Virus record (IMG/VR): IMGVR_UViG_3300046318_000188
Span: 1-64,000 of that record
Reading direction: 5' to 3' (one strand)
DNA: 64,000 nt
Origin: a virus
The notes under the pieces were generated by a model that saw only the letters and a list, made by a program, of their open reading frames with translations, was not told where the DNA came from and made no database searches. The number at the start of each line of letters is the position of its first letter. Within the stretch, counting starts at the first letter, position 1. Both the position numbers and the translations under genes were made by a program. Positions 1 through 64,000 of this stretch are shown in pieces.

Positions 1-1514
1 TGGATGTTTTAGATAAAACAATTAAATCATTTATAGACACCAGAGATTATATTACCAAAATGGTAATTTTGGATGATTCTGCGGTTGAAGGTGTATACGA
101 ATCTTTAGTTGAAAAGTATGGCCAGTTTTGTGATGTTATTTGTTTTCCAAGAAATCGTTCACAATGGTTTGCAATGGATTTCATGGTTTCTTATTGTGAT
201 TCAGAATATATTTTCTATCTTGAAGATGATTGGGAATTATTAAAACCTGGTTATCTAAATCAATCAAAACAAATTCTTCAAAAATATAGAAATGTTGGCA
301 CAGTTGATATTTCTTGGAGAACATTTGAAGATGAAGGTATGGATTGTTATGAGAAAGAATTAATTGATGGTCACTTCTATTGGAAAAAACCATGGAGAAT
401 TTCAGACTATCATTTACATTGGTATGGTTGGGTAGGAAGTCCTAATCTAAAACGCAGAGATGATTTAATTCTTTTGGGTCGAGTTGAGAAATGGCACAAT
501 GAATGGAACATTGACCGTAAATTTCTATCGATGGGTTTCAAAGCGGTATTCTTAGATGGTGAATATGCCAGACATTTGGGTGATAATTGTTCAAAAATGG
601 CTGGCAAACGACCAGATGACGGTACCACTCCAGAGAATTATTATCCAGTAGAGTTACAAGCAGACAGACGATGGCCTAAACTAGACTATATGTTCTTGGA
701 TGACCATTGGAGGTCGCCTTGGGAGGTGACCATGGTGACTGCTATGTTAAATATAAATCGAGGCGATAGGAGTTTCGAGGAACATTATATCCAAGGCATG
801 AAAAAGGTATTGGAATGCCGAAATCCAATGGTGGTATTTGCCGAAGAAAAGTACCATGATACCATTCGAGAAATGCGTGGAACATTACCACTGGATTTAC
901 ACAAATTTGAGATAGAAGATTTAGAAAATTCTTATTATTTCCAGGCAGTTCAAAATATTATTAGTACTGATGAATGGATTAATCAAGCTGAGTGGATGAA
1001 AACAAGTGTTATCAAAGACAAATATTATATTGCTTTGACACTTTATAAGAATCAACTATTACAAAAAGTTGTTGAACAAAATCCGTTTGGTTATAATGGT
1101 AGCTGGAAATTCTATTGGATAGATTCAGGCATATACAACAGTTATAATATCAATGAGCATATTGATATGTTTAATTTTAATAAGATACCAGATGACAAAT
1201 TCTTTTTAACTTCATTTGATTACAATACAGATACAGAAATTCATGGTTACAATATAGAATCCATGGAGAAATTTTGTGGTAGAAAACCAAACTATGTGTG
1301 TCGTGCTACTATTTTTGGTGGATCAAAAGATAATATATTAAAATTCAATGAAAAATATTATGATTATTTAAACCAGTCTTTGGTTCGTGGTAGCATTGGC
1401 GCTGAAGAAAGTATATTTACATTGGTGGAGATGTTAAATCCAGACCTTATACATAGATATGGAATGCCAAATGGTGATATTAAGTTGTTCTTGAATACAA
1501 TACGGAGTAGATAA
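1..1514 (+). CDS. GT2-like glycosyltransferase, 5' end outside window
   Basis: The frame is open from base 3 to the stop at 1512-1514, so the gene starts upstream; the ATG at 60 is probably internal. The sequence before it (VLDKTIKSF..) and after it (VILDDS) resembles the first beta-alpha unit of a GT-A family 2 transferase. YLEDDWE near 230 is a DxD-type metal/nucleotide-sugar site. The C-terminal half (from about 780) is a second domain I do not recognise. The stop overlaps the next start (TAATG), so the two sugar genes are co-translated. Likely role: glycosylation of phage or host surface, inferred from family only. Confidence 0.75.
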
Positions 1515-3193
1515 TGAATAGATTACGGCTGCATATTTTAGGTTTACCACACACAGTCACAAGTAAAGAATATGTTGCTTGTGCATATACTCAAAAAGTT
1601 TATAAATTTGCAAAGATGATGACCGAAAGAGGTCATACTGTTATACATTATGGCCATGAAGATTCTGATTTGCCATGTACAGAACATGTTACAGTTACCA
1701 CAAATAAAGATTTAGAAATTGCTTATGGTTCATACGACTGGCGCAAAAACTTTTTTAAGTTTGATACTGGTGACCATGCTTATAAAACATTCTATAAAAA
1801 TGCTATTGAAGAAGTTGGTAAAAGGAAACAAGAACGAGATTTTATTCTTCCGTTTTGGGGAGCAGGTGTAAGACCAGTATGTGATGCTCACCAAGATTTA
1901 ATCTGTGTGGAACCTGGTATCGGATACGCTGGTGGCCATTGGGCTCGGTGGAAAATCTTTGAATCATATGCTATCTATCATGCATACTATGGATTGAGTG
2001 CAGTTGGTGAATGTAAACAGGATTGGTACGATGCAGTTATTCCAAACTACTTTGATCCGGACGATTTTGAATATCGTGAAAAGAAAGATGATTACTTTCT
2101 ATTTCTAGGTCGTGTGTATGTTGGTAAAGGTATCGATATTGCTGTACAGGTAACCGAAAGATTAGGACAAAAACTCATTGTTGCTGGACAGAATCCAGAA
2201 AATAGAACATTTCCACCACATGTAGAGTTTGTAGGTTATGCCGATGTTGAAAAAAGAAAACAATTAATGGCAGGAGCCAAAGGTGCTTTCGTGGCATCAC
2301 AGTATGTTGAACCATTCGGTGGTGTTCAAGTTGAATGTCTGTTCTCTGGTACTCCTACAATTACTACCGATTGGGGTTCATTCACAGAAAATAATGTACA
2401 TGATGTAACTGGTTATCGTTGTAGAACATTTGACCAATTTATGTTTGCTGCTAAGAATATTGATAAGATTAAGCCGTCTGATTGCCGTGAGTTTGCAATC
2501 AATAATTTCTCACTTGAAAGAGTTGCAGGAATGTATGAAGAATATTTTCAATCGGTATTGGACGTTTACAATGGCCAAGGTTGGTATGAACCTCATCCCG
2601 AAAGACAAGATATTAACTGGTTGAAAAAACATTATCCAGTCATGGAAGAAAAGATTGACTATGAGGCAATCTATAAAGAAGAAAGACCTTTTGCTGACCG
2701 ATTATCAGTTTGGATTAGAGATAAAATTAAACCTAAAAAAGTATTAGATTTAGGGTCAGGTCCTGGAATTCATGTGTATGCACTTGATGATGCTGGTGTA
2801 AATGTTATGGGTATTGATATTGATGAACGAGTTGATGGTCGTGATTTGCTCATACAAGATAATTTACTTACACTAAATGGTAAATATAAATCAGATTGTG
2901 TAATTTGTTTTGAGGTAGCTGAACACATAGACCCAACTTACAATGATGAGATTGTAAGGAACATCTATGAAAGTATTGAACCTGGAGGTACATTGTTGTT
3001 TACGGCAGCTAAACCGGGCCAAGGTGGTGTCGGTCATATTAACAATAGACCTAAAGATTATTGGGCTAATAAGTTTTTTGAATTAGGATTAGTCAGAAAT
3101 AATCATATAGAAAGAGAATTAATTGAATATTGTAAAGAAGGATACCATATGGGATGGTTTATAAACAATATTTTAGTATTCCACAAGACATAA
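1514..3193 (+). CDS. GT4-type glycosyltransferase fused to SAM methyltransferase
   Basis: A 559-residue two-domain protein. Residues 1 to about 370 look like a GT-B glycosyltransferase: [17 protein letters not shown] near 195 and the acceptor region [18 protein letters not shown] near 270, the usual E-x7-E nucleotide-sugar site of GT4 enzymes. Residues about 400-559 form a class I methyltransferase, with motif [10 protein letters not shown] and the acidic strand-2 residue in GIDID. The fusion suggests synthesis and methyl capping of a glycan in one polypeptide. It follows the GT2-like gene with a 1-nt overlap. Substrate unknown. Alternative: the methyltransferase half could be structural rather than catalytic. 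Confidence 0.8.
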
Positions 3194-3196
3194 ATA
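3189..3196 (+). promoter_or_regulatory. late promoter candidate CATAAATA
   Basis: An 8-mer one base from the T4 late -10 element TATAAATA, overlapping the stop of the preceding gene and 35 nt before the collagen-like fibre start. The same motif precedes many virion genes in this window. Confidence 0.5.
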
Positions 3197-3231
3197 TAAG
3201 ATAATCAAAATAATAAAAAGGGTGAAAAACC

Positions 3232-6200
3232 TTGTCATCAAATAATTCCACATTTGTAGTAGAAACCGGACTATCGATAGCCAATACCAAGGTTATCGAT
3301 TCTGGTGGTAATTGGGTTGGTCCTGTATTTACCTTAACAGGTGCTACCGGTTCTACTGGTCCGTTACCTACTACAATCACACACATTCCGAATTATATTA
3401 CGATGGATCCAACCACGGTCTCCGTGTCTAATGTTGGAACATCTACAATCTATGGAACATATAACTTTGGTGATGTCACCAGTATTCAATCATATGGCGA
3501 TTATAATACCACAGCAAATACTGGATTCTATTCTGTAAATGATAATACTGGGGCTCCAGGACATGTTGAATATATTGGATTTACAGGCGTAACAGAATTC
3601 AATCGTATTGTTTTAAATGTAAACTACACTGCATCATCTGGTCATACGCAAGATATCGACCTTTATAATTATGTTACTGATCAATGGGACACCTTTGGTA
3701 CCTATACAGGTAACGGAAATTGGCAACAGATTGCTCTTGGTGTAATTGACCATAATCCATATATTAGTTCTGGTAATGTTACAATGCGTAACTACCATCT
3801 TAACTCTGGTAATGTACAACATAGAACATGGTTTGATTATATTGCTCTTGAAATGTCTACTGCTGGTGGCCAAGGTCCACAAGGTAGGCAAGGTGCTTCC
3901 GGTTCAACAGGTTTCCAAGGCGCATCAGGTTCTACAGGTTTTACAGGCGCTACTGGTGTACAAGGTGATATGGGTGCAACAGGGCCAACCGGTGCGACAG
4001 GCATACAAGGCGCTTCTGGCTCTACGGGCCCTCAAGGTATTCAAGGATCATCAGGTATACAAGGCGCTTCAGGTTCGACTGGATTAACTGGTGCAACCGG
4101 CACACAAGGCGCTTCGGGTTCCACAGGTATTGATGGTGCTTCTGGTGCTACAGGATTTCAAGGTGCATCCGGTGCTACAGGATTTCAAGGTGCATCAGGT
4201 GTTCAAGGTGCTTCAGGTTCAACGGGTTTAACTGGTGCTACAGGTATTCAAGGTGCATCCGGTGCTACAGGATTTCAAGGTGCATCCGGTGCTACAGGAT
4301 TTCAAGGTGCATCAGGTGTACAAGGTGCTTCCGGTTCAACTGGTACACAAGGCGCTTCGGGTTCCACAGGTGCACAAGGTGCTTCAGGTATTCAAGGTGC
4401 TTCTGGATCAACAGGATTCCAAGGTGCCTCAGGTTCTACTGGTACACAAGGCGCATCAGGTATTCAAGGTGCTTCTGGTTCAACAGGATTCCAAGGTGCT
4501 TCAGGTTCTACTGGATTAACTGGCGCTACCGGCATACAAGGCGCTTCTGGATCCACGGGTACACAAGGTGCCTCAGGTTCTACTGGTACACAAGGCGCTT
4601 CGGGTGTTCAAGGTGCATCAGGATCAACAGGTTTAACTGGTCCAACAGGATCAGTAGGACCAACAGGTGATACAGGAGCTACAGGTTCAACTGGAGCACA
4701 AGGCTCGATTGGATTAACTGGTGCTACGGGTGCACAAGGTGCCTCAGGTATTCAAGGATCATCAGGCATACAAGGTGCTTCAGGTTCTACAGGTGTTCAA
4801 GGTGCCTCAGGTTCTACTGGATTAATTGGTGCTACGGGTATTCAAGGTGCTTCAGGTTCTACTGGTACTCAAGGTGCTTCTGGAGTTGGCGCTACAGGTT
4901 CAACAGGACCACAAGGCATACAAGGTGCTTCAGGTTCTACTGGTACTCAAGGTGCTTCTGGAGTCGGAGCATCAGGTCCAACTGGACCAACAGGAGCTAC
5001 CGGTTCAGGAGGCGGAGGTGGTAGTTCTTCTGGTTACTTAGCTAATACAGTAATTTTTGCTAACTCAGCTGGTTATCTTAGTAACACAGTAAATATATCT
5101 TTTTATTCAGCTAACAATACTCTAGTTGTTGCTAATGCGGTATTCAACTCAATAACACTTTCTAATACTAATATTGCTTTAGGTACTGGTGCTGGTGCAT
5201 CAGGACAAAATGCTTACTCTGTTGCTATTGGAAATCAAGCTGGTTACTGTAGACAAAGATGTAACGCAGTTGCTGTTGGTAGGTGTGCTGGTAGAACGGC
5301 GCAAAATGCTTATTCGATTGCTATTGGTACTTGTGCTGCTAGTTGTGGCCAAAAAACTCAAGCGGTTGCTATTGGAACTTTTGCAGGACAAACAAGACAA
5401 GGTTCTTGTGCAGTTGCTATTGGCCTTAATGCAGGTAAAACAACACAAGGAAAATGTGCGGTTGCTATTGGTACTAATGCTGGTTTCAATACTCAAGGCA
5501 TAGCTGCAGTAGCAATTGGTTGTACTGCTGGTCAAGTAGGACAAAATAACTATTCTATTGCTATCGGCCAATCTTCTGGTGGTGTTGGACAAAGAAATTG
5601 TGCAATCGCAATTGGTCGTAATTCCGGTAATCAATATCAAAATGCTTTTTCTATTGCAATTGGCCAACAAGCTGGCCAATGTAGACAAAGAGTATGTGCG
5701 GTTGCCATTGGTCGATGTGCTGGTTTCAATACTCAAGATGCTTATTCTATATCTGTCGGTTCTTATGCTGGTTACTGCCGACAAAGATGTAATGCAATTG
5801 CTATTGGTGGTAATGCTGGTCAAACATCTCAAAATGCTTCTGCGATTGCTATTGGTACAACTGCTGGTAATTGTAGACAAAGAGCCTATGCAGTTGCTAT
5901 TGGTCGTTGTGCAGGTAAAACGGCTCAAGGCGCATATGCGGTTGCTATTGGACCTAACGCAGGTGTAACTTGCCAAACCACCAAGAGTATCATTATCAAT
6001 GCTAACTGTTCTGCACTAAATGGTACTCAATCTGGCCTCTACATTAATCCGGTTCGTATTTGTTCCGGTAATACTTCTCAAGTTGTTTACTATAATACTA
6101 CAACAAAAGAATTAACTTACACCGGTACAATTCAAACCTATTCTGGAAGTCTTACTGCCAATAGTATTGTAGTTACTAATGGTGCTTCTGTAAATTCTAC

Positions 6201-6504
6201 AATCATTCAAGCAACCACAGCAACTACTGCTCAGACGGCTATTGATACTTGGTCTACTACAACCTATCGTACTGCCAAATATATTATCTCAATGACTTCT
6301 GTATCAAATTACCATGCAATTGAATTATTTTTGGTGCAAGATGGTACTACTGTTTATGTAACTCAATATGCTGAGATTATTACCAATATAGCTTTGGCCA
6401 CATTTGATGCATCAATTTCTGGTTCAACATTGAGTCTGTTGGTCAATCCAGCAAGTTCAACAAGTACAACTTATAATATATTCAGAAGTAACATAACGGT
6501 ATAA
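3232..6504 (+). CDS. Collagen-like and YadA-head-like tail fibre/adhesin
   Basis: Start is TTG at 3232: an in-frame TGA lies 9 nt upstream and AAGGG sits in front, so no earlier start is possible. Domains of the 1090-residue protein: N-terminal globular region (1 to about 210) with a carbohydrate-binding-like segment; Gly-X-Y collagen-like repeats (about 212-595) dominated by GAS/GST/GIQ triplets; linker about 597-655; sixteen exact 16-residue repeats of the type (C/Y)(A/S)(V/I)AIGxxAGxxxQxx (about 662-917); a cap with [11 protein letters not shown]; and a beta-rich C-terminal domain. This resembles trimeric phage fibres and YadA-type heads. It lies in the fibre island, presumably as a host-range determinant. 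Confidence 0.8.
3867..5019 (+). repeat. Collagen-like Gly-X-Y coding repeat
   Basis: Nearly uninterrupted GGN-X-Y triplets with recurring 18-27 nt phrases such as ggtgcttcaggttctact. Internal direct repeats make this a likely site of slippage or recombination that changes fibre length. Confidence 0.85.
5215..5982 (+). repeat. Sixteen tandem 48-bp repeats (AIG repeats)
   Basis: Sixteen consecutive 16-codon units without length variation. G6 is invariant, Q14 is invariant, and A4/I5 and A9/G10 are strongly conserved. The last 56 nt region (5935-5990) is identical to 8813-8868 in the next gene. Confidence 0.85.
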
Positions 6505-6507
6505 ATA
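6500..6507 (+). promoter_or_regulatory. late promoter TATAAATA
   Basis: Exact match to the T4 late promoter element, overlapping the stop codon of the collagen-like fibre gene and 38 nt before the giant repeat protein start. Confidence 0.65.
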
Positions 6508-6544
6508 ACATAAACAATTCAATTAACTAAGGGGAAAGTGAACC

Positions 6545-9500
6545 TTGGCAATATCTAATACAAATTCTTTTGTAGTAAAGAACGGCTTGACCGTTGGAAC
6601 TACACAGACTATCAATCCATCAGGCAATGTCTTTACCGGTAATCTAACAATTACGGGTGCCACGAGCAATGGTATTACTTTTGCGGATGGAACACGACAA
6701 ACTACTGCGGCTACAGGCGGTGGTGGCGGTGGTTCTGGTAATGCTAATACCAATGGTTGGTTACCCAATTCAATCATATTTGCTGACTCTACTGGATATC
6801 TCAGTAATACTCCTAATTTACAATTTTACGGAGCCAATAATACTTTAGTTGTTGCCAATGCAGTATTTAATTCAATAACATTAGCTAATACTAATATTGC
6901 TTTGGGTCAATGTGCTGCGGGTGGAAGTCCACAAGGAATTTTTGGTATTGCGGTTGGTGCTTACGCAGGAAAATACAATCAAGGAGTTAATTCGGTTGCT
7001 ATTGGAAATGCTGGTCAGGTTGACCAAGCTTTTGGTGCGGTTGCCATTGGTAATGGTGCAGGATGTTCTACACAAGGATGTCAATCGGTTGCTATTGGTA
7101 ATAGTTCAGGATTTACTCACCAAGGACAATTTGCGGTAGCAATTGGTAATTGTGCTGGTTCTACAACTCAAGGTGGAAAAACAGTTGCTATTGGTTGTAA
7201 TGCTGGTCATAGTAATCAAGCAAATTCTGCCGTTGCGATTGGTTTTCAAGCTGGAAAATCATATCAAAGCCTTTGTTCGATTGCTGTTGGTAATACTGCA
7301 GGTTCTTGTGCACAAGGCACGCATGCGGTTGCTATTGGTTCATATGCCGGTAGTACTGGCCAAGCTGGATATACAGTTGCTATTGGTTCTAATGCAGGAA
7401 CTACATCACAAAGTTGTTATGCGGTTGCTATTGGTAATGGTGCAGGATGTTCTACACAAGGAGGTCAAGCAATTGCTATTGGTAGATGTGCTGGTAAAAC
7501 AACACAATCTTCTTGCGCAGTTGCTATAGGTCATTGTGCAGGACTTACATCACAAGGATGTGCTGCTATTGCTATTGGTACAATTGCTGGTGGTCTAAAT
7601 CAAGGTACACAAACAATTGCTATTGGATCAAATGCTGGTTCTTGTTCCCAAAATGCATCTTCTGTTGCTATTGGCCAAAATGCTGCGCAATATCAACAAA
7701 GAGCTTGTGCAGTTGCTATAGGACATTGTGCAGGTAGAACAGCACAAGGATGTTATTCCGTTGCTGTTGGTATTGGTGCCGGTAATGAATCTCAAAACGC
7801 TTATTCTGTTGCTATTGGTTCTTATGCTGGTTACTGTAGACAAAGAACGAATTCAGTTGCTATAGGACAAAATGCAGGACAATCGGCACAATGTATATAT
7901 GCTGTTGCTATTGGTACTAATGCAGGTGGATCATCACAAAGATGTTATTCAATTGCTGTAGGTTATTCTGCTGGGTGTACTACGCAGGGACCTTCCGCGG
8001 TTGCTATTGGTTATACTGCCGGCAGATGCTTACAAGGCGGCCGATCGGTTGCTATAGGACCAGAAGCGGCCACAGTTAATCAAGGTGATTGCTCAGTTGC
8101 TATTGGTCGTATGGCTGGTAATTGTAATCAAGGTGGTTGTGGTGCTATTGCTATTGGCCTTCAAGCAGGTTACACATTACAAAATGTTTCTGCTATTGCT
8201 ATTGGTGCTTGTGCTGGTTATTGTAGACAAAGATTTCAAGCGGTTGCTATTGGTAAATGTGCTGGTAAAATAGAACAAGGATGTTCTTCTGTAGCTATTG
8301 GATATCAAGCTGGTACAACTACTCAGAATTACGGTTCCGTTGCAATTGGTAGTGTTGCTGGATATAACACACAAGGTAACAGGGCTGTAGCAATTGGTCA
8401 AGAAGCAGCACAAACCACACAAGGAAATTTCGCTGTAGCAGTTGGTTATATCGCAGGTAATGCCACACAAGGTGAGAATGCTGTAGCAATTGGCAAAGCT
8501 GCTGGCCAAACATCACAAAATACTCTTTCTGTTGCAATTGGTTCTTGTGCTGGTAATTGTAGACAAAGAGCTTCAGCGGTTGCTATTGGTAATGCTGCAG
8601 GATATACAGAGCAAGGAACATATGCGGTTGCTATTGGTACCGGTTCGGGTCAAGCAACACAAGGTAACTGTGCAGTTGCTATAGGTTCTGCGGCTGGCTT
8701 TTTTGAACAAAATACTCAATCGATTGCTATTGGTACTAATGCAGGATACTGTAGGCAGAGAGCTTGTGCAATTGCTATGGGACAAAATGCTGGACAAACA
8801 GCACAAGGACAATATGCGGTTGCTATTGGACCTAACGCAGGTGTAACTTGCCAAACCACCAAGAGTATTGCTATCAATGCTTCCTGTGTGGCATTAAATC
8901 CAACTGAACAAGGCCTTTACATTAATCCTGTTCGTAATGACACAGGAAATACCACACAGGCAATTTACTATAACACAACAACCAAAGAATTAACATACGC
9001 ATCACCAACAGGTGGTGGTAGTTCTTCTGGTTACTTAGCTAATGCAGTAATTTTTGCTAACTCAGCTGGTTATCTTAGTAACACAGTAAATATATCTTTC
9101 TATTCTGCCAATAATACTTTAGTTGTTGCTAATGCAGTATTCAATTCAATAACATTAGCGAATACTAATATTGCTTTGGGTACTGGTGCTGGAGCATCAG
9201 GACAAAATGCTTATTCTATTGCTATTGGTCTTAATGCTGGTCAATGTAGGCAAAGAGCTTGTGCGGTTGCTATAGGTAAGTGTGCAGGTAAGACAGAACA
9301 ATGTACACAAGCGGTTGCTATTGGTAAATGTGCAGGTAGAACAGCACAAAATTCAAGTGCAATTGCTATTGGTGGTAATGCCGGTAATTGCAGACAAAGA
9401 ACTATGGCAGTTGCTATTGGTGTTTGTGCAGGTAGAACAGCACAAGGAGCTTGCTCTGTTGCAATTTCTCGTAATGCCGGTAAATGTAATCAAAGTTGTA

Positions 9501-11809
9501 GTGCAGTTGCTATTGGTGTGTGTTCAGGAGTAACATCACAAGGATCCTCTACTGTTGCCATTGGTATTCTAGCAGGACAAACATCACAAAATTCAAGTGC
9601 AATTGCTATTGGTGGTAATGCCGGTAATTGCAGACAAAGACAATATGCGGTTGCTATTGGTGTTAGTGCTGGTTTACAATCTCAAAATACTTCTGCAATT
9701 GCTGTAGGATTACGAGCTGGTAACTGTAGACAAAGATGTAATGCAATTGCAATTGGTACAGATGCAGGTAAAACAGCACAAGGTTCTGTGTCGGTTGCTG
9801 TTGGTGCTGGTGCTGGTCAATCTAATCAGCTATGTACTGCTGTAGCAATTGGCACCAATGCTGGACAAACATCCCAAGGAAGTGGTACAGTTGCTATTGG
9901 TGCTAATGCTGGTCTCGTATCTCAAAATAATCTTTCGGTTGCTGTTGGTACCGGTGCTGGTGAATGTAGGCAAAGAGTTTGTGCAACGGCTGTTGGTCGT
10001 ATGGCTGGTAGATTTGCTCAAGGATGTTATTCTACTGCTGTTGGTTCTTTTTCTGGTTATCAATCCCAAAATGCTTACTCTGTTGCTATAGGATATCAAG
10101 CTGGTAATTGTCGCCAAAGACAAGGTGCAGTTTCTATTGGTAAATGTTCCGGTAAAATAGCACAAGGATGTTTTTCAGTTGCTGTTGGCCAAGGCGCCGC
10201 TCAATGTAATCAATCCTGTCGTGCAGTTTCTATTGGTGTTTGTGCCGGTAAAACAAGTCAAGCTCAATATGGTATTGCTATTGGTGTTTGTGCTGGATCA
10301 ATTAGTCAAAGAACTAATGGTGTTGCAATAGGACGAGTTGCCGCTAAGTGTAATCAAAGTGCTTGTTCAGTTGCTATTGGTTCTGCTGCAGGATATTTTG
10401 AACAAGGTACATCTTCAGTTGCTATTGGTGCTTGTACAGCACTATTGTATCAAAATGCTTATTCTATTGCTGTTGGTTCTTTTGCTGGTTATTGCCGACA
10501 AAGAACTCAAGCGGTTGCTATAGGTCGTTGTACAGGTAAAACGGCACAAGGTGCTTCAGCCGTTGCTATGGGTTATCAATCAGGTATTACATCACAAGGT
10601 GCTTCAGCCGTTGCTATTGGTAATGCTGCTGGTGCTACTAGTCAAGGTGCTTGTGCAGTAGCGTTTGGTAATTCTGCTGGATTTACAGGACAAGGCGCTT
10701 TTGCATTAGCAATTGGTACAAATTCAGGAAATTCAAATCAGGGTGTTTGTGCAGTTGCTATAGGTGTACAAGCAGGACAAATATCTCAAAACGCTCAATC
10801 AGTTGCTATTGGCCATGCTTCTGGATATTGTAGACAAAGAACTCAAGCAGTTGCTATTGGATATTTCTCAGGTCAAACTGCGCAAGGTGCTTGTGCCGTT
10901 GCTATTGGTTCTAATGCTGGAAATTCCAATCAAGGCGATTATGCCGTTGCAATTGGTTCTTGTGCTGGCAAATGTAATCAAGTTGCAACTAGTGTGGTTA
11001 TTAGTGGATGTACTGTACCAGTTAATGCAGTACAGGCAGGACTTTATATTGCTCCAATCCGTGTTTGTGCTGGTAATACAACACAAGCCGTATACTATAA
11101 CACCACAACCAAAGAATTAACATATACAGCACCTACTGGTGGTGGAAATGGTGGCGCTTCTGTATCTGGTTATTTGCCAAATTCTATTCTTTATGCTAAT
11201 GCAAATGGATACTTAGCAAATACTGCGAATGTACAATATTTTGCATCTAATAATTCATTCAAATTAAGTGGCGATTCTTCAGCTAGTAGTAATAAAGGAC
11301 TATTGCAAATTGGAGCTCCATTAACATTTAGTGACGTTAATATTTTAGGTACAATTACAAATAATGTTAATGGTTATACACAAGTAATTTTACAAAATCA
11401 AAGTAATGGTACTTCCGCTTCTGCTGATTATATTGTTAATAATGATACAATTACGGGTACATCAATTTATGGTGACTTTGGTATCAATAGTACTACATAT
11501 ACTGGCGCTTCACCGTTTTCTGCCGCAAACGGAACATATCTGTATGCAGCAGGTGGAACATTAACAGTTGGTACGAATGGTGCTAAAGATTTTAATATTG
11601 TCACCAACGATACATTAAGAGCTAATGTCAATGCTACCACAGGTAATATGCACGTTACTGGTAACGCATATTCGAATGCGATATATACTAATGGATTATA
11701 TTATGCAGCTAACAATCAGCCTTGGCCAATAGGCGGAGGTGGTGGCTCAGGATCATCAATTACAATAGGACAGGTAAGTGCAATAGCTAGAGGCTTTGCG
11801 TTACCATAA
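6545..11809 (+). CDS. Giant AIG-repeat fibre protein (1754 aa)
   Basis: Starts at TTG 6545; an in-frame TGA immediately two codons upstream excludes any other start, and AAGGGG precedes it. Architecture: N-terminal domain with the phage-fibre motif DGTRQTTAATGGG; linker; forty 16-residue repeats (6941-8860); cap with [11 protein letters not shown]; a second linker nearly identical in DNA to that of the preceding gene; thirty-seven more repeats (9212-10987); third cap; short linker; and a beta-rich C-terminal tip. Repeats resemble YadA/trimeric-autotransporter head repeats, so a long trimeric beta-solenoid stalk is likely. Cysteine is unusually frequent in the repeats. Probable long tail or whisker-like adhesin. 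Confidence 0.8.
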   Translation: MAISNTNSFVVKNGLTVGTTQTINPSGNVFTGNLTITGATSNGITFADGTRQTTAATGGGGGGSGNANTNGWLPNSIIFADSTGYLSNTPNLQFYGANNTLVVANAVFNSITLANTNIALGQCAAGGSPQGIFGIAVGAYAGKYNQGVNSVAIGNAGQVDQAFGAVAIGNGAGCSTQGCQSVAIGNSSGFTHQGQFAVAIGNCAGSTTQGGKTVAIGCNAGHSNQANSAVAIGFQAGKSYQSLCSIAVGNTAGSCAQGTHAVAIGSYAGSTGQAGYTVAIGSNAGTTSQSCYAVAIGNGAGCSTQGGQAIAIGRCAGKTTQSSCAVAIGHCAGLTSQGCAAIAIGTIAGGLNQGTQTIAIGSNAGSCSQNASSVAIGQNAAQYQQRACAVAIGHCAGRTAQGCYSVAVGIGAGNESQNAYSVAIGSYAGYCRQRTNSVAIGQNAGQSAQCIYAVAIGTNAGGSSQRCYSIAVGYSAGCTTQGPSAVAIGYTAGRCLQGGRSVAIGPEAATVNQGDCSVAIGRMAGNCNQGGCGAIAIGLQAGYTLQNVSAIAIGACAGYCRQRFQAVAIGKCAGKIEQGCSSVAIGYQAGTTTQNYGSVAIGSVAGYNTQGNRAVAIGQEAAQTTQGNFAVAVGYIAGNATQGENAVAIGKAAGQTSQNTLSVAIGSCAGNCRQRASAVAIGNAAGYTEQGTYAVAIGTGSGQATQGNCAVAIGSAAGFFEQNTQSIAIGTNAGYCRQRACAIAMGQNAGQTAQGQYAVAIGPNAGVTCQTTKSIAINASCVALNPTEQGLYINPVRNDTGNTTQAIYYNTTTKELTYASPTGGGSSSGYLANAVIFANSAGYLSNTVNISFYSANNTLVVANAVFNSITLANTNIALGTGAGASGQNAYSIAIGLNAGQCRQRACAVAIGKCAGKTEQCTQAVAIGKCAGRTAQNSSAIAIGGNAGNCRQRTMAVAIGVCAGRTAQGACSVAISRNAGKCNQSCSAVAIGVCSGVTSQGSSTVAIGILAGQTSQNSSAIAIGGNAGNCRQRQYAVAIGVSAGLQSQNTSAIAVGLRAGNCRQRCNAIAIGTDAGKTAQGSVSVAVGAGAGQSNQLCTAVAIGTNAGQTSQGSGTVAIGANAGLVSQNNLSVAVGTGAGECRQRVCATAVGRMAGRFAQGCYSTAVGSFSGYQSQNAYSVAIGYQAGNCRQRQGAVSIGKCSGKIAQGCFSVAVGQGAAQCNQSCRAVSIGVCAGKTSQAQYGIAIGVCAGSISQRTNGVAIGRVAAKCNQSACSVAIGSAAGYFEQGTSSVAIGACTALLYQNAYSIAVGSFAGYCRQRTQAVAIGRCTGKTAQGASAVAMGYQSGITSQGASAVAIGNAAGATSQGACAVAFGNSAGFTGQGAFALAIGTNSGNSNQGVCAVAIGVQAGQISQNAQSVAIGHASGYCRQRTQAVAIGYFSGQTAQGACAVAIGSNAGNSNQGDYAVAIGSCAGKCNQVATSVVISGCTVPVNAVQAGLYIAPIRVCAGNTTQAVYYNTTTKELTYTAPTGGGNGGASVSGYLPNSILYANANGYLANTANVQYFASNNSFKLSGDSSASSNKGLLQIGAPLTFSDVNILGTITNNVNGYTQVILQNQSNGTSASADYIVNNDTITGTSIYGDFGINSTTYTGASPFSAANGTYLYAAGGTLTVGTNGAKDFNIVTNDTLRANVNATTGNMHVTGNAYSNAIYTNGLYYAANNQPWPIGGGGGSGSSITIGQVSAIARGFALP
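6941..8860 (+). repeat. Forty tandem 48-bp AIG repeats, module B
   Basis: I count forty 16-residue units; unit 2 lacks one residue and unit 25 has one extra, otherwise the 48-nt period is exact. Consensus xAVAIGxxAGxxxQGx with invariant Q14. Confidence 0.8.
9018..9098 (+). repeat. Direct repeat of linker DNA (copy at 5021-5101)
   Basis: About 80 nt encoding the [18 protein letters not shown] linker are the same as 5021-5101 with a single early substitution (A/G), a long near-identical direct repeat between two different genes that implies recent duplication or gene conversion. Confidence 0.85.
9212..10987 (+). repeat. Thirty-seven tandem 48-bp AIG repeats, module C
   Basis: Thirty-seven uninterrupted 16-residue units with exact 48-nt spacing. 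Some units are near-identical to one another (e.g. the units encoding [15 protein letters not shown], near 9355 and 9595). Confidence 0.8.
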
Positions 11810-11832
11810 TTTAATTATTAGGAGATTATAAC

Positions 11833-12576
11833 ATGGCAGCAAATCAGGCACCAATTTATTCAATTGCAGGCGATATTCAAGGTGGAGATATTCTAACTAC
11901 CGCAGCGGCAGATTATACTGGTCAAGGTGTTAACAACGCTTCAGTATTTACTGCTGATTCTACCAATGGTGGTTTTGTACAAAGGTTACGATTTAAATCT
12001 TTAGGCACAAACGTTGCAACCGTTGCTCGTATTTACATTAATAACGGAAATGGTCGTTTAGCTGCAAGTATTGCTGCTGTATCTGGTACACCAACAGGCA
12101 CCCCAAGCACTACAGGGGGTACACTATATGCAGGATCATATTTTGCCAAAATTGTTGCAATTGACCAATATGGATCAAAAACCGCAGCTTCTACTGAAAC
12201 TGCTTCTGTGGCCACCACTGGAACAACCGGTTCTATTGCTTGGGCTTGGACATCAGTAACCGGTGCCGTATCATATCGTGTTTATGTTGGACCTGTTACC
12301 GGTGGTCAAGCTTCTTATTTTGAAACTACAACAAACAGTTATACACAAACAACTGCTGTTGGTATAAGAGATAATTTATCAACAGGTGTTAGTAATAATA
12401 ACCAGTTTTATGGTGAAGTTTCTTTACCAGCAACAACAGCAACCAATACTGCAGCAACAACCGATGTAGATTATCCTTTAAACTTTGCATTACCGCCATC
12501 TGATAGAATTGTTGTAGGCCTTGCAACTACCGTAGTAGCCGGATGGCAAGTAACGGTAATCGGCGGAGCTTATTAA
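11833..12576 (+). CDS. Virion structural protein with inserted Fn3/Ig-like domain
   Basis: 247 residues behind a clear RBS (ttaggagattataac). Residues 1-75 and about 185-247 form a compact phage structural scaffold ending WQVTVIGGAY. The middle (about 80-180) is Ser/Thr-rich with AGSYFAKIVAIDQYGSKT and SYRVYVG, typical of an Fn3/Ig-like module that phages commonly insert into surface proteins. It lies between fibre genes and its stop overlaps the next start (TAATG). Exact position in the virion unknown. Confidence 0.6.
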   Translation: MAANQAPIYSIAGDIQGGDILTTAAADYTGQGVNNASVFTADSTNGGFVQRLRFKSLGTNVATVARIYINNGNGRLAASIAAVSGTPTGTPSTTGGTLYAGSYFAKIVAIDQYGSKTAASTETASVATTGTTGSIAWAWTSVTGAVSYRVYVGPVTGGQASYFETTTNSYTQTTAVGIRDNLSTGVSNNNQFYGEVSLPATTATNTAATTDVDYPLNFALPPSDRIVVGLATTVVAGWQVTVIGGAY

Positions 12577-12749
12577 TGGACTATGTTTATCTTGACTTTA
12601 TAGATTTTAAAGGTTATCAGGAATCTCAAAACGGACAAGTAACTCGTTATGTTGATGAGCAAGGTAATTTTTTGTTTAATATTACACCCGAAGGTAATGG
12701 TGGAATATTATTGGATGGTAATCCTATTAGATTAGATTGGATGTTATAG
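12576..12749 (+). CDS. Small hypothetical protein, 57 aa
   Basis: The ATG at 12576 overlaps the upstream stop (TAATG), favouring this start over the in-frame TTG at 12543. The product is acidic and beta-rich with the segment NITPEGNGGILLDGNPIRLDWML. The next gene starts 2 nt after its stop, so it is translationally coupled on both sides. I do not recognise a family; context suggests a small virion or fibre-assembly component. Confidence 0.6.
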   Translation: MDYVYLDFIDFKGYQESQNGQVTRYVDEQGNFLFNITPEGNGGILLDGNPIRLDWML

Positions 12750-12750
12750 A

Positions 12751-13758
12751 ATGTTAGACTTTTCTCATGTACTTGATACTCCTGGATATGACATTCAGAA
12801 ATTTATAGGTCATAGTTCTGCTACTGCATCTACAGGTGCTGGTGGCCAACAATGGCAAACTTGGAGAAAACCTAGAGGCGCTAAATTTGTTTATATGTTA
12901 GCAGTTGGTGGTGGTGCTTCAGGAGGTACAGGAACAAATACTGCAACAACATCAGGCGGTGGCGGTGGTGGAGGATCAGGAGCACAATCAACATTATTAA
13001 TTCCTGCTATGTTTGTTCCTGATGTTCTTTACATCTTGTGTGGAATGGGTGGTCGACCTGCAGCAACAATAGTAACGGCTACCGCAGGTGTTGGCGGTAC
13101 AGTTACTTACATCTCAGCCGAACCTTTTGAAACCGTTGTACCATTAACTAACGCTGTATATTTACTTGCTGGTGGTGGCGGTGGTGGTTCTGCTGCTTCT
13201 GCAACAGTTGCCGGTGGTGCAGGTGCCGCTGGTGGTGCTGGCGCAATTACTACAGCACCTTTAGCTGGAAAAGGACAATTCTCCTTTATTGCAGGACAAG
13301 CCGGCACAGCTGGCGGTAACGGTACTGCTGGTACTACTGGTGCTACTCTAACTATTCCAGTAACAGGACTTATGGTTACAGGTGGTACGGGCGGTGGAGG
13401 AAAAACAGCAACAGTATTTTCTACTGGTGGAGCAATTACTAGTGCTGCTGGTGGTATCAGTGCATTAAATACCGACACTTTTCCGTTGTCTATACCCGTT
13501 GCAGCTGCAGCGGCCGGTGCAACTCCCGCAGTTCCCGGCCGAAATGGAATTATATTAAAAAACTCTATAATGCATTTTGGCGGCCAAGGTGGCGGTTCTG
13601 CTTCAGAAACATCTGGTGGTATTGCTGGTGCCGGAGGAAATGCTGCTCCGGGTTCTGGTGGCGGCGGTGCAGGCGGATCATCAGTCACAGCCGGTGTAAA
13701 TACATTAGCCAGACCAGGTGACGGTGGTGATGGATTTGTTTTGATGATTTCATTTTAG
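12751..13758 (+). CDS. Glycine-rich fibre/adhesin-tip protein
   Basis: 335 residues. A short N-terminal head contains QQWQTWRKPRGAKFVYMLAVGGG, the aromatic entry to a Gly-rich domain, followed by blocks of Gly/Ala/Thr with GGGGGGG runs up to the end FVLMISF. Such Gly-rich (polyglycine II-like) sandwich domains occur in T4-like distal fibre adhesins (gp38 type), where loops determine receptor specificity. It is co-translated with the two genes upstream. The FVLMISF end matches the closing strand of this domain type. Function as receptor-binding tip is inferred. Confidence 0.6.
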   Translation: MLDFSHVLDTPGYDIQKFIGHSSATASTGAGGQQWQTWRKPRGAKFVYMLAVGGGASGGTGTNTATTSGGGGGGGSGAQSTLLIPAMFVPDVLYILCGMGGRPAATIVTATAGVGGTVTYISAEPFETVVPLTNAVYLLAGGGGGGSAASATVAGGAGAAGGAGAITTAPLAGKGQFSFIAGQAGTAGGNGTAGTTGATLTIPVTGLMVTGGTGGGGKTATVFSTGGAITSAAGGISALNTDTFPLSIPVAAAAAGATPAVPGRNGIILKNSIMHFGGQGGGSASETSGGIAGAGGNAAPGSGGGGAGGSSVTAGVNTLARPGDGGDGFVLMISF

Positions 13759-13792
13759 AGTGGTATATGTTTGGTAATATGTGTTAAGTTGG

Positions 13793-13821
13793 TTGAAATT
13801 AAGTAATACATATTATATAAT
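13793..13821 (+). promoter_or_regulatory. sigma70-type promoter TTGAAA-17-TATAAT
   Basis: -35 TTGAAA at 13793-13798 and -10 TATAAT at 13816-13821 with a 17-nt spacer, 25 nt before the oxygenase start. It lies in the only sizeable gap after the Gly-rich gene. Confidence 0.6.
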
Positions 13822-13845
13822 GGTTATATTTAATGGAGAAATATT

Positions 13846-14544
13846 ATGACGGATGAAGTACAAATTATTGGTAATGATGGTGAAGTTTCGGTTTCAGATG
13901 TGTTACAAGAAACTCATTATTTCACTACAGGGATTTATCAAATTAATAAACCAGAGTTCCTTACACCTGCTAGAGAAGTGGCTTATGAATCACTTAAACA
14001 GGTAAAAAAAGAAGTTGATTTAAATAAAATATATCCTGCTTATATGTCTTATAGTTTTGCTGATGATCCTAGATTATCTGATTTGGTTACTTACATTGGT
14101 CTATCTGCTGGAAATATATTAAGGTCACAAGGCTTTAATATGGATAATTCAGAGGTTGTATTCAATGAATTTTGGGCTCAAGAACACCATCAGTATTCTG
14201 GACAAGAAGAGCATGTTCATCCAGGTCAACAAATTTCTGGTTTCTATTTCCTAGATGTTCCACAGGATTCTTCATTGATTACTTTCCATGATCCTAGACC
14301 AGCAAAGAAAATGATGAATCTTGCAGAACAAGATATGAGCCAAATTACCTATGCTAGTGCTGCAATCAATTTTGTTCCAACACCTGGACTATTGATGTTC
14401 TCTAATTCTTGGTTACCACATACATTTACTAAGAATGCTTCAAAGAAATCATTTAAATTTATTCATTTTAACCTTGGTGTACGATATGTTGTTCCCACAC
14501 AAACAACACCACAACCACCAGTAAATTCACCTGAAATCGTATGA
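13846..14544 (+). CDS. 2OG-Fe(II) oxygenase-like protein (TIGR02466-type)
   Basis: 232 residues. Metal ligand pattern of the double-stranded beta-helix fold: H124 in EEHVHPG, Asp in ITFHDPRPAK about 20 residues later, and His in SWLPHTF near 187, with a following basic residue region for 2-oxoglutarate. The conserved block WAQEHHQYSGQEEHVHPG..SGFYFLDVP is characteristic of a phage/bacterial putative 2OG oxygenase family. These enzymes hydroxylate protein or nucleic acid substrates; the substrate here is unknown. It has its own sigma70-like promoter and overlaps the next gene by 4 nt. Confidence 0.7.
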   Translation: MTDEVQIIGNDGEVSVSDVLQETHYFTTGIYQINKPEFLTPAREVAYESLKQVKKEVDLNKIYPAYMSYSFADDPRLSDLVTYIGLSAGNILRSQGFNMDNSEVVFNEFWAQEHHQYSGQEEHVHPGQQISGFYFLDVPQDSSLITFHDPRPAKKMMNLAEQDMSQITYASAAINFVPTPGLLMFSNSWLPHTFTKNASKKSFKFIHFNLGVRYVVPTQTTPQPPVNSPEIV

Positions 14545-14816
14545 ACAAGTATCACATCAGATTTAATAAGAGTAGAGGACAGCCAGGTCGTGGTACCAAA
14601 GACCATGTCTGGCGAGTCTTTGAAAATGGTACTAAAGAATATCTCTTTAAGCATGTCAATATTAATGTGCCAATGTATGATGAAGTTACTGGTGATGGTC
14701 AAGGAAACGATGACTGGAACTTTGCCTGTGAAGGTCAGCTGATAATTGACAAAGAAAATTCAACAGCCATTATAGTGAGCCTTGAAACCACTTGTAGTCC
14801 TACCAAACGGGACTAA
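14541..14816 (+). CDS. Conserved phage hypothetical protein, 91 aa
   Basis: The ATG overlaps the stop of the oxygenase gene (ATGA). The protein has a basic N-terminus, KSRGQPGRGTKDHVWRVFENG, and an acidic C-terminal half with a beta pattern. I recall similar short proteins next to virion genes in aquatic T4-like phages but know no function. Translational coupling to the oxygenase suggests related use. Confidence 0.6.
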   Translation: MNKYHIRFNKSRGQPGRGTKDHVWRVFENGTKEYLFKHVNINVPMYDEVTGDGQGNDDWNFACEGQLIIDKENSTAIIVSLETTCSPTKRD

Positions 14817-14817
14817 A

Positions 14818-14825
14818 CATAAATA
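14818..14825 (+). promoter_or_regulatory. late promoter candidate CATAAATA
   Basis: T4-late-like octamer directly after the preceding stop codon and 26 nt before the next virion gene. Confidence 0.5.
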
Positions 14826-14850
14826 ATACATTATACAAGATAATGTACCA

Positions 14851-15399
14851 ATGACGACATCAATCCAAACAGCACTTGACCAAGCCAATGCAGCTATTGC
14901 TAGTATTGGTGCTTCATTGGTTACATTACAAAACCAAAGTGATTTATTAAATGTTACGCCGGTTACGGTTAATCAACAGATAAGTATTCTTACTGCGGCA
15001 AATACAGATGTTTTCTATTTGTATTCGGACCATGGTGTTGTTAATGTTGGTGCTGCTAATGGCGGTATTATTTTTCCGACAGGCACCACACAACAAAGAC
15101 CTACGAGTCCACAGAGTGGTACTGTCCGATATAATACCAATTCTAGCTCTTTGGAGATATATACAAGTACATGGCAAGATGTTGGTACTGGTGCTTCAAG
15201 TGGTGGAAGTTCTGGTGTAAGCGGTTCTAGTGGTGGTGGTGGTGCAAACGGTGGAATTTTCTATGTTAGTTCACAACAAATTACTTCCAGTTTTGTATCA
15301 GGCAATGCAAATAATATCCTTTCAGTAGGACCATTAACACTATCAAACACATCGGTTGCAGTACAAATTACAGGTAATTCTGTATGGAAAGTTATTTAA
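14851..15399 (+). CDS. Putative short fibre/virion protein
   Basis: 182 residues. The N-terminal 35 residues are helical (ALDQANAAIASIGASLVTLQNQ), likely a trimeric coiled coil; next comes the fibre motif GTTQQRPTSPQSGTVRYNTNS..W, then a Ser/Gly hinge (GGSSGVSGSSGGGG) and a short beta C-terminus ending VQITGNSVWKVI. The RPxxPxxGxxRYNT block is shared with the next gene, so both probably attach or trimerise the same way. Predicted fibre component; no enzymatic motif seen. Confidence 0.6.
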   Translation: MTTSIQTALDQANAAIASIGASLVTLQNQSDLLNVTPVTVNQQISILTAANTDVFYLYSDHGVVNVGAANGGIIFPTGTTQQRPTSPQSGTVRYNTNSSSLEIYTSTWQDVGTGASSGGSSGVSGSSGGGGANGGIFYVSSQQITSSFVSGNANNILSVGPLTLSNTSVAVQITGNSVWKVI

Positions 15400-15410
15400 A
15401 GGAATAAAAC

Positions 15411-16466
15411 ATGACGCTTATTTTTGACGCAATCAACGGATTTAGAGATACTGGCACAGGCGCCTTAGGATTGCCTTCTGGTACTACTGCTGAACGACCA
15501 TCAAATCCAGCTAATGGTTACATGAGATATAATACCAATACTGCGGTAATAGAAACTTATGTAAATGGTTCATGGGGAACATATGTTTCTGGATCATATA
15601 ATGTACAAGCTCTTATTGTTGCTGGTGGTGGAGGCGGTGGAGGTGGTGCTGGTTGGGCTTGTGGAGGTGGCGGAGCTGGAGGTGTAGTTACGCTTGCAAG
15701 TTATTCTGTTACTTCAGGAGTTTTATATTCTGTTGTGATTGGATCTGGTGGTAATGCTGGCGCAGGTACTGTCGGTGCCAACGGCGGAAATTCAACTTGC
15801 TTTGGCCAAACTGCCGTGGGTGGTGGTGGCGGCACTACTGGAGGTGCTGGATCACCTGGAGGATCCGGAGGAGGCGCAGCTTCGGGACCTAATACAACCA
15901 CACCATACTATGGTGGAACTGGAACCACTGGCCAAGGAACTGCCGGAGGAAATTATCTAGGACAAGGTAATGATCCTAGTGGCCAAACAAGATCAGGTGG
16001 TGCAGGTGGCGGCGGAGCAACTACCGCAGGAACAGGTACAGCGAGTAACTCATCCGTGGCCACCACAGGTGGTACTGGTATGTTATCTTCAATTACAGGA
16101 ACATCAACATATTATGCTGGTGGAGGCGGTGGAGGTGGTGTAACACAAGCATATCCACCAAACTCTCCATATGGATATTCTATTGCAGGATCCGGTGGTC
16201 CAGGTGGTGGAGGACCAGGTACACAAAGTAATAGCACAGCGACTCCTGGTACTGCCAATTCAGGTGGTGGCGGAGGAGGATCCGGAGGATATTATAATCC
16301 TACTTTGTATCCAGGAAATGGCGGCAATGGTGGATCAGGCGTTGTGTTTATATCATATCAGAATTCAGTACAGAGAGGTACTGGAGGTACTGTAACGAGT
16401 TACACTTCAGGTGGTTTAACATATTGGGTTCATACATTTAACTCATCAGGAACTTTTACCGCTTAG
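15411..16466 (+). CDS. Glycine-rich fibre tip protein
   Basis: 351 residues. An N-terminal fibre motif (GTTAERPSNPANGYMRYNTN..YVNGSWGTYV) leads to a Gly-rich receptor-tip-like domain opened by VQALIVAGGGGGGGGAGW and closed by VVFISYQN, then a C-terminal strand pair. The same domain type is seen in the gene at 12751. Gly-rich loops with dispersed aromatic and Asn/Thr residues would be variable receptor contacts. It sits 11 nt after the previous gene, so the two are one unit. Confidence 0.65.
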   Translation: MTLIFDAINGFRDTGTGALGLPSGTTAERPSNPANGYMRYNTNTAVIETYVNGSWGTYVSGSYNVQALIVAGGGGGGGGAGWACGGGGAGGVVTLASYSVTSGVLYSVVIGSGGNAGAGTVGANGGNSTCFGQTAVGGGGGTTGGAGSPGGSGGGAASGPNTTTPYYGGTGTTGQGTAGGNYLGQGNDPSGQTRSGGAGGGGATTAGTGTASNSSVATTGGTGMLSSITGTSTYYAGGGGGGGVTQAYPPNSPYGYSIAGSGGPGGGGPGTQSNSTATPGTANSGGGGGGSGGYYNPTLYPGNGGNGGSGVVFISYQNSVQRGTGGTVTSYTSGGLTYWVHTFNSSGTFTA

Positions 16467-16524
16467 AGATTTATGTTGTAAAACTATATAATAGTTAGTG
16501 GTTTTTTATAAAAAAGGTGATTAT

Positions 16525-17094
16525 ATGATGTTTAAAAATACTTATTGGTTTTGGGAAGCAGAAATTAAACCAGAAGTTTGTGATAAGTGGGTTAACGAAC
16601 ACTTTAACAATAATGAGATTGAAGAAGCTACAGTAGGTACTGGTAAAGGTGATTATATAAAAAACAATGATGTTAGAATTACTGATGTTGTTTGGATAAA
16701 ACCAGGAACAGAAATTTTTGATACTATTTTTAATTATGTAAAAAGTGCCAACATGAATGCTGGATGGAATTTTGATTTGTCTGGTATGGAAGATGTACAA
16801 TTAGGAAAATATTCAGATGGTGGATTCTATGATTGGCATATTGATGCTTTTGCCCCAGAAGAAGGTAATTGGCAACGAAAATTAAGTTGCTCAATACAAT
16901 TAACTGATCCTGATATGTATGAAGGTGGTGATTTAATTATAAAAACATCATTACAAGGAAGTACTGAAATGGTATCTAGAAAAAAAGGAACTATTGTGGT
17001 ATTTCCTAGTTTTGTGGAACATAAAGTAACGCCAGTCACAAAAGGTACAAGATACTCTGCTGTGTCTTGGATGAAAGGTCAAGCATTTAGATGA
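16525..17094 (+). CDS. 2OG-Fe(II) oxygenase, PKHD-type prolyl hydroxylase-like
   Basis: Start chosen at ATG 16525 because AAGGTGA precedes it by a few bases; a GTG at 16498 lacks an RBS. Core motif: YSDGGFYDWHIDAF supplies His-x-Asp, IQLTDPDMYEGGDLII is the next conserved strand, and PSFVEHKVTPVTKGTRYSAVSW supplies the distal His and the Arg that salt-bridges 2-oxoglutarate. This matches the PiuC/PKHD-type family closely. Family members hydroxylate prolines or other targets; in phages possible targets include collagen-like fibres, such as the one at 3232, but this is inference. Confidence 0.85.
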   Translation: MMFKNTYWFWEAEIKPEVCDKWVNEHFNNNEIEEATVGTGKGDYIKNNDVRITDVVWIKPGTEIFDTIFNYVKSANMNAGWNFDLSGMEDVQLGKYSDGGFYDWHIDAFAPEEGNWQRKLSCSIQLTDPDMYEGGDLIIKTSLQGSTEMVSRKKGTIVVFPSFVEHKVTPVTKGTRYSAVSWMKGQAFR

Positions 17095-17122
17095 TTATCA
17101 TCAAATGAAAAGGAAAAAGTAA

Positions 17123-17515
17123 ATGTCGCATTATGCTAAAGTATTAAATAATAAAGTTATAAATTCAATTGCCGCTGAGGCTGAGTTTTTTGACACCTTT
17201 GTAGATACTTCACCAGGACAATGGCTTCAAACTTCATATAACAGTAGAGCAAATACTCATTATTTACCTAATAGTGATACTCCATCGGGTCAACCAGCAC
17301 TACGAGCTAACTTTGCTAGTGTTGGAGATAATTATGACCCAATAAATGATGTGTTTTATGCACCACAACCTTACACACATTGGGTTTTAAACACCACAAA
17401 ATGGATATGGGAACCGCCAATTCCGTATCCAACAGGTGGCGATCCATATCAATGGGATGATAGTGCTAATACTTGGGCTCTAGTTGTTTCAGCTTTACCC
17501 TCAGTAAATACTTAA
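17123..17515 (+). CDS. Conserved phage hypothetical protein, 130 aa
   Basis: Good RBS (aaaaggaaaaagtaa). The protein is aromatic-rich with paired W/P motifs, HWVLNTTKWIWEPPIPYPTGG and WDDSANTW, a layout I recall from proteins encoded near virion genes of marine T4-like phages. It looks like a small secreted or structural beta domain without signal peptide. No function known to me. Confidence 0.6.
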   Translation: MSHYAKVLNNKVINSIAAEAEFFDTFVDTSPGQWLQTSYNSRANTHYLPNSDTPSGQPALRANFASVGDNYDPINDVFYAPQPYTHWVLNTTKWIWEPPIPYPTGGDPYQWDDSANTWALVVSALPSVNT

Positions 17516-17535
17516 TACTATCATATTCCACATAA

Positions 17536-17543
17536 GATAAATA
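17536..17543 (+). promoter_or_regulatory. late promoter candidate GATAAATA
   Basis: Late-promoter-like octamer 37 nt before gp13, at the start of the neck-terminase-tail operon. Confidence 0.5.
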
Positions 17544-17579
17544 GTCCATTATAGGATAAGTTTATCCAAGGAAAACTAA

Positions 17580-18353
17580 ATGTCTACTATTTCCACTAGA
17601 GAAGATTTCAAAAATTATTGCCTGCGCAGATTAGGCTTTCCGGTCATCGAGTTAAACCTTGATGAGGACCAAATTCAAGACCGTATTGATGATGCGCTTC
17701 AATACTGGCAAGACTACCATTTTGATGGTACTCAAAAAGTATACTATATCAAAAAGATTGGTCAAACCGAAATTACTCAAAAGTACCTAGACTTGACGGA
17801 TGCCAGAGATTCTTCTAATAACCATATGGATATCGTTGGTGTTACTCGTATATTTCCAGTACAAGATTCACAAGCTTCCGTTTCTATGTTTGACCTAAGA
17901 TATCAACTAAGATTAAACGAACTCTACGACTTCACCTCCGCATCATACATCAACTATACCCTTACAGCACAGCACTTACGTTCACTGGAACTGTTGTTCT
18001 CTGGAGAAGTTCCTATTCGATTCCAAAGACATATGCAAAGACTGTATATTGATTGGGCATGGGGAGCATCCGAAGCACCAGTTGGTACTGTTGTTATTGC
18101 CGAAGCGTATGCTAATATTGATCCGGCAATTTACCAAAAAGTGTGGAATGACCGTTGGTTAAAAGAATATGCTACCGCTTTGATTAAGAGAACTTGGGGT
18201 AACAATCTTAAAAAGTTTTCTGGTATTCAATTACCAGGTGGTGTCACACTAAATGGCGATAAGATTTATGAAGAAGCTGTTGGTGAGATTGAGAAATTAG
18301 AAACTGAAATGCAGACCGAATATGGTGCGCCTTTGGAATGGCTGATGAATTAA
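17580..18353 (+). CDS. gp13: gp13 neck protein
   Basis: 257 residues. Start behind ccaaggaaaactaa. N-terminal block REDFKNYCLRRLGFPVIELNLDEDQIQDRIDDALQ is the typical start of gp13-type neck proteins of T4-like aquatic phages. gp13 joins the portal vertex of the DNA-filled head to gp14 and the tail. Its place directly before gp14, gp15 and gp16 reproduces T4 order. T4 gp13 is somewhat longer (309 aa). Confidence 0.85.
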   Translation: MSTISTREDFKNYCLRRLGFPVIELNLDEDQIQDRIDDALQYWQDYHFDGTQKVYYIKKIGQTEITQKYLDLTDARDSSNNHMDIVGVTRIFPVQDSQASVSMFDLRYQLRLNELYDFTSASYINYTLTAQHLRSLELLFSGEVPIRFQRHMQRLYIDWAWGASEAPVGTVVIAEAYANIDPAIYQKVWNDRWLKEYATALIKRTWGNNLKKFSGIQLPGGVTLNGDKIYEEAVGEIEKLETEMQTEYGAPLEWLMN

Positions 18354-18354
18354 T

Positions 18355-19245
18355 ATGCCAACCAATCTATATTTCAATAATTATAAATCTCACGGCGAAC
18401 AAACACTAGTTGAAGATTTAATTGTAGAGTCCATTAAAATTCTTGGATTCGATGCGTTTTATCTTCCTAATGACAACGACCAAGCCAGAGATTTATTATA
18501 CGGCGAAGATCCGGTTAAGAAATTTGAATCGGCATTTCCTGTTGAGATGTATGTTTCTTCTGACCCATTGGATTACATTGGTAAAAAAGACTTCTTTTCT
18601 AAATTTGGTTTAGAAATTAAAGACGATGTTAATGTAATTATGTCACGCAGAAGTTTTCAACAAAGAGTACCACAGAATTCATTTACTAGACCAAGAGAAG
18701 GTGACTTGGTTTACATTCCATTTTTAAATGGTACTGGCGAATTGTTTGAAATTAAATTTGCAGAACAATCAAAAGACTTCCATATGCTTGGAAGGCCTCA
18801 ACCATATTTCTATGAATTAAACCTAGAGAAATACAAATACTCTCAGGAAGTTATTGCTACTGGTATGCAAGACATTGACTTGGCTGTAACGAACAATGCT
18901 TATACATTGAGTTTAAATATTAATCACCGTACGGGTACTGGTTATTATGAAATTAAAGAAATTGTATATCAATCTGCTGACCAAACACAAGCAAATGCTA
19001 CAGTTGTTGCTATCGTTCAATCATTTATACCTTCTTCAAACACATTAACAGTAACTAATATTGCCGGTGAATTTGTTGATGGTGGAACAATTATTGGTGC
19101 AACCAGCAACGCAAGATATTCTTTAATGAATTTTGATCCTTTATTAGACAATTCTTTCTCAGAAACATACGACAACAAACATATTGATTTAAGTTCAGAA
19201 GGTGTTGTCAATTTCTCTGAAACTAATCCGTTTGGAAATATCTAA
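18355..19245 (+). CDS. gp14: gp14 neck protein
   Basis: 296 residues, starting 1 nt after the gp13 stop. The start TNLYFNNYKSHGEQTLVEDLIVESIKILGFDAFYLPN is diagnostic of gp14-like neck proteins. It completes the head-tail connector with gp13. A Ser/Thr-rich segment (about 205-250) may be an extra exposed loop, since a similar STAT-like segment occurs in gp15. Its stop overlaps the gp15 start (TAATG). Confidence 0.85.
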   Translation: MPTNLYFNNYKSHGEQTLVEDLIVESIKILGFDAFYLPNDNDQARDLLYGEDPVKKFESAFPVEMYVSSDPLDYIGKKDFFSKFGLEIKDDVNVIMSRRSFQQRVPQNSFTRPREGDLVYIPFLNGTGELFEIKFAEQSKDFHMLGRPQPYFYELNLEKYKYSQEVIATGMQDIDLAVTNNAYTLSLNINHRTGTGYYEIKEIVYQSADQTQANATVVAIVQSFIPSSNTLTVTNIAGEFVDGGTIIGATSNARYSLMNFDPLLDNSFSETYDNKHIDLSSEGVVNFSETNPFGNI

Positions 19246-20237
19246 TGGCTAATATAGCATACAACCGCATCATTCGTAAACTCGTAGTTTCTTTTGGTAA
19301 ACTATTTGATGATATTACTTTGGTGCGTTACAATCCGGATTTATCAGAAGCGGAAAGATTTTTAGTACCTCTTGTATATGCTACCAAAGAATTATATGTA
19401 AGGCGTTTAGAGGATGATCCTGCTTTAGATAAAAAAATTCAAATAGCCTTACCAAGAATGTCATTTGAAATGAATGGTCTTACATATGATGTATCAAGAA
19501 AATTAAATACCAATATTAAAAGTTTTGCACAGACAAGTTCTGGTGTAATTGCTCAATACAATCCTGTTCCTTATAACTTTGATTTTAACCTTTATATCTA
19601 TGTAAGAAACATAGAAGATGGTACACAAATTATTGAACACATTCTTCCATACTTTGCACCAGATTATACTTTAAAATTGAATTTAATTCCTGAAATGGGA
19701 ATTGTTAAAGAAGTGCCAATCGTTCTCAATTCAGCCACATCTGAAATTGATTATGAAGGTGATAAAAATTCTGAAACAAGAATGATTATTTGGACACTTA
19801 ATTTTACAGTTAAAGGTTTCATATTTGGTAAAACATCTACTGCTGGACTTATTAGAACATCCATTACAAACATCTTTAGTAATGTTTCACAAGCTGATAA
19901 ATTTATATTTAATATGGCACAACCAGGAATTGGAACATATCAAGCAGGAGAAACAGTATACCAAGGATATTCTGCACAGTCAGCAACAGCATCAGGTAAA
20001 GTTGTTTTGTGGGATAACAACACATTACACCTAACAAATATTGATGGAAATTTTGTTTCAAATCAACCTATTATTGGTTTAGTTTCAAATTCAAATTACA
20101 TATTTGATTCGTATACACCACAGTCTGCACAATATGAACAAGTTGCAAAGATTGTTGTTGTTCCTAATCCACTAACTGCTAATGCCAATAGTGATTATAC
20201 ATATACCACCACAATAACGGAAACTCCTAACCTATAA
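19245..20237 (+). CDS. gp15: gp15 tail terminator / sheath stabiliser
   Basis: 330 residues. N-terminal NRIIRKLVVSFGKLFDDITLVRY is the conserved start of gp15-like proteins, which cap the tail tube and sheath and bind the neck. The C-terminal region from about 215 has a Thr/Ser/Gln-rich stretch with GETVYQGYSAQSATASGKVVLW, similar in style to gp14 residues 205-250, an apparent small inserted domain found in both. Sits in T4 order between gp14 and gp16. Confidence 0.85.
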   Translation: MANIAYNRIIRKLVVSFGKLFDDITLVRYNPDLSEAERFLVPLVYATKELYVRRLEDDPALDKKIQIALPRMSFEMNGLTYDVSRKLNTNIKSFAQTSSGVIAQYNPVPYNFDFNLYIYVRNIEDGTQIIEHILPYFAPDYTLKLNLIPEMGIVKEVPIVLNSATSEIDYEGDKNSETRMIIWTLNFTVKGFIFGKTSTAGLIRTSITNIFSNVSQADKFIFNMAQPGIGTYQAGETVYQGYSAQSATASGKVVLWDNNTLHLTNIDGNFVSNQPIIGLVSNSNYIFDSYTPQSAQYEQVAKIVVVPNPLTANANSDYTYTTTITETPNL

Positions 20238-20238
20238 A

Positions 20239-20664
20239 ATGAATGAATTGAATAAATCATTGTCTGAAGTATTTGATGTAGAACCTTTAAAAGAAGTTAA
20301 GGAAGAAAAAAAAGAAAAACTTCCTGTTCTACAACAAAACTATAACGAACCTGATATGAAACAGGACTTGACTGATGCGTACCAACAGTCAAAAGAAAAT
20401 CTACAAGCCATCATAGACCAAGGCAAAGAAGCAATGGAAGAAATTCTTCAAATTGCCAAAGTTGGTCAACATCCAAGAGCATTTGAAGTTTACGGTACCA
20501 TACTTAAAAACATGGTAGATGCCAATAAAGAATTATTGGCCATACAAAAACAAATGCGTGACATGGATCCCAAATCCAAATCAGAAAGCAATACAACAAT
20601 CGATAAAGCTATCTTTGTTGGTTCAACAAGTGAACTTAGTAAATTATTAAAAGGTAAAATGTAA
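20239..20664 (+). CDS. gp16: gp16 terminase small subunit
   Basis: 141 residues with charged N-terminus and a helical core: DAYQQSKENLQAIIDQGKEAMEEILQIAKVGQHPRAFEVYGTILKNMVDANKELL. The HPRAFEVY..L...N segment is the signature of T4-type small terminases, which form rings that stimulate gp17. Begins 1 nt after gp15. Its stop overlaps a glycosyltransferase gene rather than gp17 itself, which is unusual. Confidence 0.85.
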   Translation: MNELNKSLSEVFDVEPLKEVKEEKKEKLPVLQQNYNEPDMKQDLTDAYQQSKENLQAIIDQGKEAMEEILQIAKVGQHPRAFEVYGTILKNMVDANKELLAIQKQMRDMDPKSKSESNTTIDKAIFVGSTSELSKLLKGKM

Positions 20665-21401
20665 TGAAGTTGTATGTGAATATTTGTTTTCATTATGTGG
20701 AAGAAAGATTAAAGATTCTAGATGAAGTAATTGCTTCGGTCAATGAAATCCCCACAGATGAAACCATTATTATTGTTAATAGTAATGAGTTATTTGAATG
20801 TGAAGCCGTTGTTAATGTTGCGCACGGATTAAAAGACCCATACCATCTTACATGGGAACATAAAAAATATATGTCAGAATTTTTAAAGACTGACTATACT
20901 CATTATGCTTATCTTGAAGATGATATGAAATTGACCACAACAACATTGGAATATTGGTTACAAACCAAAAAGTTATTTAAGAGTAATGGTTTCAATTTTA
21001 TTCCTGCCATTCACCGTATTGAATATAAAGATGGTATTGAAGTATCATTAGATGCTACCAAAAAACCTGGTGCTTGTGATGCTATTATTTTAGATAATCA
21101 GAAATTTGTTTTTCTTCCTGAACCATATCAAGGTATGTTTATTATGGATAGAGAAGATGTTATTGAACATTTAAACTCTCAGTACTCTAACATTGGCCAA
21201 TATCATAATTATGGTATTAGAGAATCAGCTAATATTGGCAACATGTATGTTAATGTGCCACAAGGATATTCTCATCGTGCTGTAGTACCTGTAAATAACT
21301 TTGAACAATGTTGGGTACATCATGTGGCCAACAATTATGCTGATAACCTAAATACTCCTCATGCTAAAGTACCAGCAAAGGATTTATTAGATGGCAACTA
21401 A
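20664..21401 (+). CDS. GT-A glycosyltransferase-like protein inserted between gp16 and gp17
   Basis: 245 residues. Overlaps gp16 by 1 nt (TAATG) and gp17 by 11 nt. YAYLEDDMKL supplies an acidic DxD-like site near 92, and the protein retains the pattern of small GT-A transferases (INSNE..YHLTWEHK..). Tyr/His-rich C-terminus. No membrane segment. Its location inside the terminase operon implies late expression, so the acceptor could be a virion protein or the host surface late in infection. The acceptor and donor cannot be told from sequence. Confidence 0.65.
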   Translation: MKLYVNICFHYVEERLKILDEVIASVNEIPTDETIIIVNSNELFECEAVVNVAHGLKDPYHLTWEHKKYMSEFLKTDYTHYAYLEDDMKLTTTTLEYWLQTKKLFKSNGFNFIPAIHRIEYKDGIEVSLDATKKPGACDAIILDNQKFVFLPEPYQGMFIMDREDVIEHLNSQYSNIGQYHNYGIRESANIGNMYVNVPQGYSHRAVVPVNNFEQCWVHHVANNYADNLNTPHAKVPAKDLLDGN

Positions 21402-23070
21402 ACTTAAAGAATCGTACCGTGATAACCCCTTACTAAAACGAGTGGGAGTTCAAGTACAATTTACAGAAGAACAAGTTGAAGAATATATTAAATGTTCTAA
21501 AGACCCAATTTACTTTGCCAAATACATTAAGATTATTACTCTTGATGAAGGTGTTGTACCTTTCAAAATGTACGACTTTCAAGAGGACATGATTAAGACT
21601 TTCCATAATAATCGTTTTACCATTATGAAGTGTCCTCGCCAGGTTGGTAAAACTACTACAACCGTTGCATATCTCCTCTGGTCTATTCTATTCCAAGATT
21701 CACAATCAATTGCAGTTCTTGCCAACCGTGGTGAAACTGCCCGTGGTATTCTAGGTAAACTCCAGTTAGCATATGAGAATCTACCTATGTGGTTACAACA
21801 AGGTGTCGTAGAGTGGAACAAAGGTCGTGTTGAATTGGAGAATGGTTCTATAATCATTGCATCTTCAACATCAGGTTCAGCTGCTCGTTCTGGTTCGTTT
21901 AACATTGTATTCTTAGACGAGTTTGCTTTCGTACCGGCAAATATTGCCACAGACTTTATTACTTCAGTTTATCCAGTTATTACTGCTGGTACCAAAACAA
22001 AAATTATTATTGTTTCTACTCCTAATGGTATGAATCTGTTTTATAAGATTTGGACTGATGCAGTTAATAAAAATAATAACTATGTACCATTTGAAGTTCA
22101 TTGGTCTATGGTACCCGGTCGTGATGAAGCTTGGAAAGATGAAACAATCCGTAATACTTCTGAATACCAGTTTAGACAGGAGTTTGAAACTGAGTTCTTA
22201 GGATCCAGTAATACTCTCATTTCTGGTCAAAAGTTACAAGCTTTAACATTTAAAAATCCCATTGCGGTACACGATAAGATTAATATCTATGAACATCCTA
22301 TCAAAGGTGATGAAGAAGCGCTTAAGGACCACTTGTATTGTATTACGGTTGACGTTTCTGAAGGTCGAAACTTAGATAGTTCTGCTTTCTCCGTGTTTGA
22401 TATATCGACCACACCTTACCGACAAGTAGCAACCTATAAGTCCTCATCGATATCACCTATTTTGTTTCCTACGGTAATTCATAATGCCGCTAGGTTGTAT
22501 AATGATGCTTATATTTTGGTAGAAATTAATAATAATCCACAGGTTGCTGATATTATTCACCAAGACCTTGAATATGAGAATCTCTGGAAGGTCTTTACAG
22601 GTAATAAGAAACCACAACAACTACATAGTGGATTCGGTCGTGGTGTCCAAATGGGTGTCAAAATGTCACCAGCCGTCAAAAGGGTGGGTTGTTCTAACCT
22701 AAAAACCTTAATTGAAGGTGACAAATTACAAATTATTGATTTTGATACCATTTCAGAATTAACTACCTTTGTGGCCAATAAGACATCTTTTGCTGCTGAA
22801 GGTGATGCCAATGATGATATGGCCATGACTTTAGTGTTGTTTGCTTGGGCGGCAACACAAAAATACTTTAAAGAAATCGTTAACCACGATATTCGAAAAC
22901 AAATCCAGTTGGAAAACATGAATCAATTGGATGAGGAAGTGCTACCGGCACCTATTATTGAGAATGGGTTAAATAATTCATTTGAAGTTATTGATGGTGA
23001 TGTTTGGGAACTAGCAAACGGTGGCGAGGCATATGCAGGCTTTATGCAAGATTCGTTTGAAAATCTCTAA
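21391..23070 (+). CDS. gp17: gp17 terminase large subunit
   Basis: 559 residues. N-terminal ATPase: Walker A at 81-90 (CPRQVGKTTT), Walker B near 175 (IVFLDEFAF), coupling motif VSTPNG. C-terminal RNase H-fold nuclease: ITVDVSEGRNLDSSAF supplies the first Asp and GDANDDMAM the distal acidic residues. Powers DNA translocation into the prohead and cuts concatemers. No intein is seen. Start overlaps the upstream glycosyltransferase. Confidence 0.95.
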   Translation: MATKLKESYRDNPLLKRVGVQVQFTEEQVEEYIKCSKDPIYFAKYIKIITLDEGVVPFKMYDFQEDMIKTFHNNRFTIMKCPRQVGKTTTTVAYLLWSILFQDSQSIAVLANRGETARGILGKLQLAYENLPMWLQQGVVEWNKGRVELENGSIIIASSTSGSAARSGSFNIVFLDEFAFVPANIATDFITSVYPVITAGTKTKIIIVSTPNGMNLFYKIWTDAVNKNNNYVPFEVHWSMVPGRDEAWKDETIRNTSEYQFRQEFETEFLGSSNTLISGQKLQALTFKNPIAVHDKINIYEHPIKGDEEALKDHLYCITVDVSEGRNLDSSAFSVFDISTTPYRQVATYKSSSISPILFPTVIHNAARLYNDAYILVEINNNPQVADIIHQDLEYENLWKVFTGNKKPQQLHSGFGRGVQMGVKMSPAVKRVGCSNLKTLIEGDKLQIIDFDTISELTTFVANKTSFAAEGDANDDMAMTLVLFAWAATQKYFKEIVNHDIRKQIQLENMNQLDEEVLPAPIIENGLNNSFEVIDGDVWELANGGEAYAGFMQDSFENL

Positions 23071-23081
23071 ATATGACCTTA

Positions 23082-23089
23082 CATAAATA
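23082..23089 (+). promoter_or_regulatory. late promoter candidate CATAAATA
   Basis: Octamer between gp17 and gp18, 54 nt before the sheath start codon, which also has a strong RBS (aaggagataatcaa). Confidence 0.55.
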
Positions 23090-23142
23090 TTATCATGGTA
23101 TTATAACTGCCAATACAACATCATATTCAAGGAGATAATCAA

Positions 23143-24855
23143 ATGGCATTCCAAATCTCTCCAGGCGTAAATGTATCCGAAATCGACTTAACAACGGTCG
23201 TCCCTTCGGTACTAACTACAGCCGGTGCTTTTGTGGGAAACTTCGCATGGGGTCCCGTAAATGTTAGAAAACAAATCGCAGATGAAACACAACTAGTAAA
23301 TGTCTTTAGTAAGCCGGACAGTAATAACTATGTTTCATTCTTTACTGCTGCTTCATTCTTAGCTTACGGTAACAATCTTAGAGTGGTTCGTTCAGTAGGC
23401 GCAAACTGCTATAACGCAATTGCAAATACCGTTACAAACGTAGGTGTTAAAATTGAAAACGAATCAGTATTTGAAAACGTCTATTTAAATAATAATAATG
23501 GATTTGCTGTAGGTTCTTATATTGCAAAATATCCTGGAGTAATAGGTAATTCATTAACCGTTTCAACTCTTGATGCTGGTGCCACTTTTTCCACTTGGAC
23601 AGTAAATGGTGTTAATGTTTCTGGTTATTTTAATGGCGCTCCAGGTACATCAGCCGCTTGTGCTGCTGCCGGTGGTGCTAACGATGAAGTTCACATTATT
23701 GTTACTGACTCTGGTGGTTTATTCACTGGTGTTAAAAATACAGTATTGGAAGTTTATCCTTATTTGTCTAAAGCTTCAGATGCTACCGATTCATTAGGTA
23801 ACTCAAATTATTGGAAAAATGTTCTTTATAATAATTCCAAATATGTTTATGGTGTTGATGCTGTTGATTATGCCAATACTTTCAGTACTTGGGGTCATGC
23901 AATGGCAAATACATCATTTGCAACAGTTGCCACCACACAGACTGTAGGATTAGGAAAAGGTCGTGATGAAGCTCCTGCTACAGCAAATTTAGCGGTCAGT
24001 TGGGATAGATTTGCACACGATGAAGTAGATATTTCTTTAGCTATTACTGGTGATGCAAATATTACTGTTCAACAATATGTTATTGATAATGTTGCTAATG
24101 CTCGTAAAGATTGTATTGCTTTTGTTTCTCCACCATCTTCAAATGTAATTAACCAATCCGGCAATGAAACAACAAACATTACCACTTGGAATACTGCTTT
24201 AGCTCGTTCCACATCGTATGCTGTTGCTGATTCTGGTTGGAAGTATATGTTCGACAAGTACAATAACACATATCGTTATATTCCGTTAAATGCTGATATT
24301 GCTGGTCTCTGTGTTAATACTGACTCCGTTCGTGACCCATGGTTCTCACCTGCTGGTTTAAATCGTGGTGCAGTTAAGAACGCAGTTCGTTTAGCATGGA
24401 ATCCAAACAAAACAGAACGTGATACATTGTATGCACAAGGTATTAACCCTGTCGTTTCTTTCCCCGGTAACGGTATTGTTCTTTATGGTGATAAGACTTT
24501 ACAATCAAAACCGTCTGCATTTGACCGTATTAACGTCAGAAGATTGTTTATTGTTCTAGAAAAAGCAATTGCAACCGCTGCTAAGTATTCATTATTTGAG
24601 TTTAACGATGAGTTTACCCGTGCTCAATTTGTTGCTTTAGTAACACCATTCTTGAGAGATATTCAAGGTCGCCGTGGTATCTATGACTTCCGTGTTGTTT
24701 GTGATACTACAAATAATACAGACCAAGTTATTAGTGCCAATCAGTTTGTTGGTGACATCTATGTTAAACCTGCTCGTTCAATCAACTTCATTCAGTTGAA
24801 TTTCGTTGCAGTAAGAACTGGTGTTGATTTCACAGAAGTCGTTGGTAAGTTCTAA
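23143..24855 (+). CDS. gp18: gp18 tail sheath protein
   Basis: 570 residues. Start MAFQISPGVNVSEIDLT and end FIQLNFVAVRTGVDFTEVVGKF are the hallmark N- and C-terminal arms of contractile sheath proteins. The C-terminal half carries the conserved fold (VRDPWFSPAGLNRGAVKNAVRLAW, PVVSFPGNGIVLYGDKTL, FDRINVRRLF). Strong SD aaggag. Contraction drives tube injection. Longer N-terminal variable domain is typical for T4-like sheaths. Confidence 0.95.
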   Translation: MAFQISPGVNVSEIDLTTVVPSVLTTAGAFVGNFAWGPVNVRKQIADETQLVNVFSKPDSNNYVSFFTAASFLAYGNNLRVVRSVGANCYNAIANTVTNVGVKIENESVFENVYLNNNNGFAVGSYIAKYPGVIGNSLTVSTLDAGATFSTWTVNGVNVSGYFNGAPGTSAACAAAGGANDEVHIIVTDSGGLFTGVKNTVLEVYPYLSKASDATDSLGNSNYWKNVLYNNSKYVYGVDAVDYANTFSTWGHAMANTSFATVATTQTVGLGKGRDEAPATANLAVSWDRFAHDEVDISLAITGDANITVQQYVIDNVANARKDCIAFVSPPSSNVINQSGNETTNITTWNTALARSTSYAVADSGWKYMFDKYNNTYRYIPLNADIAGLCVNTDSVRDPWFSPAGLNRGAVKNAVRLAWNPNKTERDTLYAQGINPVVSFPGNGIVLYGDKTLQSKPSAFDRINVRRLFIVLEKAIATAAKYSLFEFNDEFTRAQFVALVTPFLRDIQGRRGIYDFRVVCDTTNNTDQVISANQFVGDIYVKPARSINFIQLNFVAVRTGVDFTEVVGKF

Positions 24856-24861
24856 TAAATA
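24854..24861 (+). promoter_or_regulatory. late promoter candidate AATAAATA
   Basis: Late-promoter-like octamer overlapping the gp18 stop and 24 nt before gp19. Three of the first positions deviate less than one base from TATAAATA; weaker than other copies. Confidence 0.35.
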
Positions 24862-24885
24862 ATACAACGATATAGGAGATTACAA

Positions 24886-25428
24886 ATGGCATTCAACGTA
24901 GCAGAATTTAGAGCGAATATGATTGGTGACGGTGCTCGTCCCAATCTATTTCAAGTAACATTAACCTTCCCAGCTATTGCCGCCAACGGACAAGCAGCCG
25001 GCCAAAAAGCAACATTTATGGCCAAAGCTGCTCAGTTACCTGGTTCAACAATTGGTCAAGTTCCAGTTTATTACTTTGGTCGTGAACTAAAGTTTGCTGG
25101 TAACAGAACATTTGCTGACTGGACACTGCAAATTATTAATGATGAAGATTTCACGGTTCGTAATTCTATCGAATCATGGATGAATTCTATTAATAGTCAT
25201 GCTACCAATGTGCGTAATACTGCTGCTGGCAGTCCATCTTCATATACAGTAGATGCTTCTGTCACACAGTATGGTAAAACTGGCGAAGCTTTGAAAACTT
25301 ACAAATTTGTTGGAATGTATCCACTTGATTTGGCACCAATTGATTTAGATTGGTCGTCAAATGATACCATTGAAGAATATGGCGTAACATTTGCCTATCA
25401 ATGGTGGGAAACTGATACAACAAATTAA
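24886..25428 (+). CDS. gp19: gp19 tail tube protein
   Basis: 180 residues, T4 length class (163 aa). N-terminal FRANMIGDGARPNLFQVTLTFP and AQLPGSTIGQVPVYYFGRELKFAGNRTFADWTLQIINDEDFTVRNSIESWM are the conserved tube fold (PF06841). Assembles the inner tube under the sheath. RBS taggagattacaa. Followed by an intrinsic terminator, consistent with high-level late expression. Confidence 0.95.
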   Translation: MAFNVAEFRANMIGDGARPNLFQVTLTFPAIAANGQAAGQKATFMAKAAQLPGSTIGQVPVYYFGRELKFAGNRTFADWTLQIINDEDFTVRNSIESWMNSINSHATNVRNTAAGSPSSYTVDASVTQYGKTGEALKTYKFVGMYPLDLAPIDLDWSSNDTIEEYGVTFAYQWWETDTTN

Positions 25429-25442
25429 TTATATTATATTAC

Positions 25443-25477
25443 GAGGAGAACTTTGGTTCTCCTCATTATGTTTTTTT
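25443..25477 (+). terminator. Intrinsic terminator after gp19
   Basis: Stem GAGGAGAA (25443-25450) pairs with TTCTCCTC (25457-25464), six-base loop, followed by a seven-T run at 25471-25477. Confidence 0.8.
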
Positions 25478-25495
25478 GAATTGGAATAAAATACT

Positions 25496-27166
25496 ATGGC
25501 AAATAAATTCTCACTTTTCGGTTTTACAATTGCGCGGAACAAGGATGAAGAAACCAAGTCCGTGGAGCAATCCTTTACGCCTCCGGCCAACGATGACGGT
25601 GCGCTTACTATTACCTCTGCCGCTTATTATGGAACATACGTTGACCTAGACGGCACAGCAAAAAATGATGTAGAACTTATTTCTCGTTATCGTGAGATGG
25701 CAATGCAACCAGAAATTGAATCGGCAATCGATGATATTATTGGTGAAGCAATCTGTCAAGACGATGATGGTAAGATTATCAAGTTGGTTCTGGACAACCT
25801 TAAACAACCAGAAAAGATTAAAAATGCCATCAGAACGGAATTCAATACCGTTTTAAGATTGTTAAATTACAACAATATGGCACAAGATATCTTCCGTAGA
25901 TATTATGTTGATGGTAAGATGTATTACCACATTATTATTGACCAGACTAAGCCTAATGAAGGCATCAAAGAACTCCGTTATATCGATCCACGCAAACTTC
26001 GTAAGGTTCGTGAAGTAAAGAAAAACAAAGACGAGCGTACTGGTGTGGAAATGATGAATGTAATTAATGAATATTACATCTTCAACGACAAGGTCACCAC
26101 AGGTTCATCACAAAACTTTGGACCTATCGGTGTTCGTATCACAACTGATTCCATCATCTCCGTGGTTTCTGGCCTCATGGACAGTCGCCGTGCAACAGTA
26201 CTGTCTTACCTACACAAAGCAATCAAACCACTTAACCAGTTAAGGATGATTGAAGATGCTACAGTCATTTATCGTATCAGTCGTGCTCCCGAGCGCCGTA
26301 TTTTTTATATTGACGTGGGTAACCTTCCGAAATTAAAAGCGGAACAATATCTCCGTGACATCATGGTCAAGTATAAGAACAAACTGGTATACGATGCAAG
26401 TACTGGTGAAGTTCGTGATGACCGTAAACATCTTTCTATGTTGGAAGATTTCTGGTTACCTCGCCGTGAAGGTGGAAAAGGTACAGAGATTACTACATTA
26501 CCTGGTGGCCAAAATTTAGGTGAATTGGAAGATGTTAAATATTTTGAAAAGAAACTATATAAAGCACTTAATGTGCCGGTTTCTCGATTGAATCCTGAAA
26601 ACTCTGGTTTCTCTCTTGGTCGTACCAATGAGATTACCCGTGACGAATTGAAGTTTTCTAAGTTTGTTGACCGACTAAGAAACAAATTCTCAGATTTGTT
26701 TAACCAAACACTTAGAGTTCAATGCGTTCTCAAAGGTATTTGTACCAATGAAGAATGGGATGAATTTAAAGAAAACATCCACTATGACTTCATTAAAGAT
26801 AATAACTTTAGTGAGTTAAAAGAAGCAGAATTAATGCGTGACCGATTGTCTTTATTGGCAAACATAGACCCATACACAGGTCGTTATTTCTCTCAAACAT
26901 GGATCCAACGCAATGTTCTCCGTTTAACAGACGATGAAATTCAAGAAATGGAAAATGAAATTGAAGAAGAAAAGAAAGCAGGATTAGGATTACCCGTTGG
27001 TGTAATGAATGATGTGGCTCAACAACAAATGATGGCTAATGTTCCTACACAACCAATAAATCCTATTGACATGCAGCACGCACAAGATATGCAGGACAAA
27101 GCGCAACAATCGGCTGGCCAGCAAAAAGAAGAAACAACCATAACTAAATTGAAACGCATATTATAA
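25496..27166 (+). CDS. gp20: gp20 portal vertex protein
   Basis: 556 residues. Conserved portal block: AYYGTYVDLDG, ELISRYREMAMQPEIESAIDDIIGEAI, YYVDGKMYYHIIID, IKELRYIDPRKLRKVREV, PERRIFYIDVGNLPKLKAEQYLRDIMVKYKNKL and LGRTNEITRDELKFSKFVDRLR. This is the g20 region used widely as a T4-like phage marker. Dodecameric ring at the unique vertex, nucleates prohead assembly and DNA entry. C-terminus is Gln/Met-rich. Confidence 0.95.
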   Translation: MANKFSLFGFTIARNKDEETKSVEQSFTPPANDDGALTITSAAYYGTYVDLDGTAKNDVELISRYREMAMQPEIESAIDDIIGEAICQDDDGKIIKLVLDNLKQPEKIKNAIRTEFNTVLRLLNYNNMAQDIFRRYYVDGKMYYHIIIDQTKPNEGIKELRYIDPRKLRKVREVKKNKDERTGVEMMNVINEYYIFNDKVTTGSSQNFGPIGVRITTDSIISVVSGLMDSRRATVLSYLHKAIKPLNQLRMIEDATVIYRISRAPERRIFYIDVGNLPKLKAEQYLRDIMVKYKNKLVYDASTGEVRDDRKHLSMLEDFWLPRREGGKGTEITTLPGGQNLGELEDVKYFEKKLYKALNVPVSRLNPENSGFSLGRTNEITRDELKFSKFVDRLRNKFSDLFNQTLRVQCVLKGICTNEEWDEFKENIHYDFIKDNNFSELKEAELMRDRLSLLANIDPYTGRYFSQTWIQRNVLRLTDDEIQEMENEIEEEKKAGLGLPVGVMNDVAQQQMMANVPTQPINPIDMQHAQDMQDKAQQSAGQQKEETTITKLKRIL

Positions 27167-27169
27167 ATA
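27162..27169 (+). promoter_or_regulatory. late promoter TATAAATA
   Basis: Exact T4 late element overlapping the gp20 stop, upstream of the prohead core/protease genes. Confidence 0.65.
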
Positions 27170-27188
27170 TTTGATTGGAGAATAAAAA

Positions 27189-27380
27189 ATGACAGACAGA
27201 AATATTATCGATTACGCTCAAGATGACAATGCCGTTGAATTTAAAAACGCATTATATAATTCTATTCACGATAAAGTGACGGCACATATTGAAGCTAAAA
27301 AGCAAGAAGTAGCACAAAGTTTAATTAGTCCACAACCACAACAAGCAACCGCTGAGGATACACCAGTTGAAAACACTTAA
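27189..27380 (+). CDS. gp67: gp67-like prohead core protein
   Basis: 63 residues. Acidic-basic small protein with DNAVEFKNALYNSIHDKVTAHIEAKKQEVAQSL, a pattern I recall for the short protein that follows gp20 in aquatic T4-like phages; T4 has prohead core gene 67 here. The position between portal and protease and its size (T4 gp67 is 80 aa) support this call. Overlaps the next frame by 14 nt. Family assignment rests mainly on synteny. Confidence 0.6.
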   Translation: MTDRNIIDYAQDDNAVEFKNALYNSIHDKVTAHIEAKKQEVAQSLISPQPQQATAEDTPVENT

Positions 27381-27594
27381 ACAGTTTATGACGGAAGCAA
27401 CTGCTCATAAAGATAAACAAATGGATCCTCCAAATGTTTTGATTATGAAACGAAAGTCTATTAGACAATTTTCTAATGACCAGCGAGTTGCGTTATATTA
27501 TGTGGATAAGATTAATAAATATGTAACAGTACCTTATACAGCAATGCAATGGAGTGCATCTGCACCAACATCAAGTGCAGCTGAAGAACTATAA
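27367..27594 (+). CDS. Hypothetical prohead-region protein, 75 aa
   Basis: Start is TTG at 27367 (MKTLKQFMTEATAHK), overlapping the gp67-like gene by 14 nt; the KTLKQFxTEA start is a frequent N-terminus of T4-like phage proteins, which favours TTG over the later ATG at 27388. The product is basic in the middle (IMKRKSIRQFSNDQR) and ends in an Ala/Ser-rich tail. No family recognised. Its place in the prohead operon suggests a head or core role. Confidence 0.5.
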   Translation: MKTLKQFMTEATAHKDKQMDPPNVLIMKRKSIRQFSNDQRVALYYVDKINKYVTVPYTAMQWSASAPTSSAAEEL

Positions 27595-27605
27595 TAGGAT
27601 AAAAA

Positions 27606-28130
27606 ATGGCAACCTCAAACAGTATACAAATTTTAGTTGACACCAATAAACGAACCGTTATTAAACGAGTTGGTATTTTTGATGCAGCTGGTGGAGATGA
27701 AAACGAAACCGTTATTATTGATCCTAAGACTTTGGCCTATGCATTGAATGCCAATAATTTAATTTATCAATCAGGCAATACGGTTGCTACAGGATTTGCA
27801 AACTCTGCATTTACTATTTCTAGAGTTGTTGCCTCTGTTGATGCTGAAGTCGGTCACCTACAATTAAAATGGCAAGGCACCGTAAATTCTGCAACCATCT
27901 ATGCTTTGGGTGTTGGAACAACAGATACAAATCCTAATTGTCAGTTCCCAGTCATTGGTAACAATGCACAAGGACCTACAGGTAACGTAACAATCAAAAC
28001 TGTTGGTACAACGGCTAATGCTGCTTATACAATTATCATTGAATTACATAAAAACGGTCAGTTTTATAGTGCCGGTCAGTTCCAAGACCCAGCTGCATTT
28101 AACTACCCTCCTTATGGTGTAACTCCATAA
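27606..28130 (+). CDS. Hypothetical virion protein, 174 aa
   Basis: All-beta protein of 174 residues (SIQILVDTNKRTVIKRVGIFDAAGGDENETVIIDPKTL at the start, YPPYGVTP at the end) in the head operon between gp67 and gp68. I recall comparable proteins in aquatic T4-like phages between portal and protease, function unknown to me; a head decoration or completion role is only a guess. Stop overlaps gp68 start (TAATG). Confidence 0.6.
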   Translation: MATSNSIQILVDTNKRTVIKRVGIFDAAGGDENETVIIDPKTLAYALNANNLIYQSGNTVATGFANSAFTISRVVASVDAEVGHLQLKWQGTVNSATIYALGVGTTDTNPNCQFPVIGNNAQGPTGNVTIKTVGTTANAAYTIIIELHKNGQFYSAGQFQDPAAFNYPPYGVTP

Positions 28131-28534
28131 TGAGTAGTTTTGTTTCTAAACTTCTATCGAATAATCTTGTAGAAGCAAGAAACGAAATAGAAGATAAGTT
28201 AAAAAATCTGGTTGATGAAAAACTCAACCAGATTAGATTGCGAATTACCGCAGAGATGTATGATGTAATTATTGAAGGTAACATATTAAGAATGGGCAGA
28301 ACCAAGATGATTAAGGTTCGTGTCCGTAAAGGTAAGATACAACGCCGTAAGAAGTTTTCGGCAGTTAAAGGTTATACAATTCGTGGTGGTAAGTTAACAC
28401 GAATGACACCAATGGAACGCAGACATCGTAAGATGGGCGCCAAAAGGTCAAAGTTTAAAAGAAGGGCTAAATTAAGACAATCCCTCAGAAAAAGAAGAAT
28501 GTCTTTAAGAAAAAGAACGGCAATGGGACTATAA
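28130..28534 (+). CDS. gp68: gp68-like prohead core protein
   Basis: 134 residues. The central conserved block NILRMGRTKMIKVRVRKGKIQRRKKFSAVKGYTIRGGKLTRMTPMERRHRKMGAKRSKFKRR is characteristic of the gp68 prohead core family. T4 gp68 is 141 aa and equally basic in its C-terminal half. The Arg/Lys-rich tail (last 40 residues) may bind DNA or acidic scaffold. Sits directly before gp21, as in T4. Confidence 0.75.
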   Translation: MSSFVSKLLSNNLVEARNEIEDKLKNLVDEKLNQIRLRITAEMYDVIIEGNILRMGRTKMIKVRVRKGKIQRRKKFSAVKGYTIRGGKLTRMTPMERRHRKMGAKRSKFKRRAKLRQSLRKRRMSLRKRTAMGL

Positions 28535-28539
28535 TAAAA

Positions 28540-29184
28540 ATGAAACTCATTAAAGAAATTAACGAAACGGTAAATTACCTTACAGAAGATGCTGATGGCA
28601 AGAAGTCATTGTTCATCGAAGGTCCGTTCTTGGTGGCTGAAACCAAGAACCGTAATGGCCGTTTGTATGAATTTAACACAATGAAAAAAGAAGTTGCTAG
28701 ATATACAGAATCATATATCAACAAGCAACGTGCTTTTGGAGAACTAGGCCATCCAGAAACTCCGACCATCAACTTAGACCGTGTATCACACATGATTGTA
28801 GGTCTCAGAGAAGATGGTAATCAATGGATTGGTAAAGCAAAGATTTTAGATACTCCTATGGGTAACATCGCCAAAAGTCTTATCGAAGGTGGTGCTCAAT
28901 TAGGTGTATCTTCAAGAGGTATGGGCTCGTTGAAAAATGTTAACGGTGTTAATGTTGTTCAGCCCGATTTCTATCTAGCCACAGCGGCAGATATTGTAGC
29001 AGATCCTTCCGCCCCAGGCGCTTTTGTGCAAGGTATCATGGAAGGTAAGGAATGGATGTTGGTCAATGGTGTATGGACAGAACAAGATTATTCTCAAGCA
29101 AAGTCTTTAATTAAGGCGGCAACAAGAGAACAAATTGAAGAAGTAAGTCTACGCATCTTTGGAAACTTCCTTAAAAAACTTTAA
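28540..29184 (+). CDS. gp21: gp21 prohead protease
   Basis: 214 residues, matching T4 gp21 length. FIEGPFLVAETKNRNGRLYEFNTMKKEVARY, RAFGELGHPETPTINLDRVSH and AQLGVSSRGMGSL are the family S77 serine protease blocks; His in ELGHP and Ser in GVSSRG are the likely catalytic pair. Cleaves gp23, gp22, gp67/68 after assembly, at sites of type (L/I)-x-E. A candidate site is visible in gp23 (residues 50-52, L-N-E). Confidence 0.9.
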   Translation: MKLIKEINETVNYLTEDADGKKSLFIEGPFLVAETKNRNGRLYEFNTMKKEVARYTESYINKQRAFGELGHPETPTINLDRVSHMIVGLREDGNQWIGKAKILDTPMGNIAKSLIEGGAQLGVSSRGMGSLKNVNGVNVVQPDFYLATAADIVADPSAPGAFVQGIMEGKEWMLVNGVWTEQDYSQAKSLIKAATREQIEEVSLRIFGNFLKKL

Positions 29185-29185
29185 T

Positions 29186-29193
29186 TATAAATA
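29186..29193 (+). promoter_or_regulatory. late promoter TATAAATA
   Basis: Exact late element 2 nt after the gp21 stop, 28 nt before gp22, serving scaffold and major capsid genes. Confidence 0.65.
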
Positions 29194-29221
29194 TCCAATA
29201 TAAATCAAGGAGATTTTCAAA

Positions 29222-30415
29222 ATGGGAAAATTTAATCTGTCCGAAGCCGCTAAAGAAGTTCTTTCTGGCAATGTTGCTAGCAAGAAAAGTGGCCAAGAAT
29301 CCGGTGTAGGTAATACATCTTTAAAAGGTGATGTTGCTTACGGTACTAAAGAAGTTGACGTTGGTTCTACACCAACCAAAACAACTGACGCTAATCCTGA
29401 CTATACAAAAGGTGCACCAACAGCTAAGGCTCCGGGTGCAACTCCTCCTGTAGGTTCTGAGCCTAAGAAAGTTTTGGCTAAACAACCTGCTGAGAGTGGT
29501 TCTGTTGAAGATCCAGAAGGCAAAGCAGGCAAACAAACCATGGCTAAAAATCCTGGTGCTACATTCCAATCTTACGGTGAAGAAACTGAGTCTGATGACG
29601 AAGTTGTTGCTGAAGAAAAAGAAGAAGAACACGAAGATGAAGCTGAAGATAAAAAACTCATCAAAAAGATGATTAGTAAGGCAAAAATGAAAGAAGATAT
29701 GGATGCATTGCTGTCTGGTGAAAACCTTTCAGAAGAATTCGTTACTAAAGCTGCTACAATTTTTGAAGCTGCCGTTGTTGCTCGTGCAGAAGAAGTTATT
29801 GCTGAAGCTGAAGCACAATTACAAGAGCAGTTTGATGCTGCTGTTGAAGAAATCAAAGAAGATTTGGCTTCTAAAGTTGACGACTATCTCAACTATATGG
29901 TTGAAGAATGGATGAAAGAAAACGAAATCGCAATTGAAAAAGGTCTCCGTGCTGAAATCGTGGAAGACTTTATCGGTGGATTACGCAACCTGTTCGTTGA
30001 ACACTATATCGACATTCCTGCCGACAAGGTAGATGTTGTTGAAGAATTGACAAACAAAGTTGAAGAACTCGAAGCATCTTTAAACGAAGAAATGAATCGT
30101 TCTGTTGAGTTGGTAAAATCTCTTAACGAACAGAAAAAAATTGAGGCTATCTACACAGCGTGTGAAGGCCTGTCGCAGACCCAAGTAGAGAAATTAAAAT
30201 CGCTCGCAGAGAACGTTGATTTTACTACTGAAGAAGAATTTGTTGCTAAAGTGGACGTTTTGAAAGAATCTTATTTCAAATCTGAAGTTAAAGCTGCTGA
30301 TTCATCTGCTTTGGACGATGAAGTTCAAATCGAAGAAGAAACAAAGAAACCAGCCGTTTCTGTTGATCCTTTAATCGAACAAGTCGCAAGAACTATTTCA
30401 CAATCAAAGAAGTAA
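29222..30415 (+). CDS. gp22: gp22 prohead scaffold protein
   Basis: 397 residues. N-terminus MGKFNLSEAAKEVLSGNVASKKSG begins a long Lys/Pro/Gly-rich linker, followed by a very acidic Glu run (about 120-150) and a long coiled-coil core up to residue 350, ending RTISQSKK. The charge pattern, position between gp21 and gp23, and N-terminal motif match gp22-like scaffolds of aquatic T4-like phages. Longer than T4 gp22 (269 aa), mainly by the N-terminal low-complexity segment. RBS aaggagattttcaa. Confidence 0.85.
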   Translation: MGKFNLSEAAKEVLSGNVASKKSGQESGVGNTSLKGDVAYGTKEVDVGSTPTKTTDANPDYTKGAPTAKAPGATPPVGSEPKKVLAKQPAESGSVEDPEGKAGKQTMAKNPGATFQSYGEETESDDEVVAEEKEEEHEDEAEDKKLIKKMISKAKMKEDMDALLSGENLSEEFVTKAATIFEAAVVARAEEVIAEAEAQLQEQFDAAVEEIKEDLASKVDDYLNYMVEEWMKENEIAIEKGLRAEIVEDFIGGLRNLFVEHYIDIPADKVDVVEELTNKVEELEASLNEEMNRSVELVKSLNEQKKIEAIYTACEGLSQTQVEKLKSLAENVDFTTEEEFVAKVDVLKESYFKSEVKAADSSALDDEVQIEEETKKPAVSVDPLIEQVARTISQSKK

Positions 30416-30444
30416 TAACCTTATAATAATAAAAAGGAAATAAA

Positions 30445-31767
30445 ATGTATTTAACAGAAGAACTACAAAAAAAATGGGAACCAATTCTTGAGCATCCAGA
30501 ATTAGAGTCCATCAAAGACCCATACAAGAAAGCTGTTACAGCTCTTGTTTTGGAAAACCAATCACAAGCAATGCGTCAAGATGCAATGGCTTTGAACGAA
30601 GCAACTGCTTCTGCTCCTACTAACGTAGGCGGTGGCGTTTCTAACTTTGATCCAATCTTGATTTCTTTGGTACGCCGTGCTTTGCCAAATCTTATCGCTT
30701 ATGACGTTGCTGGTGTTCAACCAATGACAGGTCCTACAGGTTTGATTTTTGCAATGCGTGCTAAGTATGCTACTCAAGGTGGTACTGAGGCATTCTACAA
30801 CGAAGCAAATACAATGTTCTCTGGTACAGGTTCTGCTGGTAACCCTTACGGTTTCACTGGTACAACTGCAACAGACACAAGTACAAACTTCCAAAACCAA
30901 ACTACTGCTAATACTACATCTGGTATCGCTATTCCTACAGCAGCTGCTGAAGGTTTGGGTGCTGATGCTAATGCAGCGTTTGCTCAAATGGCTTTCTCTA
31001 TCGAGAAAGTTACTGTAACTGCTCAATCACGTGCTTTGAAGGCTGAGTACTCATTAGAGTTGGCACAAGACTTGAAAGCAATTCATGGTCTTGACGCTGA
31101 AACAGAATTGTCAAACATTCTGTCTACTGAGATTCTTGCTGAAATCAACCGTGAAGTTATCCGTACTATTTACAATACTGCCGTTGGTGGTGCTCAGTAT
31201 GGTACAACTACTGCTGGTACATTCGACTTAGACACAGACTCAAACGGTCGTTGGTCAGTTGAGCGTTTCAAAGGTTTGATTTTCCAAATCGAGCGTGATG
31301 CAAACATTATTGCTAAACAGACTCGTAGAGGTAAAGGTAACGTGATGATTGTTTCTTCTGACGTTGCTTCAGCAATGGCAATGGCTGGTGTATTGCAATA
31401 TACTCCTGCTCTCCAAGCTGATTTGCAAGTAGATGACACAGGTAACACATTTGCTGGTATGTTGCATGGCCGTATCAAGGTTTATATCGACCCGTATTTT
31501 GGTGGATATCAATCTAACCAAGAACTCGTAACTATCGGTTACAAAGGTTCTAGCCCATACGATGCAGGTTTGTTCTATTGCCCATACGTTCCGTTGCAAA
31601 TGGTTCGTGCAGTTGACCAGTTTACATTCCAACCTAAGATTGGTTTCAAAACTCGTTACGGCATGGTAGCTAACCCATTCGCACAAGGTCCTGTAGCTGG
31701 TGGCAACGCTTTGACTTCACGTTCAAACGTTTACTATCGTTTGTTTGCTGTCAAAAACTTGATGTAA
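30445..31767 (+). CDS. gp23: gp23 major capsid protein
   Basis: 440 residues. Typical T4-type capsid motifs: FDPILISLVRRALPNLIAYDVAGVQPMTGPTGLIFAMRAKY, ALKAEYSLELAQDLKAIHGLDAETELSNILSTEILAEINREV, and C-terminal KIGFKTRYGMVANPF. A likely maturation site for gp21 is after Glu52 (L50-N51-E52), removing an N-terminal delta domain as in T4. C-ending codons and strong RBS suggest high expression; a UUCG-loop terminator follows. No gp24 paralogue is present next to it. Confidence 0.95.
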   Translation: MYLTEELQKKWEPILEHPELESIKDPYKKAVTALVLENQSQAMRQDAMALNEATASAPTNVGGGVSNFDPILISLVRRALPNLIAYDVAGVQPMTGPTGLIFAMRAKYATQGGTEAFYNEANTMFSGTGSAGNPYGFTGTTATDTSTNFQNQTTANTTSGIAIPTAAAEGLGADANAAFAQMAFSIEKVTVTAQSRALKAEYSLELAQDLKAIHGLDAETELSNILSTEILAEINREVIRTIYNTAVGGAQYGTTTAGTFDLDTDSNGRWSVERFKGLIFQIERDANIIAKQTRRGKGNVMIVSSDVASAMAMAGVLQYTPALQADLQVDDTGNTFAGMLHGRIKVYIDPYFGGYQSNQELVTIGYKGSSPYDAGLFYCPYVPLQMVRAVDQFTFQPKIGFKTRYGMVANPFAQGPVAGGNALTSRSNVYYRLFAVKNLM

Positions 31768-31797
31768 TATAAAAATCACCGTAGAGTGATACTTTAG

Positions 31798-31825
31798 AGA
31801 GACCTCTTCGGAGGTCTCTTTTTTT
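31798..31825 (+). terminator. Strong intrinsic terminator after gp23
   Basis: AGAGACCTC (31798-31806), TTCG tetraloop, GAGGTCTCT (31811-31819) and a seven-T run. A smaller hairpin ATCAC/GTGAT lies just upstream. Confidence 0.9.
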
Positions 31826-31842
31826 ATGGCCTAAATAATCAT

Positions 31843-32379
31843 ATGACAGCACTTACAAGAACCCCCGAAGCAGGTAGTTTTCTACAACCGACAAAATACC
31901 TATTAACATTTGATAGGATTAAAACGGTACAGTTCTACTGCCAATCAGTTAACATACCTGGAATCAACCTAGGACAGGCACCAATCAGCACACCTATGTT
32001 GGACATATTTGCACCAGGTAATAAGATTACTTACAACCCACTAAACATACATTTCTTGGTTGATGAGAAGTTACAGTCATGGCAAGAATTACACGCTTGG
32101 TTCCGTTCCATCGCATCTCCAGAGAGTTTTGATGAGAGAAAAAGGTTGGGCACACTCCAGAACCAATACTCTTTAGGCGGAAAAAGACCACAGGCATATT
32201 CTGATGCCACACTAACGGTATTATCATCCTTGAATAACCCTATTTTAAGGGTCAAATTCTACAATATGTTCCCAATTACACTTTCGGATATCATATTCGA
32301 TTCCGCACAATCGGCAGATGATGTAATTTCAGCGGATGCGGTATTCATATTTGACTATTTTGATTTTGAATACGCTTGA
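31843..32379 (+). CDS. gp19/gp54-type tail tube fold protein
   Basis: 178 residues. TRTPEAGSFLQPTKYLLTFDRIKTVQFYCQSVNIPGINLGQ and ISTPMLDIFAPGNKITYNPLNIHFLVDEKLQSWQELHAWFRSI show the T4 gp19-like tube fold (PF06841), which in T4 is shared by gp19, gp48 and gp54. A second tube-fold gene after gp23 suggests a baseplate tube initiator or tail completion component. T4 gp54 is longer (320 aa), so assignment to gp54 or to gp3 (which occupies this place in some cyanophages) is open. Confidence 0.65.
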   Translation: MTALTRTPEAGSFLQPTKYLLTFDRIKTVQFYCQSVNIPGINLGQAPISTPMLDIFAPGNKITYNPLNIHFLVDEKLQSWQELHAWFRSIASPESFDERKRLGTLQNQYSLGGKRPQAYSDATLTVLSSLNNPILRVKFYNMFPITLSDIIFDSAQSADDVISADAVFIFDYFDFEYA

Positions 32380-32404
32380 CATTTAATTAATATTATGTTA
32401 TATT
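32376..32404 (+). promoter_or_regulatory. sigma70-type promoter TTGACA-17-TATATT
   Basis: Perfect -35 TTGACA (32376-32381) overlapping the preceding stop codon, 17-nt spacer, -10 TATATT (32399-32404), 26 nt before uvsY. Drives the recombination gene block. Confidence 0.7.
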
Positions 32405-32429
32405 AAAGGTTTAGATACCTTTTTATATT

Positions 32430-32864
32430 ATGGAAAACTTAGAACAAATACTGAAATTGTGGGAAAAAGATGCAGACATTGACCAGACAGAACCTGGTAA
32501 AGAACTGCTGAAGATTCCAAAACTACACAACCAATATCTCTCCATTCTTACCAAACACAAGATTGCTTCCAAAAAGGCACATTTTGATTACTTGCGTATG
32601 CGTAAAGTAAAACTCGACTATTATGCCGGAAGAATGGATCAAGAAGATTTAGAAAAATATGGATGGCAACCTTTTGCCTTTGTATTGAAGTCTGATATCA
32701 ATGCCTACTTAGAAGGCGATTCGGACCTTATTAAATTATTAGAGAAAAAAGTATATCACGAAGAATCTGTTTCTGTTGTTGAATCAATCATGTCTGAATT
32801 GAAACAGCGAACATGGCAGTTGCGTGATTTTATATCATGGGAAAAGTTCATTGGCGGACAGTAA
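32430..32864 (+). CDS. uvsY: UvsY recombination mediator
   Basis: 144 residues (T4 UvsY 137). Conserved blocks: IPKLHNQYLSILTKHKIASKKAHFDYLRMRKVKLDYYAGRMDQEDLEKYGW and FVLKSDINAYLEGDSDLIKL. Loads UvsX recombinase onto gp32-covered ssDNA. Followed by, and overlapping, uvsW as in T4. The start ATG follows the promoter closely with a poor SD, so a leader of about 15 nt is expected. Confidence 0.9.
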   Translation: MENLEQILKLWEKDADIDQTEPGKELLKIPKLHNQYLSILTKHKIASKKAHFDYLRMRKVKLDYYAGRMDQEDLEKYGWQPFAFVLKSDINAYLEGDSDLIKLLEKKVYHEESVSVVESIMSELKQRTWQLRDFISWEKFIGGQ

Positions 32865-34350
32865 TTTAATAATATCCAAAAAAGATGAAGTATATGTAAA
32901 GATAACCTGTGAGAAATCAATCGCAAAAGAGTTATCGGAGTTTTTCACATTCTTTGTTCCTGGTTATCAGTTTGTTCCGGCATTTAGAAACAGAGTTTGG
33001 GATGGAAAGATAAGACTCCTGAATTTACAGAGTTCCACTTTATATCGAGGACTTCTGTATTATGTGGAACAGTTCTGTAAAGAAAGAGGTTACACATTTG
33101 AGTATCAAGATGGAGTAGATACAGAAGATGAATACTCCAAATATCATGCAGAAAAGTTTATTAAAGAATTGGACATTCACGGCCGTGGAGAACCAATCGA
33201 AGTAAGAGAACATCAAATTGCGGCATACATTCATGCTATGCAAAAAAAGAGAGCCTTGTTGGTATCACCAACCGCATCAGGTAAATCTCTTATCATCTAT
33301 CTACTCTTTCAACAGTTATACAAATATCAAAATTTAAAAGGACTTGTAATTGTTCCAACCACATCTTTGGTTGAACAGTTATATTCCGACTTTGCCGATT
33401 ATAACAATGAAAATATGGAACCATTTCTTCATCGTATCTATCAAGGTAAAGAAAAAGACACAGACAAACCGTTGACAATATCCACTTGGCAGTCTTTGTA
33501 TAAAATGCCAAAAGAATATTTTGAACAGTTTGATTATATTATTGGTGACGAAGCACACCTATTCAAAGCACAATCTCTTACCACCATTCTTACCTCATGT
33601 ATCAATGCCAAGTATAGATTTGGATTGACAGGTACTTTAGATGGAACTAAAACACATAAACTGGTACTCGAAGGTTTGTTTGGTCCAGTTAAGAAAGTAA
33701 TTACCACAAAAGAACTGATAGACAAAGGTCAAGTATCCAATTTTGATATTAAATGTTTGTGCCTTAAACATGATGATAAGATATCTAAATTAATTAAAGA
33801 AAAAGCGACATACCAAGAAGAAATTGCTTATCTGATTTCCTGTGAGGCAAGAAATAAATTCATTAAGAATCTGGCGGTTAGCTTAGGTAAAAATACTTTG
33901 GTGTTGTACCAAATGGTTGACAAACATGGCAAAATACTGTATGATATGATTAAGAACACCAAGAACATTGGTGATAGAAAAATCTTCTTTGTGCATGGTG
34001 GAGTTGATGCTAATGATAGAGAAGAAATAAGAAGAATTATGGAGATTGAACAAGATGCAATTGTCGTTGCTAGTTTTGGCACTTTTAGTACTGGTATTAA
34101 TATTAGGAATTTGCATAACATTATATTTGCAATGCCAACTAAATCGAGCATACGAACTTTGCAATCAATTGGACGAGGCTTACGACAGAGTGAAGGCAAA
34201 GAAATTGCCACTCTCTACGACATCTCGGATGACCTCAGAGTAGGTAAACATATGAATCACACTTTAAAACATTTCGTGGAGAGGGTTCGTATATATACTG
34301 AGGAGAAGTTCCCATTTAAAATCTATAAGATAGGACTAAAAAATGGATAA
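32824..34350 (+). CDS. uvsW: UvsW DNA/RNA helicase
   Basis: Open from GTG 32824; TTG at 32851 is an alternative start, and comparison with T4 UvsW (short N-terminus before the DYxxVRIDCE-like strand) favours the later one. Overlaps uvsY by 14-41 nt. SF2 helicase: Walker A SPTASGKSL, DEAH in GDEAHLFKA, motif III LTGT, motif VI IGRGLRQ. The N-terminal FVPGYQFVPAFRNRVWDGKIRLLN block is UvsW-specific. Unwinds R-loops and drives branch migration, switching replication from origin to recombination mode. Confidence 0.9.
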   Translation: MILYHGKSSLADSNLIISKKDEVYVKITCEKSIAKELSEFFTFFVPGYQFVPAFRNRVWDGKIRLLNLQSSTLYRGLLYYVEQFCKERGYTFEYQDGVDTEDEYSKYHAEKFIKELDIHGRGEPIEVREHQIAAYIHAMQKKRALLVSPTASGKSLIIYLLFQQLYKYQNLKGLVIVPTTSLVEQLYSDFADYNNENMEPFLHRIYQGKEKDTDKPLTISTWQSLYKMPKEYFEQFDYIIGDEAHLFKAQSLTTILTSCINAKYRFGLTGTLDGTKTHKLVLEGLFGPVKKVITTKELIDKGQVSNFDIKCLCLKHDDKISKLIKEKATYQEEIAYLISCEARNKFIKNLAVSLGKNTLVLYQMVDKHGKILYDMIKNTKNIGDRKIFFVHGGVDANDREEIRRIMEIEQDAIVVASFGTFSTGINIRNLHNIIFAMPTKSSIRTLQSIGRGLRQSEGKEIATLYDISDDLRVGKHMNHTLKHFVERVRIYTEEKFPFKIYKIGLKNG

Positions 34351-34720
34351 TATTAAAATAGTCAGATTAAAGAATGGTGAAGATATTGTTGGTCAATTAA
34401 CCAATGTCGATGATTCATACGATGTTGTTGAACCTATGACCGTGGATGTAGAGTATCGTGGTAAAGAACCTGGATTGGTAATGCGTCATTGGTTACCTAT
34501 TCAATTGGTAAAGTATAATGAGATTACTATTAAACAAACGGATGTTCTTTGTGTTTTGGAACCTTCAGAAGATTTTGCTGAGTATTATATGAATACTGTG
34601 GAAAAAGTTCACGACTTGCTTAAGGCAAGAAACCTCGTAGACGAACTTGATGATGATGAAGTAAATGATATTATGGATGCTTTAGATGAATTACAACAAC
34701 AAGGGAATACATTACATTAA
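34343..34720 (+). CDS. Sm-like small protein A
   Basis: 125 residues. IKIVRLKNGEDIVGQLTNVDDSYDVVEPMTVDV resembles an Sm/LSm-type strand set seen in small T4-like phage proteins, and it ends PSEDFAEYYMNTVEKVHDLL plus an acidic tail. The same order (LxxGED(I/L)xGxL .. NP/EP .. PxEDFxxxY) recurs in the gene at 57809, so the two are distant paralogues. Overlaps uvsW by 8 nt. RNA or protein binding is possible but unproven. Confidence 0.6.
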   Translation: MDNIKIVRLKNGEDIVGQLTNVDDSYDVVEPMTVDVEYRGKEPGLVMRHWLPIQLVKYNEITIKQTDVLCVLEPSEDFAEYYMNTVEKVHDLLKARNLVDELDDDEVNDIMDALDELQQQGNTLH

Positions 34721-34795
34721 TGGTTCCTTATATTACTTTCAACCAAGGACATACTCGACTATACACACTTGTCAAGCATATGTCAACAACTAATT

Positions 34796-35362
34796 ATGGT
34801 AAATATGATAACACCTACTCCTAAACCTCCTAAGAAACCTAAACAGTATGTTAATAATGGTGACTTTCTTGCTGCCTTGATTGACTACAAAGAAAAGTGT
34901 AAAGAGAATAAGAAGAACAAAGTAGAACCTCCTCCTATTCCTAATTACATTGGTGAGTGTTTTATGAAGATAGCAGAAGGTTTATCACACAAACCTAACT
35001 TCATTAACTATACCTATCGTGACGAAATGATATCGGATGGTATTGAAAACTGTATAATGTATTTCAATAACTTTAATCCAGAGAAGTCTAAAAACCCATT
35101 TGCTTACTTTACTCAAATCATTTACTATGCCTTTTTACGAAGAATACAAAAGGAAAAGAAACAGACTTATGTTAAGTACAAAGCCACAGAGATGATTGGT
35201 ATTCTTGATGAGTTTGAAATGCTTGAATTTGAAGATGGTACCACCAAACAGTTTGAACTCTATGATAACATTGGTGAATTTATTGAGAATTATGAAGAAG
35301 CTAAAGCAGCCAAAAAAGTGGTAAAGAAACCCAAAGGTATTGAAAAGTTCTTAGGAGAATGA
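34796..35362 (+). CDS. gp55: gp55 late sigma factor
   Basis: Start set at ATG 34796 (or 34805); the upstream TTG at 34769 gives an unlikely SSICQQLI extension. About 188 residues, T4 gp55 length (185). Core FLAALIDYKEKCKENKK, FINYTYRDEMISDGIENCIMYFNNFNPEKSKNPFAYFTQIIYYAFLRRIQKEKKQ is the region 2-like segment that binds RNA polymerase core and the TATAAATA late promoter. Works with the clamp gp45. The late-promoter motifs in this window fit its presence. Confidence 0.9.
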   Translation: MVNMITPTPKPPKKPKQYVNNGDFLAALIDYKEKCKENKKNKVEPPPIPNYIGECFMKIAEGLSHKPNFINYTYRDEMISDGIENCIMYFNNFNPEKSKNPFAYFTQIIYYAFLRRIQKEKKQTYVKYKATEMIGILDEFEMLEFEDGTTKQFELYDNIGEFIENYEEAKAAKKVVKKPKGIEKFLGE

Positions 35363-35366
35363 TATA

Positions 35367-35585
35367 ATGAGAGAAGCATTTAAAGTATTATTGTTTTTAG
35401 CTATATGTTTTATTGTGATTAAGGATGTGAATCAGTATGTAAATTATAGGCTTGATTCACAACTATATGAAATTATGGCTAAAAAATATAACTGTACATT
35501 TTTAACCCCTTCAGCCAGCAGAGCCGATGTTGGTATGTTTGACTGTGAAGGAAAGATTACATTTAAGAAATTAGAATCTGAATAA
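35367..35585 (+). CDS. Small single-pass membrane protein
   Basis: 72 residues. AFKVLLFLAICFIVIKDV (4-21) is a membrane segment or uncleaved signal anchor, followed by a soluble part with two Cys (42 and 58, potential disulfide) predicted on the periplasmic side. Starts 4 nt after gp55 and lies in the recombination operon. No family recognised; an inner membrane function such as superinfection control is only possible, not shown. Confidence 0.6.
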   Translation: MREAFKVLLFLAICFIVIKDVNQYVNYRLDSQLYEIMAKKYNCTFLTPSASRADVGMFDCEGKITFKKLESE

Positions 35586-35586
35586 A

Positions 35587-35757
35587 ATGTATCGAGTGCA
35601 CTATTATAATACATCAGGAGAACTAAGAGAAAAAGATTTAGAATCTCTTGATGGTGTGTGGCAATTTGTTAATAAGTTACCAAAAGAATCAGTATCGGAA
35701 ATACAACATTATGAAAATAGCGATAATTACAGACCAACATTTTGGGGCGAGGAATGA
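35587..35757 (+). CDS. Small hypothetical protein, 56 aa
   Basis: ATG at 35587 lies 1 nt after the upstream stop; the frame runs to TGA at 35755-35757 and overlaps the gp47 start by 47 nt in a different frame. Translation begins MYRVHYYNTSGELREKDLES and ends NYRPTFWGEE. The start MYRV resembles the 72-residue protein at 52031 (MYRVKW). The overlap and coupling support reality, but the long overlap with gp47 leaves doubt. Confidence 0.5.
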   Translation: MYRVHYYNTSGELREKDLESLDGVWQFVNKLPKESVSEIQHYENSDNYRPTFWGEE

Positions 35758-36781
35758 TTCAATTCATTTCTTAGATTATTATGAAAAGTTCTACAAAGAT
35801 ACATTCTTTCCAACTATTGATAGCCACAATATTACTACTGTGCTTATTCTCGGTGATACTTTCGACCGTAGAAAATATGTAAACTTTTATTCCTTGAAAC
35901 GAACCAAGGAAATGTTTTTTGATGAGTTGGCCAAACGTGGTATTAAAGTACATATGTTGGCAGGTAATCATGATACTTATTTCAAAAATACCAATGATGT
36001 TAATTCGGTAGACCTATTGCTCCGTGAATATGATAACATTAATGTCATCGATAAACCCACAACAATCAATTTAGATAATATTCCAATCTGTATGATTCCA
36101 TGGATTTGTCCAGAGAATTATGGCGATTGTTTAAAAGAGATGGAAGATACAAACGCTGACCTTTGTATGGGTCATTTTGAAATTGCCGGATTTGCCATGC
36201 ATCGTGGTATGCCATCACTTGAAGGATTAAATCGTGATATCTTTAGACGCTTTGACCGTGTTTTCAGCGGTCATTACCATCATCGTTCTAGCTCTGATAA
36301 CATCACATACCTTGGAAATCCTTACGAACTCACCTGGCAAGATTATAATGATCCAAGGGGCTTTCATATTTTTGACCTTGACACTTATGATAATGAGTTC
36401 AATCCTAATCCTAATGTAATGTTCCACAGAGTTATCTATGATGACCGTGAAGAATCTATTACAGAAATTAATAATAAAGATTTAAGCAAGTATACCAATA
36501 CCTATGTTAAGGTTGTGGTAGTCAACAAAACTAATCCTTATCTGTTTGATAAGTTCATGAACCATTTATATGAAGTTAATCCAATCGATATTACCATTGC
36601 CGAAGATATGGTGGACTTGACAGAAGGTGTAGAAAATGATATGATTAATGAAGCTGAAGATACTATCACGATTATTAATAAATTTGTGGATGGTATTCAA
36701 GAAGAACATATTGATAATGATAAACTCAAAACAGTATTAAAAGAACTGTATGTTGAGGCACTTAACCTAGAACAGGCATGA
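35711..36781 (+). CDS. gp47: gp47 recombination nuclease (SbcD/Mre11-like)
   Basis: Start ATG 35711 (MKIAIITDQHFG), not the in-frame 35648, because the metallophosphoesterase motif I must be N-terminal. About 356 residues (T4 339). Motifs: ITDQHFGARND, LGDTFDRRKYVN, GNHD, GHFEIAG and SGHYHHRSS, the five-part phosphoesterase signature with metal-binding Asp/His. Forms the 46/47 complex that resects DNA ends for recombination-dependent replication. Overlaps gp46 by 4 nt (ATGA). Confidence 0.95.
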   Translation: MKIAIITDQHFGARNDSIHFLDYYEKFYKDTFFPTIDSHNITTVLILGDTFDRRKYVNFYSLKRTKEMFFDELAKRGIKVHMLAGNHDTYFKNTNDVNSVDLLLREYDNINVIDKPTTINLDNIPICMIPWICPENYGDCLKEMEDTNADLCMGHFEIAGFAMHRGMPSLEGLNRDIFRRFDRVFSGHYHHRSSSDNITYLGNPYELTWQDYNDPRGFHIFDLDTYDNEFNPNPNVMFHRVIYDDREESITEINNKDLSKYTNTYVKVVVVNKTNPYLFDKFMNHLYEVNPIDITIAEDMVDLTEGVENDMINEAEDTITIINKFVDGIQEEHIDNDKLKTVLKELYVEALNLEQA

Positions 36782-38493
36782 TTATATTCCAAAAGGTTCG
36801 TTGGAAGAATTTTCTTTCAACCGGGAACGCATTTACAGAAATTGATTTTCAAAGGTCACCAAACACACTCATCATTGGACATAATGGTGCAGGTAAATCC
36901 ACAATATTGGATGCCTTGTGTTTTGGTCTTTTTGGTAAACCATTTCGTAAGATTAACAAACCACAATTACTTAACTCCATCAATCAACAGGCCGCTGTTG
37001 TGGAGATTGAATTTGCAATTGGTAAAAAAGAATATAAAGTAATTCGTGGTATTAAACCAAACACATTTGAAGTTTATCTTGGAGATAAGTTACTTGACCA
37101 AGATGCCAAAGCAAAAGATTATCAAGAGTTCTTAGAGAAGTTTATTCTCAAATTAAATTATAAGTCATTTACTCAAGTTGTTATTTTAGGTTCAGCATCA
37201 TTTGTTCCATTTATGCAACTATCTCCGGCAGACCGTAGAGCAATCATTGAGGACCTACTAGACATTGGTATTTTCTCCTCAATGAATGGATTAGTTAAAG
37301 AGAAGATGTCTGAGATTAAAGACCTCAATACAAAAACCAAGTATGAAGTAGATTTGACCAATGAACGAATTAGTTTTCAAAAGCAAAGTATTGAAGAACA
37401 TAAGAATCGGTCTGATGCAGAGATTACAAAGAAACGAAAAGAGATTGCCGATTCTGTTGACCAAGTATTTACATTGGAAAGAGATATTGAATTAATCCAA
37501 AAACATATTGATGTATTACAAAGCAAAATTTCTGACCATATGTCGGTACAAAAGAAAAGTGCCAAACTATTACAGTTAGAAGCTAAGTTGGAATCTCGTA
37601 TTAAAAAGATTGATAAAGAGGTAACATTTTATGAAGAACACTCCGATTGTCCAACCTGTAAACAAGGAATTGGAGAAGAATTCCGAACTGGACAAGTTAC
37701 TACTCTCAATGGGACTAGGGGAGAAGTCACTACAGCCTTATCAGATATCGCTACTCAAATTGCTACAACAAGCAAACGATTCGAAGAAATTCAAAATGGT
37801 CTTAAACACATCACGGCACATAACAACGAGGTCGTCAAGCATAATTCAACAATATCTGCAATTAACAAATTCACTACAAAACTCCAAAGAGAAGTAGAAG
37901 AACTTCAAAACCATAAAGATACTTCTGAAGAAGATAATGAGAAGTTAAAAGAATTGCGGGAGCAGTTATCCGCACTCAGTACCAAGATGGAACAACTAGC
38001 AACCGAGAAACAATATTATGAATTTGCTGGTTCTTTACTGAAGGATACTGGTATCAAAACAAAGATTATTCGTCAGTACTTACCTATTATGAATAAGTTA
38101 ATTAATAAGTATTTGTCTGCAATGGACTTCTTTGTGAATTTTAATATTAATGAGAACTTTGAAGAAACAATTAAATCTCGACACCGTGATGAATTTGGTT
38201 ATGCCAATTTCTCTGAGGGTGAGAAGATGCGTATCGACTTGGCTTTGTTATTTACATGGCGACAGATTGCTAAGTTAAAGAATAGTACCAATACCAATTT
38301 ATTAATTTTGGATGAGGTGTTTGATTCCAGTTTAGATACTGTTGGTACAGAGGAGTTCTTGAAGTTGATTCATGAAATGGGAACAGATACAAATGTGTTT
38401 GTTATCTCACATAAAGGTGACCAATTGTTTGATAAGTTTAGGTCAATTATTAAATTTAAAAAGGTAAACAATTTTAGTCAGGTTGAAAAATGA
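36778..38493 (+). CDS. gp46: gp46 recombination ATPase (SbcC/Rad50-like)
   Basis: 571 residues (T4 560). Walker A GHNGAGKST at 34-42, ABC signature NFSEGEKMRIDLAL and Walker B LLILDEVFDSSLD in the C-terminal part, separated by two long coiled coils with a zinc-hook CPTC at 291-294. Partner of gp47. Start overlaps gp47 stop; the stop overlaps the deformylase gene. Confidence 0.95.
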   Translation: MIIFQKVRWKNFLSTGNAFTEIDFQRSPNTLIIGHNGAGKSTILDALCFGLFGKPFRKINKPQLLNSINQQAAVVEIEFAIGKKEYKVIRGIKPNTFEVYLGDKLLDQDAKAKDYQEFLEKFILKLNYKSFTQVVILGSASFVPFMQLSPADRRAIIEDLLDIGIFSSMNGLVKEKMSEIKDLNTKTKYEVDLTNERISFQKQSIEEHKNRSDAEITKKRKEIADSVDQVFTLERDIELIQKHIDVLQSKISDHMSVQKKSAKLLQLEAKLESRIKKIDKEVTFYEEHSDCPTCKQGIGEEFRTGQVTTLNGTRGEVTTALSDIATQIATTSKRFEEIQNGLKHITAHNNEVVKHNSTISAINKFTTKLQREVEELQNHKDTSEEDNEKLKELREQLSALSTKMEQLATEKQYYEFAGSLLKDTGIKTKIIRQYLPIMNKLINKYLSAMDFFVNFNINENFEETIKSRHRDEFGYANFSEGEKMRIDLALLFTWRQIAKLKNSTNTNLLILDEVFDSSLDTVGTEEFLKLIHEMGTDTNVFVISHKGDQLFDKFRSIIKFKKVNNFSQVEK

Positions 38494-39059
38494 GTGAATT
38501 TATTACAATCAATACCACAGAAGCGGTAAAAGAAACTCCCAAGATTAGGCAAGAAACAATATTGCCTTTGGTACCAGAAAATCATACATTACTATCACAG
38601 GTAATGCCTCAATGGGACTTTAAAAATCCTCCGATGAATCCAATAGAACTGGCATCAAACCTTGTTGATACTTGCCGTAAAAACCACGGTTATGGATTAT
38701 CTGCCAATCAATGTGGATTACCATATCGTGTATTCGTAATGGGATATGACCAAGAGTTTGTGGCATTTTTTAATCCAAAGATTATTTCCACGGAAGGTGA
38801 ATGTCACATGATAGAAGGATGTTTATCTTTTCCATTTTTGGCATTAAGGATTACCAGACCAGAAATCATTAATGTGGAATACCAAGATTATGAAGGTAAT
38901 ACCAAAACATCTAAGTTTGCCGGTATTTCCGCAAGATGTTTTCAACATGAGCTTGACCATATGAATGGTATCGTGTATACTAGTAAAGTTAAACCTATGG
39001 CTATGCAAATGGGTATGCAGAAACGAAATAAAATTTTAAAGAAATTGAAACTTAAATAA
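38490..39059 (+). CDS. def: Peptide deformylase
   Basis: 189 residues with all three motifs: GYGLSANQCG (motif I, GxGxAAxQ type with Ser for Ala), EGCLSFP (motif II, metal Cys) and QHELDHMNGIVY (motif III, two His and the catalytic Glu). Removes formyl from nascent N-termini. Aquatic phages often carry def as an auxiliary gene that keeps infected cells translating. A N-terminal extension of about 30 residues precedes the usual start. Coupled to gp46 (4-nt overlap). Confidence 0.95.
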   Translation: MSEFITINTTEAVKETPKIRQETILPLVPENHTLLSQVMPQWDFKNPPMNPIELASNLVDTCRKNHGYGLSANQCGLPYRVFVMGYDQEFVAFFNPKIISTEGECHMIEGCLSFPFLALRITRPEIINVEYQDYEGNTKTSKFAGISARCFQHELDHMNGIVYTSKVKPMAMQMGMQKRNKILKKLKLK

Positions 39060-40324
39060 TGGCAACTCCAATTGAATTTGTAGAAGAACAATGGGAAAAA
39101 TGGTCAGAATCCAACCCTCCTTCTAAATTTGAACATATCGATGAAGGTCATATGAAAGAAGTCCTTATCAAGGATTTAACATATGCTTCACAAATGGATG
39201 TTCGTGAATATACTCTATACCAAAAATGGTGTGAAGTGAAAGAGAGATATCCTGTACATGAAGTTTCTACACTATTCGGACAAGATGTTCAGATGGTGGA
39301 TCCCGAACAAAGAAAATTGGTTGACAAGGTTAAGAAAAACTTTTGGATGCCAGAAAGTCCAGATGATTATGAGAAATTGAAACCTGTTATGGTTCTTTCA
39401 AATGGTACTGGTGCTGAAACTTGGAATGCCGTTCGTACCTTTTCTTCCACTATGAAGAACAATAGTAACATTGGCCGTAATCTGTTTTACATTCTTACCG
39501 ATGAAGTAACTGGCAAATATCTTGGAGTTATTTGTATCTCCTCAGACTTCCTGGACTTGACTCCAAGAGATAATGCAATAGGATGGTCGAGAGATATTAA
39601 AACACAGCAGCACATGATTAATCATACTGCAATTGGATCCACAATCGTTCCTCTACAACCACTCGGTTTTAATTACATGGGTGGTAAGTTATTGGCATTA
39701 ATGTGTTTATCTGATACAGTTCAGAAAGATTGGAAGCGACAATATGGTGATACATTGGTTGGAGTTACTACTACTTCTCTTTATGGCAATACTAAGTCTG
39801 GCGGTCTATCTCAATATGATGGACTAGAACATTGGAATAAAATGGGATTCTCCTCAGGTTCTGTGGCATTTGAACCGAGTAGAGCAACCAAAAAATTAGT
39901 ATTTGATTGGATTAAAGAGAATCACACTCGCAAATATTTTGAATGGTGGGAAGCAAAGAATCAACAAGGCCTTCCACTTAAGCGTGACCATAAAAATCGT
40001 TCTTTGAATTTTGCTTATTCTAAACTTGGTATTCCAAAAGAATTAATTCGTACAGAACATCAGCGTGGTATCTATTTTAGTCCGTTATACAATAACACTA
40101 ATGAATTTCTCCGTAAAGAAATTACAGATGAGCAGTTGGTAAAATCATTTGATACCAGCGAAGAAGCTTTATCTACTATTTGGAAAACAAAATATGCCAA
40201 AGGTAGAATCCGTCAATTACAGAAAAAGAATAATGTTTCATATGAAACTCTTTTCTATGACGATTTAATTGAATTATCTTGGGAAGAAACCAAGGCAAAG
40301 TATTTGCCACAAGTTGGCAGATAA
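39059..40324 (+). CDS. DUF4338/DruA-like protein
   Basis: 421 residues, not a T4 core gene. The central segment FYILTDEVTGKYLGVICISSDFLDLTPRDNAIGWS (about 143-177), then TxVPLQPLGFNYMGGKLLALMCLSDTVQKDWKRQYG and GLEHWNKMGFSSGS, follows the order I remember for DUF4338 (DruA of Druantia): RD-x-IGWS, hydrophobic LP-like strand, L-x-S..L, DW..YG, then an aromatic-rich YxxxW..GxTxG. Residues 1-110 and 290-421 are additional, with many W/K. Coupled to def by TAATG. Function unknown; a DNA-associated defence or counter-defence role is a hypothesis. Confidence 0.5.
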   Translation: MATPIEFVEEQWEKWSESNPPSKFEHIDEGHMKEVLIKDLTYASQMDVREYTLYQKWCEVKERYPVHEVSTLFGQDVQMVDPEQRKLVDKVKKNFWMPESPDDYEKLKPVMVLSNGTGAETWNAVRTFSSTMKNNSNIGRNLFYILTDEVTGKYLGVICISSDFLDLTPRDNAIGWSRDIKTQQHMINHTAIGSTIVPLQPLGFNYMGGKLLALMCLSDTVQKDWKRQYGDTLVGVTTTSLYGNTKSGGLSQYDGLEHWNKMGFSSGSVAFEPSRATKKLVFDWIKENHTRKYFEWWEAKNQQGLPLKRDHKNRSLNFAYSKLGIPKELIRTEHQRGIYFSPLYNNTNEFLRKEITDEQLVKSFDTSEEALSTIWKTKYAKGRIRQLQKKNNVSYETLFYDDLIELSWEETKAKYLPQVGR

Positions 40325-40345
40325 TCAAGTATACCACACGAATAC

Positions 40346-40375
40346 TTGACAAACACACCTAGATAATGATATGAT
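40346..40375 (+). promoter_or_regulatory. sigma70-type promoter TTGACA-18-TATGAT
   Basis: Perfect -35 TTGACA at 40346-40351 and -10 TATGAT at 40370-40375, 18-nt spacer, 54 nt before the winged-helix gene. Confidence 0.7.
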
Positions 40376-40382
40376 GTGTCCA

Positions 40383-40402
40383 CTTGCATAACGCAAGGTT
40401 TT
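40383..40402 (+). terminator. Hairpin with T-run at predicted +1
   Basis: CTTGC-ataac-GCAAG followed by GTTTTTT. It can terminate transcription from the upstream gene; for the promoter just before it, it would be a 5' stem-loop, since the transcript starts at about 40382. Confidence 0.6.
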
Positions 40403-40428
40403 TTATTAACTTACTATGGAGTTTTACT

Positions 40429-40701
40429 ATGAAGAAGCAATTATCCGCTAAGCAAAAAATGTTGGCAACTTTGAAGAAATCAGAAGGTTACAATACTTTC
40501 ACAACTGCTCAAGCACAAAGCCGTTTCGGCATCACCAATGTTTCTGCTCGTATTGATGAATTGCGCCAAGAAGGCCATGTAATCTATACCAATAAACGCA
40601 CCCTAGAAGATGGTCGTAAGATTACTTACTACCGTATGGGAACACCAACTAAATCATTGGTACAAAAAGCACTCAAAGCTGGTTATTCATTTACTGCCTA
40701 A
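40429..40701 (+). CDS. Winged-helix/HTH DNA-binding protein
   Basis: Start ATG 40429 behind a GGAG; the in-frame upstream extension is non-coding. 90 residues: KMLATLKKSEGYNTFTTAQAQSRFGITNVSARIDELRQEGHVIYTNK is a phage-type winged-helix domain (PF14090-like; recognition helix around NVSARIDELR), ending with a beta wing TLEDGRKITYYRM. Own sigma70 promoter and terminator, so it is a monocistronic regulator-like gene. Related short HTH proteins are common in T4-like aquatic phages; target unknown. Confidence 0.75.
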   Translation: MKKQLSAKQKMLATLKKSEGYNTFTTAQAQSRFGITNVSARIDELRQEGHVIYTNKRTLEDGRKITYYRMGTPTKSLVQKALKAGYSFTA

Positions 40702-40713
40702 TCTGTGTGTAGT

Positions 40714-40750
40714 AAGAGGGGTTCGCTGAGAGGCGATACTCCTCTTTTTT
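40714..40750 (+). terminator. Intrinsic terminator after winged-helix gene
   Basis: AAGAGG (40714-40719) pairs with CCTCTT (40741-40746) around an internal GC hairpin (TCGC/GCGA), followed by TTTT. Confidence 0.75.
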
Positions 40751-40771
40751 ATTATTATTTTCGGAGAACAA

Positions 40772-41590
40772 ATGGAAATCACAATCAAAAAAGAAGAGCT
40801 ACAAAAGAAAAGCCTATTTGTTGCCACACCCATGTATGGTGGTGTAAACCACGGACTATACATGAAAGCTTGTTTAGATTTACAAGCAATTTGTATGGCA
40901 TACAATGTTCAAATCAAATTCTCATTCCTGTTTAATGAGTCCCTAATTACACGAGCAAGAAACTACCTTGCTGATGAGTTCATCCATCGTTCTGACTGCA
41001 CTCATATGCTGTTCTTAGATTCTGATGTTCATTTCAATCCACAAGATGTTATTGCTTTATTGGCCATGGACAAAGATGTATCTGGCGGTCCTTATCCAAA
41101 GAAAGCAATCAAATGGAAATCTGTTATCAAAGCAGTACAAAAGAATCCAGATATTGATGCCGGACAATTAGAAAAAGTTACTGGTGATTATGTGTTTAAT
41201 CCTGTTAAAGGTACAGCACAATTCTCCGTTACTGAACCCCTACAAGTTTTAGAAATTGGTACCGGCTTCATGATGATTAAGCGTGAAGTGTTTACCAAAA
41301 TGGCTGAAGCTTATCCCACAATTCGTTATAAACCTGACCATGTAGGCCAAGCAAACTTTGACGGCTCACGATATATTCATGCTTACTTTGATACAGTTAT
41401 TGACACTAAAGATTCAATTGTTGGTGGTGGTTCTGACCGTTACCTTTCAGAAGATTATATGTTCTGTCAAATGTGGCGTAAGATTGGTGGAGATATCTAC
41501 CTTTGCCCATGGATGAAAACATCACACATTGGTACATATCACTTCCAAGGAGATATGCCAGCTGTTGCTAATTTTGTCGGAGAAATGTAA
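40772..41590 (+). CDS. GT-A family glycosyltransferase-like protein
   Basis: 272 residues. MLFLDSDVHFNPQDVI is a DxD metal site; SLFVATPMYGGVNHGLYMKACLDLQ and RARNYLADEFIHRSDCTHMLFLDSD are typical of the phage T4-like GT-A proteins located near clamp genes in cyanophages. GYxxSEDYMFCQMWRKIGGDIYLCPW resembles the acceptor-side ED motif. No signal or membrane segment. Donor and acceptor unknown. Stop overlaps the next gene (TAATG). Confidence 0.7.
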   Translation: MEITIKKEELQKKSLFVATPMYGGVNHGLYMKACLDLQAICMAYNVQIKFSFLFNESLITRARNYLADEFIHRSDCTHMLFLDSDVHFNPQDVIALLAMDKDVSGGPYPKKAIKWKSVIKAVQKNPDIDAGQLEKVTGDYVFNPVKGTAQFSVTEPLQVLEIGTGFMMIKREVFTKMAEAYPTIRYKPDHVGQANFDGSRYIHAYFDTVIDTKDSIVGGGSDRYLSEDYMFCQMWRKIGGDIYLCPWMKTSHIGTYHFQGDMPAVANFVGEM

Positions 41591-41991
41591 TGTCAAATTT
41601 TGTTATGTCCGAATTGACCGAAAAAGAAAGAGCAATTGATAAATTGGTTTCAGAAGCACCTTATCATCCTGGTTATGAAGATGCAGCAATGGCGCCAAAA
41701 GAAGTTGGCCGTAAATTTGATGGTGGCAAACTAGAATATGGTTTGTTACCACCACTAGCATTAGAAGAAACAGTTAAAGTATTAACTTTTGGTGCTCAGA
41801 AATATGAAAGAGATAATTGGCAAAAAGTACCTGATGCCAAACGTAGGTATTTTGATGCGTTACAACGGCATGTTTGGGCATGGAAACAAGGTGAACAGAT
41901 TGACCAAGAATCTGGTATACATCACTTGGCACACGCAATGTGCTGCTTGATGTTTCTGTATGAACATGATATAATGTATTCTAAGTCGTAA
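41590..41991 (+). CDS. dATP/dGTP diphosphohydrolase-like protein (DUF5664)
   Basis: 133 residues. RKFDGGKLEYGLLPPLALEETVKVLTFGAQKYERDNWQKVPDAKRRYFDALQRHVWAWKQGEQIDQESGIHHLAHAMCCLMFLYEHD is the PF18909-type family, with metal-binding His/Glu in HVWAWKQGE and GIHHLAHA, structurally MazG-like. Related proteins hydrolyse dNTPs, and some belong to base-modification pathways. Here it may adjust nucleotide pools together with dCMP deaminase at 47396. Biochemical activity not demonstrable from sequence. Confidence 0.7.
   Translation: MSNFVMSELTEKERAIDKLVSEAPYHPGYEDAAMAPKEVGRKFDGGKLEYGLLPPLALEETVKVLTFGAQKYERDNWQKVPDAKRRYFDALQRHVWAWKQGEQIDQESGIHHLAHAMCCLMFLYEHDIMYSKS
41947..41975 (+). promoter_or_regulatory. 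sigma70-type promoter TTGATG-17-TATAAT for gp45
   Basis: -35 TTGATG (41947-41952) and -10 TATAAT (41970-41975) with 17-nt spacer, inside the end of the preceding gene and 40 nt before the clamp start. Confidence 0.6.
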
Positions 41992-42014
41992 ATTTTTACA
42001 TAATGGAGAAATAA

Positions 42015-42686
42015 ATGAAGTTATCAAATGAAACCCTAACAGTATTGAAGAACTTTTCCTCAATCAATCAAGGCCTTCAATTTAAACAAGGCAAAAGACT
42101 TACTACTGTTTCGGCTAGTAAGACGGTACTTGCTCAAGCAAATCTTAGTGATGAATTTCCAAAAGAATTCTGTATCTATGATTTAAATCAATTCTTGTCT
42201 GTTTACAATCTTAATAAAGATCCAGAACTTGATTTTACCGATTCTGATGTTGTCTTTAATAGTGGCAAAAAGAAAACAAACTATCGTATGACCGCACCTG
42301 ATATGATTGTTGTTCCACCAAATAAAGAAATTACATTACCTTCTGTTGATTGTGAATTTACTTTATCGGCTGAAGATTATGATTCCATTATGAAAGCGGC
42401 TTCGGTTCTTTCTTCACCACATATTGGTGTAAGGTCTGATGGTGAATCCGTTGAAATTGTTACCTTTGATGCCAATGATAATTCAGCACACACAAACTCA
42501 ACACAAGTTGGTGAAGGCAATGGTAAAAAGTATACAGTTGTTTTTAAAACTGAAAACATCAAGTTAATTCCTGGCAGTTATACAGTACAAATCTCATTTA
42601 AGGGTATTGGACATTTCCAAAATACTAAAGAAGATATTCAGTATTGGATTGCCTTTGAAGCCAAAGAATCGAAAGTGAGTGAATAA
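42015..42686 (+). CDS. gp45: gp45 sliding clamp
   Basis: 223 residues (T4 228). MKLSNETLTVLKNFSSINQGLQFKQGKRLTTVSASKTVLAQANLSDEFPKEFCIYDLNQFLSVYNL and the C-terminal FKGIGHFQNTKEDIQYWIAFEAKES are diagnostic. Trimeric ring, processivity factor for gp43 and coactivator of gp55 late transcription. Start lies behind tggagaaataa. RegA is expected to repress its translation in the T4 scheme. Confidence 0.95.
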   Translation: MKLSNETLTVLKNFSSINQGLQFKQGKRLTTVSASKTVLAQANLSDEFPKEFCIYDLNQFLSVYNLNKDPELDFTDSDVVFNSGKKKTNYRMTAPDMIVVPPNKEITLPSVDCEFTLSAEDYDSIMKAASVLSSPHIGVRSDGESVEIVTFDANDNSAHTNSTQVGEGNGKKYTVVFKTENIKLIPGSYTVQISFKGIGHFQNTKEDIQYWIAFEAKESKVSE

Positions 42687-42871
42687 TGTTTTTAAAATTT
42701 ACAGAAACAAAATCAAATACAGTAATTGTTATTAATTTAAAACACATCGTAGCGGCATTTGAAGCAGCTGATGGTGAATTTGAAGGTAAGACTATTATCA
42801 ATTTGGTAAACGGTGCAGTAGCTGTTGAAGAATCTTTAGTTACGGTCATGGGCCAATTGGCGGCAGCATAA
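42686..42871 (+). CDS. Small hypothetical protein, 61 aa
   Basis: Overlaps the clamp stop (TAATG). Beta-rich (FLKFTETKSNTVIVINLKHIVAAFEA..TIINLVNGAVAVEESL), small and soluble. Its coupling between clamp and the next gene suggests a replication or transcription accessory protein. Not recognised. Confidence 0.6.
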   Translation: MFLKFTETKSNTVIVINLKHIVAAFEAADGEFEGKTIINLVNGAVAVEESLVTVMGQLAAA

Positions 42872-42872
42872 T

Positions 42873-43151
42873 ATGGCGACTGAAATTCAAACACTATACG
42901 GAACATACAATGAGGAACAATTAAAGGCACTCAAGTCTGTAATTGATGAAATCAATGTATCTCAGACCAAGATTGATTTTGAGAAACAGGTACAAAAAGA
43001 AATCATTGATGTTGCATTTGATAACTTTAAGATTCCAAAAAAGATTATTGCTAGAATGGCAAAAGTCAAATACAAACAAAACTTCTCAACGGAAGTTGCA
43101 GAACAGAAAGAGTTTGAAGCTCTATTTGAAGTTCTTAGTGAAGTAAAGTAA
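42873..43151 (+). CDS. DsbA-like dsDNA-binding protein candidate
   Basis: 92 residues, helical and basic in the C-terminal half: SVIDEINVSQTKIDFEKQVQKEIIDVAFDNFKIPKKIIARMAKVKYKQNF. The pattern of two helices followed by IPKKxxxRMAKxxYK is what I recall for the DsbA double-stranded DNA-binding proteins of T4-like phages, which assist late promoters. Its place next to the clamp suits this. No strict motif allows certainty. Confidence 0.45.
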   Translation: MATEIQTLYGTYNEEQLKALKSVIDEINVSQTKIDFEKQVQKEIIDVAFDNFKIPKKIIARMAKVKYKQNFSTEVAEQKEFEALFEVLSEVK

Positions 43152-43179
43152 GTATTATATTATATTATGGGAGTATGTG

Positions 43180-44112
43180 ATGGAACAATTATTATGGGTC
43201 GAGAAGTATCGACCACAAAAAGTGGAAGATTGTATCCTACCGGATGCAATCAAATCCACCTTCATGGAATATGTTGCTAGAAAAGAAATACCGAATCTAC
43301 TATTATCAGGTACAGCGGGTGTTGGTAAGACAACGATTGCTAAAGCCCTCTGTAATGAAGTTGGTTGTGACTATATTGTTATCAACGGCTCTGATGAATC
43401 TGGTATTGATGTTCTCCGAAATAAAATTAAAAACTATGCTTCGTCAATCAGTCTTGCGGGCGGCCGCAAAGTTGTAATCATTGATGAAGCGGACTATCTA
43501 AATCCTAATTCCACACAACCAGCGTTGCGTGGTGCCATTGAGGAGTTCTCCTCAAACTGTTCTTTTATCTTTACTTGTAATTTTAAGAACCGTATTATCG
43601 ATCCAATTCACTCACGGTGTTCCGTCATTGACTTTAAAATCAATGGCAGTAAGGCAAAGATGGCTGCGGCTTTCTTTAAACGTGTTGAGTGGATTCTTGA
43701 ACAAGAAAATGTTCAATATGATAAAGAAGTCGTTGCTGCTGTTATCACAAAACACTTTCCTGATAATCGTAGAGTTCTTAATGAACTACAGCGTTATTCG
43801 GTTTCTGGTGTAATCGATAAAGGTATTCTAGCTAATGTTGCTGATGTTCAACTTGGTGACCTCATTTCCGCATTAAAAAATAAAGATTTTGCCTCAACTC
43901 GTAAATGGGTTACCTCAAACCTAGACAACGATCCAGTAAAGATTTATCGTAAACTCTATGACGGTCTTTATGAAATATTGAAACCACAATCAGTCCCACA
44001 ATTGGTTCTCATTCTTGCCAAGTATCAATATCAGGCTGCCTTTGTGGCGGATCATGAGATTAATATGGTTGCCTGTTTGACCGAGATTATGGTGGATTGT
44101 GAGTTCAAATAA
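43180..44112 (+). CDS. gp44: gp44 clamp loader large subunit
   Basis: Start ATG 43180 with GGGAG upstream; the GTG at 43177 is alternative. 310 residues (T4 319). LWVEKYRPQKVEDCILP, Walker A GTAGVGKT (44-51), DEAD-type Walker B near 102-105, SRC-like IHSRCSVIDF (sensor/Arg finger). AAA+ ATPase that opens gp45 on primed DNA, together with gp62, which overlaps its stop by 1 nt. Confidence 0.95.
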   Translation: MEQLLWVEKYRPQKVEDCILPDAIKSTFMEYVARKEIPNLLLSGTAGVGKTTIAKALCNEVGCDYIVINGSDESGIDVLRNKIKNYASSISLAGGRKVVIIDEADYLNPNSTQPALRGAIEEFSSNCSFIFTCNFKNRIIDPIHSRCSVIDFKINGSKAKMAAAFFKRVEWILEQENVQYDKEVVAAVITKHFPDNRRVLNELQRYSVSGVIDKGILANVADVQLGDLISALKNKDFASTRKWVTSNLDNDPVKIYRKLYDGLYEILKPQSVPQLVLILAKYQYQAAFVADHEINMVACLTEIMVDCEFK

Positions 44113-44501
44113 TGCCGGATCTATTCAAAGAAATTGTACCTTCCATATTAGAAAAGAAAAAATCTGTCTTTCGTGACGAACTGGATTATAAGGATTACAA
44201 GCCCTTCCTTATCAACCGAGCCTTATCCTATCATATGGACTGTGTGTTATATGTCAATGAAATGAATATAAACAACAAGTTAGATGTGGATATGCAATAC
44301 CAATATCTTCTAAATACAATTAGGTCAATGAAACGGAAATTCCAACCGTGGCAGAAATCAGAGACCGATAAAGACATTGAGTGTGTGAAGCAGTATTTCG
44401 GTTATTCAAATGAAAAAGCCAAAGAAGCTCTGCGTATTCTTACTGATGAACAAGTCGCTGAAATAAAAGCAAAAATAACAAAAGGCGGAGTGAACAAGTA
44501 A
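44112..44501 (+). CDS. gp62: gp62 clamp loader small subunit
   Basis: 129 residues, shorter than T4 gp62 (187). YKPFLINRALSYHMDCVLYVNEMNINNKLDVDMQYQYLLNTIRSMKRKFQPW is the conserved core. Located between gp44 and regA as in T4, coupled by TAATG on both sides. One gp62 with four gp44 forms the loader. Confidence 0.85.
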   Translation: MPDLFKEIVPSILEKKKSVFRDELDYKDYKPFLINRALSYHMDCVLYVNEMNINNKLDVDMQYQYLLNTIRSMKRKFQPWQKSETDKDIECVKQYFGYSNEKAKEALRILTDEQVAEIKAKITKGGVNK

Positions 44502-44908
44502 TGATTTCAATTATTGATTTAGTTGAGGTTACATTAAACGAAAGAGATGATTTCTTAAAGGTCAGAGAAACGCTTACCCGTATTGGTGTTGCTTCCAAAA
44601 AAGACAGAATATTATACCAATCTTGCCATATTCTACATAAGCAAGGTTTATATTATATCGTACATTTCAAAGAACTATTTGCTTTAGATGGTAAACCTAC
44701 TGATATCTCCGAAAACGATTTATCTCGTAGAAATGCCATTGTGAAACTGTTGTCAGATTGGGGACTGGTAACGATTGTTAATAAGTCTAAGGTCGAAACA
44801 CCACCTCCTATCTTCCTATCACAGATTAAGATTCTTTCCCATAAAGAGAAACATGATTGGGAATTAATGCCAAAATATAATATTGGTAAAAAACCACAGT
44901 CCTATTGA
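44501..44908 (+). CDS. regA: RegA translational repressor
   Basis: 135 residues (T4 RegA 122). DFLKVRETLTRIGVASKKDRILYQSCHILHKQGLYYIVHFKELFALDGK and SDWGLVTIV..HDWELMPKYNIGKK align well with T4 RegA from memory. Binds start-site RNA of early genes, including gp45 and gp44 in T4. An N-terminal extension ISIIDLVEVTLNE precedes the usual MIEITL-like start, so an internal start is possible but no later Met exists. Confidence 0.9.
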   Translation: MISIIDLVEVTLNERDDFLKVRETLTRIGVASKKDRILYQSCHILHKQGLYYIVHFKELFALDGKPTDISENDLSRRNAIVKLLSDWGLVTIVNKSKVETPPPIFLSQIKILSHKEKHDWELMPKYNIGKKPQSY

Positions 44909-44935
44909 CATTTCAGTAGGACTGTGTTATAAATA
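44905..44935 (+). promoter_or_regulatory. Overlapping sigma70 (TTGACA-17-TATAAA) and late (TATAAATA) promoter
   Basis: -35 TTGACA 44905-44910, 17-nt spacer, then TATAAATA at 44928-44935 serving both as -10 for host sigma70 and as T4-type late promoter. Precedes the Hsp20 gene by about 66 nt. Confidence 0.65.
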
Positions 44936-45000
44936 TACTTGTAGTCGCCTAATGGGATTACATTTTTTGAAACTCGCTTAATACACAAGGAGAACTAAGC

Positions 45001-45456
45001 ATGAACACAACTATCAACGCATTATTTCCACAACTCAAAACTCTCAGCAAGTCTTTGGATCCATTCACCATCGGTTTCGATGATGTTTTGAGCCAGATTA
45101 ATGAACTCTCTGAATCCGTAACCAAGGCAGTTCCTGGTTTCCCTCCATACAATATCAAACAAGTTAAAGATAACAAATACGTTATCGAAATGGCAGTAGC
45201 TGGTTTTGCCAAAACTGATATTGAAGTAACTTTGGATGGTAACAAACTGGTTATCAAAGGTAACGCTTCAGAAGAAGAATTACCAGAAGATAATTACATT
45301 TTCAAAGGTATCGCAACTCGTAACTTTACTCGTCAATTCACATTGGCTGATAAGGTAGAGATTAAAGATGCCGAGATTGTAAATGGTATGTTAAAGGTTT
45401 GGTTGGAAAACTATGTTAAGGCACAAGATGCCGTCAAGAAAATTGCCATTAAGTAA
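45001..45456 (+). CDS. Hsp20 small heat-shock protein
   Basis: 151 residues: N-terminal arm, alpha-crystallin domain from about 50 (PPYNIKQVKDNKYVIEMAVAGFAKTDIEVTLDGNKLVIKG..NYIFKGIATRNFTRQFTLADKVEIKDAEIVNGMLKVWLEN), and KKIAIK end. The bacterial IbpA-like pattern and the A-x-x-x-F..L signature are visible. Cyanophage-type T4 relatives encode Hsp20, presumably as a chaperone for virion assembly. The dual promoter and terminator suggest strong expression. Confidence 0.9.
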   Translation: MNTTINALFPQLKTLSKSLDPFTIGFDDVLSQINELSESVTKAVPGFPPYNIKQVKDNKYVIEMAVAGFAKTDIEVTLDGNKLVIKGNASEEELPEDNYIFKGIATRNFTRQFTLADKVEIKDAEIVNGMLKVWLENYVKAQDAVKKIAIK

Positions 45457-45470
45457 TTGGTAATATCAAT

Positions 45471-45495
45471 GGGGGTTGGTTGACAACCCCCTTCT
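45471..45495 (+). terminator. Terminator after Hsp20, overlapping a promoter
   Basis: GGGGGTTG (45471-45478) pairs with CAACCCCC (45484-45491), loop GTTGA, followed by TTCTTTT. Its 3' half contains the -35 of the next promoter. Confidence 0.75.
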
Positions 45496-45508
45496 TTTGA
45501 GTTATACT
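45480..45508 (+). promoter_or_regulatory. sigma70-type promoter TTGACA-17-TATACT
   Basis: TTGACA 45480-45485 sits in the loop/3' arm of the terminator; -10 TATACT at 45503-45508; 17-nt spacer; start codon of the next gene 8 nt later, giving a nearly leaderless message. Confidence 0.65.
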
Positions 45509-45515
45509 TTATATT

Positions 45516-45746
45516 ATGAAAAAAAATCTAAGACCCGGTTATGTTGCTGGTAATACTGGCGACAAATCTATACTGAAAAAGGTTCGTTCCAAAACGAATT
45601 CTGACATCTATTACACCTATTCAAATTGGGCAACCAACGAGATTGAAGGAATAACTTTTATTCCTGTGGTTAAAGAAGTACCCAATCAAACCAAAAATCA
45701 AGTAATTTTTTATATGCGTAAAGATAATGTGGAGTATGTGAAATGA
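45516..45746 (+). CDS. Small hypothetical protein, 76 aa
   Basis: Starts MKKNLRPGYVAGNTGDKSILKKVRSKTNSDIYYTYSNW. Basic, beta-rich, no signal peptide. Lies directly behind a promoter with little or no leader. Overlaps the next gene (ATGA). Not recognised. Confidence 0.55.
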   Translation: MKKNLRPGYVAGNTGDKSILKKVRSKTNSDIYYTYSNWATNEIEGITFIPVVKEVPNQTKNQVIFYMRKDNVEYVK

Positions 45747-45949
45747 ATAGATTAGAAACCTGGAATTTAAATCAACGCCGTTATTTCGAACCTAGTAGTA
45801 AAGATGATTTAAAAATGTTTCGTAAATATCTACACTCATTAAGTTGGGGTGATGGTGGTTGTCCCTTTTATTTGGAATGGCCATATTTGGATGTTCCATC
45901 AATGTTGAAAGATAAGATTACCAACTATACACTTAAAGGTGTAAAATGA
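45743..45949 (+). CDS. Small hypothetical protein, 68 aa
   Basis: MNRLETWNLNQRRYFEPSSKDDLKMFRKYLHSLSWGDGGCPFYLEWPYLDVPSMLKDK; a W/Y-rich short protein reminiscent of small cyanophage proteins with the LSWGxGGCPFxLEWPY block. Overlaps both neighbours by 4 nt, so a coupled three-gene set. Function unknown. Confidence 0.6.
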   Translation: MNRLETWNLNQRRYFEPSSKDDLKMFRKYLHSLSWGDGGCPFYLEWPYLDVPSMLKDKITNYTLKGVK

Positions 45950-46116
45950 ATTGGTTAAAACATTCTGGTTGTAACATTACTTTGAAATTAAATCCATTCC
46001 ATTGGAGATTTCATTGTGCTTATAATCAAACCAATGAAGCGTGGGAACAAGACGCTTTAGTATTAGAATTATTTCCTATTACCATTAGAGTATGGATTGA
46101 TGACGGAAGTTGGTAA
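45946..46116 (+). CDS. Small hypothetical protein, 56 aa
   Basis: ATG at 45946 overlaps the upstream stop (ATGA); stop TAA at 46114-46116. Starts MNWLKHSGCNITLKLNPFHW, ends ITIRVWIDDGSW. Aromatic-rich, resembling small phage proteins that begin NxLxHSGCxIxxxxxPxxW; no function. Last gene of a three-gene coupled unit. Confidence 0.65.
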   Translation: MNWLKHSGCNITLKLNPFHWRFHCAYNQTNEAWEQDALVLELFPITIRVWIDDGSW

Positions 46117-46169
46117 TCAATTTTATTGATAACTCAAATCAAAATATATCATAATTTAAATAATGAGTT

Positions 46170-46199
46170 TTTACAGTTTTTCATAATAGATACTACTAT
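46170..46199 (+). promoter_or_regulatory. possible sigma70 promoter TTTACA-18-TACTAT
   Basis: TTTACA 46170-46175 and TACTAT 46194-46199, 18-nt spacer, 21 nt before the rubrerythrin start. An AACTCA/TGAGTT inverted repeat with T-run just upstream may end the previous unit. Confidence 0.4.
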
Positions 46200-46219
46200 G
46201 ATTAACTTTTGGAGGATGT

Positions 46220-46669
46220 ATGAGTATTACAATTAAAAATCTTGAGGGTGCATTGGCTGGCGAATCCATGGCTCACATCAAGTATCGTTATTTCGCTAAG
46301 ATTGCTCGTGAAGAAGGATTTGAAGATGTTGCAAAACACTTTGAACATACAGCAGAACAAGAGATTCTCCATGCATGGGGACATCTTGAACTTTTAATTG
46401 GTAAACCTTCCACTAAAGAATGTTTAGAAAAAGCCATTGAAGGTGAAACATATGAATTTACCACAATGTATCCTGATTTTGAAAAAGAAGCAATCTTTGA
46501 AGGCAACAATGAAGCAGCTGCTGAAGCTCGTTTACAGGCAGAAGAATCAAAAGAACATGCTGAACAATTTATTCAAGTGTTACGAAAAGCCGAAAAACGA
46601 TTCAAAGCATTAAAAGGTGTTGAAGAACGCCATGCAAATGCCTATAAAAAAGTATTGGAGAACCTATAA
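46220..46669 (+). CDS. Rubrerythrin-like diiron protein
   Basis: 149 residues of the four-helix erythrin fold: GESMAHIKYRYFAKIAREEGFEDVAKHF, then EQEILHAWGH (E48xxH51), YEFTTMYPDFEKEA and QAEESKEHAEQFIQV. The second metal helix has E108/E109 and H113, one residue off the normal ExxH spacing as I read it. It lacks the fused rubredoxin domain; that domain is encoded separately and immediately downstream. Rubrerythrins reduce peroxide in reduced cells. Rare in phage genomes, probably an auxiliary peroxide defence. Confidence 0.85.
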   Translation: MSITIKNLEGALAGESMAHIKYRYFAKIAREEGFEDVAKHFEHTAEQEILHAWGHLELLIGKPSTKECLEKAIEGETYEFTTMYPDFEKEAIFEGNNEAAAEARLQAEESKEHAEQFIQVLRKAEKRFKALKGVEERHANAYKKVLENL

Positions 46670-46803
46670 TGGAACAAAGACACGTTTGTATTGTATGTGG
46701 TCATGTCCACGATGAAAAGACTGAAGGTAAATGGGAAGATTTACCAGACAATTTTGAGTGTCCTGAATGTGGTGTAAGTAAAGAAGATTACGTTACTGAA
46801 TGA
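46669..46803 (+). CDS. Rubredoxin-type small iron protein
   Basis: 44 residues: CIVCG (7-11) and CPECG (31-35) give the Cys4 Fe site, with W22 and the LPDNFECPECGVSKEDY block of rubredoxin domains. ATG overlaps the rubrerythrin stop by 1 nt and its stop overlaps the next start (ATGA). As separate protein it would be the electron donor of the rubrerythrin. Together they equal a split classical rubrerythrin. Confidence 0.85.
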   Translation: MEQRHVCIVCGHVHDEKTEGKWEDLPDNFECPECGVSKEDYVTE

Positions 46804-47399
46804 TACCAAGAAAGTTAACTCCTTTCGACAAAGATAAACTCATTGACCACTTTATGCTTGATATTGTGGAAAATGATAGACGTTTGAGATTTGGTTATGA
46901 AGCACCAAATGATGCAGTCAAAAAATATATTGACGATTCACTACAAAATTATGGATATGTCAATATGTGGTTTGTTGTAGAAATTGATTCTTTTGACCGA
47001 TTTGATGGCAAAAAAATTATTGCTACTTGTCATGTGGCTATGAATAGAGAAACGAACACCGCCGAAATGGGTTGCACGGTTTCGCCTCAGTACCGTAACC
47101 AGAAACTGGGGCAAGAATTATTTAATCGTGGAATTACTTGGGCTAGAATGGCAGGTGCAGAAAATGTATTCATGCATTGCCTTTCTGAAAATAGAGCAAT
47201 TCAACATATCGCCAAGAAAGGTGGTATGACAGTTGTTACTATTGACCCATCTGAAAAAGAGTCCACGATTCAGATTAGACAGAATCGTTATGAAGCTGGT
47301 TTTAAAGATATGGTTATGGACCAGATTGCTGTTTATGACGCAGCAATCCGTCAACAGACATTCTTTGCTAAGAAGTTCTTGAAAGGTTTGGTAAAGTGA
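46800..47399 (+). CDS. GNAT family N-acetyltransferase
   Basis: 199 residues. Motif A-like: AEMGCTVSPQYRNQKLGQELFNRGITWARMAGAENVFMHCLSENRAIQHIAKKGGMTVV, with the acetyl-CoA loop R/Q-x-x-G-x-G/K reduced to QYRNQKLGQ. N-terminal segment PFDKDKLIDHFMLDIVENDRRLRFGY is found in small-molecule GNATs. Coupled to rubredoxin and dCMP deaminase genes. Substrate unknown. Confidence 0.75.
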   Translation: MIPRKLTPFDKDKLIDHFMLDIVENDRRLRFGYEAPNDAVKKYIDDSLQNYGYVNMWFVVEIDSFDRFDGKKIIATCHVAMNRETNTAEMGCTVSPQYRNQKLGQELFNRGITWARMAGAENVFMHCLSENRAIQHIAKKGGMTVVTIDPSEKESTIQIRQNRYEAGFKDMVMDQIAVYDAAIRQQTFFAKKFLKGLVK

Positions 47400-47842
47400 A
47401 AGTAAAATTTATTCCAATGTATATGGAGATTGCTGGCATTATCGCCAAACAATCTTCAGCCAAAAGATTACAGGTTGGTGCGATTGTCGTAAAAGAAGAT
47501 AGAGTAATCTCCATCGGTTATAATGGTATGCCTGCTGGTTGGACCAATGAATGTGAAGAAGTGGTAGAAGTTCATGAAGATGGTGGAATCGTCACCAAAA
47601 CCAAACCAGAGGTCATTCACGCAGAGGCTAATGCCATCGCTAAACTGGCCAAAGGCAATGAATCTGGAGATGGTTCCACGATGTTCCTGACCCACGCTCC
47701 ATGCCTAGACTGCGCTAAACAAATTTATACCGCCGGCATCAAAACGGTATATTTTAAAGATTATTATAAGAATGTTGATGGAATACAGTTCCTAGAACGG
47801 TGCCATGTAAAAATCAAGAGAATTTCACCTGGTGAAATCTAG
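47396..47842 (+). CDS. dCMP deaminase
   Basis: Start GTG 47396 overlapping the upstream stop (GTGA). 148 residues. Zn site: HAEANA (H75, E77) and PCLDC (C103, C106), with GYNGMPAGW as the substrate loop of T4 gene cd-type deoxycytidylate deaminases. Makes dUMP for thymidylate synthesis. C-terminal HVKIKRISPG typical. The inserted KTKPEV segment corresponds to the phage enzyme's extra loop. Confidence 0.9.
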   Translation: MKVKFIPMYMEIAGIIAKQSSAKRLQVGAIVVKEDRVISIGYNGMPAGWTNECEEVVEVHEDGGIVTKTKPEVIHAEANAIAKLAKGNESGDGSTMFLTHAPCLDCAKQIYTAGIKTVYFKDYYKNVDGIQFLERCHVKIKRISPGEI

Positions 47843-47846
47843 GTGC

Positions 47847-47875
47847 TTGATAAATATTGGTAAGTGTGATATAAT
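47847..47875 (+). promoter_or_regulatory. sigma70-type promoter TTGATA-17-TATAAT (late octamer overlaps -35)
   Basis: -35 TTGATA (47847-47852), 17-nt spacer, -10 TATAAT (47870-47875), upstream of the SprT-like gene. GATAAATA at 47849-47856 is also present. Confidence 0.65.
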
Positions 47876-47922
47876 TTAATTCGAAATGTGCTTATTGGGT
47901 CAACTTATTAAGGAGAGACCTA

Positions 47923-48420
47923 ATGCAGTTAAGTATAGTCGGTTGTCCCGATAAAAAACATTTCCGCCCGTTTGTAAAAAGGGCTGCCTTATTTTACGCT
48001 TCCGAATTGATTAAACCTAAGATGTTAGAAAACATCTTTTTGAGAATTAAATTTAGTTCTAAGATTGAAGCTCATGGATATGCCTCTGTGATAGAGTTCA
48101 GTAGAAGTAATAAACCAAGACAGTTTGAAATTGAATTACATCCTGGTATCGGCGCAGCAGAAATATTAAAAACACTCAGTCATGAAATGGTGCATATTAA
48201 GCAATACATTTATGGTGATGTTAATTTAAATCTGACCAGATGGAAAGGCAGTAAAGTTTTAGAACCTGATTATTGGGTTCAACCATGGGAAATAGAAGCC
48301 TATGGTATGCAAGCAGGACTATTTACAAAGTTTGCAGTAAAAGAAAAATTATGGAATATATTTGATGATATGTGTGATCCTGATAGTCCGATAGAAATGA
48401 AACCATTAGGTTGGAAATAA
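47923..48420 (+). CDS. SprT-like zinc metalloprotease
   Basis: 165 residues. HEMVH at 87-91 is the HExxH zinc site; EIEAYGMQ about 35 residues later resembles the third ligand region of SprT/SPARTAN-type domains. No signal peptide, so cytoplasmic. Such phage proteins occur in aquatic T4-like genomes; clearing of DNA-bound proteins is a possible role. Own sigma70 promoter and strong RBS aaggagagacctaa. Confidence 0.75.
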   Translation: MQLSIVGCPDKKHFRPFVKRAALFYASELIKPKMLENIFLRIKFSSKIEAHGYASVIEFSRSNKPRQFEIELHPGIGAAEILKTLSHEMVHIKQYIYGDVNLNLTRWKGSKVLEPDYWVQPWEIEAYGMQAGLFTKFAVKEKLWNIFDDMCDPDSPIEMKPLGWK

Positions 48421-48421
48421 A

Positions 48422-48439
48422 TGTTGCTAAAAAGCAACA
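48422..48439 (+). terminator. Hairpin after SprT-like gene
   Basis: TGTTGCT-aaaa-AGCAACA, 2 nt after the stop codon, without a T-run; weak terminator or RNA 3' end stabiliser. Confidence 0.4.
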
Positions 48440-48465
48440 GTATTTGGTAAATAATTACAAAGTTG

Positions 48466-48494
48466 TTGACAATTGAGCATATATACTATATCAT
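48466..48494 (+). promoter_or_regulatory. sigma70-type promoter TTGACA-17-TATCAT of the tRNA operon
   Basis: -35 TTGACA 48466-48471 and -10 TATCAT 48489-48494 with 17-nt spacer, upstream of the leader ORF and the first tRNAs. No other promoter is visible between the leader terminator and tRNA-Gln. Confidence 0.7.
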
Positions 48495-48531
48495 ACACAG
48501 TATTGAATAAATTAATTAAGAAAGAAATAAA

Positions 48532-48633
48532 ATGTTGTTTGTAACGAAACCTTTATCCATGCAGTCAGAGTATCGCACACCGAGCAATTGGCCAGCGATT
48601 GGCTTTGACCATGCCTCAGGGGTTCGTGTATAG
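48532..48633 (+). CDS. Codon-diverse leader ORF, 33 aa
   Basis: ATG 48532 behind aagaaagaaataaa; stop TAG 48631. Reads MLFVTKPLSMQSEYRTPSNW then PAIGFDHASGVRV. The 33 sense codons use 29 different codons; 19 amino acids occur, only Cys is absent. G/C-ending codons (ACG, CGC, CCG, AGC, GCG, GGC, GCC) are unlike neighbouring genes. The final codons form the left arm of a hairpin that competes with a terminator. Probably a regulatory leader peptide; it could instead be an accidental frame in structured RNA. Confidence 0.5.
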   Translation: MLFVTKPLSMQSEYRTPSNWPAIGFDHASGVRV

Positions 48634-48690
48634 AACAAAAGTAATTTCCTTTCACACACGAACCCTAGTCTAAACAACTAGGGTTTTTTG
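48620..48690 (+). promoter_or_regulatory. Antiterminator/terminator pair before the tRNA array
   Basis: GGGTTCGTGT (48620-48629) pairs with ACACGAACCC (48656-48665), 10 bp. AACCCTAGT (48661-48669) pairs with ACTAGGGTT (48677-48685), 9 bp, followed by TTTTG TTTT: a good intrinsic terminator. The two stems share AACCC and cannot coexist. The leader ORF ends at the left arm of the first. Confidence 0.7.
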
Positions 48691-48705
48691 TTTTCCAGTT
48701 TCAAA

Positions 48706-48735
48706 TTACTAGACACTAAAATTTCAGTCTAGTAA
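48706..48735 (+). repeat. Perfect 9-bp inverted repeat
   Basis: TTACTAGAC (48706-48714) and GTCTAGTAA (48727-48735) with a 12-nt loop, directly before the boxA-like site. Confidence 0.7.
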
Positions 48736-48736
48736 C

Positions 48737-48750
48737 GCTCTCTAAAAATT
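48737..48750 (+). promoter_or_regulatory. boxA-like antitermination site 1
   Basis: GCTCTCTAAAAATT, matching the bacterial rrn boxA pattern (G)(C/T)TCTTTAAAAATT in all but one position. Followed by TAAGTAGTAAC, which recurs after boxA 2. Confidence 0.55.
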
Positions 48751-48764
48751 TAAGTAGTAACTAT

Positions 48765-48838
48765 TGAGATATAGTGTAACGGTAGCACCACGCACTTTGA
48801 CTGCGTTAGCATAGGTTCAAATCCTATTATCTCTACCA
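48765..48838 (+). tRNA. tRNA-Gln(UUG)
   Basis: Anticodon loop CTTTGAC (stem ACGCA/TGCGT). Acceptor TGAGATA pairs with TATCTCT except a U1-U72 mismatch, T-loop TTCAAAT, encoded ACCA. Confidence 0.9.
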
Positions 48839-48840
48839 AT

Positions 48841-48934
48841 GGAAGGTAATGCAGCGGGGATGGTCCTGCGACTGGCCTTGAAAACCAGGTTCTGCCTAAA
48901 AGCGGATGGGGTTCGACTCCTCTGCCTTCCGCCA
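48841..48934 (+). tRNA. tRNA-Ser(UGA)
   Basis: Class II tRNA of 94 nt. Acceptor GGAAGGT/GCCTTCC, anticodon loop CTTGAAA, long variable arm TCTGCCTAAAAGCGGA, T-loop TTCGACT, encoded GCCA. Confidence 0.92.
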
Positions 48935-49057
48935 TATTGAAGCATACTGCGGTGGTGTTACATATTATATCTAGTCAATATAATATGCCTATGCTAAGAG
49001 TATGATTAAATGTTCCGACAGCCTTAGACTAAGGTTCATTAGTGTGCTTCAATATGG
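48932..49057 (+). ncRNA. Inter-tRNA hairpin element E1
   Basis: Left arm CCATATTGAAGCATACT (48932-48948, starting with the CCA of tRNA-Ser) pairs with AGTGTGCTTCAATATGG (49041-49057): 17 bp with one G-U. The 92-nt interior contains CATATTATAT/ATAATATG-type pairing and GTTCCGACAG (49012-49021), which is shared with E3. No ORF. Confidence 0.65.
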
Positions 49058-49063
49058 TTTATT

Positions 49064-49150
49064 GGAAGATGTGTTGCAAGGTGCGACCGAAGTTTGCTAA
49101 ACTTCCGTTCAGAAATGGGCTGATAGGTTCGATTCCTATATCTTCCGCCA
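49064..49150 (+). tRNA. tRNA-Ser(GCU)
   Basis: Acceptor GGAAGAT/ATCTTCC, anticodon stem GAAGT/ACTTC with loop TTGCTAA, variable arm between, T-loop TTCGATT, encoded GCCA. 87 nt class II. Confidence 0.92.
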
Positions 49151-49152
49151 AT

Positions 49153-49227
49153 GGTGGTGTGACCGAATGGTGAGGTGACAGTCTGCAAAACTGGTCCAAG
49201 TAGGTTCGATTCCTATCACCACCTCCA
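49153..49227 (+). tRNA. tRNA-Cys(GCA)
   Basis: Acceptor GGTGGTG/CACCACC, anticodon loop CTGCAAA, T-arm TAGG-TTCGATT-CCTA, encoded TCCA. Confidence 0.92.
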
Positions 49228-49266
49228 GTATGTGTTGTACCAAAACAACAGTATCAAAAATAGTTC

Positions 49267-49294
49267 TTGTGGTATTTTTTGGTTCGTGTATAAT
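49267..49294 (+). promoter_or_regulatory. sigma70-type promoter TTGTGG-16-TATAAT inside tRNA array
   Basis: -10 TATAAT at 49289-49294 with a weak -35 TTGTGG at 49267-49272 (16-nt spacer), 18 nt before boxA site 2. Confidence 0.5.
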
Positions 49295-49311
49295 AGTTGT
49301 TCTGTTGTAAA

Positions 49312-49325
49312 GTTCTTTAAAAATT
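49312..49325 (+). promoter_or_regulatory. boxA-like antitermination site 2
   Basis: GTTCTTTAAAAATT, an exact match to the boxA form common in betaproteobacterial rrn leaders as I recall it. It is followed by AAGTAGTAAC as at site 1 and sits 14 nt before tRNA-Glu. Confidence 0.65.
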
Positions 49326-49338
49326 AAGTAGTAACAAT

Positions 49339-49413
49339 ACACCGTTCGTCTATCGGTTAGGACCCAAGGTTTTCAACCTTGTAAGAGGAGTTCAACTCTC
49401 CTACGGTGTACCA
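49339..49413 (+). tRNA. tRNA-Glu(UUC)
   Basis: Acceptor ACACCGT/ACGGTGT, anticodon stem CAAGG/CCTTG with loop TTTTCAA, T-arm GGAG-TTCAACT-CTCC, encoded ACCA. Confidence 0.92.
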
Positions 49414-49526
49414 TATTGAAGCACATTTAAACCTTAACAGGTCGGTATTGGTAAGCCAAAACCTCTATTAGTAAGTTCGAGAATTTATTAGTAAGTTTAT
49501 TTCACCTTAATGTGTTTCAATATGGT
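49410..49526 (+). ncRNA. Inter-tRNA hairpin element E2
   Basis: ACCATATTGAAGCACATT (49410-49427) pairs with AATGTGTTTCAATATGGT (49509-49526): 18 bp with one G-U. The interior has an AATTTATTAGTAAG/CTATTAGTAAG direct repeat and a GTTCGAG T-loop-like motif. The left arm starts in the ACCA of tRNA-Glu. Confidence 0.65.
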
Positions 49527-49677
49527 AAGTAATGGCAAAAAATATAATATTGTTCTTTTTAATCTTGCTAATATCGCGGTTAGTGGGTGACATAAGAAAA
49601 ATGTTAAACAAGTATGCGACCTAGAAGCGGGTGGACAAACGTGACTGTGGGCCACCAAGGTAGTCAACATTACATAC
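49525..49677 (+). ncRNA. Structured spacer element E2b
   Basis: Closed by GTAAGTAATG (49525-49534) and CATTACATAC (49668-49677), 9 of 10 bp. Interior includes TATAAT, a boxA-like GTTCTTTTTAAT (49552-49563), TGACT/AGTCA and GGTGG/CCACC pairings. No tRNA or ORF seen. Confidence 0.45.
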
Positions 49678-49752
49678 TATATTGAAACATATTAGATCAG
49701 TGACCGTTCCGACAGGTGCGGCGACATTAAAGTGAGTGTGTTTCAATATGGT
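49676..49752 (+). ncRNA. Inter-tRNA hairpin element E3
   Basis: ACTATATTGAAACATA (49676-49691) pairs with TGTGTTTCAATATGGT (49737-49752), 16 bp with two G-U. Short 45-nt interior with GTTCCGACAG shared with E1. Confidence 0.65.
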
Positions 49753-49753
49753 A

Positions 49754-49878
49754 ATATCTGAAGCATAGCAAGTGATGCTAGAGGTAGGGGTAAGCATTGA
49801 ACTCGAGATAGGTGCTTATGAGTAACTCGACCGGTCTCACCCGGTGAAGCGTATTGCAACCATACGCCAGATACACCA
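49754..49878 (+). ncRNA. tRNA-like element with encoded ACCA
   Basis: 125 nt. ATATCTG at the 5' end pairs (6 of 7) with CAGATAC followed by ACCA, like an acceptor stem; GCAT..ATGC forms a D-arm-like hairpin; GCGTAT/ATACGC around TGCAACC imitates a T-arm but lacks TTCRA. Between them are about 69 nt with two more stems (GTAAGCA/TGCTTAT and ACCGG/CCGGT) instead of a normal anticodon arm. No anticodon can be assigned. Confidence 0.45.
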
Positions 49879-49949
49879 TATTAAAACACACTTCAGGCGG
49901 GGAGGCTCCGCTCCAAATATCAAAGTGAGGTAGTGTGTTTCAATATGGT
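49875..49949 (+). ncRNA. Inter-tRNA hairpin element E4
   Basis: ACCATATTAAAACACACT (49875-49892) pairs with AGTGTGTTTCAATATGGT (49932-49949), 17 of 18 bp. The left arm starts in the ACCA of the tRNA-like element. Interior GCGG..CCGC hairpin. Confidence 0.65.
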
Positions 49950-50002
49950 ATGACTCTGCTGGGTATGAATCAGATTCTCCGGCGGGTAAGTTACTACCAT
50001 AT
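49943..50002 (+). ncRNA. Structured spacer element E4b
   Basis: ATATGGTA (49943-49950) pairs with TACCATAT (49995-50002); inside, CTGCTGG pairs with CCGGCGG (7 bp, two G-U). It shares its left arm with the right arm of E4, so E4 and E4b are alternative folds. Confidence 0.45.
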
Positions 50003-50009
50003 CAAATTT

Positions 50010-50084
50010 GGTTCGTTCATATAACGGTAATTATGCTGGACTGTCTATCCGGATACAGGAGTTCGATTCTCCTACGAACCGCCA
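50010..50084 (+). tRNA. tRNA-Asp(GUC)
   Basis: Acceptor GGTTCGT/ACGAACC, anticodon loop CTGTCTA, T-arm GGAG-TTCGATT-CTCC, encoded GCCA. Confidence 0.92.
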
Positions 50085-50092
50085 AGTTTTAT

Positions 50093-50170
50093 TGTCCGAG
50101 AGCAAGCAAGGTGTAGGCGCCTGACTGTTAATCAGGAATGAGTGAGGTTCGATTCCTCATCGGACAGCCA
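50093..50170 (+). tRNA. tRNA-Asn(GUU), copy 1
   Basis: Acceptor TGTCCGA/TCGGACA, anticodon stem CCTGA/TCAGG with loop CTGTTAA, T-loop TTCGATT, encoded GCCA. A second, dissimilar tRNA-Asn lies at 53375. Confidence 0.9.
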
Positions 50171-50179
50171 AGTTTCAAT

Positions 50180-50261
50180 GGTGTGGATGCTCTAATGGTA
50201 GGGCAGCGGGCTGTAAACCCGTGGCTTCGGCAAGTAGGTTCGATCCCTACCCACATCACCA
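50180..50261 (+). tRNA. tRNA-Tyr(GUA)
   Basis: Class II-like, 82 nt. Acceptor GGTGTGG/CCACATC, anticodon stem GCGGG/CCCGT with loop CTGTAAA, variable arm GGCTTCGGC, T-loop TTCGATC, encoded ACCA. Confidence 0.92.
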
Positions 50262-50269
50262 AGTTTTAT

Positions 50270-50347
50270 CTCAGTATAGGCTAGCCTGGTCAAGTCACTC
50301 CGTTTGGGGCGGAGAGTGCGTAAGTTCGAATCTTACTACTGAGACCA
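50270..50347 (+). tRNA. tRNA-Pro(UGG)
   Basis: Acceptor CTCAGTA/TACTGAG, anticodon stem CTCCG/CGGAG with loop TTTGGGG, T-loop TTCGAAT, encoded ACCA. Confidence 0.92.
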
Positions 50348-50450
50348 TATTGTAGTTGTAACGATATTACTACGTTGCTAGAAGCGTAGTCTGACGGCTG
50401 GTTAAGGATACACGGTGTCCACGGAATAAGGGAACCAGAATTTCGAGTGC
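50348..50450 (+). ncRNA. Structured spacer/leader before the MKPRN gene
   Basis: Starts TATTG like E elements but has no matching right arm. ACTACG/CGTAGT, CTGGTT/AACCAG and GGATAC/GTGTCC hairpins are visible. Followed immediately by an intrinsic terminator, so it may be a leader or a terminated small RNA. Confidence 0.4.
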
Positions 50451-50474
50451 TGACAGGTAAGCTGTCATCTTTTT
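50451..50474 (+). terminator. Intrinsic terminator inside the tRNA array
   Basis: TGACAG-gtaag-CTGTCA followed by TCTTTTT. It lies upstream of tRNA-Lys and the RBS aaaggag of the short ORF, so downstream tRNAs need antitermination or another promoter. Confidence 0.65.
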
Positions 50475-50488
50475 AAAGGAGAAGTAAA

Positions 50489-50671
50489 ATGAAACCAAGA
50501 AATATATTTGCCGTGTTGGCAAGTAAACGGAAGGCGGGCCCGCACCGCAAAAGCAATAAAGCTTTACGCAAGAAAGAAAAACAATCGGGGTATAATTCAA
50601 CGGCTAGAATATCCGGCTTTTACCCGGACTATCAGAGTTCGAATCTCTGTGCCTCGACCAGTTTATCTTAA
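50489..50671 (+). CDS. MKPRN-type small basic protein overlapping tRNA-Lys
   Basis: 60 codons behind AAAGGAGAAGTAAA. The N-terminal half MKPRNIFAVLASKRKAGPHR plus KSNKALRKKEKQ is the basic small-phage-protein type I recall starting MKPRN and ending soon after the Lys/Glu-rich helix. Here no stop follows; the frame continues through the complete tRNA-Lys gene (50586-50660) and ends at TAA 50669. The last 28 residues are thus tRNA sequence read as protein. Function unknown. Confidence 0.6.
   Translation: MKPRNIFAVLASKRKAGPHRKSNKALRKKEKQSGYNSTARISGFYPDYQSSNLCASTSLS
50586..50660 (+). tRNA. tRNA-Lys(UUU)
   Basis: Acceptor CGGGGTA/TGCCTCG (two G-U), anticodon stem TCCGG/CCGGA with loop CTTTTAC, T-arm CAGAG-TTCGAAT-CTCTG, encoded ACCA. 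It lies wholly inside the reading frame of the MKPRN gene, same strand. Confidence 0.92.
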
Positions 50672-50760
50672 AACATACTAACGCCAAAAACTGGCGGTCT
50701 AGCGTCAACTAGGCGAAACTGTATTTGACGATGCAGAGGATTAGTATGTTTCAAAATAAA
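50662..50760 (+). ncRNA. Inter-tRNA hairpin element E5
   Basis: TTTATCTTAAAACATACTAA (50662-50681) pairs with TTAGTATGTTTCAAAATAAA (50741-50760), 18 of 20 bp. The interior holds CGCC/GGCG and CGTCAA/TTGACG hairpins. A diverged member of the E family (core AAACATACT/AGTATGTTTC). Confidence 0.65.
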
Positions 50761-50766
50761 TTGTAA

Positions 50767-50841
50767 GCTCTCAAAACATAAATGGTGATGTGCTGGTTTT
50801 GTAATCCAGATAACTTGGTTCGATTCCGAGTGAGAGCACCA
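50767..50841 (+). tRNA. tRNA-Thr(UGU)
   Basis: Acceptor GCTCTCA/TGAGAGC, anticodon loop TTTGTAA with stem CTGGT/TCCAG (last pair mismatched), T-loop TTCGATT, encoded ACCA. Confidence 0.9.
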
Positions 50842-50846
50842 AATTT

Positions 50847-50918
50847 GGGCTGTGTGCAGGGGCACAAGGATGCTTTGCAAGCAACCTCTGGTCGGTTCGA
50901 TACCGACACGGTCCACCA
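50847..50918 (+). tRNA. tRNA-Ala(UGC)
   Basis: 72 nt with a reduced D-arm (GTGC-AGGG-GCAC). Acceptor GGGCTGT/ACGGTCC, anticodon loop TTTGCAA (A-A mismatch in stem), T-arm GTCGG-TTCGATA-CCGAC, encoded ACCA. Confidence 0.85.
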
Positions 50919-50923
50919 AACAT

Positions 50924-50998
50924 GGTAGTGTAGCATAATGGTCGTGCGCCTCCTTCATACGGAGAAAAGTATAAGTTCGAATCTTATCACTACCACCA
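50924..50998 (+). tRNA. tRNA-Met or -Ile(CAU), copy 1
   Basis: Acceptor GGTAGTG/CACTACC, anticodon loop TTCATAC, T-loop TTCGAAT, encoded ACCA. Whether it is elongator Met or lysidine-modified Ile2 depends on host TilS and cannot be decided here. Confidence 0.9.
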
Positions 50999-51095
50999 GT
51001 TTGTTAAGTTAAGTGCAGTAACATGGGTTGAGTGATCCTCTCAGCCGATTAACAACGGAGTTGGCCGTACCGTCTGCATACGAGCCCCAAATTAT
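50999..51095 (+). ncRNA. Structured spacer element E6
   Basis: TGCAG (51014-51018)/CTGCA (51074-51078) encloses GGTTGAG/CTCAGCC (7 bp, 7-nt loop) and ACGG/CCGT. Three-way-junction-like; no ORF. The flanking GTTAA..TTAAC lacks the long E stem. Confidence 0.4.
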
Positions 51096-51172
51096 GGGTC
51101 ATTAACATCAAATGGAAGATGCCTGTCTTACGAAGTCAGAAGTTGGGAGTTCGAATCTCTCATGACCCTCCA
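51096..51172 (+). tRNA. tRNA-Arg(ACG)
   Basis: Acceptor GGGTCAT/ATGACCC, anticodon loop TTACGAA with stem CTGTC/GTCAG (one U-U), T-arm GGGAG-TTCGAAT-CTCTC, encoded TCCA. A34 would require host TadA editing to inosine. Confidence 0.88.
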
Positions 51173-51179
51173 GTTTTAC

Positions 51180-51253
51180 ACCTAGGTAGCTCAATGGTAG
51201 AGCAATCGGCTGATAACCGATAGACAGAAGTTCAATTCTTCTTCTAGGTACCA
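51180..51253 (+). tRNA. tRNA-Ile(GAU)
   Basis: Acceptor ACCTAGG/TCTAGGT, anticodon stem ATCGG/CCGAT with loop CTGATAA, T-arm AGAAG-TTCAATT-CTTCT, encoded ACCA. Confidence 0.92.
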
Positions 51254-51371
51254 GAGCAGACCCACAGGATCCGCAAGGCTGTCAAACTCTTAACCTGTTA
51301 AAATAAACAAGAGTGAGTTCCGCCAGTAACTTTCACAAGGAGATGAGTTGAATAAACTCACTGGCAACTAT
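51254..51371 (+). ncRNA. Structured spacer element E9
   Basis: 118 nt without ORF between tRNA-Ile and tRNA-Trp. CCAGT..ACTGG encloses GAGTT-gaata-AACTC; ACTCTT..AAGAGT lies upstream. AAGGAG is present but followed by no plausible gene. Confidence 0.4.
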
Positions 51372-51446
51372 TTCTCGGTGGTGTTAACGGTAGCACACTG
51401 GTCTCCAAAACCATAAGTTGCGGTTCGAATCCGTACCGGGAAGCCA
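51372..51446 (+). tRNA. tRNA-Trp(CCA)
   Basis: Acceptor TTCTCGG/CCGGGAA, anticodon loop CTCCAAA, T-loop TTCGAAT, encoded GCCA. Confidence 0.92.
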
Positions 51447-51466
51447 TAATAATAAAAGGAGTTAGC

Positions 51467-51943
51467 ATGAAAAAGTTAGATATAGTAGAAGTCAAAAGAT
51501 TCATTGAAGCACAATCTGAAGATACTAAAATCTATCTTGGTGCTGACTCTGAAAGATTTGAAATCAAAGGTGAATGGTATGCTGACTACACATTAGCAGT
51601 AGTTGTTCATATTGATGGATGTCATGGTTGTAAAATCTTTGGTGAAGTTATTCGTGAAAGAGATTATGACCAAAAGAAAAATAAACCTGCTTTAAGATTG
51701 ATGAATGAAGTTTACAAAGTTTCAGATTTATTTCAATCTCTTGCGGATGTATTAGAAGATAGGTACGTTGAGGTACATTTAGATATTAACCCAAATGAAT
51801 TATATGGTTCATCTTGTGTAGTTCAACAAGCGATTGGTTATATCAAAGGTACTTGTAATGTTATACCTATGGTTAAACCAAAAGCTTTTGCTGCTTCATA
51901 TGCGGCAGATAGATTAAAGTTTGTTTTAGCTGAAGCAGCTTAA
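51467..51943 (+). CDS. RNase H-like DUF458 (YkuK-type) protein
   Basis: 158 residues inside the tRNA array, RBS aaaaggagttagc. KIYLGADSERF begins an RNase H-like strand with the first Asp; VEVHLDINPNELYGSSCVV gives another acidic pair; VKPKAFAASYAADRLKF is the C-terminal family motif. This is the DUF458 ribonuclease H-like family. Location between tRNA genes suggests a nuclease or binding function in RNA processing, an inference. Ends 4 nt before tRNA-His. Confidence 0.7.
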   Translation: MKKLDIVEVKRFIEAQSEDTKIYLGADSERFEIKGEWYADYTLAVVVHIDGCHGCKIFGEVIRERDYDQKKNKPALRLMNEVYKVSDLFQSLADVLEDRYVEVHLDINPNELYGSSCVVQQAIGYIKGTCNVIPMVKPKAFAASYAADRLKFVLAEAA

Positions 51944-51947
51944 CTAT

Positions 51948-52021
51948 GTGGCTCCTAGTGTAATGGTTGCACACTTGTCTGTGAAACAAGTAGAGAGGGT
52001 TCGATTCCCCGGTTCCACCCA
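51948..52021 (+). tRNA. tRNA-His(GUG)
   Basis: Anticodon stem CTTGT/ACAAG with loop CTGTGAA, discriminator C73 opposite an extra G-1, as in all tRNA-His, T-loop TTCGATT. Acceptor TGGCTCC/GGTTCCA has two adjacent mismatches (positions 4 and 5) and the T-stem is weak. Confidence 0.75.
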
Positions 52022-52030
52022 AAGGATATT

Positions 52031-52249
52031 ATGTATAGAGTAAAATGGATTAAAGATGTTTATGATAATGATGTAAAAGAATTTCATACTTTAGATGAAG
52101 CAATGAATTATGCAAAACAATTAGATATAACTGTTGAGATTAAAACTCCAGATTATACTGTTGTTGGTAAATTTGGAGTTGATTCAGTAGAAAATCTAAT
52201 TCTGCCGAATGGTGCAGAGTATGGATATGTAAAACGTAGATACAAGTAA
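52031..52249 (+). CDS. Small hypothetical protein, 72 aa
   Basis: RBS AAAGGATATT overlaps the tRNA-His 3' end. MYRVKWIKDVYDNDVKEFHTLDEAMNYAKQLDITVEIKTPDYTVVGKFGVDSV; alpha/beta, soluble. The VKEFHTLDEAMNYAKQL helix resembles small phage or DUF-type domains with an FxTLxEAxxxA pattern. No function. Ends 3 nt before tRNA-Val. Confidence 0.6.
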   Translation: MYRVKWIKDVYDNDVKEFHTLDEAMNYAKQLDITVEIKTPDYTVVGKFGVDSVENLILPNGAEYGYVKRRYK

Positions 52250-52252
52250 TAT

Positions 52253-52326
52253 GCCTCGGTAGTTTAATAGTAGAACACCGCTCTTACAAAGCGAAGACGG
52301 CGGAGCGTTACCGCAACGAGGTACCA
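52253..52326 (+). tRNA. tRNA-Val(UAC) with atypical T-arm
   Basis: Acceptor GCCTCGG/ACGAGGT (6 of 7), D-arm normal, anticodon loop CTTACAA. The T-region reads GCGG-AGCGTTA-CCGC, without the TTCRA loop. Encoded ACCA. May be a degenerate or recombined tRNA. Confidence 0.65.
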
Positions 52327-52328
52327 AT

Positions 52329-52404
52329 GCAACTTTAGCTGATGTGGTCATAGCGGTGGTCTGAAGAGCCATTGAACCAAGTTCGATCCTTGGAGGTTGC
52401 ACCA
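52329..52404 (+). tRNA. tRNA-Phe(GAA)
   Basis: Acceptor GCAACTT/AGGTTGC, anticodon loop CTGAAGA, T-arm CCAAG-TTCGATC-CTTGG, encoded ACCA. Confidence 0.92.
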
Positions 52405-52409
52405 GTTTT

Positions 52410-52483
52410 GCTCTTATAGTATAATGGCATTACACATCCTTGGTAAGGATGAAACACAAGTTCAATTCTTGTTAAGAGCACCA
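52410..52483 (+). tRNA. tRNA-Thr(GGU)
   Basis: Acceptor GCTCTTA/TAAGAGC, anticodon stem CATCC/GGATG with loop TTGGTAA, T-arm ACAAG-TTCAATT-CTTGT, encoded ACCA. Confidence 0.93.
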
Positions 52484-52485
52484 AT

Positions 52486-52562
52486 GCCCTTGTAGCGCAA
52501 TTGGTAGAGGCAATGGTCTTAGAAGCCATCAAGTGTCAGTTCGAATCTGACCAAGGGTACCA
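52486..52562 (+). tRNA. tRNA-Leu(UAG), short variable loop
   Basis: Acceptor GCCCTTG/CAAGGGT, anticodon stem ATGGT/GCCAT with loop CTTAGAA, T-arm GTCAG-TTCGAAT-CTGAC, encoded ACCA. Variable region only CAAGT, unlike normal class II bacterial tRNA-Leu. Confidence 0.85.
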
Positions 52563-52563
52563 A

Positions 52564-52640
52564 GCGGTTGTGATGGAAATGGTATACGTACCGGACTTAA
52601 AATTCGGGTTTTGTGGGTTCAAGTCCCACCTTCCGCACCA
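52564..52640 (+). tRNA. tRNA-Leu(UAA), short variable loop
   Basis: D-arm TGATGGAAATGGTATACGT and anticodon arm CCGGA-CTTAAAA-TTCGG are leucine-like; T-arm GTGGG-TTCAAGT-CCCAC; encoded ACCA. Variable region is only GTTTT. Acceptor GCGGTTG/CTTCCGC has two U-U mismatches. Confidence 0.82.
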
Positions 52641-52643
52641 AAT

Positions 52644-52698
52644 AACTTTACAATGATGTTGCTTTAACTTTACAATAGTGTTATAATAACTTTACAAT
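52644..52698 (+). repeat. Three AACTTTACAAT direct repeats, 22-nt period
   Basis: AACTTTACAAT at 52644, 52666 and 52688, exactly 22 nt apart, in the spacer between tRNA-Leu and tRNA-Arg. A TATAAT at 52682-52687 lies between copies 2 and 3, with TTGCTT 17 nt upstream. Confidence 0.85.
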
Positions 52699-52701
52699 AA
52701 A

Positions 52702-52776
52702 CTGGCTATAGTATAATGGAGAATACAGAAGGCTTCTACCCTTTTAATGTGGGTTCGATTCCTGCTAGCCAGACCA
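52702..52776 (+). tRNA. tRNA-Arg(UCU)
   Basis: Acceptor CTGGCTA/TAGCCAG, anticodon stem GAAGG/CCTTT with loop CTTCTAC, T-loop TTCGATT, encoded ACCA. Confidence 0.92.
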
Positions 52777-52781
52777 AATTT

Positions 52782-52856
52782 GGGCCGTTAGCATATCGGT
52801 AGATGCCGGCGACTCATAATCGTCAGAAGAAAGTTCGACTCTTTCACGGCCCACCA
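52782..52856 (+). tRNA. tRNA-Met or -Ile(CAU), copy 2
   Basis: Acceptor GGGCCGT/ACGGCCC, anticodon loop CTCATAA, T-arm GAAAG-TTCGACT-CTTTC, encoded ACCA. Different from copy 1 in stems, so one of the two may be Ile2. Confidence 0.9.
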
Positions 52857-52873
52857 AGTTTACCATAATGTTG

Positions 52874-52902
52874 TTGACAAAGTTGTATAAGTATAGTATA
52901 GT
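52874..52902 (+). promoter_or_regulatory. sigma70-type promoter TTGACA-17-TATAGT in tRNA array
   Basis: Perfect -35 TTGACA 52874-52879, 17-nt spacer, -10 TATAGT 52897-52902; serves the last tRNAs and the small gene at 53085. Confidence 0.65.
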
Positions 52903-52922
52903 TACTACTTGAACGAAATATG

Positions 52923-52987
52923 CGGTGTGTGATAGCACGATTCGAGATACCCTCTTGAATTATCTGAGCAAAGCAGACCACCGCTCC
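52923..52987 (+). ncRNA. tRNA-like rod with CCA end
   Basis: GCGGTG pairs with CACCGC and is followed by TCCA; inside, ATTCGAGA-taccc-TCTTGAAT is an 8-bp hairpin. No T-loop or anticodon arm fits, so it is not a normal tRNA although its ends imitate the flanking tRNA-Gly genes. Confidence 0.45.
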
Positions 52988-52995
52988 AAATTTAT

Positions 52996-53069
52996 GCGGG
53001 TATGATGTAAAGGTAACCTGAGTCCTTGCCAAGGACTATTTGAGAGTTCGATTCTCTCTGCCCGCTCCA
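52996..53069 (+). tRNA. tRNA-Gly(GCC)
   Basis: Acceptor GCGGGTA/TGCCCGC, anticodon stem AGTCC/GGACT with loop TTGCCAA, T-arm GAGAG-TTCGATT-CTCTC, encoded TCCA. Confidence 0.93.
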
Positions 53070-53084
53070 CTAAAAGGAATTGTT

Positions 53085-53288
53085 ATGGCTGCTGTAAAAT
53101 CTAAAAAGAAGAATCCAATGTTAACCAAGAATGGTAAACAGCGATTAGGTCCTTTGAACATTGAACAATTGTCTAAAATGTTAGATGGTGCTCGCAAGAA
53201 ACATATTCCTAAAATCAAGAAAGCCATTGCAAAGCGATTACAAACGCAACAGTTTGGCAAAGATGCAGAGCCAGTAGTTTCAGAATAA
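53085..53288 (+). CDS. Small basic protein, 67 aa
   Basis: Start ATG 53085 behind AAAAGGAATTGTT; the in-frame upstream codons are tRNA sequence. Starts MAAVKSKKKNPMLTKNGKQRLGPLNIEQLSKMLDGARKKHIPKIKKAIAKRLQ. Very Lys-rich with a central helix, a nucleic-acid-binding appearance. Related short basic phage proteins with KKNPMLTKxGKxRLGPLNxxQL are known to me from aquatic phages, function unknown. Confidence 0.6.
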   Translation: MAAVKSKKKNPMLTKNGKQRLGPLNIEQLSKMLDGARKKHIPKIKKAIAKRLQTQQFGKDAEPVVSE

Positions 53289-53294
53289 AAATTT

Positions 53295-53368
53295 GCGGGA
53301 TTAGTTTAATGGTAAAACTAGAGGTTTCCAACCTTTCGTTGTCAGTTCGATTCTGTCATCCCGCTCCA
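53295..53368 (+). tRNA. tRNA-Gly(UCC), copy 1
   Basis: Acceptor GCGGGAT/ATCCCGC, anticodon stem AGAGG/CCTTT with loop TTTCCAA, T-loop TTCGATT, encoded TCCA. A duplicate with compensatory changes lies at 57718. Confidence 0.92.
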
Positions 53369-53374
53369 GTTTGT

Positions 53375-53450
53375 TGGCATATAGCTCAGTTGGTAGAGCA
53401 CCGGACTGTTAATCCGTAGGTCCTTGGTTCGAGCCCAAGTTTGCCAGCCA
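53375..53450 (+). tRNA. tRNA-Asn(GUU), copy 2
   Basis: Very like cellular tRNA-Asn in D-arm and anticodon region (TAGCTCAGTTGGTAGAGC; CCGGA-CTGTTAA-TCCGT). Acceptor TGGCATA/TTTGCCA has one U-U. T-loop TTCGAGC, encoded GCCA. Confidence 0.9.
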
Positions 53451-53495
53451 TATATAAGTGTTGTAATATGTTTATTTTATTAAGAAGGAATTGAA

Positions 53496-54272
53496 ATGAA
53501 AAAATCACTATTAGCAGTAATGTTGGTTGCATCAGGTGTAGTGTCAGCTGCAGAAGTATTTGATGGTAATCTTACAGGCAATATGACTTTAGCAAGTAAC
53601 TACGAATTTCGTGGTATTAGTTTAAGTCAAAATGGTCCTGCAATTCAAGGTGGTATCGACTACGCACATAGTTCAGGTATTTACATCGGTAACTGGAATT
53701 CCAGTATGCGTGGTGTTCCAAACATGAACAATGATGACATCGATAGTAATAGTGGTACACAATCAAATCTATATGCTGGTTGGCGTAAAGATGTTTACAA
53801 AGGCATTATTGTTGACTTAGGTACTATTAGTTACCTTTATCCTACCGCAACAGCCGGTGGTTCAAAAACAAATTACAGCACAAACGAAGTATATGCCGGT
53901 TTAGGTTATGGTCCTGTTTCTGTCAAGTTCAGCCAAACAACCTCAAATTACTTTGGTGTTAACAACAGTTCTGGCACACAATACTACCAAGCTGACATCA
54001 AACAAAGTTTAGGTGCTCTTGCATCACAACTCAAACCATTAAGTGTTGTTGCACATTATGGTCATACATCAATGGCTGGTAACGGCAACAGTAATTTGAA
54101 TTACAATGACATGAACATTGGTTTAGTATATTCATTCCCAGAGCAATGGGACTTAGGTGTTCGTTACTACACCAATTCATCTATGACAAGCACATTCCAA
54201 CAATATAATAGTTGGAATGGTACCAAGTTTTATGGTGATTCTGTTGTAGCAACATTGACAAAAACGTTTTAA
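53496..54272 (+). CDS. TorF-like outer membrane porin
   Basis: 258 residues. Signal peptide MKKSLLAVMLVASGVVSA, cleavage about residue 19. Mature part GNLTGNMTLASNYEFRGISLSQNGPAIQGGIDYAHSSGIYIGNWNSSM and EVYAGLGYGPVSVKFSQTTSNYFG is the TIGR02001/PF09694 family of proteobacterial putative porins; alternating strands and C-terminal Phe (LTKTF) indicate a Bam-inserted beta-barrel. A bacterial outer membrane protein in a phage genome; possible roles are receptor masking or nutrient uptake. RBS AAGGAATTGAA. Confidence 0.8.
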   Translation: MKKSLLAVMLVASGVVSAAEVFDGNLTGNMTLASNYEFRGISLSQNGPAIQGGIDYAHSSGIYIGNWNSSMRGVPNMNNDDIDSNSGTQSNLYAGWRKDVYKGIIVDLGTISYLYPTATAGGSKTNYSTNEVYAGLGYGPVSVKFSQTTSNYFGVNNSSGTQYYQADIKQSLGALASQLKPLSVVAHYGHTSMAGNGNSNLNYNDMNIGLVYSFPEQWDLGVRYYTNSSMTSTFQQYNSWNGTKFYGDSVVATLTKTF

Positions 54273-54502
54273 GTATTAAACTGCTGGAGAAATCTCAGCA
54301 ATCATCATTGAGAATGTGAGCGTAAGAGTAAGCAATCCCAACTGTTAGGGAAATCACTATCCTTGAGGTATCCATCCGAGATCCGGAGATGACTGCTGGC
54401 TGAAGCAGTATGAAAGGTGTAATCAGGGAGAGGTCAGTACATAGGACGGGTTAAAGACCGCACCGGTGAGAACCTCTTAAACACAAAACAGTATTCTCAA
54501 TA
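54273..54502 (+). ncRNA. Structured 230-nt leader/ncRNA before the glycosyltransferase
   Basis: GC-richer than its surroundings and without ORF. Hairpins: GCTGGAG..CTCAGC (54282-54298), CCC..GGG, ACTGCT/AGCAGT and CGGGT/ACCG. ATTGAGAAT (54307-54315) can pair with ATTCTCAAT (54493-54501), which abuts the start ATG at 54503, so the start could be sequestered. No known riboswitch motif recognised. Confidence 0.5.
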
Positions 54503-55543
54503 ATGATTAAGAAAATTAAAATCGCAATACTTGTACCATCATATAAAGAAGAAAAGGTAATTGATAAAACAATAGTTTCATTATTAAAAGCAGGATTCTT
54601 AAAAGAAGATATCTACATTGTTGATGATTGTTCTAAGGATGAAACGAGCAATATTGCTTTGAGTTATAATGTTAATGTTTTAACGCTTACAAAAAATTCA
54701 GGCAAAGCTGGAGCAACAAAATCTGGATTTGACCATTTCAATCTTATCAAAAGATATGATTGGGTTACGCTTGTTGACGGCGATTCAATTTTATCCAAAG
54801 ATTTCATTTCTGTATTAAAAACAGCAATTAAAAAAGATTCGAGTCCAGGTTTGTATGTTGGCCAAGTAGTCAGCATTAAAAACAATTCTATCTTTTCAAC
54901 TTATCGAGCATATGAATACACATATGGCCACGAAATTGTTAAGAAGGGACAAGATAACTTTGGCACAATCTTTGTAAGTCCTGGTTGTTGTAGTGTATAT
55001 CGTACCAATGTTTTAAAACAATTAGATATTTCAAGTGATACATTGGCTGAGGATATGGATTTAACCATACAGACACACCGATTAGGTTATCGTGTTCGAT
55101 ATTTACATGACCTTATTGCTTATACACAAGACCCAAATAATCTCAAAGATTTCTATAAACAGATTACTCGTTGGTACAGAGGATTCTGGCAGATTATGAA
55201 GAAGCATAAAGTGCTTTCTTTAACACAATGGAGTAAAGTAGATATATACTTAAAAATTATAACGATTGATGCAGTCATTTTTAATAGAATTTTCATGACT
55301 GTATTCGTTTTAGCGTTATTTGATTTAAAAGTATTGTTAATAGGCATGAGTATGGATTACTTACTCCTAGCAGCAATATCAATATACGCAGCAATTTTAG
55401 CCAAAAACTGGCGTATATTTTTTTATAGTCCAATATTTTATTTTATTGGATTGATGAATTCAACAGCATATTTGAAAGCATTTGTTGAGGTATTCATATT
55501 TGGTAAAATTGTATTAAGTTGGAATAAAGTTAAAAGATATTAA
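54503..55543 (+). CDS. Membrane-bound GT2 glycosyltransferase (PgaC/HAS-like)
   Basis: 346 residues. IAILVPSYKEEKVIDKTIVSLLKAGF..IYIVDDCSKDET opens the GT2 domain; VDGD (91-94) and AEDMD (182-186) are the D and ED residues; QITRW (220-224) is the processive-synthase Q-x-x-R-W motif. Four or so hydrophobic segments from about 250 to 340 anchor it in the inner membrane. Such enzymes polymerise exopolysaccharide (poly-GlcNAc, hyaluronan type). A phage version could alter the host capsule. Ribosome-binding site is poor and overlaps the leader structure. Confidence 0.85.
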   Translation: MIKKIKIAILVPSYKEEKVIDKTIVSLLKAGFLKEDIYIVDDCSKDETSNIALSYNVNVLTLTKNSGKAGATKSGFDHFNLIKRYDWVTLVDGDSILSKDFISVLKTAIKKDSSPGLYVGQVVSIKNNSIFSTYRAYEYTYGHEIVKKGQDNFGTIFVSPGCCSVYRTNVLKQLDISSDTLAEDMDLTIQTHRLGYRVRYLHDLIAYTQDPNNLKDFYKQITRWYRGFWQIMKKHKVLSLTQWSKVDIYLKIITIDAVIFNRIFMTVFVLALFDLKVLLIGMSMDYLLLAAISIYAAILAKNWRIFFYSPIFYFIGLMNSTAYLKAFVEVFIFGKIVLSWNKVKRY

Positions 55544-55551
55544 CCAGTAAG

Positions 55552-55559
55552 TATAAATA
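55552..55559 (+). promoter_or_regulatory. late promoter TATAAATA
   Basis: Exact late element in the inverted repeat AAGTAT-aa-ATACTT, 35 nt before the secreted barrel gene, implying late expression of the envelope cassette. Confidence 0.6.
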
Positions 55560-55593
55560 CTTATATAACGTGTAAATTAATTATAGGAATAGT

Positions 55594-56130
55594 ATGAAAA
55601 AGATTATTTTAGCAGCATTAATAGGATTCGTAACAACGGCATACGCTGCGGATGAGATTCCTACAAAGGATTCAAAGTATACTCCTTCACCGGTTACTCA
55701 GGCAGAAGGCATGAATAGTTGGTTTAATGAGGCGAGTGCTGGTAGTGGCCCCATTGCAATGCCAGGATATTCTTGGGGATTTGCAGGAACACCAAGCACT
55801 TTTACAGCAGGAGCACCAAACAATGCTGTTGGATATTCTGCCAAAATTGAACAAGGTGTAGATTGGTTCGCTTTTGATGAAGATAAAAAGTGGAGATTCA
55901 ACACTTTTGTTAATGCTGTTATCAGCAAAGACACCAGTAATTATGCTTATACTTATGGTAACTTGTTTACTCCAGGTGTAGGTGCAAAGATTCGTAATGT
56001 ATATGATAGTGGCCTAATTGAAATTGGTGCACAATATGTAAAACAAAATAACTTAACTACATCATCAGCTAGTGGACAAGGCGTACAAGCCTTTGTTAGC
56101 TATTGGTTCGGTTGGGACTTAAAGAAATAA
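55594..56130 (+). CDS. Secreted/outer-membrane beta-barrel-like protein
   Basis: 178 residues with signal peptide MKKIILAALIGFVTTAYAA (cut after AYA). Mature chain alternates polar and aromatic residues: GYSAKIEQGVDWFAFDEDKKWRFNTFVNAVISKD, GNLFTPGVGAKIRNVYDSGLIEIGAQYVKQNN, VQAFVSYWFGWDLKK. This is the appearance of a half-barrel or barrel end domain like those of outer-membrane exporters; end residue is Lys, not Phe. Adjacent GT2 synthase suggests a glycan export or surface role, an inference. RBS ataggaatagt. Confidence 0.6.
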   Translation: MKKIILAALIGFVTTAYAADEIPTKDSKYTPSPVTQAEGMNSWFNEASAGSGPIAMPGYSWGFAGTPSTFTAGAPNNAVGYSAKIEQGVDWFAFDEDKKWRFNTFVNAVISKDTSNYAYTYGNLFTPGVGAKIRNVYDSGLIEIGAQYVKQNNLTTSSASGQGVQAFVSYWFGWDLKK

Positions 56131-56143
56131 TAGGAAAAATAAT

Positions 56144-56329
56144 ATGTCAGGTCCAGTCGCAAGCAATTCCTTGTTGTTCAATTTAGGTATGCGTTATCCA
56201 GTAGTTACTGCTGCAATTGCTACAGTTGCAACCGTAGCTACACTTAATGCACCATTAGAAATAGCACAAATTACACCACAACCAGCACCTACGGAGCTTC
56301 CAGTTTTACTTAAAACTATTGCAGGATAA
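56144..56329 (+). CDS. Small hydrophobic protein, 61 aa
   Basis: MSGPVASNSLLFNLGMRYPVVTAAIATVATVATLNAPLEIAQITPQPAPTELP. The middle (20-36) is Ala/Val/Thr-rich, a possible weak membrane segment. Between barrel and L,D-transpeptidase genes with clear RBS (aggaaaaata). No family recognised. Confidence 0.5.
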   Translation: MSGPVASNSLLFNLGMRYPVVTAAIATVATVATLNAPLEIAQITPQPAPTELPVLLKTIAG

Positions 56330-56338
56330 TTATTGATT

Positions 56339-56692
56339 ATGTTATTTGATGTGATTGTGAATGTGACTACTGCAATGATTTGTTTTACAGGACAATGTTA
56401 TCCTGTCCTTGTTGGAGATAATACTCCACTAGGTGAATATCAATTAACACCTTATCGTACTCCGATACCGGCTTATGGTGGTACTGTTTTAGCATTTAAA
56501 GAAACAGATAAGGTAGTATATGCTATTCATAGAACAATTGATGTTAAGGGACAAAATAGAGCCGTTAGGATTAAATCTCCTGATGTAAAACAAAGATTAC
56601 ATATCACCAATGGCTGTATTAATGTTGAACCTGAAGTATATCAAAAATTAATGAATTGTTGTTCTAAAAGTAAAGTGCAACTGATTAAATAA
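56339..56692 (+). CDS. L,D-transpeptidase (YkuD)-like protein
   Basis: Start ATG 56339 (TTG at 56333 is alternative). 117 residues. VLVGDNTPLGEYQL is the YkuD N-terminal turn, IHRT (63-66) corresponds to the IHGT His, and ITNGCINV (89-96) to the S/T-x-GC catalytic Cys93. Four further Cys (15, 20, 107, 108). YkuD enzymes make 3-3 peptidoglycan crosslinks or attach proteins. No classical signal peptide, but the N-terminus is hydrophobic. Enzymatic activity unproven. Confidence 0.65.
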   Translation: MLFDVIVNVTTAMICFTGQCYPVLVGDNTPLGEYQLTPYRTPIPAYGGTVLAFKETDKVVYAIHRTIDVKGQNRAVRIKSPDVKQRLHITNGCINVEPEVYQKLMNCCSKSKVQLIK

Positions 56693-56696
56693 TATT

Positions 56697-57089
56697 ATGA
56701 AAAATTTGTTGAGTATTCTTTTTATTATTTGTATGCCAGTATACGGCCAAACTTCTGGTATTGTAATTCACAATATTATGAGGTCACAGATTGCTCCAAA
56801 TGCCGGAGCACTATTCAATCTACAAGTTAAAGCTCCAGTAACTGAAGATGATTGGATTCAATTAAATAAAAATGTATCTGCATTACATAACGCAGCACAT
56901 TCTTTAAAAAAACTCAATACAAATACAGAATGGCAACAACGAGTAGATGCAATTGATATATTGTCCGAAATGTCAATCGAACAGGTTAAAGATAGAAATG
57001 TTCGAGGTCTATCGAACACAGGGAATGCACTATATAATTTATGTGAATCTTGTCATTATCAATTCTTTCCTAAAGGTAAGAATCTTTAG
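56697..57089 (+). CDS. Secreted CXXCH protein, cytochrome c'-like
   Basis: 130 residues, signal peptide MKNLLSILFIICMPVYGQ. A helical body (SQIAPNAGALFNLQVKAPVTEDDWIQLNKNVSALHNAAHSLKKL.., EWQQRVDAIDILS..) ends with LCESCHYQF (CESCH, 116-120), a C-terminal heme-attachment motif as in class II cytochromes c (c'). The four-helix layout fits. It would need host Ccm machinery for heme attachment. A heme protein in a phage is rare. Could alternatively be a non-heme Cys protein. Confidence 0.7.
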   Translation: MKNLLSILFIICMPVYGQTSGIVIHNIMRSQIAPNAGALFNLQVKAPVTEDDWIQLNKNVSALHNAAHSLKKLNTNTEWQQRVDAIDILSEMSIEQVKDRNVRGLSNTGNALYNLCESCHYQFFPKGKNL

Positions 57090-57100
57090 TATATAACAAT

Positions 57101-57175
57101 AGCGGTGTAGCTCAGTAGTAGAGCGCCGGACTCATAATCCGGATGTCGGTAGTGCGAATCTACCCACCGCAACCA
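57101..57175 (+). tRNA. tRNA-Met(CAU), copy 3, initiator-like acceptor mismatch
   Basis: Anticodon stem CCGGA/TCCGG with loop CTCATAA. Acceptor AGCGGTG/CACCGCA has an A1-A72 mismatch like the unpaired 1-72 of initiator tRNA; 3' end CACCGCAACCA also resembles it. T-loop TGCGAAT deviates at position 55. Confidence 0.85.
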
Positions 57176-57188
57176 ACAAGGAGATATT

Positions 57189-57344
57189 ATGTCAGAAGAT
57201 GATAAAAAATTTCATGAAGAACAATTAAAAAAGGTTCGAGATTTAAAACCTGTTGGCAAACCACAACAGAGGCCAGCATTAAAACCCAAACCAAATTTCG
57301 TACCTAAAAATACTGTAATGCGTAAAGCTGGCCGAGGTAGGTGA
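57189..57344 (+). CDS. Small basic protein, 51 aa
   Basis: Behind acaaggagatatt, 13 nt after tRNA-Met. MSEDDKKFHEEQLKKVRDLK then PVGKPQQRPALKPKP and NTVMRKAGRGR; acidic N-terminus, Lys/Pro-rich C-terminus. Stop TGA at 57342-57344, convergent with the minus-strand gene. Not recognised. Confidence 0.6.
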   Translation: MSEDDKKFHEEQLKKVRDLKPVGKPQQRPALKPKPNFVPKNTVMRKAGRGR

Positions 57345-57350
57345 TACAAC

Positions 57351-57644
57351 CTAACTTAAAGTATTTTGTCCCACAGCTAAAACACAACCCAATGATTTAT
57401 CCATTTCAATCAATGTCCATGATCCCGTTTCTTTATTGGAAAACATAACAATTTGAGTTTTTCTTTTGGTTATTTCATTTGAATAAAAGAAAACAGCGGA
57501 CTCTTTGAATTGAGTGTCAATCGTATAGAGAAGTATTTTGGTTGGAAAACATTGTACAGATTTGCTATAGAAATCGCCATCATTTTCTTTAGCAATTGTC
57601 ATTGAGGGTATCACAACAAGAAGCGCCAAAAGCAATTTTTTCAT
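57351..57644 (-). CDS. Small secreted protein on the minus strand
   Basis: 97 residues, the only convincing minus-strand gene in the window. Start at 57644 with AAGGATTCCG in front. Signal peptide MKKLLLALLVVIPSMTIAK. Mature part contains IVMFSNKETGSWTLIEMDKSLGCVLAVGQNTLS, a C-terminal block I recall from small periplasmic proteins of marine and freshwater phages. Two Cys may form a disulfide. Function unknown. Confidence 0.75.
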   Translation of the reverse strand: MKKLLLALLVVIPSMTIAKENDGDFYSKSVQCFPTKILLYTIDTQFKESAVFFYSNEITKRKTQIVMFSNKETGSWTLIEMDKSLGCVLAVGQNTLS

Positions 57645-57678
57645 CGGAATCCTTTTTTGGTATATAATTATATATGTC

Positions 57679-57707
57679 TTTACATTTGTATATTTTAGTA
57701 GTATAAT
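57679..57707 (+). promoter_or_regulatory. sigma70-type promoter TTTACA-17-TATAAT
   Basis: -35 TTTACA 57679-57684, 17-nt spacer, -10 TATAAT 57702-57707, ending 10 nt before tRNA-Gly copy 2. A divergent TATAAT for the minus-strand gene lies at 57667-57672. Confidence 0.65.
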
Positions 57708-57717
57708 GATTCATTAT

Positions 57718-57791
57718 GCGGGATTAGTTTAATGGTAAAACTAGAGATTTCCAATCTTTCGTCATCAGTTCGATTCTGATATCCCGCTCCA
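57718..57791 (+). tRNA. tRNA-Gly(UCC), copy 2
   Basis: Nearly the same as 53295-53368; differences occur mostly in stem pairs that stay paired (anticodon stem AGAGA/TCTTT; T-stem ATCAG/CTGAT). Loop TTTCCAA, encoded TCCA. Confidence 0.92.
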
Positions 57792-57808
57792 CTTTATCAG
57801 GAGAAAAC

Positions 57809-58120
57809 ATGGAAGTATTAGCCCTTAAATTAATTACCGGTGAAGATTTACTTGGTGAACTAGAATCACAATCAGAAACCGAATTCGTTATTGTAAATCC
57901 TGTGGGTATTGCAGTAGTTCGTGGTAAAGATGGCACACCACAAGTTGGATTCTCACCATTCCCTATTCATGCGGAACAAAAATCAGGTGCAACTATTGCC
58001 TTGGCCAAGAAGAATGTAGTATACTCTTATACACCAGCAGAAGATTTTATTACAAACTATAGTTCAATCTTTGGTTCTGGTATTGTAGTTCCTCCACAAA
58101 AACAAATTATTACAGGTTAA
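57809..58120 (+). CDS. Sm-like small protein B
   Basis: 103 residues, RBS tcaggagaaaac. VLALKLITGEDLLGELESQSETEFVIVNPVGIAVV and YTPAEDFITNYSSIFGSGI repeat the order seen in the protein at 34343, so a distant paralogue. Its stop lies 1 nt before the gp43 start, so it may regulate or be coupled to DNA polymerase. Family is common beside gp43 in aquatic T4-like phages as I recall. Confidence 0.65.
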   Translation: MEVLALKLITGEDLLGELESQSETEFVIVNPVGIAVVRGKDGTPQVGFSPFPIHAEQKSGATIALAKKNVVYSYTPAEDFITNYSSIFGSGIVVPPQKQIITG

Positions 58121-58121
58121 A

Positions 58122-60665
58122 TTGAGTAAATTCTATACTAATGTTCAATGTTTTGGTAACAACATTTTCTACCGTGGAGTTATAGACGGACAGAAAGTTA
58201 AACAAAAGATTGAATACTCACCATCTCTTTTTCTTCCATCACGGAAGAACCCACAAGGAATTTACAAATCTCTGACTGGTCTTCCATTAGACCAGAAAAT
58301 CTTTGGTACAATGCGTGAAGCAAGAGATTATGTAAAACAATTTGATGGTGTTCATGGTACTCCAATCATTTATGGTCAAACTCGTTTTGAATATGCCTTT
58401 ATTGCAGAACAACACAAAGGTATGGTCGATTATGATTATGACCATGTTTCTGTTGCCGTAATCGATATTGAGGTAGGTTCAGAGAATGGATTTCCTGACC
58501 CATATAAAGCAGAAGAACCCATTACAGCCATTTGTGTTAAGTTTCTAAATCAATCACCATTTGTATTTGCTTGTGGTGAATATGAAACACAAGGTAATGA
58601 AGTGTATATTCGTTGTAAAGATGAATATTCACTCTGTAAACAATTCATGCATTTCTGGAAAGACAAATATCCGGATGTCGTTACTGGTTGGAATACTAAG
58701 TTCTTTGATATACCATATCTTGTCAATCGTTTCAGAAAAATTCTTGGTGAAGATGAAGCTAAGAAATTATCTCCTTGGAATTATATTACAGAACGCAAAG
58801 CAAGAGTAAATAACCGTGAACTAATTGAATACAGTTTAGTTGGTATCTCATCACTTGATTATATTGAACTTTACAGATGGTATGCTCCTGGCGGTAAGTC
58901 ACAAGAATCATATCGTTTAGATGCCATTGCTCAAGTTGAATTGGGTGAAGGTAAAATCTCCTATGATGAGTATGATAATTTACATTCATTATATCGTTTG
59001 AACTTCCAAAAGTTTATTGAGTATAACATTAAAGACGTTGAGTTGATTGTTAAATTGGAAGATAAGTTGAAGTTGCTTGAATTGGCAGTAACTTTGGCAT
59101 ATGATACCAAATCAAACTTTGATGATGTATTTGCTCAAACCCGTATGTGGGATGCTCTGACTAATGCTTATTTGTTGGAGAAGAATATCATTGTACCACC
59201 TCGTATCGTTAAAGAAAAAGATGGTATGTTTGAAGGTGCATATGTTAAAGAAGTTCAGGTTGGTGCTCATGCTTGGGTTGCCTCATTTGACTTGAACTCT
59301 TTGTATCCACATTTGATGATGCAATATAATATCAGTCCAGAAACTCTCATTGAGCCGGCAGACTATACAGATGAAATGCGTGAGGTGCTTTCACAGGGTG
59401 TTTCTGTTGAGAAGATGTTAAACAAACAAATTGATACTTCAAATCTCAAAGATGTAACTATCACTCCTAATGGCCAATTCTTCCGTACGGACATCCAAGG
59501 TTTCTTACCTGGAATGATGGAAGAAATGTATAATGATAGAAGTAAGTTTAAAAAATTAATGCTTAAAGCAAAACAGGAATATGAAAATGAAAAAGACCCA
59601 AGTAAACTCTATGAAATCGAAAAACGAATTGCCAAATACAACAACATCCAGTTGGCGAAAAAAGTTTCTCTCAATTCTGCATACGGCGCTCTTGGTTCTC
59701 AGTATTTTCGTTTCTATGATTTGCGTATGGCTCTTGGCGTTACCACTGCGGGACAATTAAGCATTCGTTGGATTGAAGCCAAGATTAATGCTTGGATGAA
59801 TAAAATTTTGGAGACCAAAGATGTTGACTATGTTATTGCTTCTGATACTGATTCAATTTACCTACGAATGAGAGAATTGGTTGATAAATTTATTAAGGAT
59901 AAGTCCGATAAACAAAAAGTAATCTCTCTCATGGATAAAGTTTGTGAAGATAAGATACAACCTTATATCGATAAGTCTTATGATGAGTTGGCTGAATATG
60001 TTCACGCATATGGCCAGAAAATGCAGATGAAACGAGAAGGTCTATCTGATAAAGGTATTTGGACTGCCAAGAAGCGTTATATTCTGAATGTGTATAACAA
60101 TGAAGGTGTTCAATATAATGAACCACAGATGAAGGTGATGGGTTTGGAGATGATTAAGTCATCAACACCTGCCGTTATCCGTGAGAAGATGAAACAAGCA
60201 ATCACTATCATCATGAATGGTACTGAAGAAGATATTCATGAATTCATTAAAGAAGCCAAAAAAGATTTCATGGGATTACCACCGGAAGAAATCTCCTCAC
60301 CCCGTGGTTGTAACGGCTTGTCTAAATATTCGGACGCTTTATCAATGTATAAGTCTGGTACACCAATGCATGTCAAAGGTGCCATCTTATATAATCACTA
60401 TCTTAAAGAGAAAAAACTTACTAAAAAGTATCCACTCATACAAGAAGGCGAGAAACTAAAATATAGTTATCTCAAGATGCCTAATCCATTCAAAGATACC
60501 GTCATTTCATTCCCTGGTCGTTTACCTGTAGAATTTGGACTCAATGAATATATTGATTATGATGTTCAATTTGAAAAGGCCTTTGTTGAACCAATCAAAG
60601 TTATTCTAGATTGTATGAAGTGGTCAACTGAAAAAGTAAGTAGTTTGGAGGATTTCTTCTCATGA
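58122..60665 (+). CDS. gp43: gp43 DNA polymerase (family B)
   Basis: 847 residues, TTG start directly after the upstream stop, RBS acaggt. Exo I IDIEVGS (D115, E117), polymerase motif A DLNSLYP (D390), motif B KKVSLNSAYGALG (about 512-524), motif C DTDS (575-578), KKRYILNVY, and C-terminal SLEDFFS clamp-binding peptide. Single uninterrupted gene without intein. Replicates the genome with the 44/62 loader and gp45. Overlaps the next gene by 4 nt. Confidence 0.97.
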   Translation: MSKFYTNVQCFGNNIFYRGVIDGQKVKQKIEYSPSLFLPSRKNPQGIYKSLTGLPLDQKIFGTMREARDYVKQFDGVHGTPIIYGQTRFEYAFIAEQHKGMVDYDYDHVSVAVIDIEVGSENGFPDPYKAEEPITAICVKFLNQSPFVFACGEYETQGNEVYIRCKDEYSLCKQFMHFWKDKYPDVVTGWNTKFFDIPYLVNRFRKILGEDEAKKLSPWNYITERKARVNNRELIEYSLVGISSLDYIELYRWYAPGGKSQESYRLDAIAQVELGEGKISYDEYDNLHSLYRLNFQKFIEYNIKDVELIVKLEDKLKLLELAVTLAYDTKSNFDDVFAQTRMWDALTNAYLLEKNIIVPPRIVKEKDGMFEGAYVKEVQVGAHAWVASFDLNSLYPHLMMQYNISPETLIEPADYTDEMREVLSQGVSVEKMLNKQIDTSNLKDVTITPNGQFFRTDIQGFLPGMMEEMYNDRSKFKKLMLKAKQEYENEKDPSKLYEIEKRIAKYNNIQLAKKVSLNSAYGALGSQYFRFYDLRMALGVTTAGQLSIRWIEAKINAWMNKILETKDVDYVIASDTDSIYLRMRELVDKFIKDKSDKQKVISLMDKVCEDKIQPYIDKSYDELAEYVHAYGQKMQMKREGLSDKGIWTAKKRYILNVYNNEGVQYNEPQMKVMGLEMIKSSTPAVIREKMKQAITIIMNGTEEDIHEFIKEAKKDFMGLPPEEISSPRGCNGLSKYSDALSMYKSGTPMHVKGAILYNHYLKEKKLTKKYPLIQEGEKLKYSYLKMPNPFKDTVISFPGRLPVEFGLNEYIDYDVQFEKAFVEPIKVILDCMKWSTEKVSSLEDFFS

Positions 60666-61525
60666 TTTACTTTACATTCGCAGCAGCATTTCTATTATCT
60701 GTTATTGCTGGTTATTATTCAGTAATAGGTCTTGCTGCTATTTTTATGGGTGCATTTTGGCCAGTTATTATTATGGGTGGTTCCCTTGAATTTGCTAAGT
60801 TGGTTACCGCATCTTGGTTATATCGAAACTGGAAAAATGCACCTTTTTTATTACGGACATATTTGGTTATTGCCGTAATGTTGCTCATGCTCATTACTTC
60901 AATGGGTATTTTTGGTTTCTTGGCCAAAGCACATATAGATTCTACATTAGATGCTGGTGCAAATTCGGTAGAACTTAAAACTTTGAATCAGCAACAAAAA
61001 ATTGCTGATGAAAGATTGAACTACTTATTAGCAAGAGCCAAAGACCCATCAACGGCAAGTAATCAATTGGATAGACAGATTCAGAATACTCAAAAAGAAC
61101 TTACCGAAATTAATAAGAAACGATTGCCACTTCTCCGTGAAGAAAACAAACTTGTGGCAGATATTGGACCAATCAAGTATGTGGCAGATATGTTCTTTAA
61201 TGGTGATGGTGCCGTAGATAAGGCAGTCAGACTGGTAATCTTTATCATTATGCTTGTGTTTGACCCATTAGCTGTGTTATTATTAATAGCAGCGAATATC
61301 TCAATGAAGAAACCTGAAAGAGTGGAAAAGACTTGGGATGATTTCTTTAATAATGCACCAATACCAGAAGATTCTATTGAGATTGAAAAAGAGAATATTG
61401 CTGAGATTGAACCTGTTGCAGAAGAACTAAAAAAGAAACGTGGATTTCCCAATCGGAAATCTAAGATAGATAGTATGTATGTAGATGATGCTGAGTTGGC
61501 ATTTCGTAAAAAGGAAAATGAATGA
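60662..61525 (+). CDS. Multi-pass membrane protein with cytoplasmic coiled coil
   Basis: 287 residues. Two N-terminal membrane helices (about 4-42) and two more at about 65-85 and 188-218, with a helical coiled coil (about 105-160) between them and an acidic, then basic tail (KKKRGFPNRKSK). It sits between gp43 and uvsX and overlaps both by 4 nt. I recall similar proteins in marine T4-like phages. Possible role: membrane anchoring of the replication complex, inferred only from position. Confidence 0.65.
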   Translation: MIYFTFAAAFLLSVIAGYYSVIGLAAIFMGAFWPVIIMGGSLEFAKLVTASWLYRNWKNAPFLLRTYLVIAVMLLMLITSMGIFGFLAKAHIDSTLDAGANSVELKTLNQQQKIADERLNYLLARAKDPSTASNQLDRQIQNTQKELTEINKKRLPLLREENKLVADIGPIKYVADMFFNGDGAVDKAVRLVIFIIMLVFDPLAVLLLIAANISMKKPERVEKTWDDFFNNAPIPEDSIEIEKENIAEIEPVAEELKKKRGFPNRKSKIDSMYVDDAELAFRKKENE

Positions 61526-62601
61526 GTATACTTGACAAAATTAAAAAGAATAGTAGCATTAAAGAGTCTGCTATTCTAGCAAAATCTAAATTCTTCACAC
61601 AGAAGGATATGATTCCTACTTCCGTGCCTATTATTAATGTGGCATTATCAGGTCGCCTTGATGGTGGTTTAACACCAGGTCTTACAATGTGGGCAGGTCC
61701 ATCCAAACATTTTAAGACAGCATTTTCATTATTGATGGCCAAATCTTACTTGGACAAATATCCTGATGCTGCGCTTCTTTTTTATGATTCTGAATTCGGT
61801 ACGCCACAATCTTATTTTGATTCTTTTGGTATTGATACTAATAGAGTATTACATACGCCACTCACCGACATAGAACAATTAAAAATTGACTTGATGCAAC
61901 AGTTAAATCAAGTTGAACGAGGTGAACATTTGATTGTTGTTGTTGATTCAATTGGTAACTTGGCATCCATTAAAGAAGTTAATGATGCACTTGATGGTAA
62001 AACTGTCGGTGATATGTCAAGAGCAAAAGCCGTTAAGTCTTTGTTTAGAATGGTTACACCACACTTATCACTTAAAGATATTCCGATGGTTGTTGTTAAT
62101 CATACTTACATGGAAATTGGAATGTTCCCTAAAGCAATTGTTGGTGGTGGTACAGGTTCTTACTATTCTGCTGATAACATTTTTGTGTTGGGTCGCCAAC
62201 AAGAAAAAGAAGGTACTGAAGTTGTGGGTTATAATTTTATTATTAATGTGGAGAAATCACGATATGTTAAAGAAAAATCTAAGATTCCTGTTTCCGTTTC
62301 TTTTGATGGAGGCATTTCTCGTTGGTCTGGTTTACTTGACATTGCACTCGATTCAGGATTGGTTATTAAACCATCTAACGGTTGGTATTCACGGGTTGAT
62401 GTAACAACTGGTGAAGTAGAAGATAAGAAATACCGTTTGAAAGAAACCGACACAAAAGATTTTTGGATGCCACTTATTACTAGTGAGAAGTTCCAAAGTT
62501 ATGTTAAAGACAAATATCAAATTGCTTCGGGTGCCATCATGCAAGGTGGTGAAGAAGAATTGTTTGATGAAGTTATTACTATGAATGGAACAGAAGAATG
62601 A
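61522..62601 (+). CDS. uvsX: UvsX recombinase (RecA-like)
   Basis: 359 residues (T4 390). Walker A GPSKHFKT (59-66, the T4-like variant GPSKSFKS), Walker B VVVDSIGNL, IGGGTGSYYSADNIFVLGRQQ loop 2, FDGGISRWSGLLDIALDSG. DNA strand exchange with UvsY, gp32 and Dda. Start overlaps the membrane protein gene (ATGA). Confidence 0.95.
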   Translation: MSILDKIKKNSSIKESAILAKSKFFTQKDMIPTSVPIINVALSGRLDGGLTPGLTMWAGPSKHFKTAFSLLMAKSYLDKYPDAALLFYDSEFGTPQSYFDSFGIDTNRVLHTPLTDIEQLKIDLMQQLNQVERGEHLIVVVDSIGNLASIKEVNDALDGKTVGDMSRAKAVKSLFRMVTPHLSLKDIPMVVVNHTYMEIGMFPKAIVGGGTGSYYSADNIFVLGRQQEKEGTEVVGYNFIINVEKSRYVKEKSKIPVSVSFDGGISRWSGLLDIALDSGLVIKPSNGWYSRVDVTTGEVEDKKYRLKETDTKDFWMPLITSEKFQSYVKDKYQIASGAIMQGGEEELFDEVITMNGTEE

Positions 62602-62915
62602 TAGAAGGTATTGACTATTGCTTCATCTATCCAAAAGAAGATGAAGCTGCGGTTCATATAAAATTACTTGATGGTCCTTACAAAGATACCACATACAAAT
62701 ATGGTAGAGTTAGTTTTGAGGAAAAAGATGAGCAGGTCTATTTACAATTCAAGTTTGATGTGATAGAATCCACCATCAAGACAAAAACATTGGAGAAAGA
62801 CCTTGATTTTAAAAATTACATTGGTGACTTGCTTGTTGAAATCATGTCATCTAACATTGAGCAGGAAATAATTGATGAAACTGGAACAATCGATTCTGAA
62901 GAATCTGGTCTATAA
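62598..62915 (+). CDS. Conserved hypothetical protein, 105 aa
   Basis: Overlaps uvsX by 4 nt and gp41 by 41 nt. Start MIEGIDYCFIYPKEDEAAVHIKLLDGPYKDTTYKYGRVSFEE is a beta-barrel-like small domain with an acidic tail EIMSSNIEQEIIDETGT. Known to me as a conserved neighbour between uvsX and gp41 in cyanophage-type T4 relatives. Function unknown. Confidence 0.7.
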   Translation: MIEGIDYCFIYPKEDEAAVHIKLLDGPYKDTTYKYGRVSFEEKDEQVYLQFKFDVIESTIKTKTLEKDLDFKNYIGDLLVEIMSSNIEQEIIDETGTIDSEESGL

Positions 62916-64000
62916 TGAGGACTACCTAAGAAAAGTTTTACCATTCTTAAAATCTGATTATTTCTCCGACAGAACGGAGAGAACACTCTACAATGAAATC
63001 ACCTCGTTTACTGAAACTTACAATACTCCGCCTACGATTGAAGCACTCTCAATTGCCGTCAAAGAGAGGAACAATCTTTCGGATGATGAAGTTAAGAACT
63101 GCGAAACTTATCTCGAAGAAATTGAGGCTCATAGCAAAGAGCAAACCGAGATACAATGGCTTGTTGACAAGACAGAAAAGTTTTGCCAAGAGAAGGCGAT
63201 ATACAATGCCGTATTGGGGGCAATTTCAATTCTCGATGGTAAGGACAAAGATAAAGACAAAGGTGCAATTCCCTCTATATTATCGGACGCCTTGGCCGTT
63301 TCATTTGATACAACAGTAGGACACGATTACTTACAGGACTCTGATGCTCGATTTGATTTCTATCATAGAAAAGAGGAACGAATTCCTTTCGACTTGGAAT
63401 TCTTCAACAAGATTACAAAGGGTGGTTTGCCAAGTAAAACTCTCAATATTGCTCTTGCGGGGACTGGTGTTGGTAAATCTCTTTTTATGTGTCATGTGGC
63501 AGCAGGCGCAATGGTCCAAGGCAAAAATGCTTTGTACATCACGATGGAAATGGCTGAAGAAAAGATTGCAGAACGTATTGATGCGAATCTTTTGAATGTT
63601 ACTTTAGATGACCTTATTGATTTACCAAAAGAAATGTATGACAAAAAGGTTGCTAGGGTTCGTGAGAAGTGTACCGGTAAACTTATTATTAAAGAATACC
63701 CAACCGCTTCGGCATCCGCAACTCATTTTAGGACTCTATTAAATGAACTTAATCTCAAGAAGTCTTTTATACCTGACATTATCTTTATTGATTACCTTAA
63801 TATCTGTTGTTCTTCTCGTATCAAGGCTGGTGCGAATATCAACTCTTACACTTACGTTAAGTCAATCGCAGAAGAACTTAGGGGTCTTGCGGTTGAATAT
63901 AATGTTCCTATTGTATCTGCTACTCAAACTACCAGAAGCGGATTCACATCGTCTGATCCAGGACTGGAGGATACGAGTGAGTCATTCGGGTTGCCTGCAA
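62875..64000 (+). CDS. gp41: gp41 replicative helicase, cut by window end
   Basis: ATG 62875 (MKLEQSILKNLVYNEDYLRK) with an AGGA box upstream; frame open to the window end, 375 codons of about 470. N-terminal domain then KGGLPSKTLNIALAGTGVGKS (Walker A about 196-202), LYITMEMAEEKIAERIDANLL, RLIIKEYPTAS-like KLIIKEYPTASASATHFRTLLNEL and IIFIDYLNICCSS (Walker B). Aligns with T4 gp41. DnaB-type hexamer that unwinds the fork with primase gp61. Overlaps the preceding gene by 41 nt. Confidence 0.92.
   Translation, partial: MKLEQSILKNLVYNEDYLRKVLPFLKSDYFSDRTERTLYNEITSFTETYNTPPTIEALSIAVKERNNLSDDEVKNCETYLEEIEAHSKEQTEIQWLVDKTEKFCQEKAIYNAVLGAISILDGKDKDKDKGAIPSILSDALAVSFDTTVGHDYLQDSDARFDFYHRKEERIPFDLEFFNKITKGGLPSKTLNIALAGTGVGKSLFMCHVAAGAMVQGKNALYITMEMAEEKIAERIDANLLNVTLDDLIDLPKEMYDKKVARVREKCTGKLIIKEYPTASASATHFRTLLNELNLKKSFIPDIIFIDYLNICCSSRIKAGANINSYTYVKSIAEELRGLAVEYNVPIVSATQTTRSGFTSSDPGLEDTSESFGLPA

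What the first reader, a model, noticed from the sequence alone, without database searches (positions are those of the whole stretch)
48460..48765. Codon-sampling leader peptide with attenuator in front of a 20-amino-acid tRNA array
Seen: a promoter (TTGACA-17-TATCAT), then a 33-codon ORF using 29 different sense codons and 19 amino acids (only Cys missing), then two mutually exclusive hairpins: GGGTTCGTGT/ACACGAACCC (48620-48629/48656-48665) and terminator AACCCTAGT/ACTAGGGTT (48661-48669/48677-48685) plus T-run, all upstream of the tRNAs. With 33 uniform draws from 61 codons about 26 distinct would be expected, and fewer in an AT-biased genome, so the diversity stands out. Known: amino-acid attenuators work with leader peptides rich in one residue. 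Inference: a leader that samples nearly every codon could sense general shortage of charged tRNAs. A ribosome finishing the ORF covers the antiterminator arm and lets the terminator form; a stall frees the arm and switches on phage tRNAs.
Basis: partly seen in the sequence, partly recalled or inferred. Interest (0 to 1): 0.85.

Follow-up and report, generated by a model that had tools for sequence, protein, structure and literature searches.

The report
Phage tRNA genes switched by ribosome stalling
Many environmental phages place, just before their cluster of tRNA genes, a tiny gene whose codons match the tRNAs that follow, together with a two-way RNA switch, so that a ribosome slowed by lack of those tRNAs would turn the phage's own tRNA supply on.

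Summary
Window 48466-48691 holds a sigma70-type promoter, a 33-codon ORF (29 codons, 19 amino acids) and two mutually exclusive hairpins, ahead of a 20-amino-acid tRNA array. Relatives and open pattern scans show it is one member of a widespread phage class: 122 leaders in 88 sequence clusters. In nearly all of them the ORF ends in the 5' arm of the antiterminator, and the 3' arm overlaps the terminator. Both stems covary.

The decisive result is that leader residues match the tRNAs encoded downstream. Permutation gives z=12.7. The match is in frame only: z=12.9, against 0.1 and -2.2 in the other two frames. It is absent from other proteins of the same phages. It stops about 10 nt before the antiterminator arm, roughly where a stalled ribosome would start to cover it. 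Synonymous codons also favour those read by the phage tRNAs (z=5.1). Small arrays have narrow leaders; 20-amino-acid arrays have codon-sampling leaders.

I found no earlier description in Rfam or in the open-access papers searched. No wet-lab evidence exists, and none of 11 cultured arrays examined had it.

The parts
48466..48494 (+). sigma70-type promoter TTGACA-17-TATCAT; start of transcription inferred near 48501
   Evidence: 11 of 12 consensus matches, among the three best in 7 kb; relatives keep a TTGACA/TATAAT-like promoter in the same place
48532..48633 (+). leader ORF MLFVTKPLSMQSEYRTPSNWPAIGFDHASGVRV*, 33 codons, 29 distinct codons, 19 amino acids
   Evidence: homologous leaders in L014, L080/L220, L225 and others
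48535..48612 (+). inferred sensing zone: leader codons 2-27, at least 10 nt before the GGGTT core of the antiterminator arm
   Evidence: across leaders with arrays of 1-14 amino-acid types, excess of residues matching the array is confined to codons upstream of about -10 nt
48620..48629 (+). antiterminator 5' arm GGGTTCGTGT, overlapping the last codons of the ORF
   Evidence: sequence; 10 pairs, 93% of cells paired over 13 sequences, 3 pairs changed on both sides
48656..48665 (+). antiterminator 3' arm ACACGAACCC, sharing AACCC with the terminator 5' arm
   Evidence: sequence
48660..48691 (+). intrinsic terminator, stem of 10 pairs, loop 7, T-run
   Evidence: 100% paired in 13 sequences with both-side changes
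48736..48750 (+). boxA-like element CGCTCTCTAAAAATT (12 of 15 to the E. coli rrn-type boxA consensus), between terminator and first tRNA
   Evidence: boxA-like matches enriched at this place over 66 leaders (z 11; 12 leaders with at least 12/15, 0.24 expected)
48765..53450 (+). tRNA gene array serving all 20 amino acids (25 genes by ARAGORN in this stretch plus tRNA-Val at 52253-52323 and a Ser-type gene near 48839-48936)

Best explanation
It is a ribosome-mediated transcription attenuator that controls a phage tRNA array and senses the supply of the very tRNAs the array encodes. RNA polymerase starts at the promoter and a ribosome follows through the leader ORF. [quoted passage not shown] The 3' arm is then free to form the terminator, and transcription stops before the tRNAs. 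If a cognate aminoacyl-tRNA is short, the ribosome stalls upstream of about -10 nt. The 5' arm then stays free and pairs with the 3' arm, the terminator cannot form, and polymerase runs into the tRNA genes, probably helped by a boxA-type antitermination site. The leader's codons mirror the array: few amino acids for a small array, nearly all for a full array. Shown by sequence statistics: the architecture, the covariation of both stems, the frame dependence that indicates translation, the match to the tRNA set and its sharp positional edge. Inferred: that stalling raises read-through, the size of the effect, the use of boxA, and the natural trigger (ordinary tRNA shortage, codon demand, or host tRNA-cleaving defences).
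For: (1) Relatives keep promoter, ORF, overlapping stems and tRNAs. (2) Pattern scans that knew nothing of tRNAs or ORFs hit tRNA genes within 700 nt downstream on the same strand in 70 of 158 cases, on the opposite strand in none. 99% of the tRNA-proximal hits carry an ORF ending at the arm, against 19% when the upstream DNA is shuffled. (3) Leader residues match the downstream tRNAs: 88 clusters, 0.506 against 0.407, z=12.7; still z=9.7 after merging leaders at 40% identity. In frame z=12.9, other frames 0.1 and -2.2, random protein segments of the same phages mean z=-0.16. (4) The leader covers 92% of the amino-acid types of its own array against 71% expected, z=10. (5) The match is confined to codons at least 10 nt before the arm: ratio about 1.6, then about 1.0. 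(6) Synonymous choice favours codons the phage tRNA reads, 65% against 52%, z=5.1. (7) Covariation of both stems. (8) L309 carries three tandem attenuators in one array, with leaders rich in residues of the tRNAs behind them. (9) The same architecture occurs in public huge-phage records LR756502 and LR745206.
Against: No experiment. No pause hairpin between the leader and the antiterminator arm is enriched, so the coupling of ribosome and polymerase seen in trp/his is unproved. The untranslated full-length fold of the window leader allows the terminator, so the untranslated state is uncertain. An internal promoter-like site near 49287-49294 would free tRNAs from Glu onward from the switch. None of 11 cultured phage arrays examined had it, although that scanner finds only 34 of 60 known cases. 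The searches fixed a GGGTT core, so frequency and diversity are biased.
Confidence: 0.9

Rival explanations
1. General starvation sensor: the leader samples as many codons as it can, regardless of which tRNAs follow.
For: The window leader and 16 large-array leaders are more diverse than chance (combined z 7.9).
Against: Leaders before small arrays are narrow and match their arrays (L193, L453, L309, L187, L290, L147); permutation z=10.4 for arrays with 1-9 amino-acid types.
Confidence: 0.04
2. An ordinary small gene (for instance a peptide with its own function) ending in a terminator; the tRNAs are expressed by read-through or other promoters, and the second hairpin is incidental.
For: Some related leaders share peptide motifs (KPLSMQ, NDRTPE); internal promoter-like sites exist in arrays.
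Against: Peptides are unrelated between clusters while the architecture stays; the ORF end is locked to the 5' arm; the match to the tRNA set is in-frame and position-limited.
Confidence: 0.02
3. Nascent-peptide or drug-dependent stalling (tnaC/ermC type), not codon-dependent stalling.
For: A short leader ORF with alternative hairpins is also the form of those systems (general knowledge).
Against: No conserved peptide motif across clusters; the signal is amino-acid identity matched to downstream tRNAs and codon choice.
Confidence: 0.02
4. The leader-tRNA match is an artefact of shared ancestry or of phage-wide amino-acid composition.
For: Some clusters come from related phages with similar arrays.
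Against: Random protein segments of the same phages show no match (mean z -0.16) and other frames none; the signal persists at 40% clustering; within one leader family, residues follow array content (L097 CEGHTWY, L147 LNPTW, L061 GNTWY).
Confidence: 0.01

Closest known systems
Ribosome-mediated transcription attenuation of amino-acid biosynthesis operons (trp, his, leu leaders; modelled in PMC1183508)
   Same: Short leader ORF with regulatory codons cognate to what the operon supplies; stalled ribosome frees an antiterminator; finished translation lets the terminator form.
   Different: Controls tRNA genes of a phage, not enzymes; regulatory codons cover several up to nearly all amino acids; no enriched leader:arm (1:2) pause hairpin; found here in phage contigs but not above background in the cellular-genome scan.
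T-box elements (Gram-positive aminoacyl-tRNA sensors)
   Same: Sense tRNA state and decide between antiterminator and terminator.
   Different: T-boxes bind tRNA directly with a specifier loop; here a translated ORF does the sensing and no T-box or other Rfam family matches.
rRNA-operon boxA / NusB-S10 antitermination
   Same: A boxA-like element sits between terminator and first tRNA in part of the set.
   Different: Only an accessory here; no boxB/boxC tested, no Nus binding shown.
Phage tRNAs as counter-defence (PMC10264068, PMC11555353)
   Same: Same product: phage tRNAs that replace depleted host tRNAs.
   Different: Neither main text mentions attenuation or a leader; the second reports a strong promoter for the phage tRNA-Tyr.

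Membership tests
Ribosome-mediated transcription attenuator | short translated leader ORF with its end at the antiterminator arm | tested here: met
   frame-specific signal (translation inferred from sequence, not measured)
Ribosome-mediated transcription attenuator | regulatory codons cognate to the product of the downstream genes | tested here: met
Ribosome-mediated transcription attenuator | mutually exclusive antiterminator and intrinsic terminator | tested here: met
trp-type attenuator | pause hairpin (1:2) that couples ribosome and polymerase | tested here: not met
   leader:arm complementarity is not above shuffles (z -2.6); a pause by other means is not excluded
Ribosome-mediated transcription attenuator | read-through rises when cognate aminoacyl-tRNA falls | not testable with these tools
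   needs a reporter or in vitro transcription
Amino-acid biosynthesis operon leader (trp/his/leu families) | downstream genes are biosynthetic enzymes | tested here: not met
   downstream genes are tRNAs
T-box | T-box sequence and specifier loop that bind tRNA | tested here: not met
   no Rfam match in 48440-48764 except one far below its threshold
boxA/Nus antitermination | boxA sequence in the transcript ahead of stable RNA genes | tested here: inconclusive
   strong enrichment, near-perfect copies in some leaders, 12 of 15 in the window; binding untested

The most novel reading that the evidence does not exclude
Phage tRNA arrays are, in a large and mostly uncultured group of phages, a demand-sensing counter-defence regulon: when host anticodon nucleases or host shut-off deplete particular tRNAs, ribosomes stall on a leader written in exactly those codons and the phage turns on replacements for those tRNAs.
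Probability: 0.4. Interest if true: 0.96.

Novelty: new variant of a known kind. Interest (0 to 1): 0.9.

Why it matters
[quoted passage not shown] A leader whose codons list the tRNAs that follow suggests what the phage is measuring: supply of those same tRNAs. That turns the question into direct tests on a roughly 200-base element, gives a marker for regulated phage tRNA arrays, and extends leader-peptide attenuation from amino-acid enzymes to tRNA genes and from one amino acid to almost all.

Tried and rejected
Named phages: BLAST of the leader regions against 50,697 phage records gave only uncultured huge phages (a few leaders of the concatenated set were left out of the pasted queries). 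Eleven cultured tRNA arrays (T4, PHB09, phi1_175008, PG07, Virsaitis27, BUCT-ZZ01, 4_4572, DLP_6, River4, AB1I1M-1, XG4) gave no hit with a general scanner whose recall is only 34/60, so absence is not shown. Cellular genomes: the GGGTTC pattern gave 122 hits, only 2 with both a tRNA and an ORF, both unconvincing; one core only. Segment-1 pause hairpin: not supported. A first alignment of 22 sequences put some rows one column out of register, so covariation was counted on 13 well-aligned rows and, without gaps, on 87 leaders. Rfam gave no family for the leader. Codon diversity alone was not taken as proof: its P is only about 0.001-0.008 for this leader; the tRNA match is the stronger test. 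Literature searches found no earlier description, but only open-access papers were searched. In one search the per-leader z column failed (an empty zone gave NaN) and is not used; the coverage test in the same call is unaffected.

Full report
What is in the window. The window is part of a 121,872-base virus record of a T4-like phage whose terminase is about 54% identical to cyanophage terminases. Downstream of a 165-aa gene (47923-48420) lie a promoter (48466-48494), a 33-codon ORF (48532-48633), an antiterminator (48620-48629 with 48656-48665), an overlapping terminator (48660-48686 plus T-run) and then tRNA genes from 48765. The array serves all 20 amino acids when tRNA-Val (52253-52323) and a Ser-type gene near 48839 are added to the ARAGORN list. 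The ORF's codon diversity is unusual for this phage: P=0.0011 for codons, P=0.008 for amino acids, and no equal among 433 real 33-codon stretches.

Relatives. A search with the neighbouring 165-aa protein brought in phages in which the same gene is followed by the same layout with changed sequence. L004 has MKNIFTSPSNYTSPAAGWQVGVRL, L061 MKNLHITTSNYYNTSGTWCSGVRL, L080 MLVCLKPLSMQHGSEYRSNWSDIATPFTLGFCEEGYDG. Each ORF ends at the 5' arm, each 3' arm overlaps the terminator, and tRNAs follow. In L080 GGGTTTTGTG pairs with CACAAAACCC, and CTTGGG replaces CTAGGG in several terminators together with its partner. Formal counts on 13 sequences give 93% of antiterminator cells and 100% of terminator cells paired, with changes on both sides in three pairs and one pair respectively, more than any slid version apart from ties of one. 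Over 87 non-redundant leaders, pairs beyond the searched core also covary, z 3-5 for the antiterminator and 8-12 for the inner terminator.

An open search. I scanned viral contigs for GGGTTC...GAACCC...GGGTTTTT and for the T, G and A versions. The patterns know nothing of tRNAs or ORFs. Among the loci in hand after the first two scans, 70 of 158 hits with enough flank had a tRNA within 700 nt downstream on the same strand, none on the opposite strand downstream, 11 upstream on the same strand, none upstream on the opposite strand. Of 93 tRNA-proximal hits, 99% had an ORF of at least 17 codons ending near the arm; with the upstream 200 nt shuffled it is 19%. In all, 122 leaders in viral and phage records were collected, 88 clusters at 55% peptide identity. 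In cellular genome contigs the same core gave 122 hits, two with both a tRNA and an ORF.

The leader lists the tRNAs. L453 reads MKSLSLSLCSSYLSLRWTGLCVQRT before tRNAs for Cys, Tyr, Leu and Ser only. L193 reads MNALLLQSSQSYLLSLSQRVGFGATLR before Leu, Ser and Gln. L147 reads MKFNLTNLPTLNLPVWQRGFLL before Leu, Trp, Pro, Thr, Asn and Met. L309 has three attenuators in one array: MNTTLQLQQVQGQQLQQLLAGLCLLQGDSIRVPEM before Leu, Leu, Gln, Gln, Leu; a Glu/Asp/Gln-rich leader before Glu, Asp, Glu; a Tyr-containing leader before Tyr. The huge-phage records LR756502 and LR745206 carry Asn/Leu/Thr/Val-rich leaders before arrays of those tRNAs.

Statistics. Pairing each leader with its own array rather than another phage's raises the matched fraction from 0.407 to 0.506 (z=12.7; z=11.2 and 9.7 at 45% and 40% clustering). 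Own-array coverage is 92% against 71% (z=10). The signal needs the right reading frame: z=12.9 in frame, 0.1 and -2.2 in the other two. Random protein segments from the same phages give mean z=-0.16. So neither phage-wide composition nor nucleotide composition explains it, and the frame dependence indicates that the ORF is translated. Among synonymous codons, those readable by the array's tRNA are used 65% of the time against 52% expected (z=5.1; wobble rules simplified).

Position. In leaders with arrays of 1-14 amino-acid types, the excess match is about 1.3-1.8-fold in every codon bin from -48 to -10 nt before the GGGTT core and about 1.0 on average from -9 onward. From general knowledge, a bacterial ribosome covers about 12 nt beyond its A site. 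A ribosome stalled upstream of the edge leaves most of the 5' arm free; one stalled past it, or at the stop codon (median 13 nt after the arm's start), covers the arm. This is the geometry that 'stall gives antitermination, completion gives termination' requires. Folding the window agrees: with the arm free, the antiterminator is best (-18.5 kcal/mol) and excludes the terminator; with the arm masked, the terminator forms.

Other features. boxA-like elements are enriched between terminator and first tRNA: 12 of 66 have at least 12 of 15 matches, 0.24 expected. Examples are TGCTCTTTGACAATT in L220 and AGCTCTTTAACAATT in L288. Several leaders start about 7 nt after TATAAT, which suggests leaderless translation. 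Complementarity between leader and 5' arm is not enriched, so a trp-like 1:2 pause hairpin is not supported, and what happens without translation is open.

Limits. Everything here is sequence comparison. Leaders were taken from the most upstream ATG; starts may be wrong, but the tests rest mainly on the 3' part. Some arrays are cut by contig ends. In this window an internal promoter-like site near 49287-49294 may feed the tRNAs from Glu onward independently. None of 11 cultured arrays was positive, with a scanner of modest recall. Earlier description cannot be excluded because only open-access papers and Rfam were searched.

Verdict. It works like a trp/his attenuator but governs tRNA genes and reads many codons, so I rate it a new variant of a known kind.

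Noticed in passing
window 48932-49057, 49409-49527, 49675-49753, 49875-49949, 50659-50763: At least five hairpin elements with a shared outer stem (CCATATTGAARCACA / TGTGTTTCAATATGG) enclosing unrelated 40-90 nt inserts lie between the tRNA genes; the arm also occurs in L080/L220, L163, L235, L263 and L492. A dispersed element or RNA-processing stem of phage tRNA arrays; function unknown.
   Followed up: partly
window 49287-49325: Extended -10 promoter-like TG-TATAAT followed by a second boxA-like element AGTTCTTTAAAAATT ahead of tRNA-Glu, without an attenuator; relatives L029, L061 and L065 show TTGAC/TATAAT promoters at similar internal places.
   Followed up: no
window 50489-50671; relatives L015, L029, L030, L042, L058: A short basic ORF (MKPRNIFAVLASKRKAGPHRKSNKALRKKEKQ...) inside the tRNA array has clear counterparts in relatives (for example MKKKNTPQPRNYLVKLALFRKAGSHRKSNKAIRR...), with a good Shine-Dalgarno: a conserved small protein of tRNA arrays (seen).
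   Followed up: no
L309 (reverse strand) 917-1083, 3736-3943, 5527-5701: Three tandem attenuators within one tRNA array, each with a leader rich in residues of the tRNAs just behind it.
   Followed up: yes
L004, L009, L116, L173, L183, L112 leaders: The leader ATG lies about 7 nt after the -10 box, so the leader mRNAs are probably leaderless.
   Followed up: no
window 52253-52323 and about 48839-48936: tRNA-Val(TAC) and a Ser-type tRNA gene missed by ARAGORN; the former found by the Rfam model, the latter read from sequence.
   Followed up: partly
window 3232-11809: Two very long ORFs with collagen-like (GASGSTG) and YadA-head-like (AVAIGxxAG) repeats, probably virion fibre proteins.
   Followed up: no
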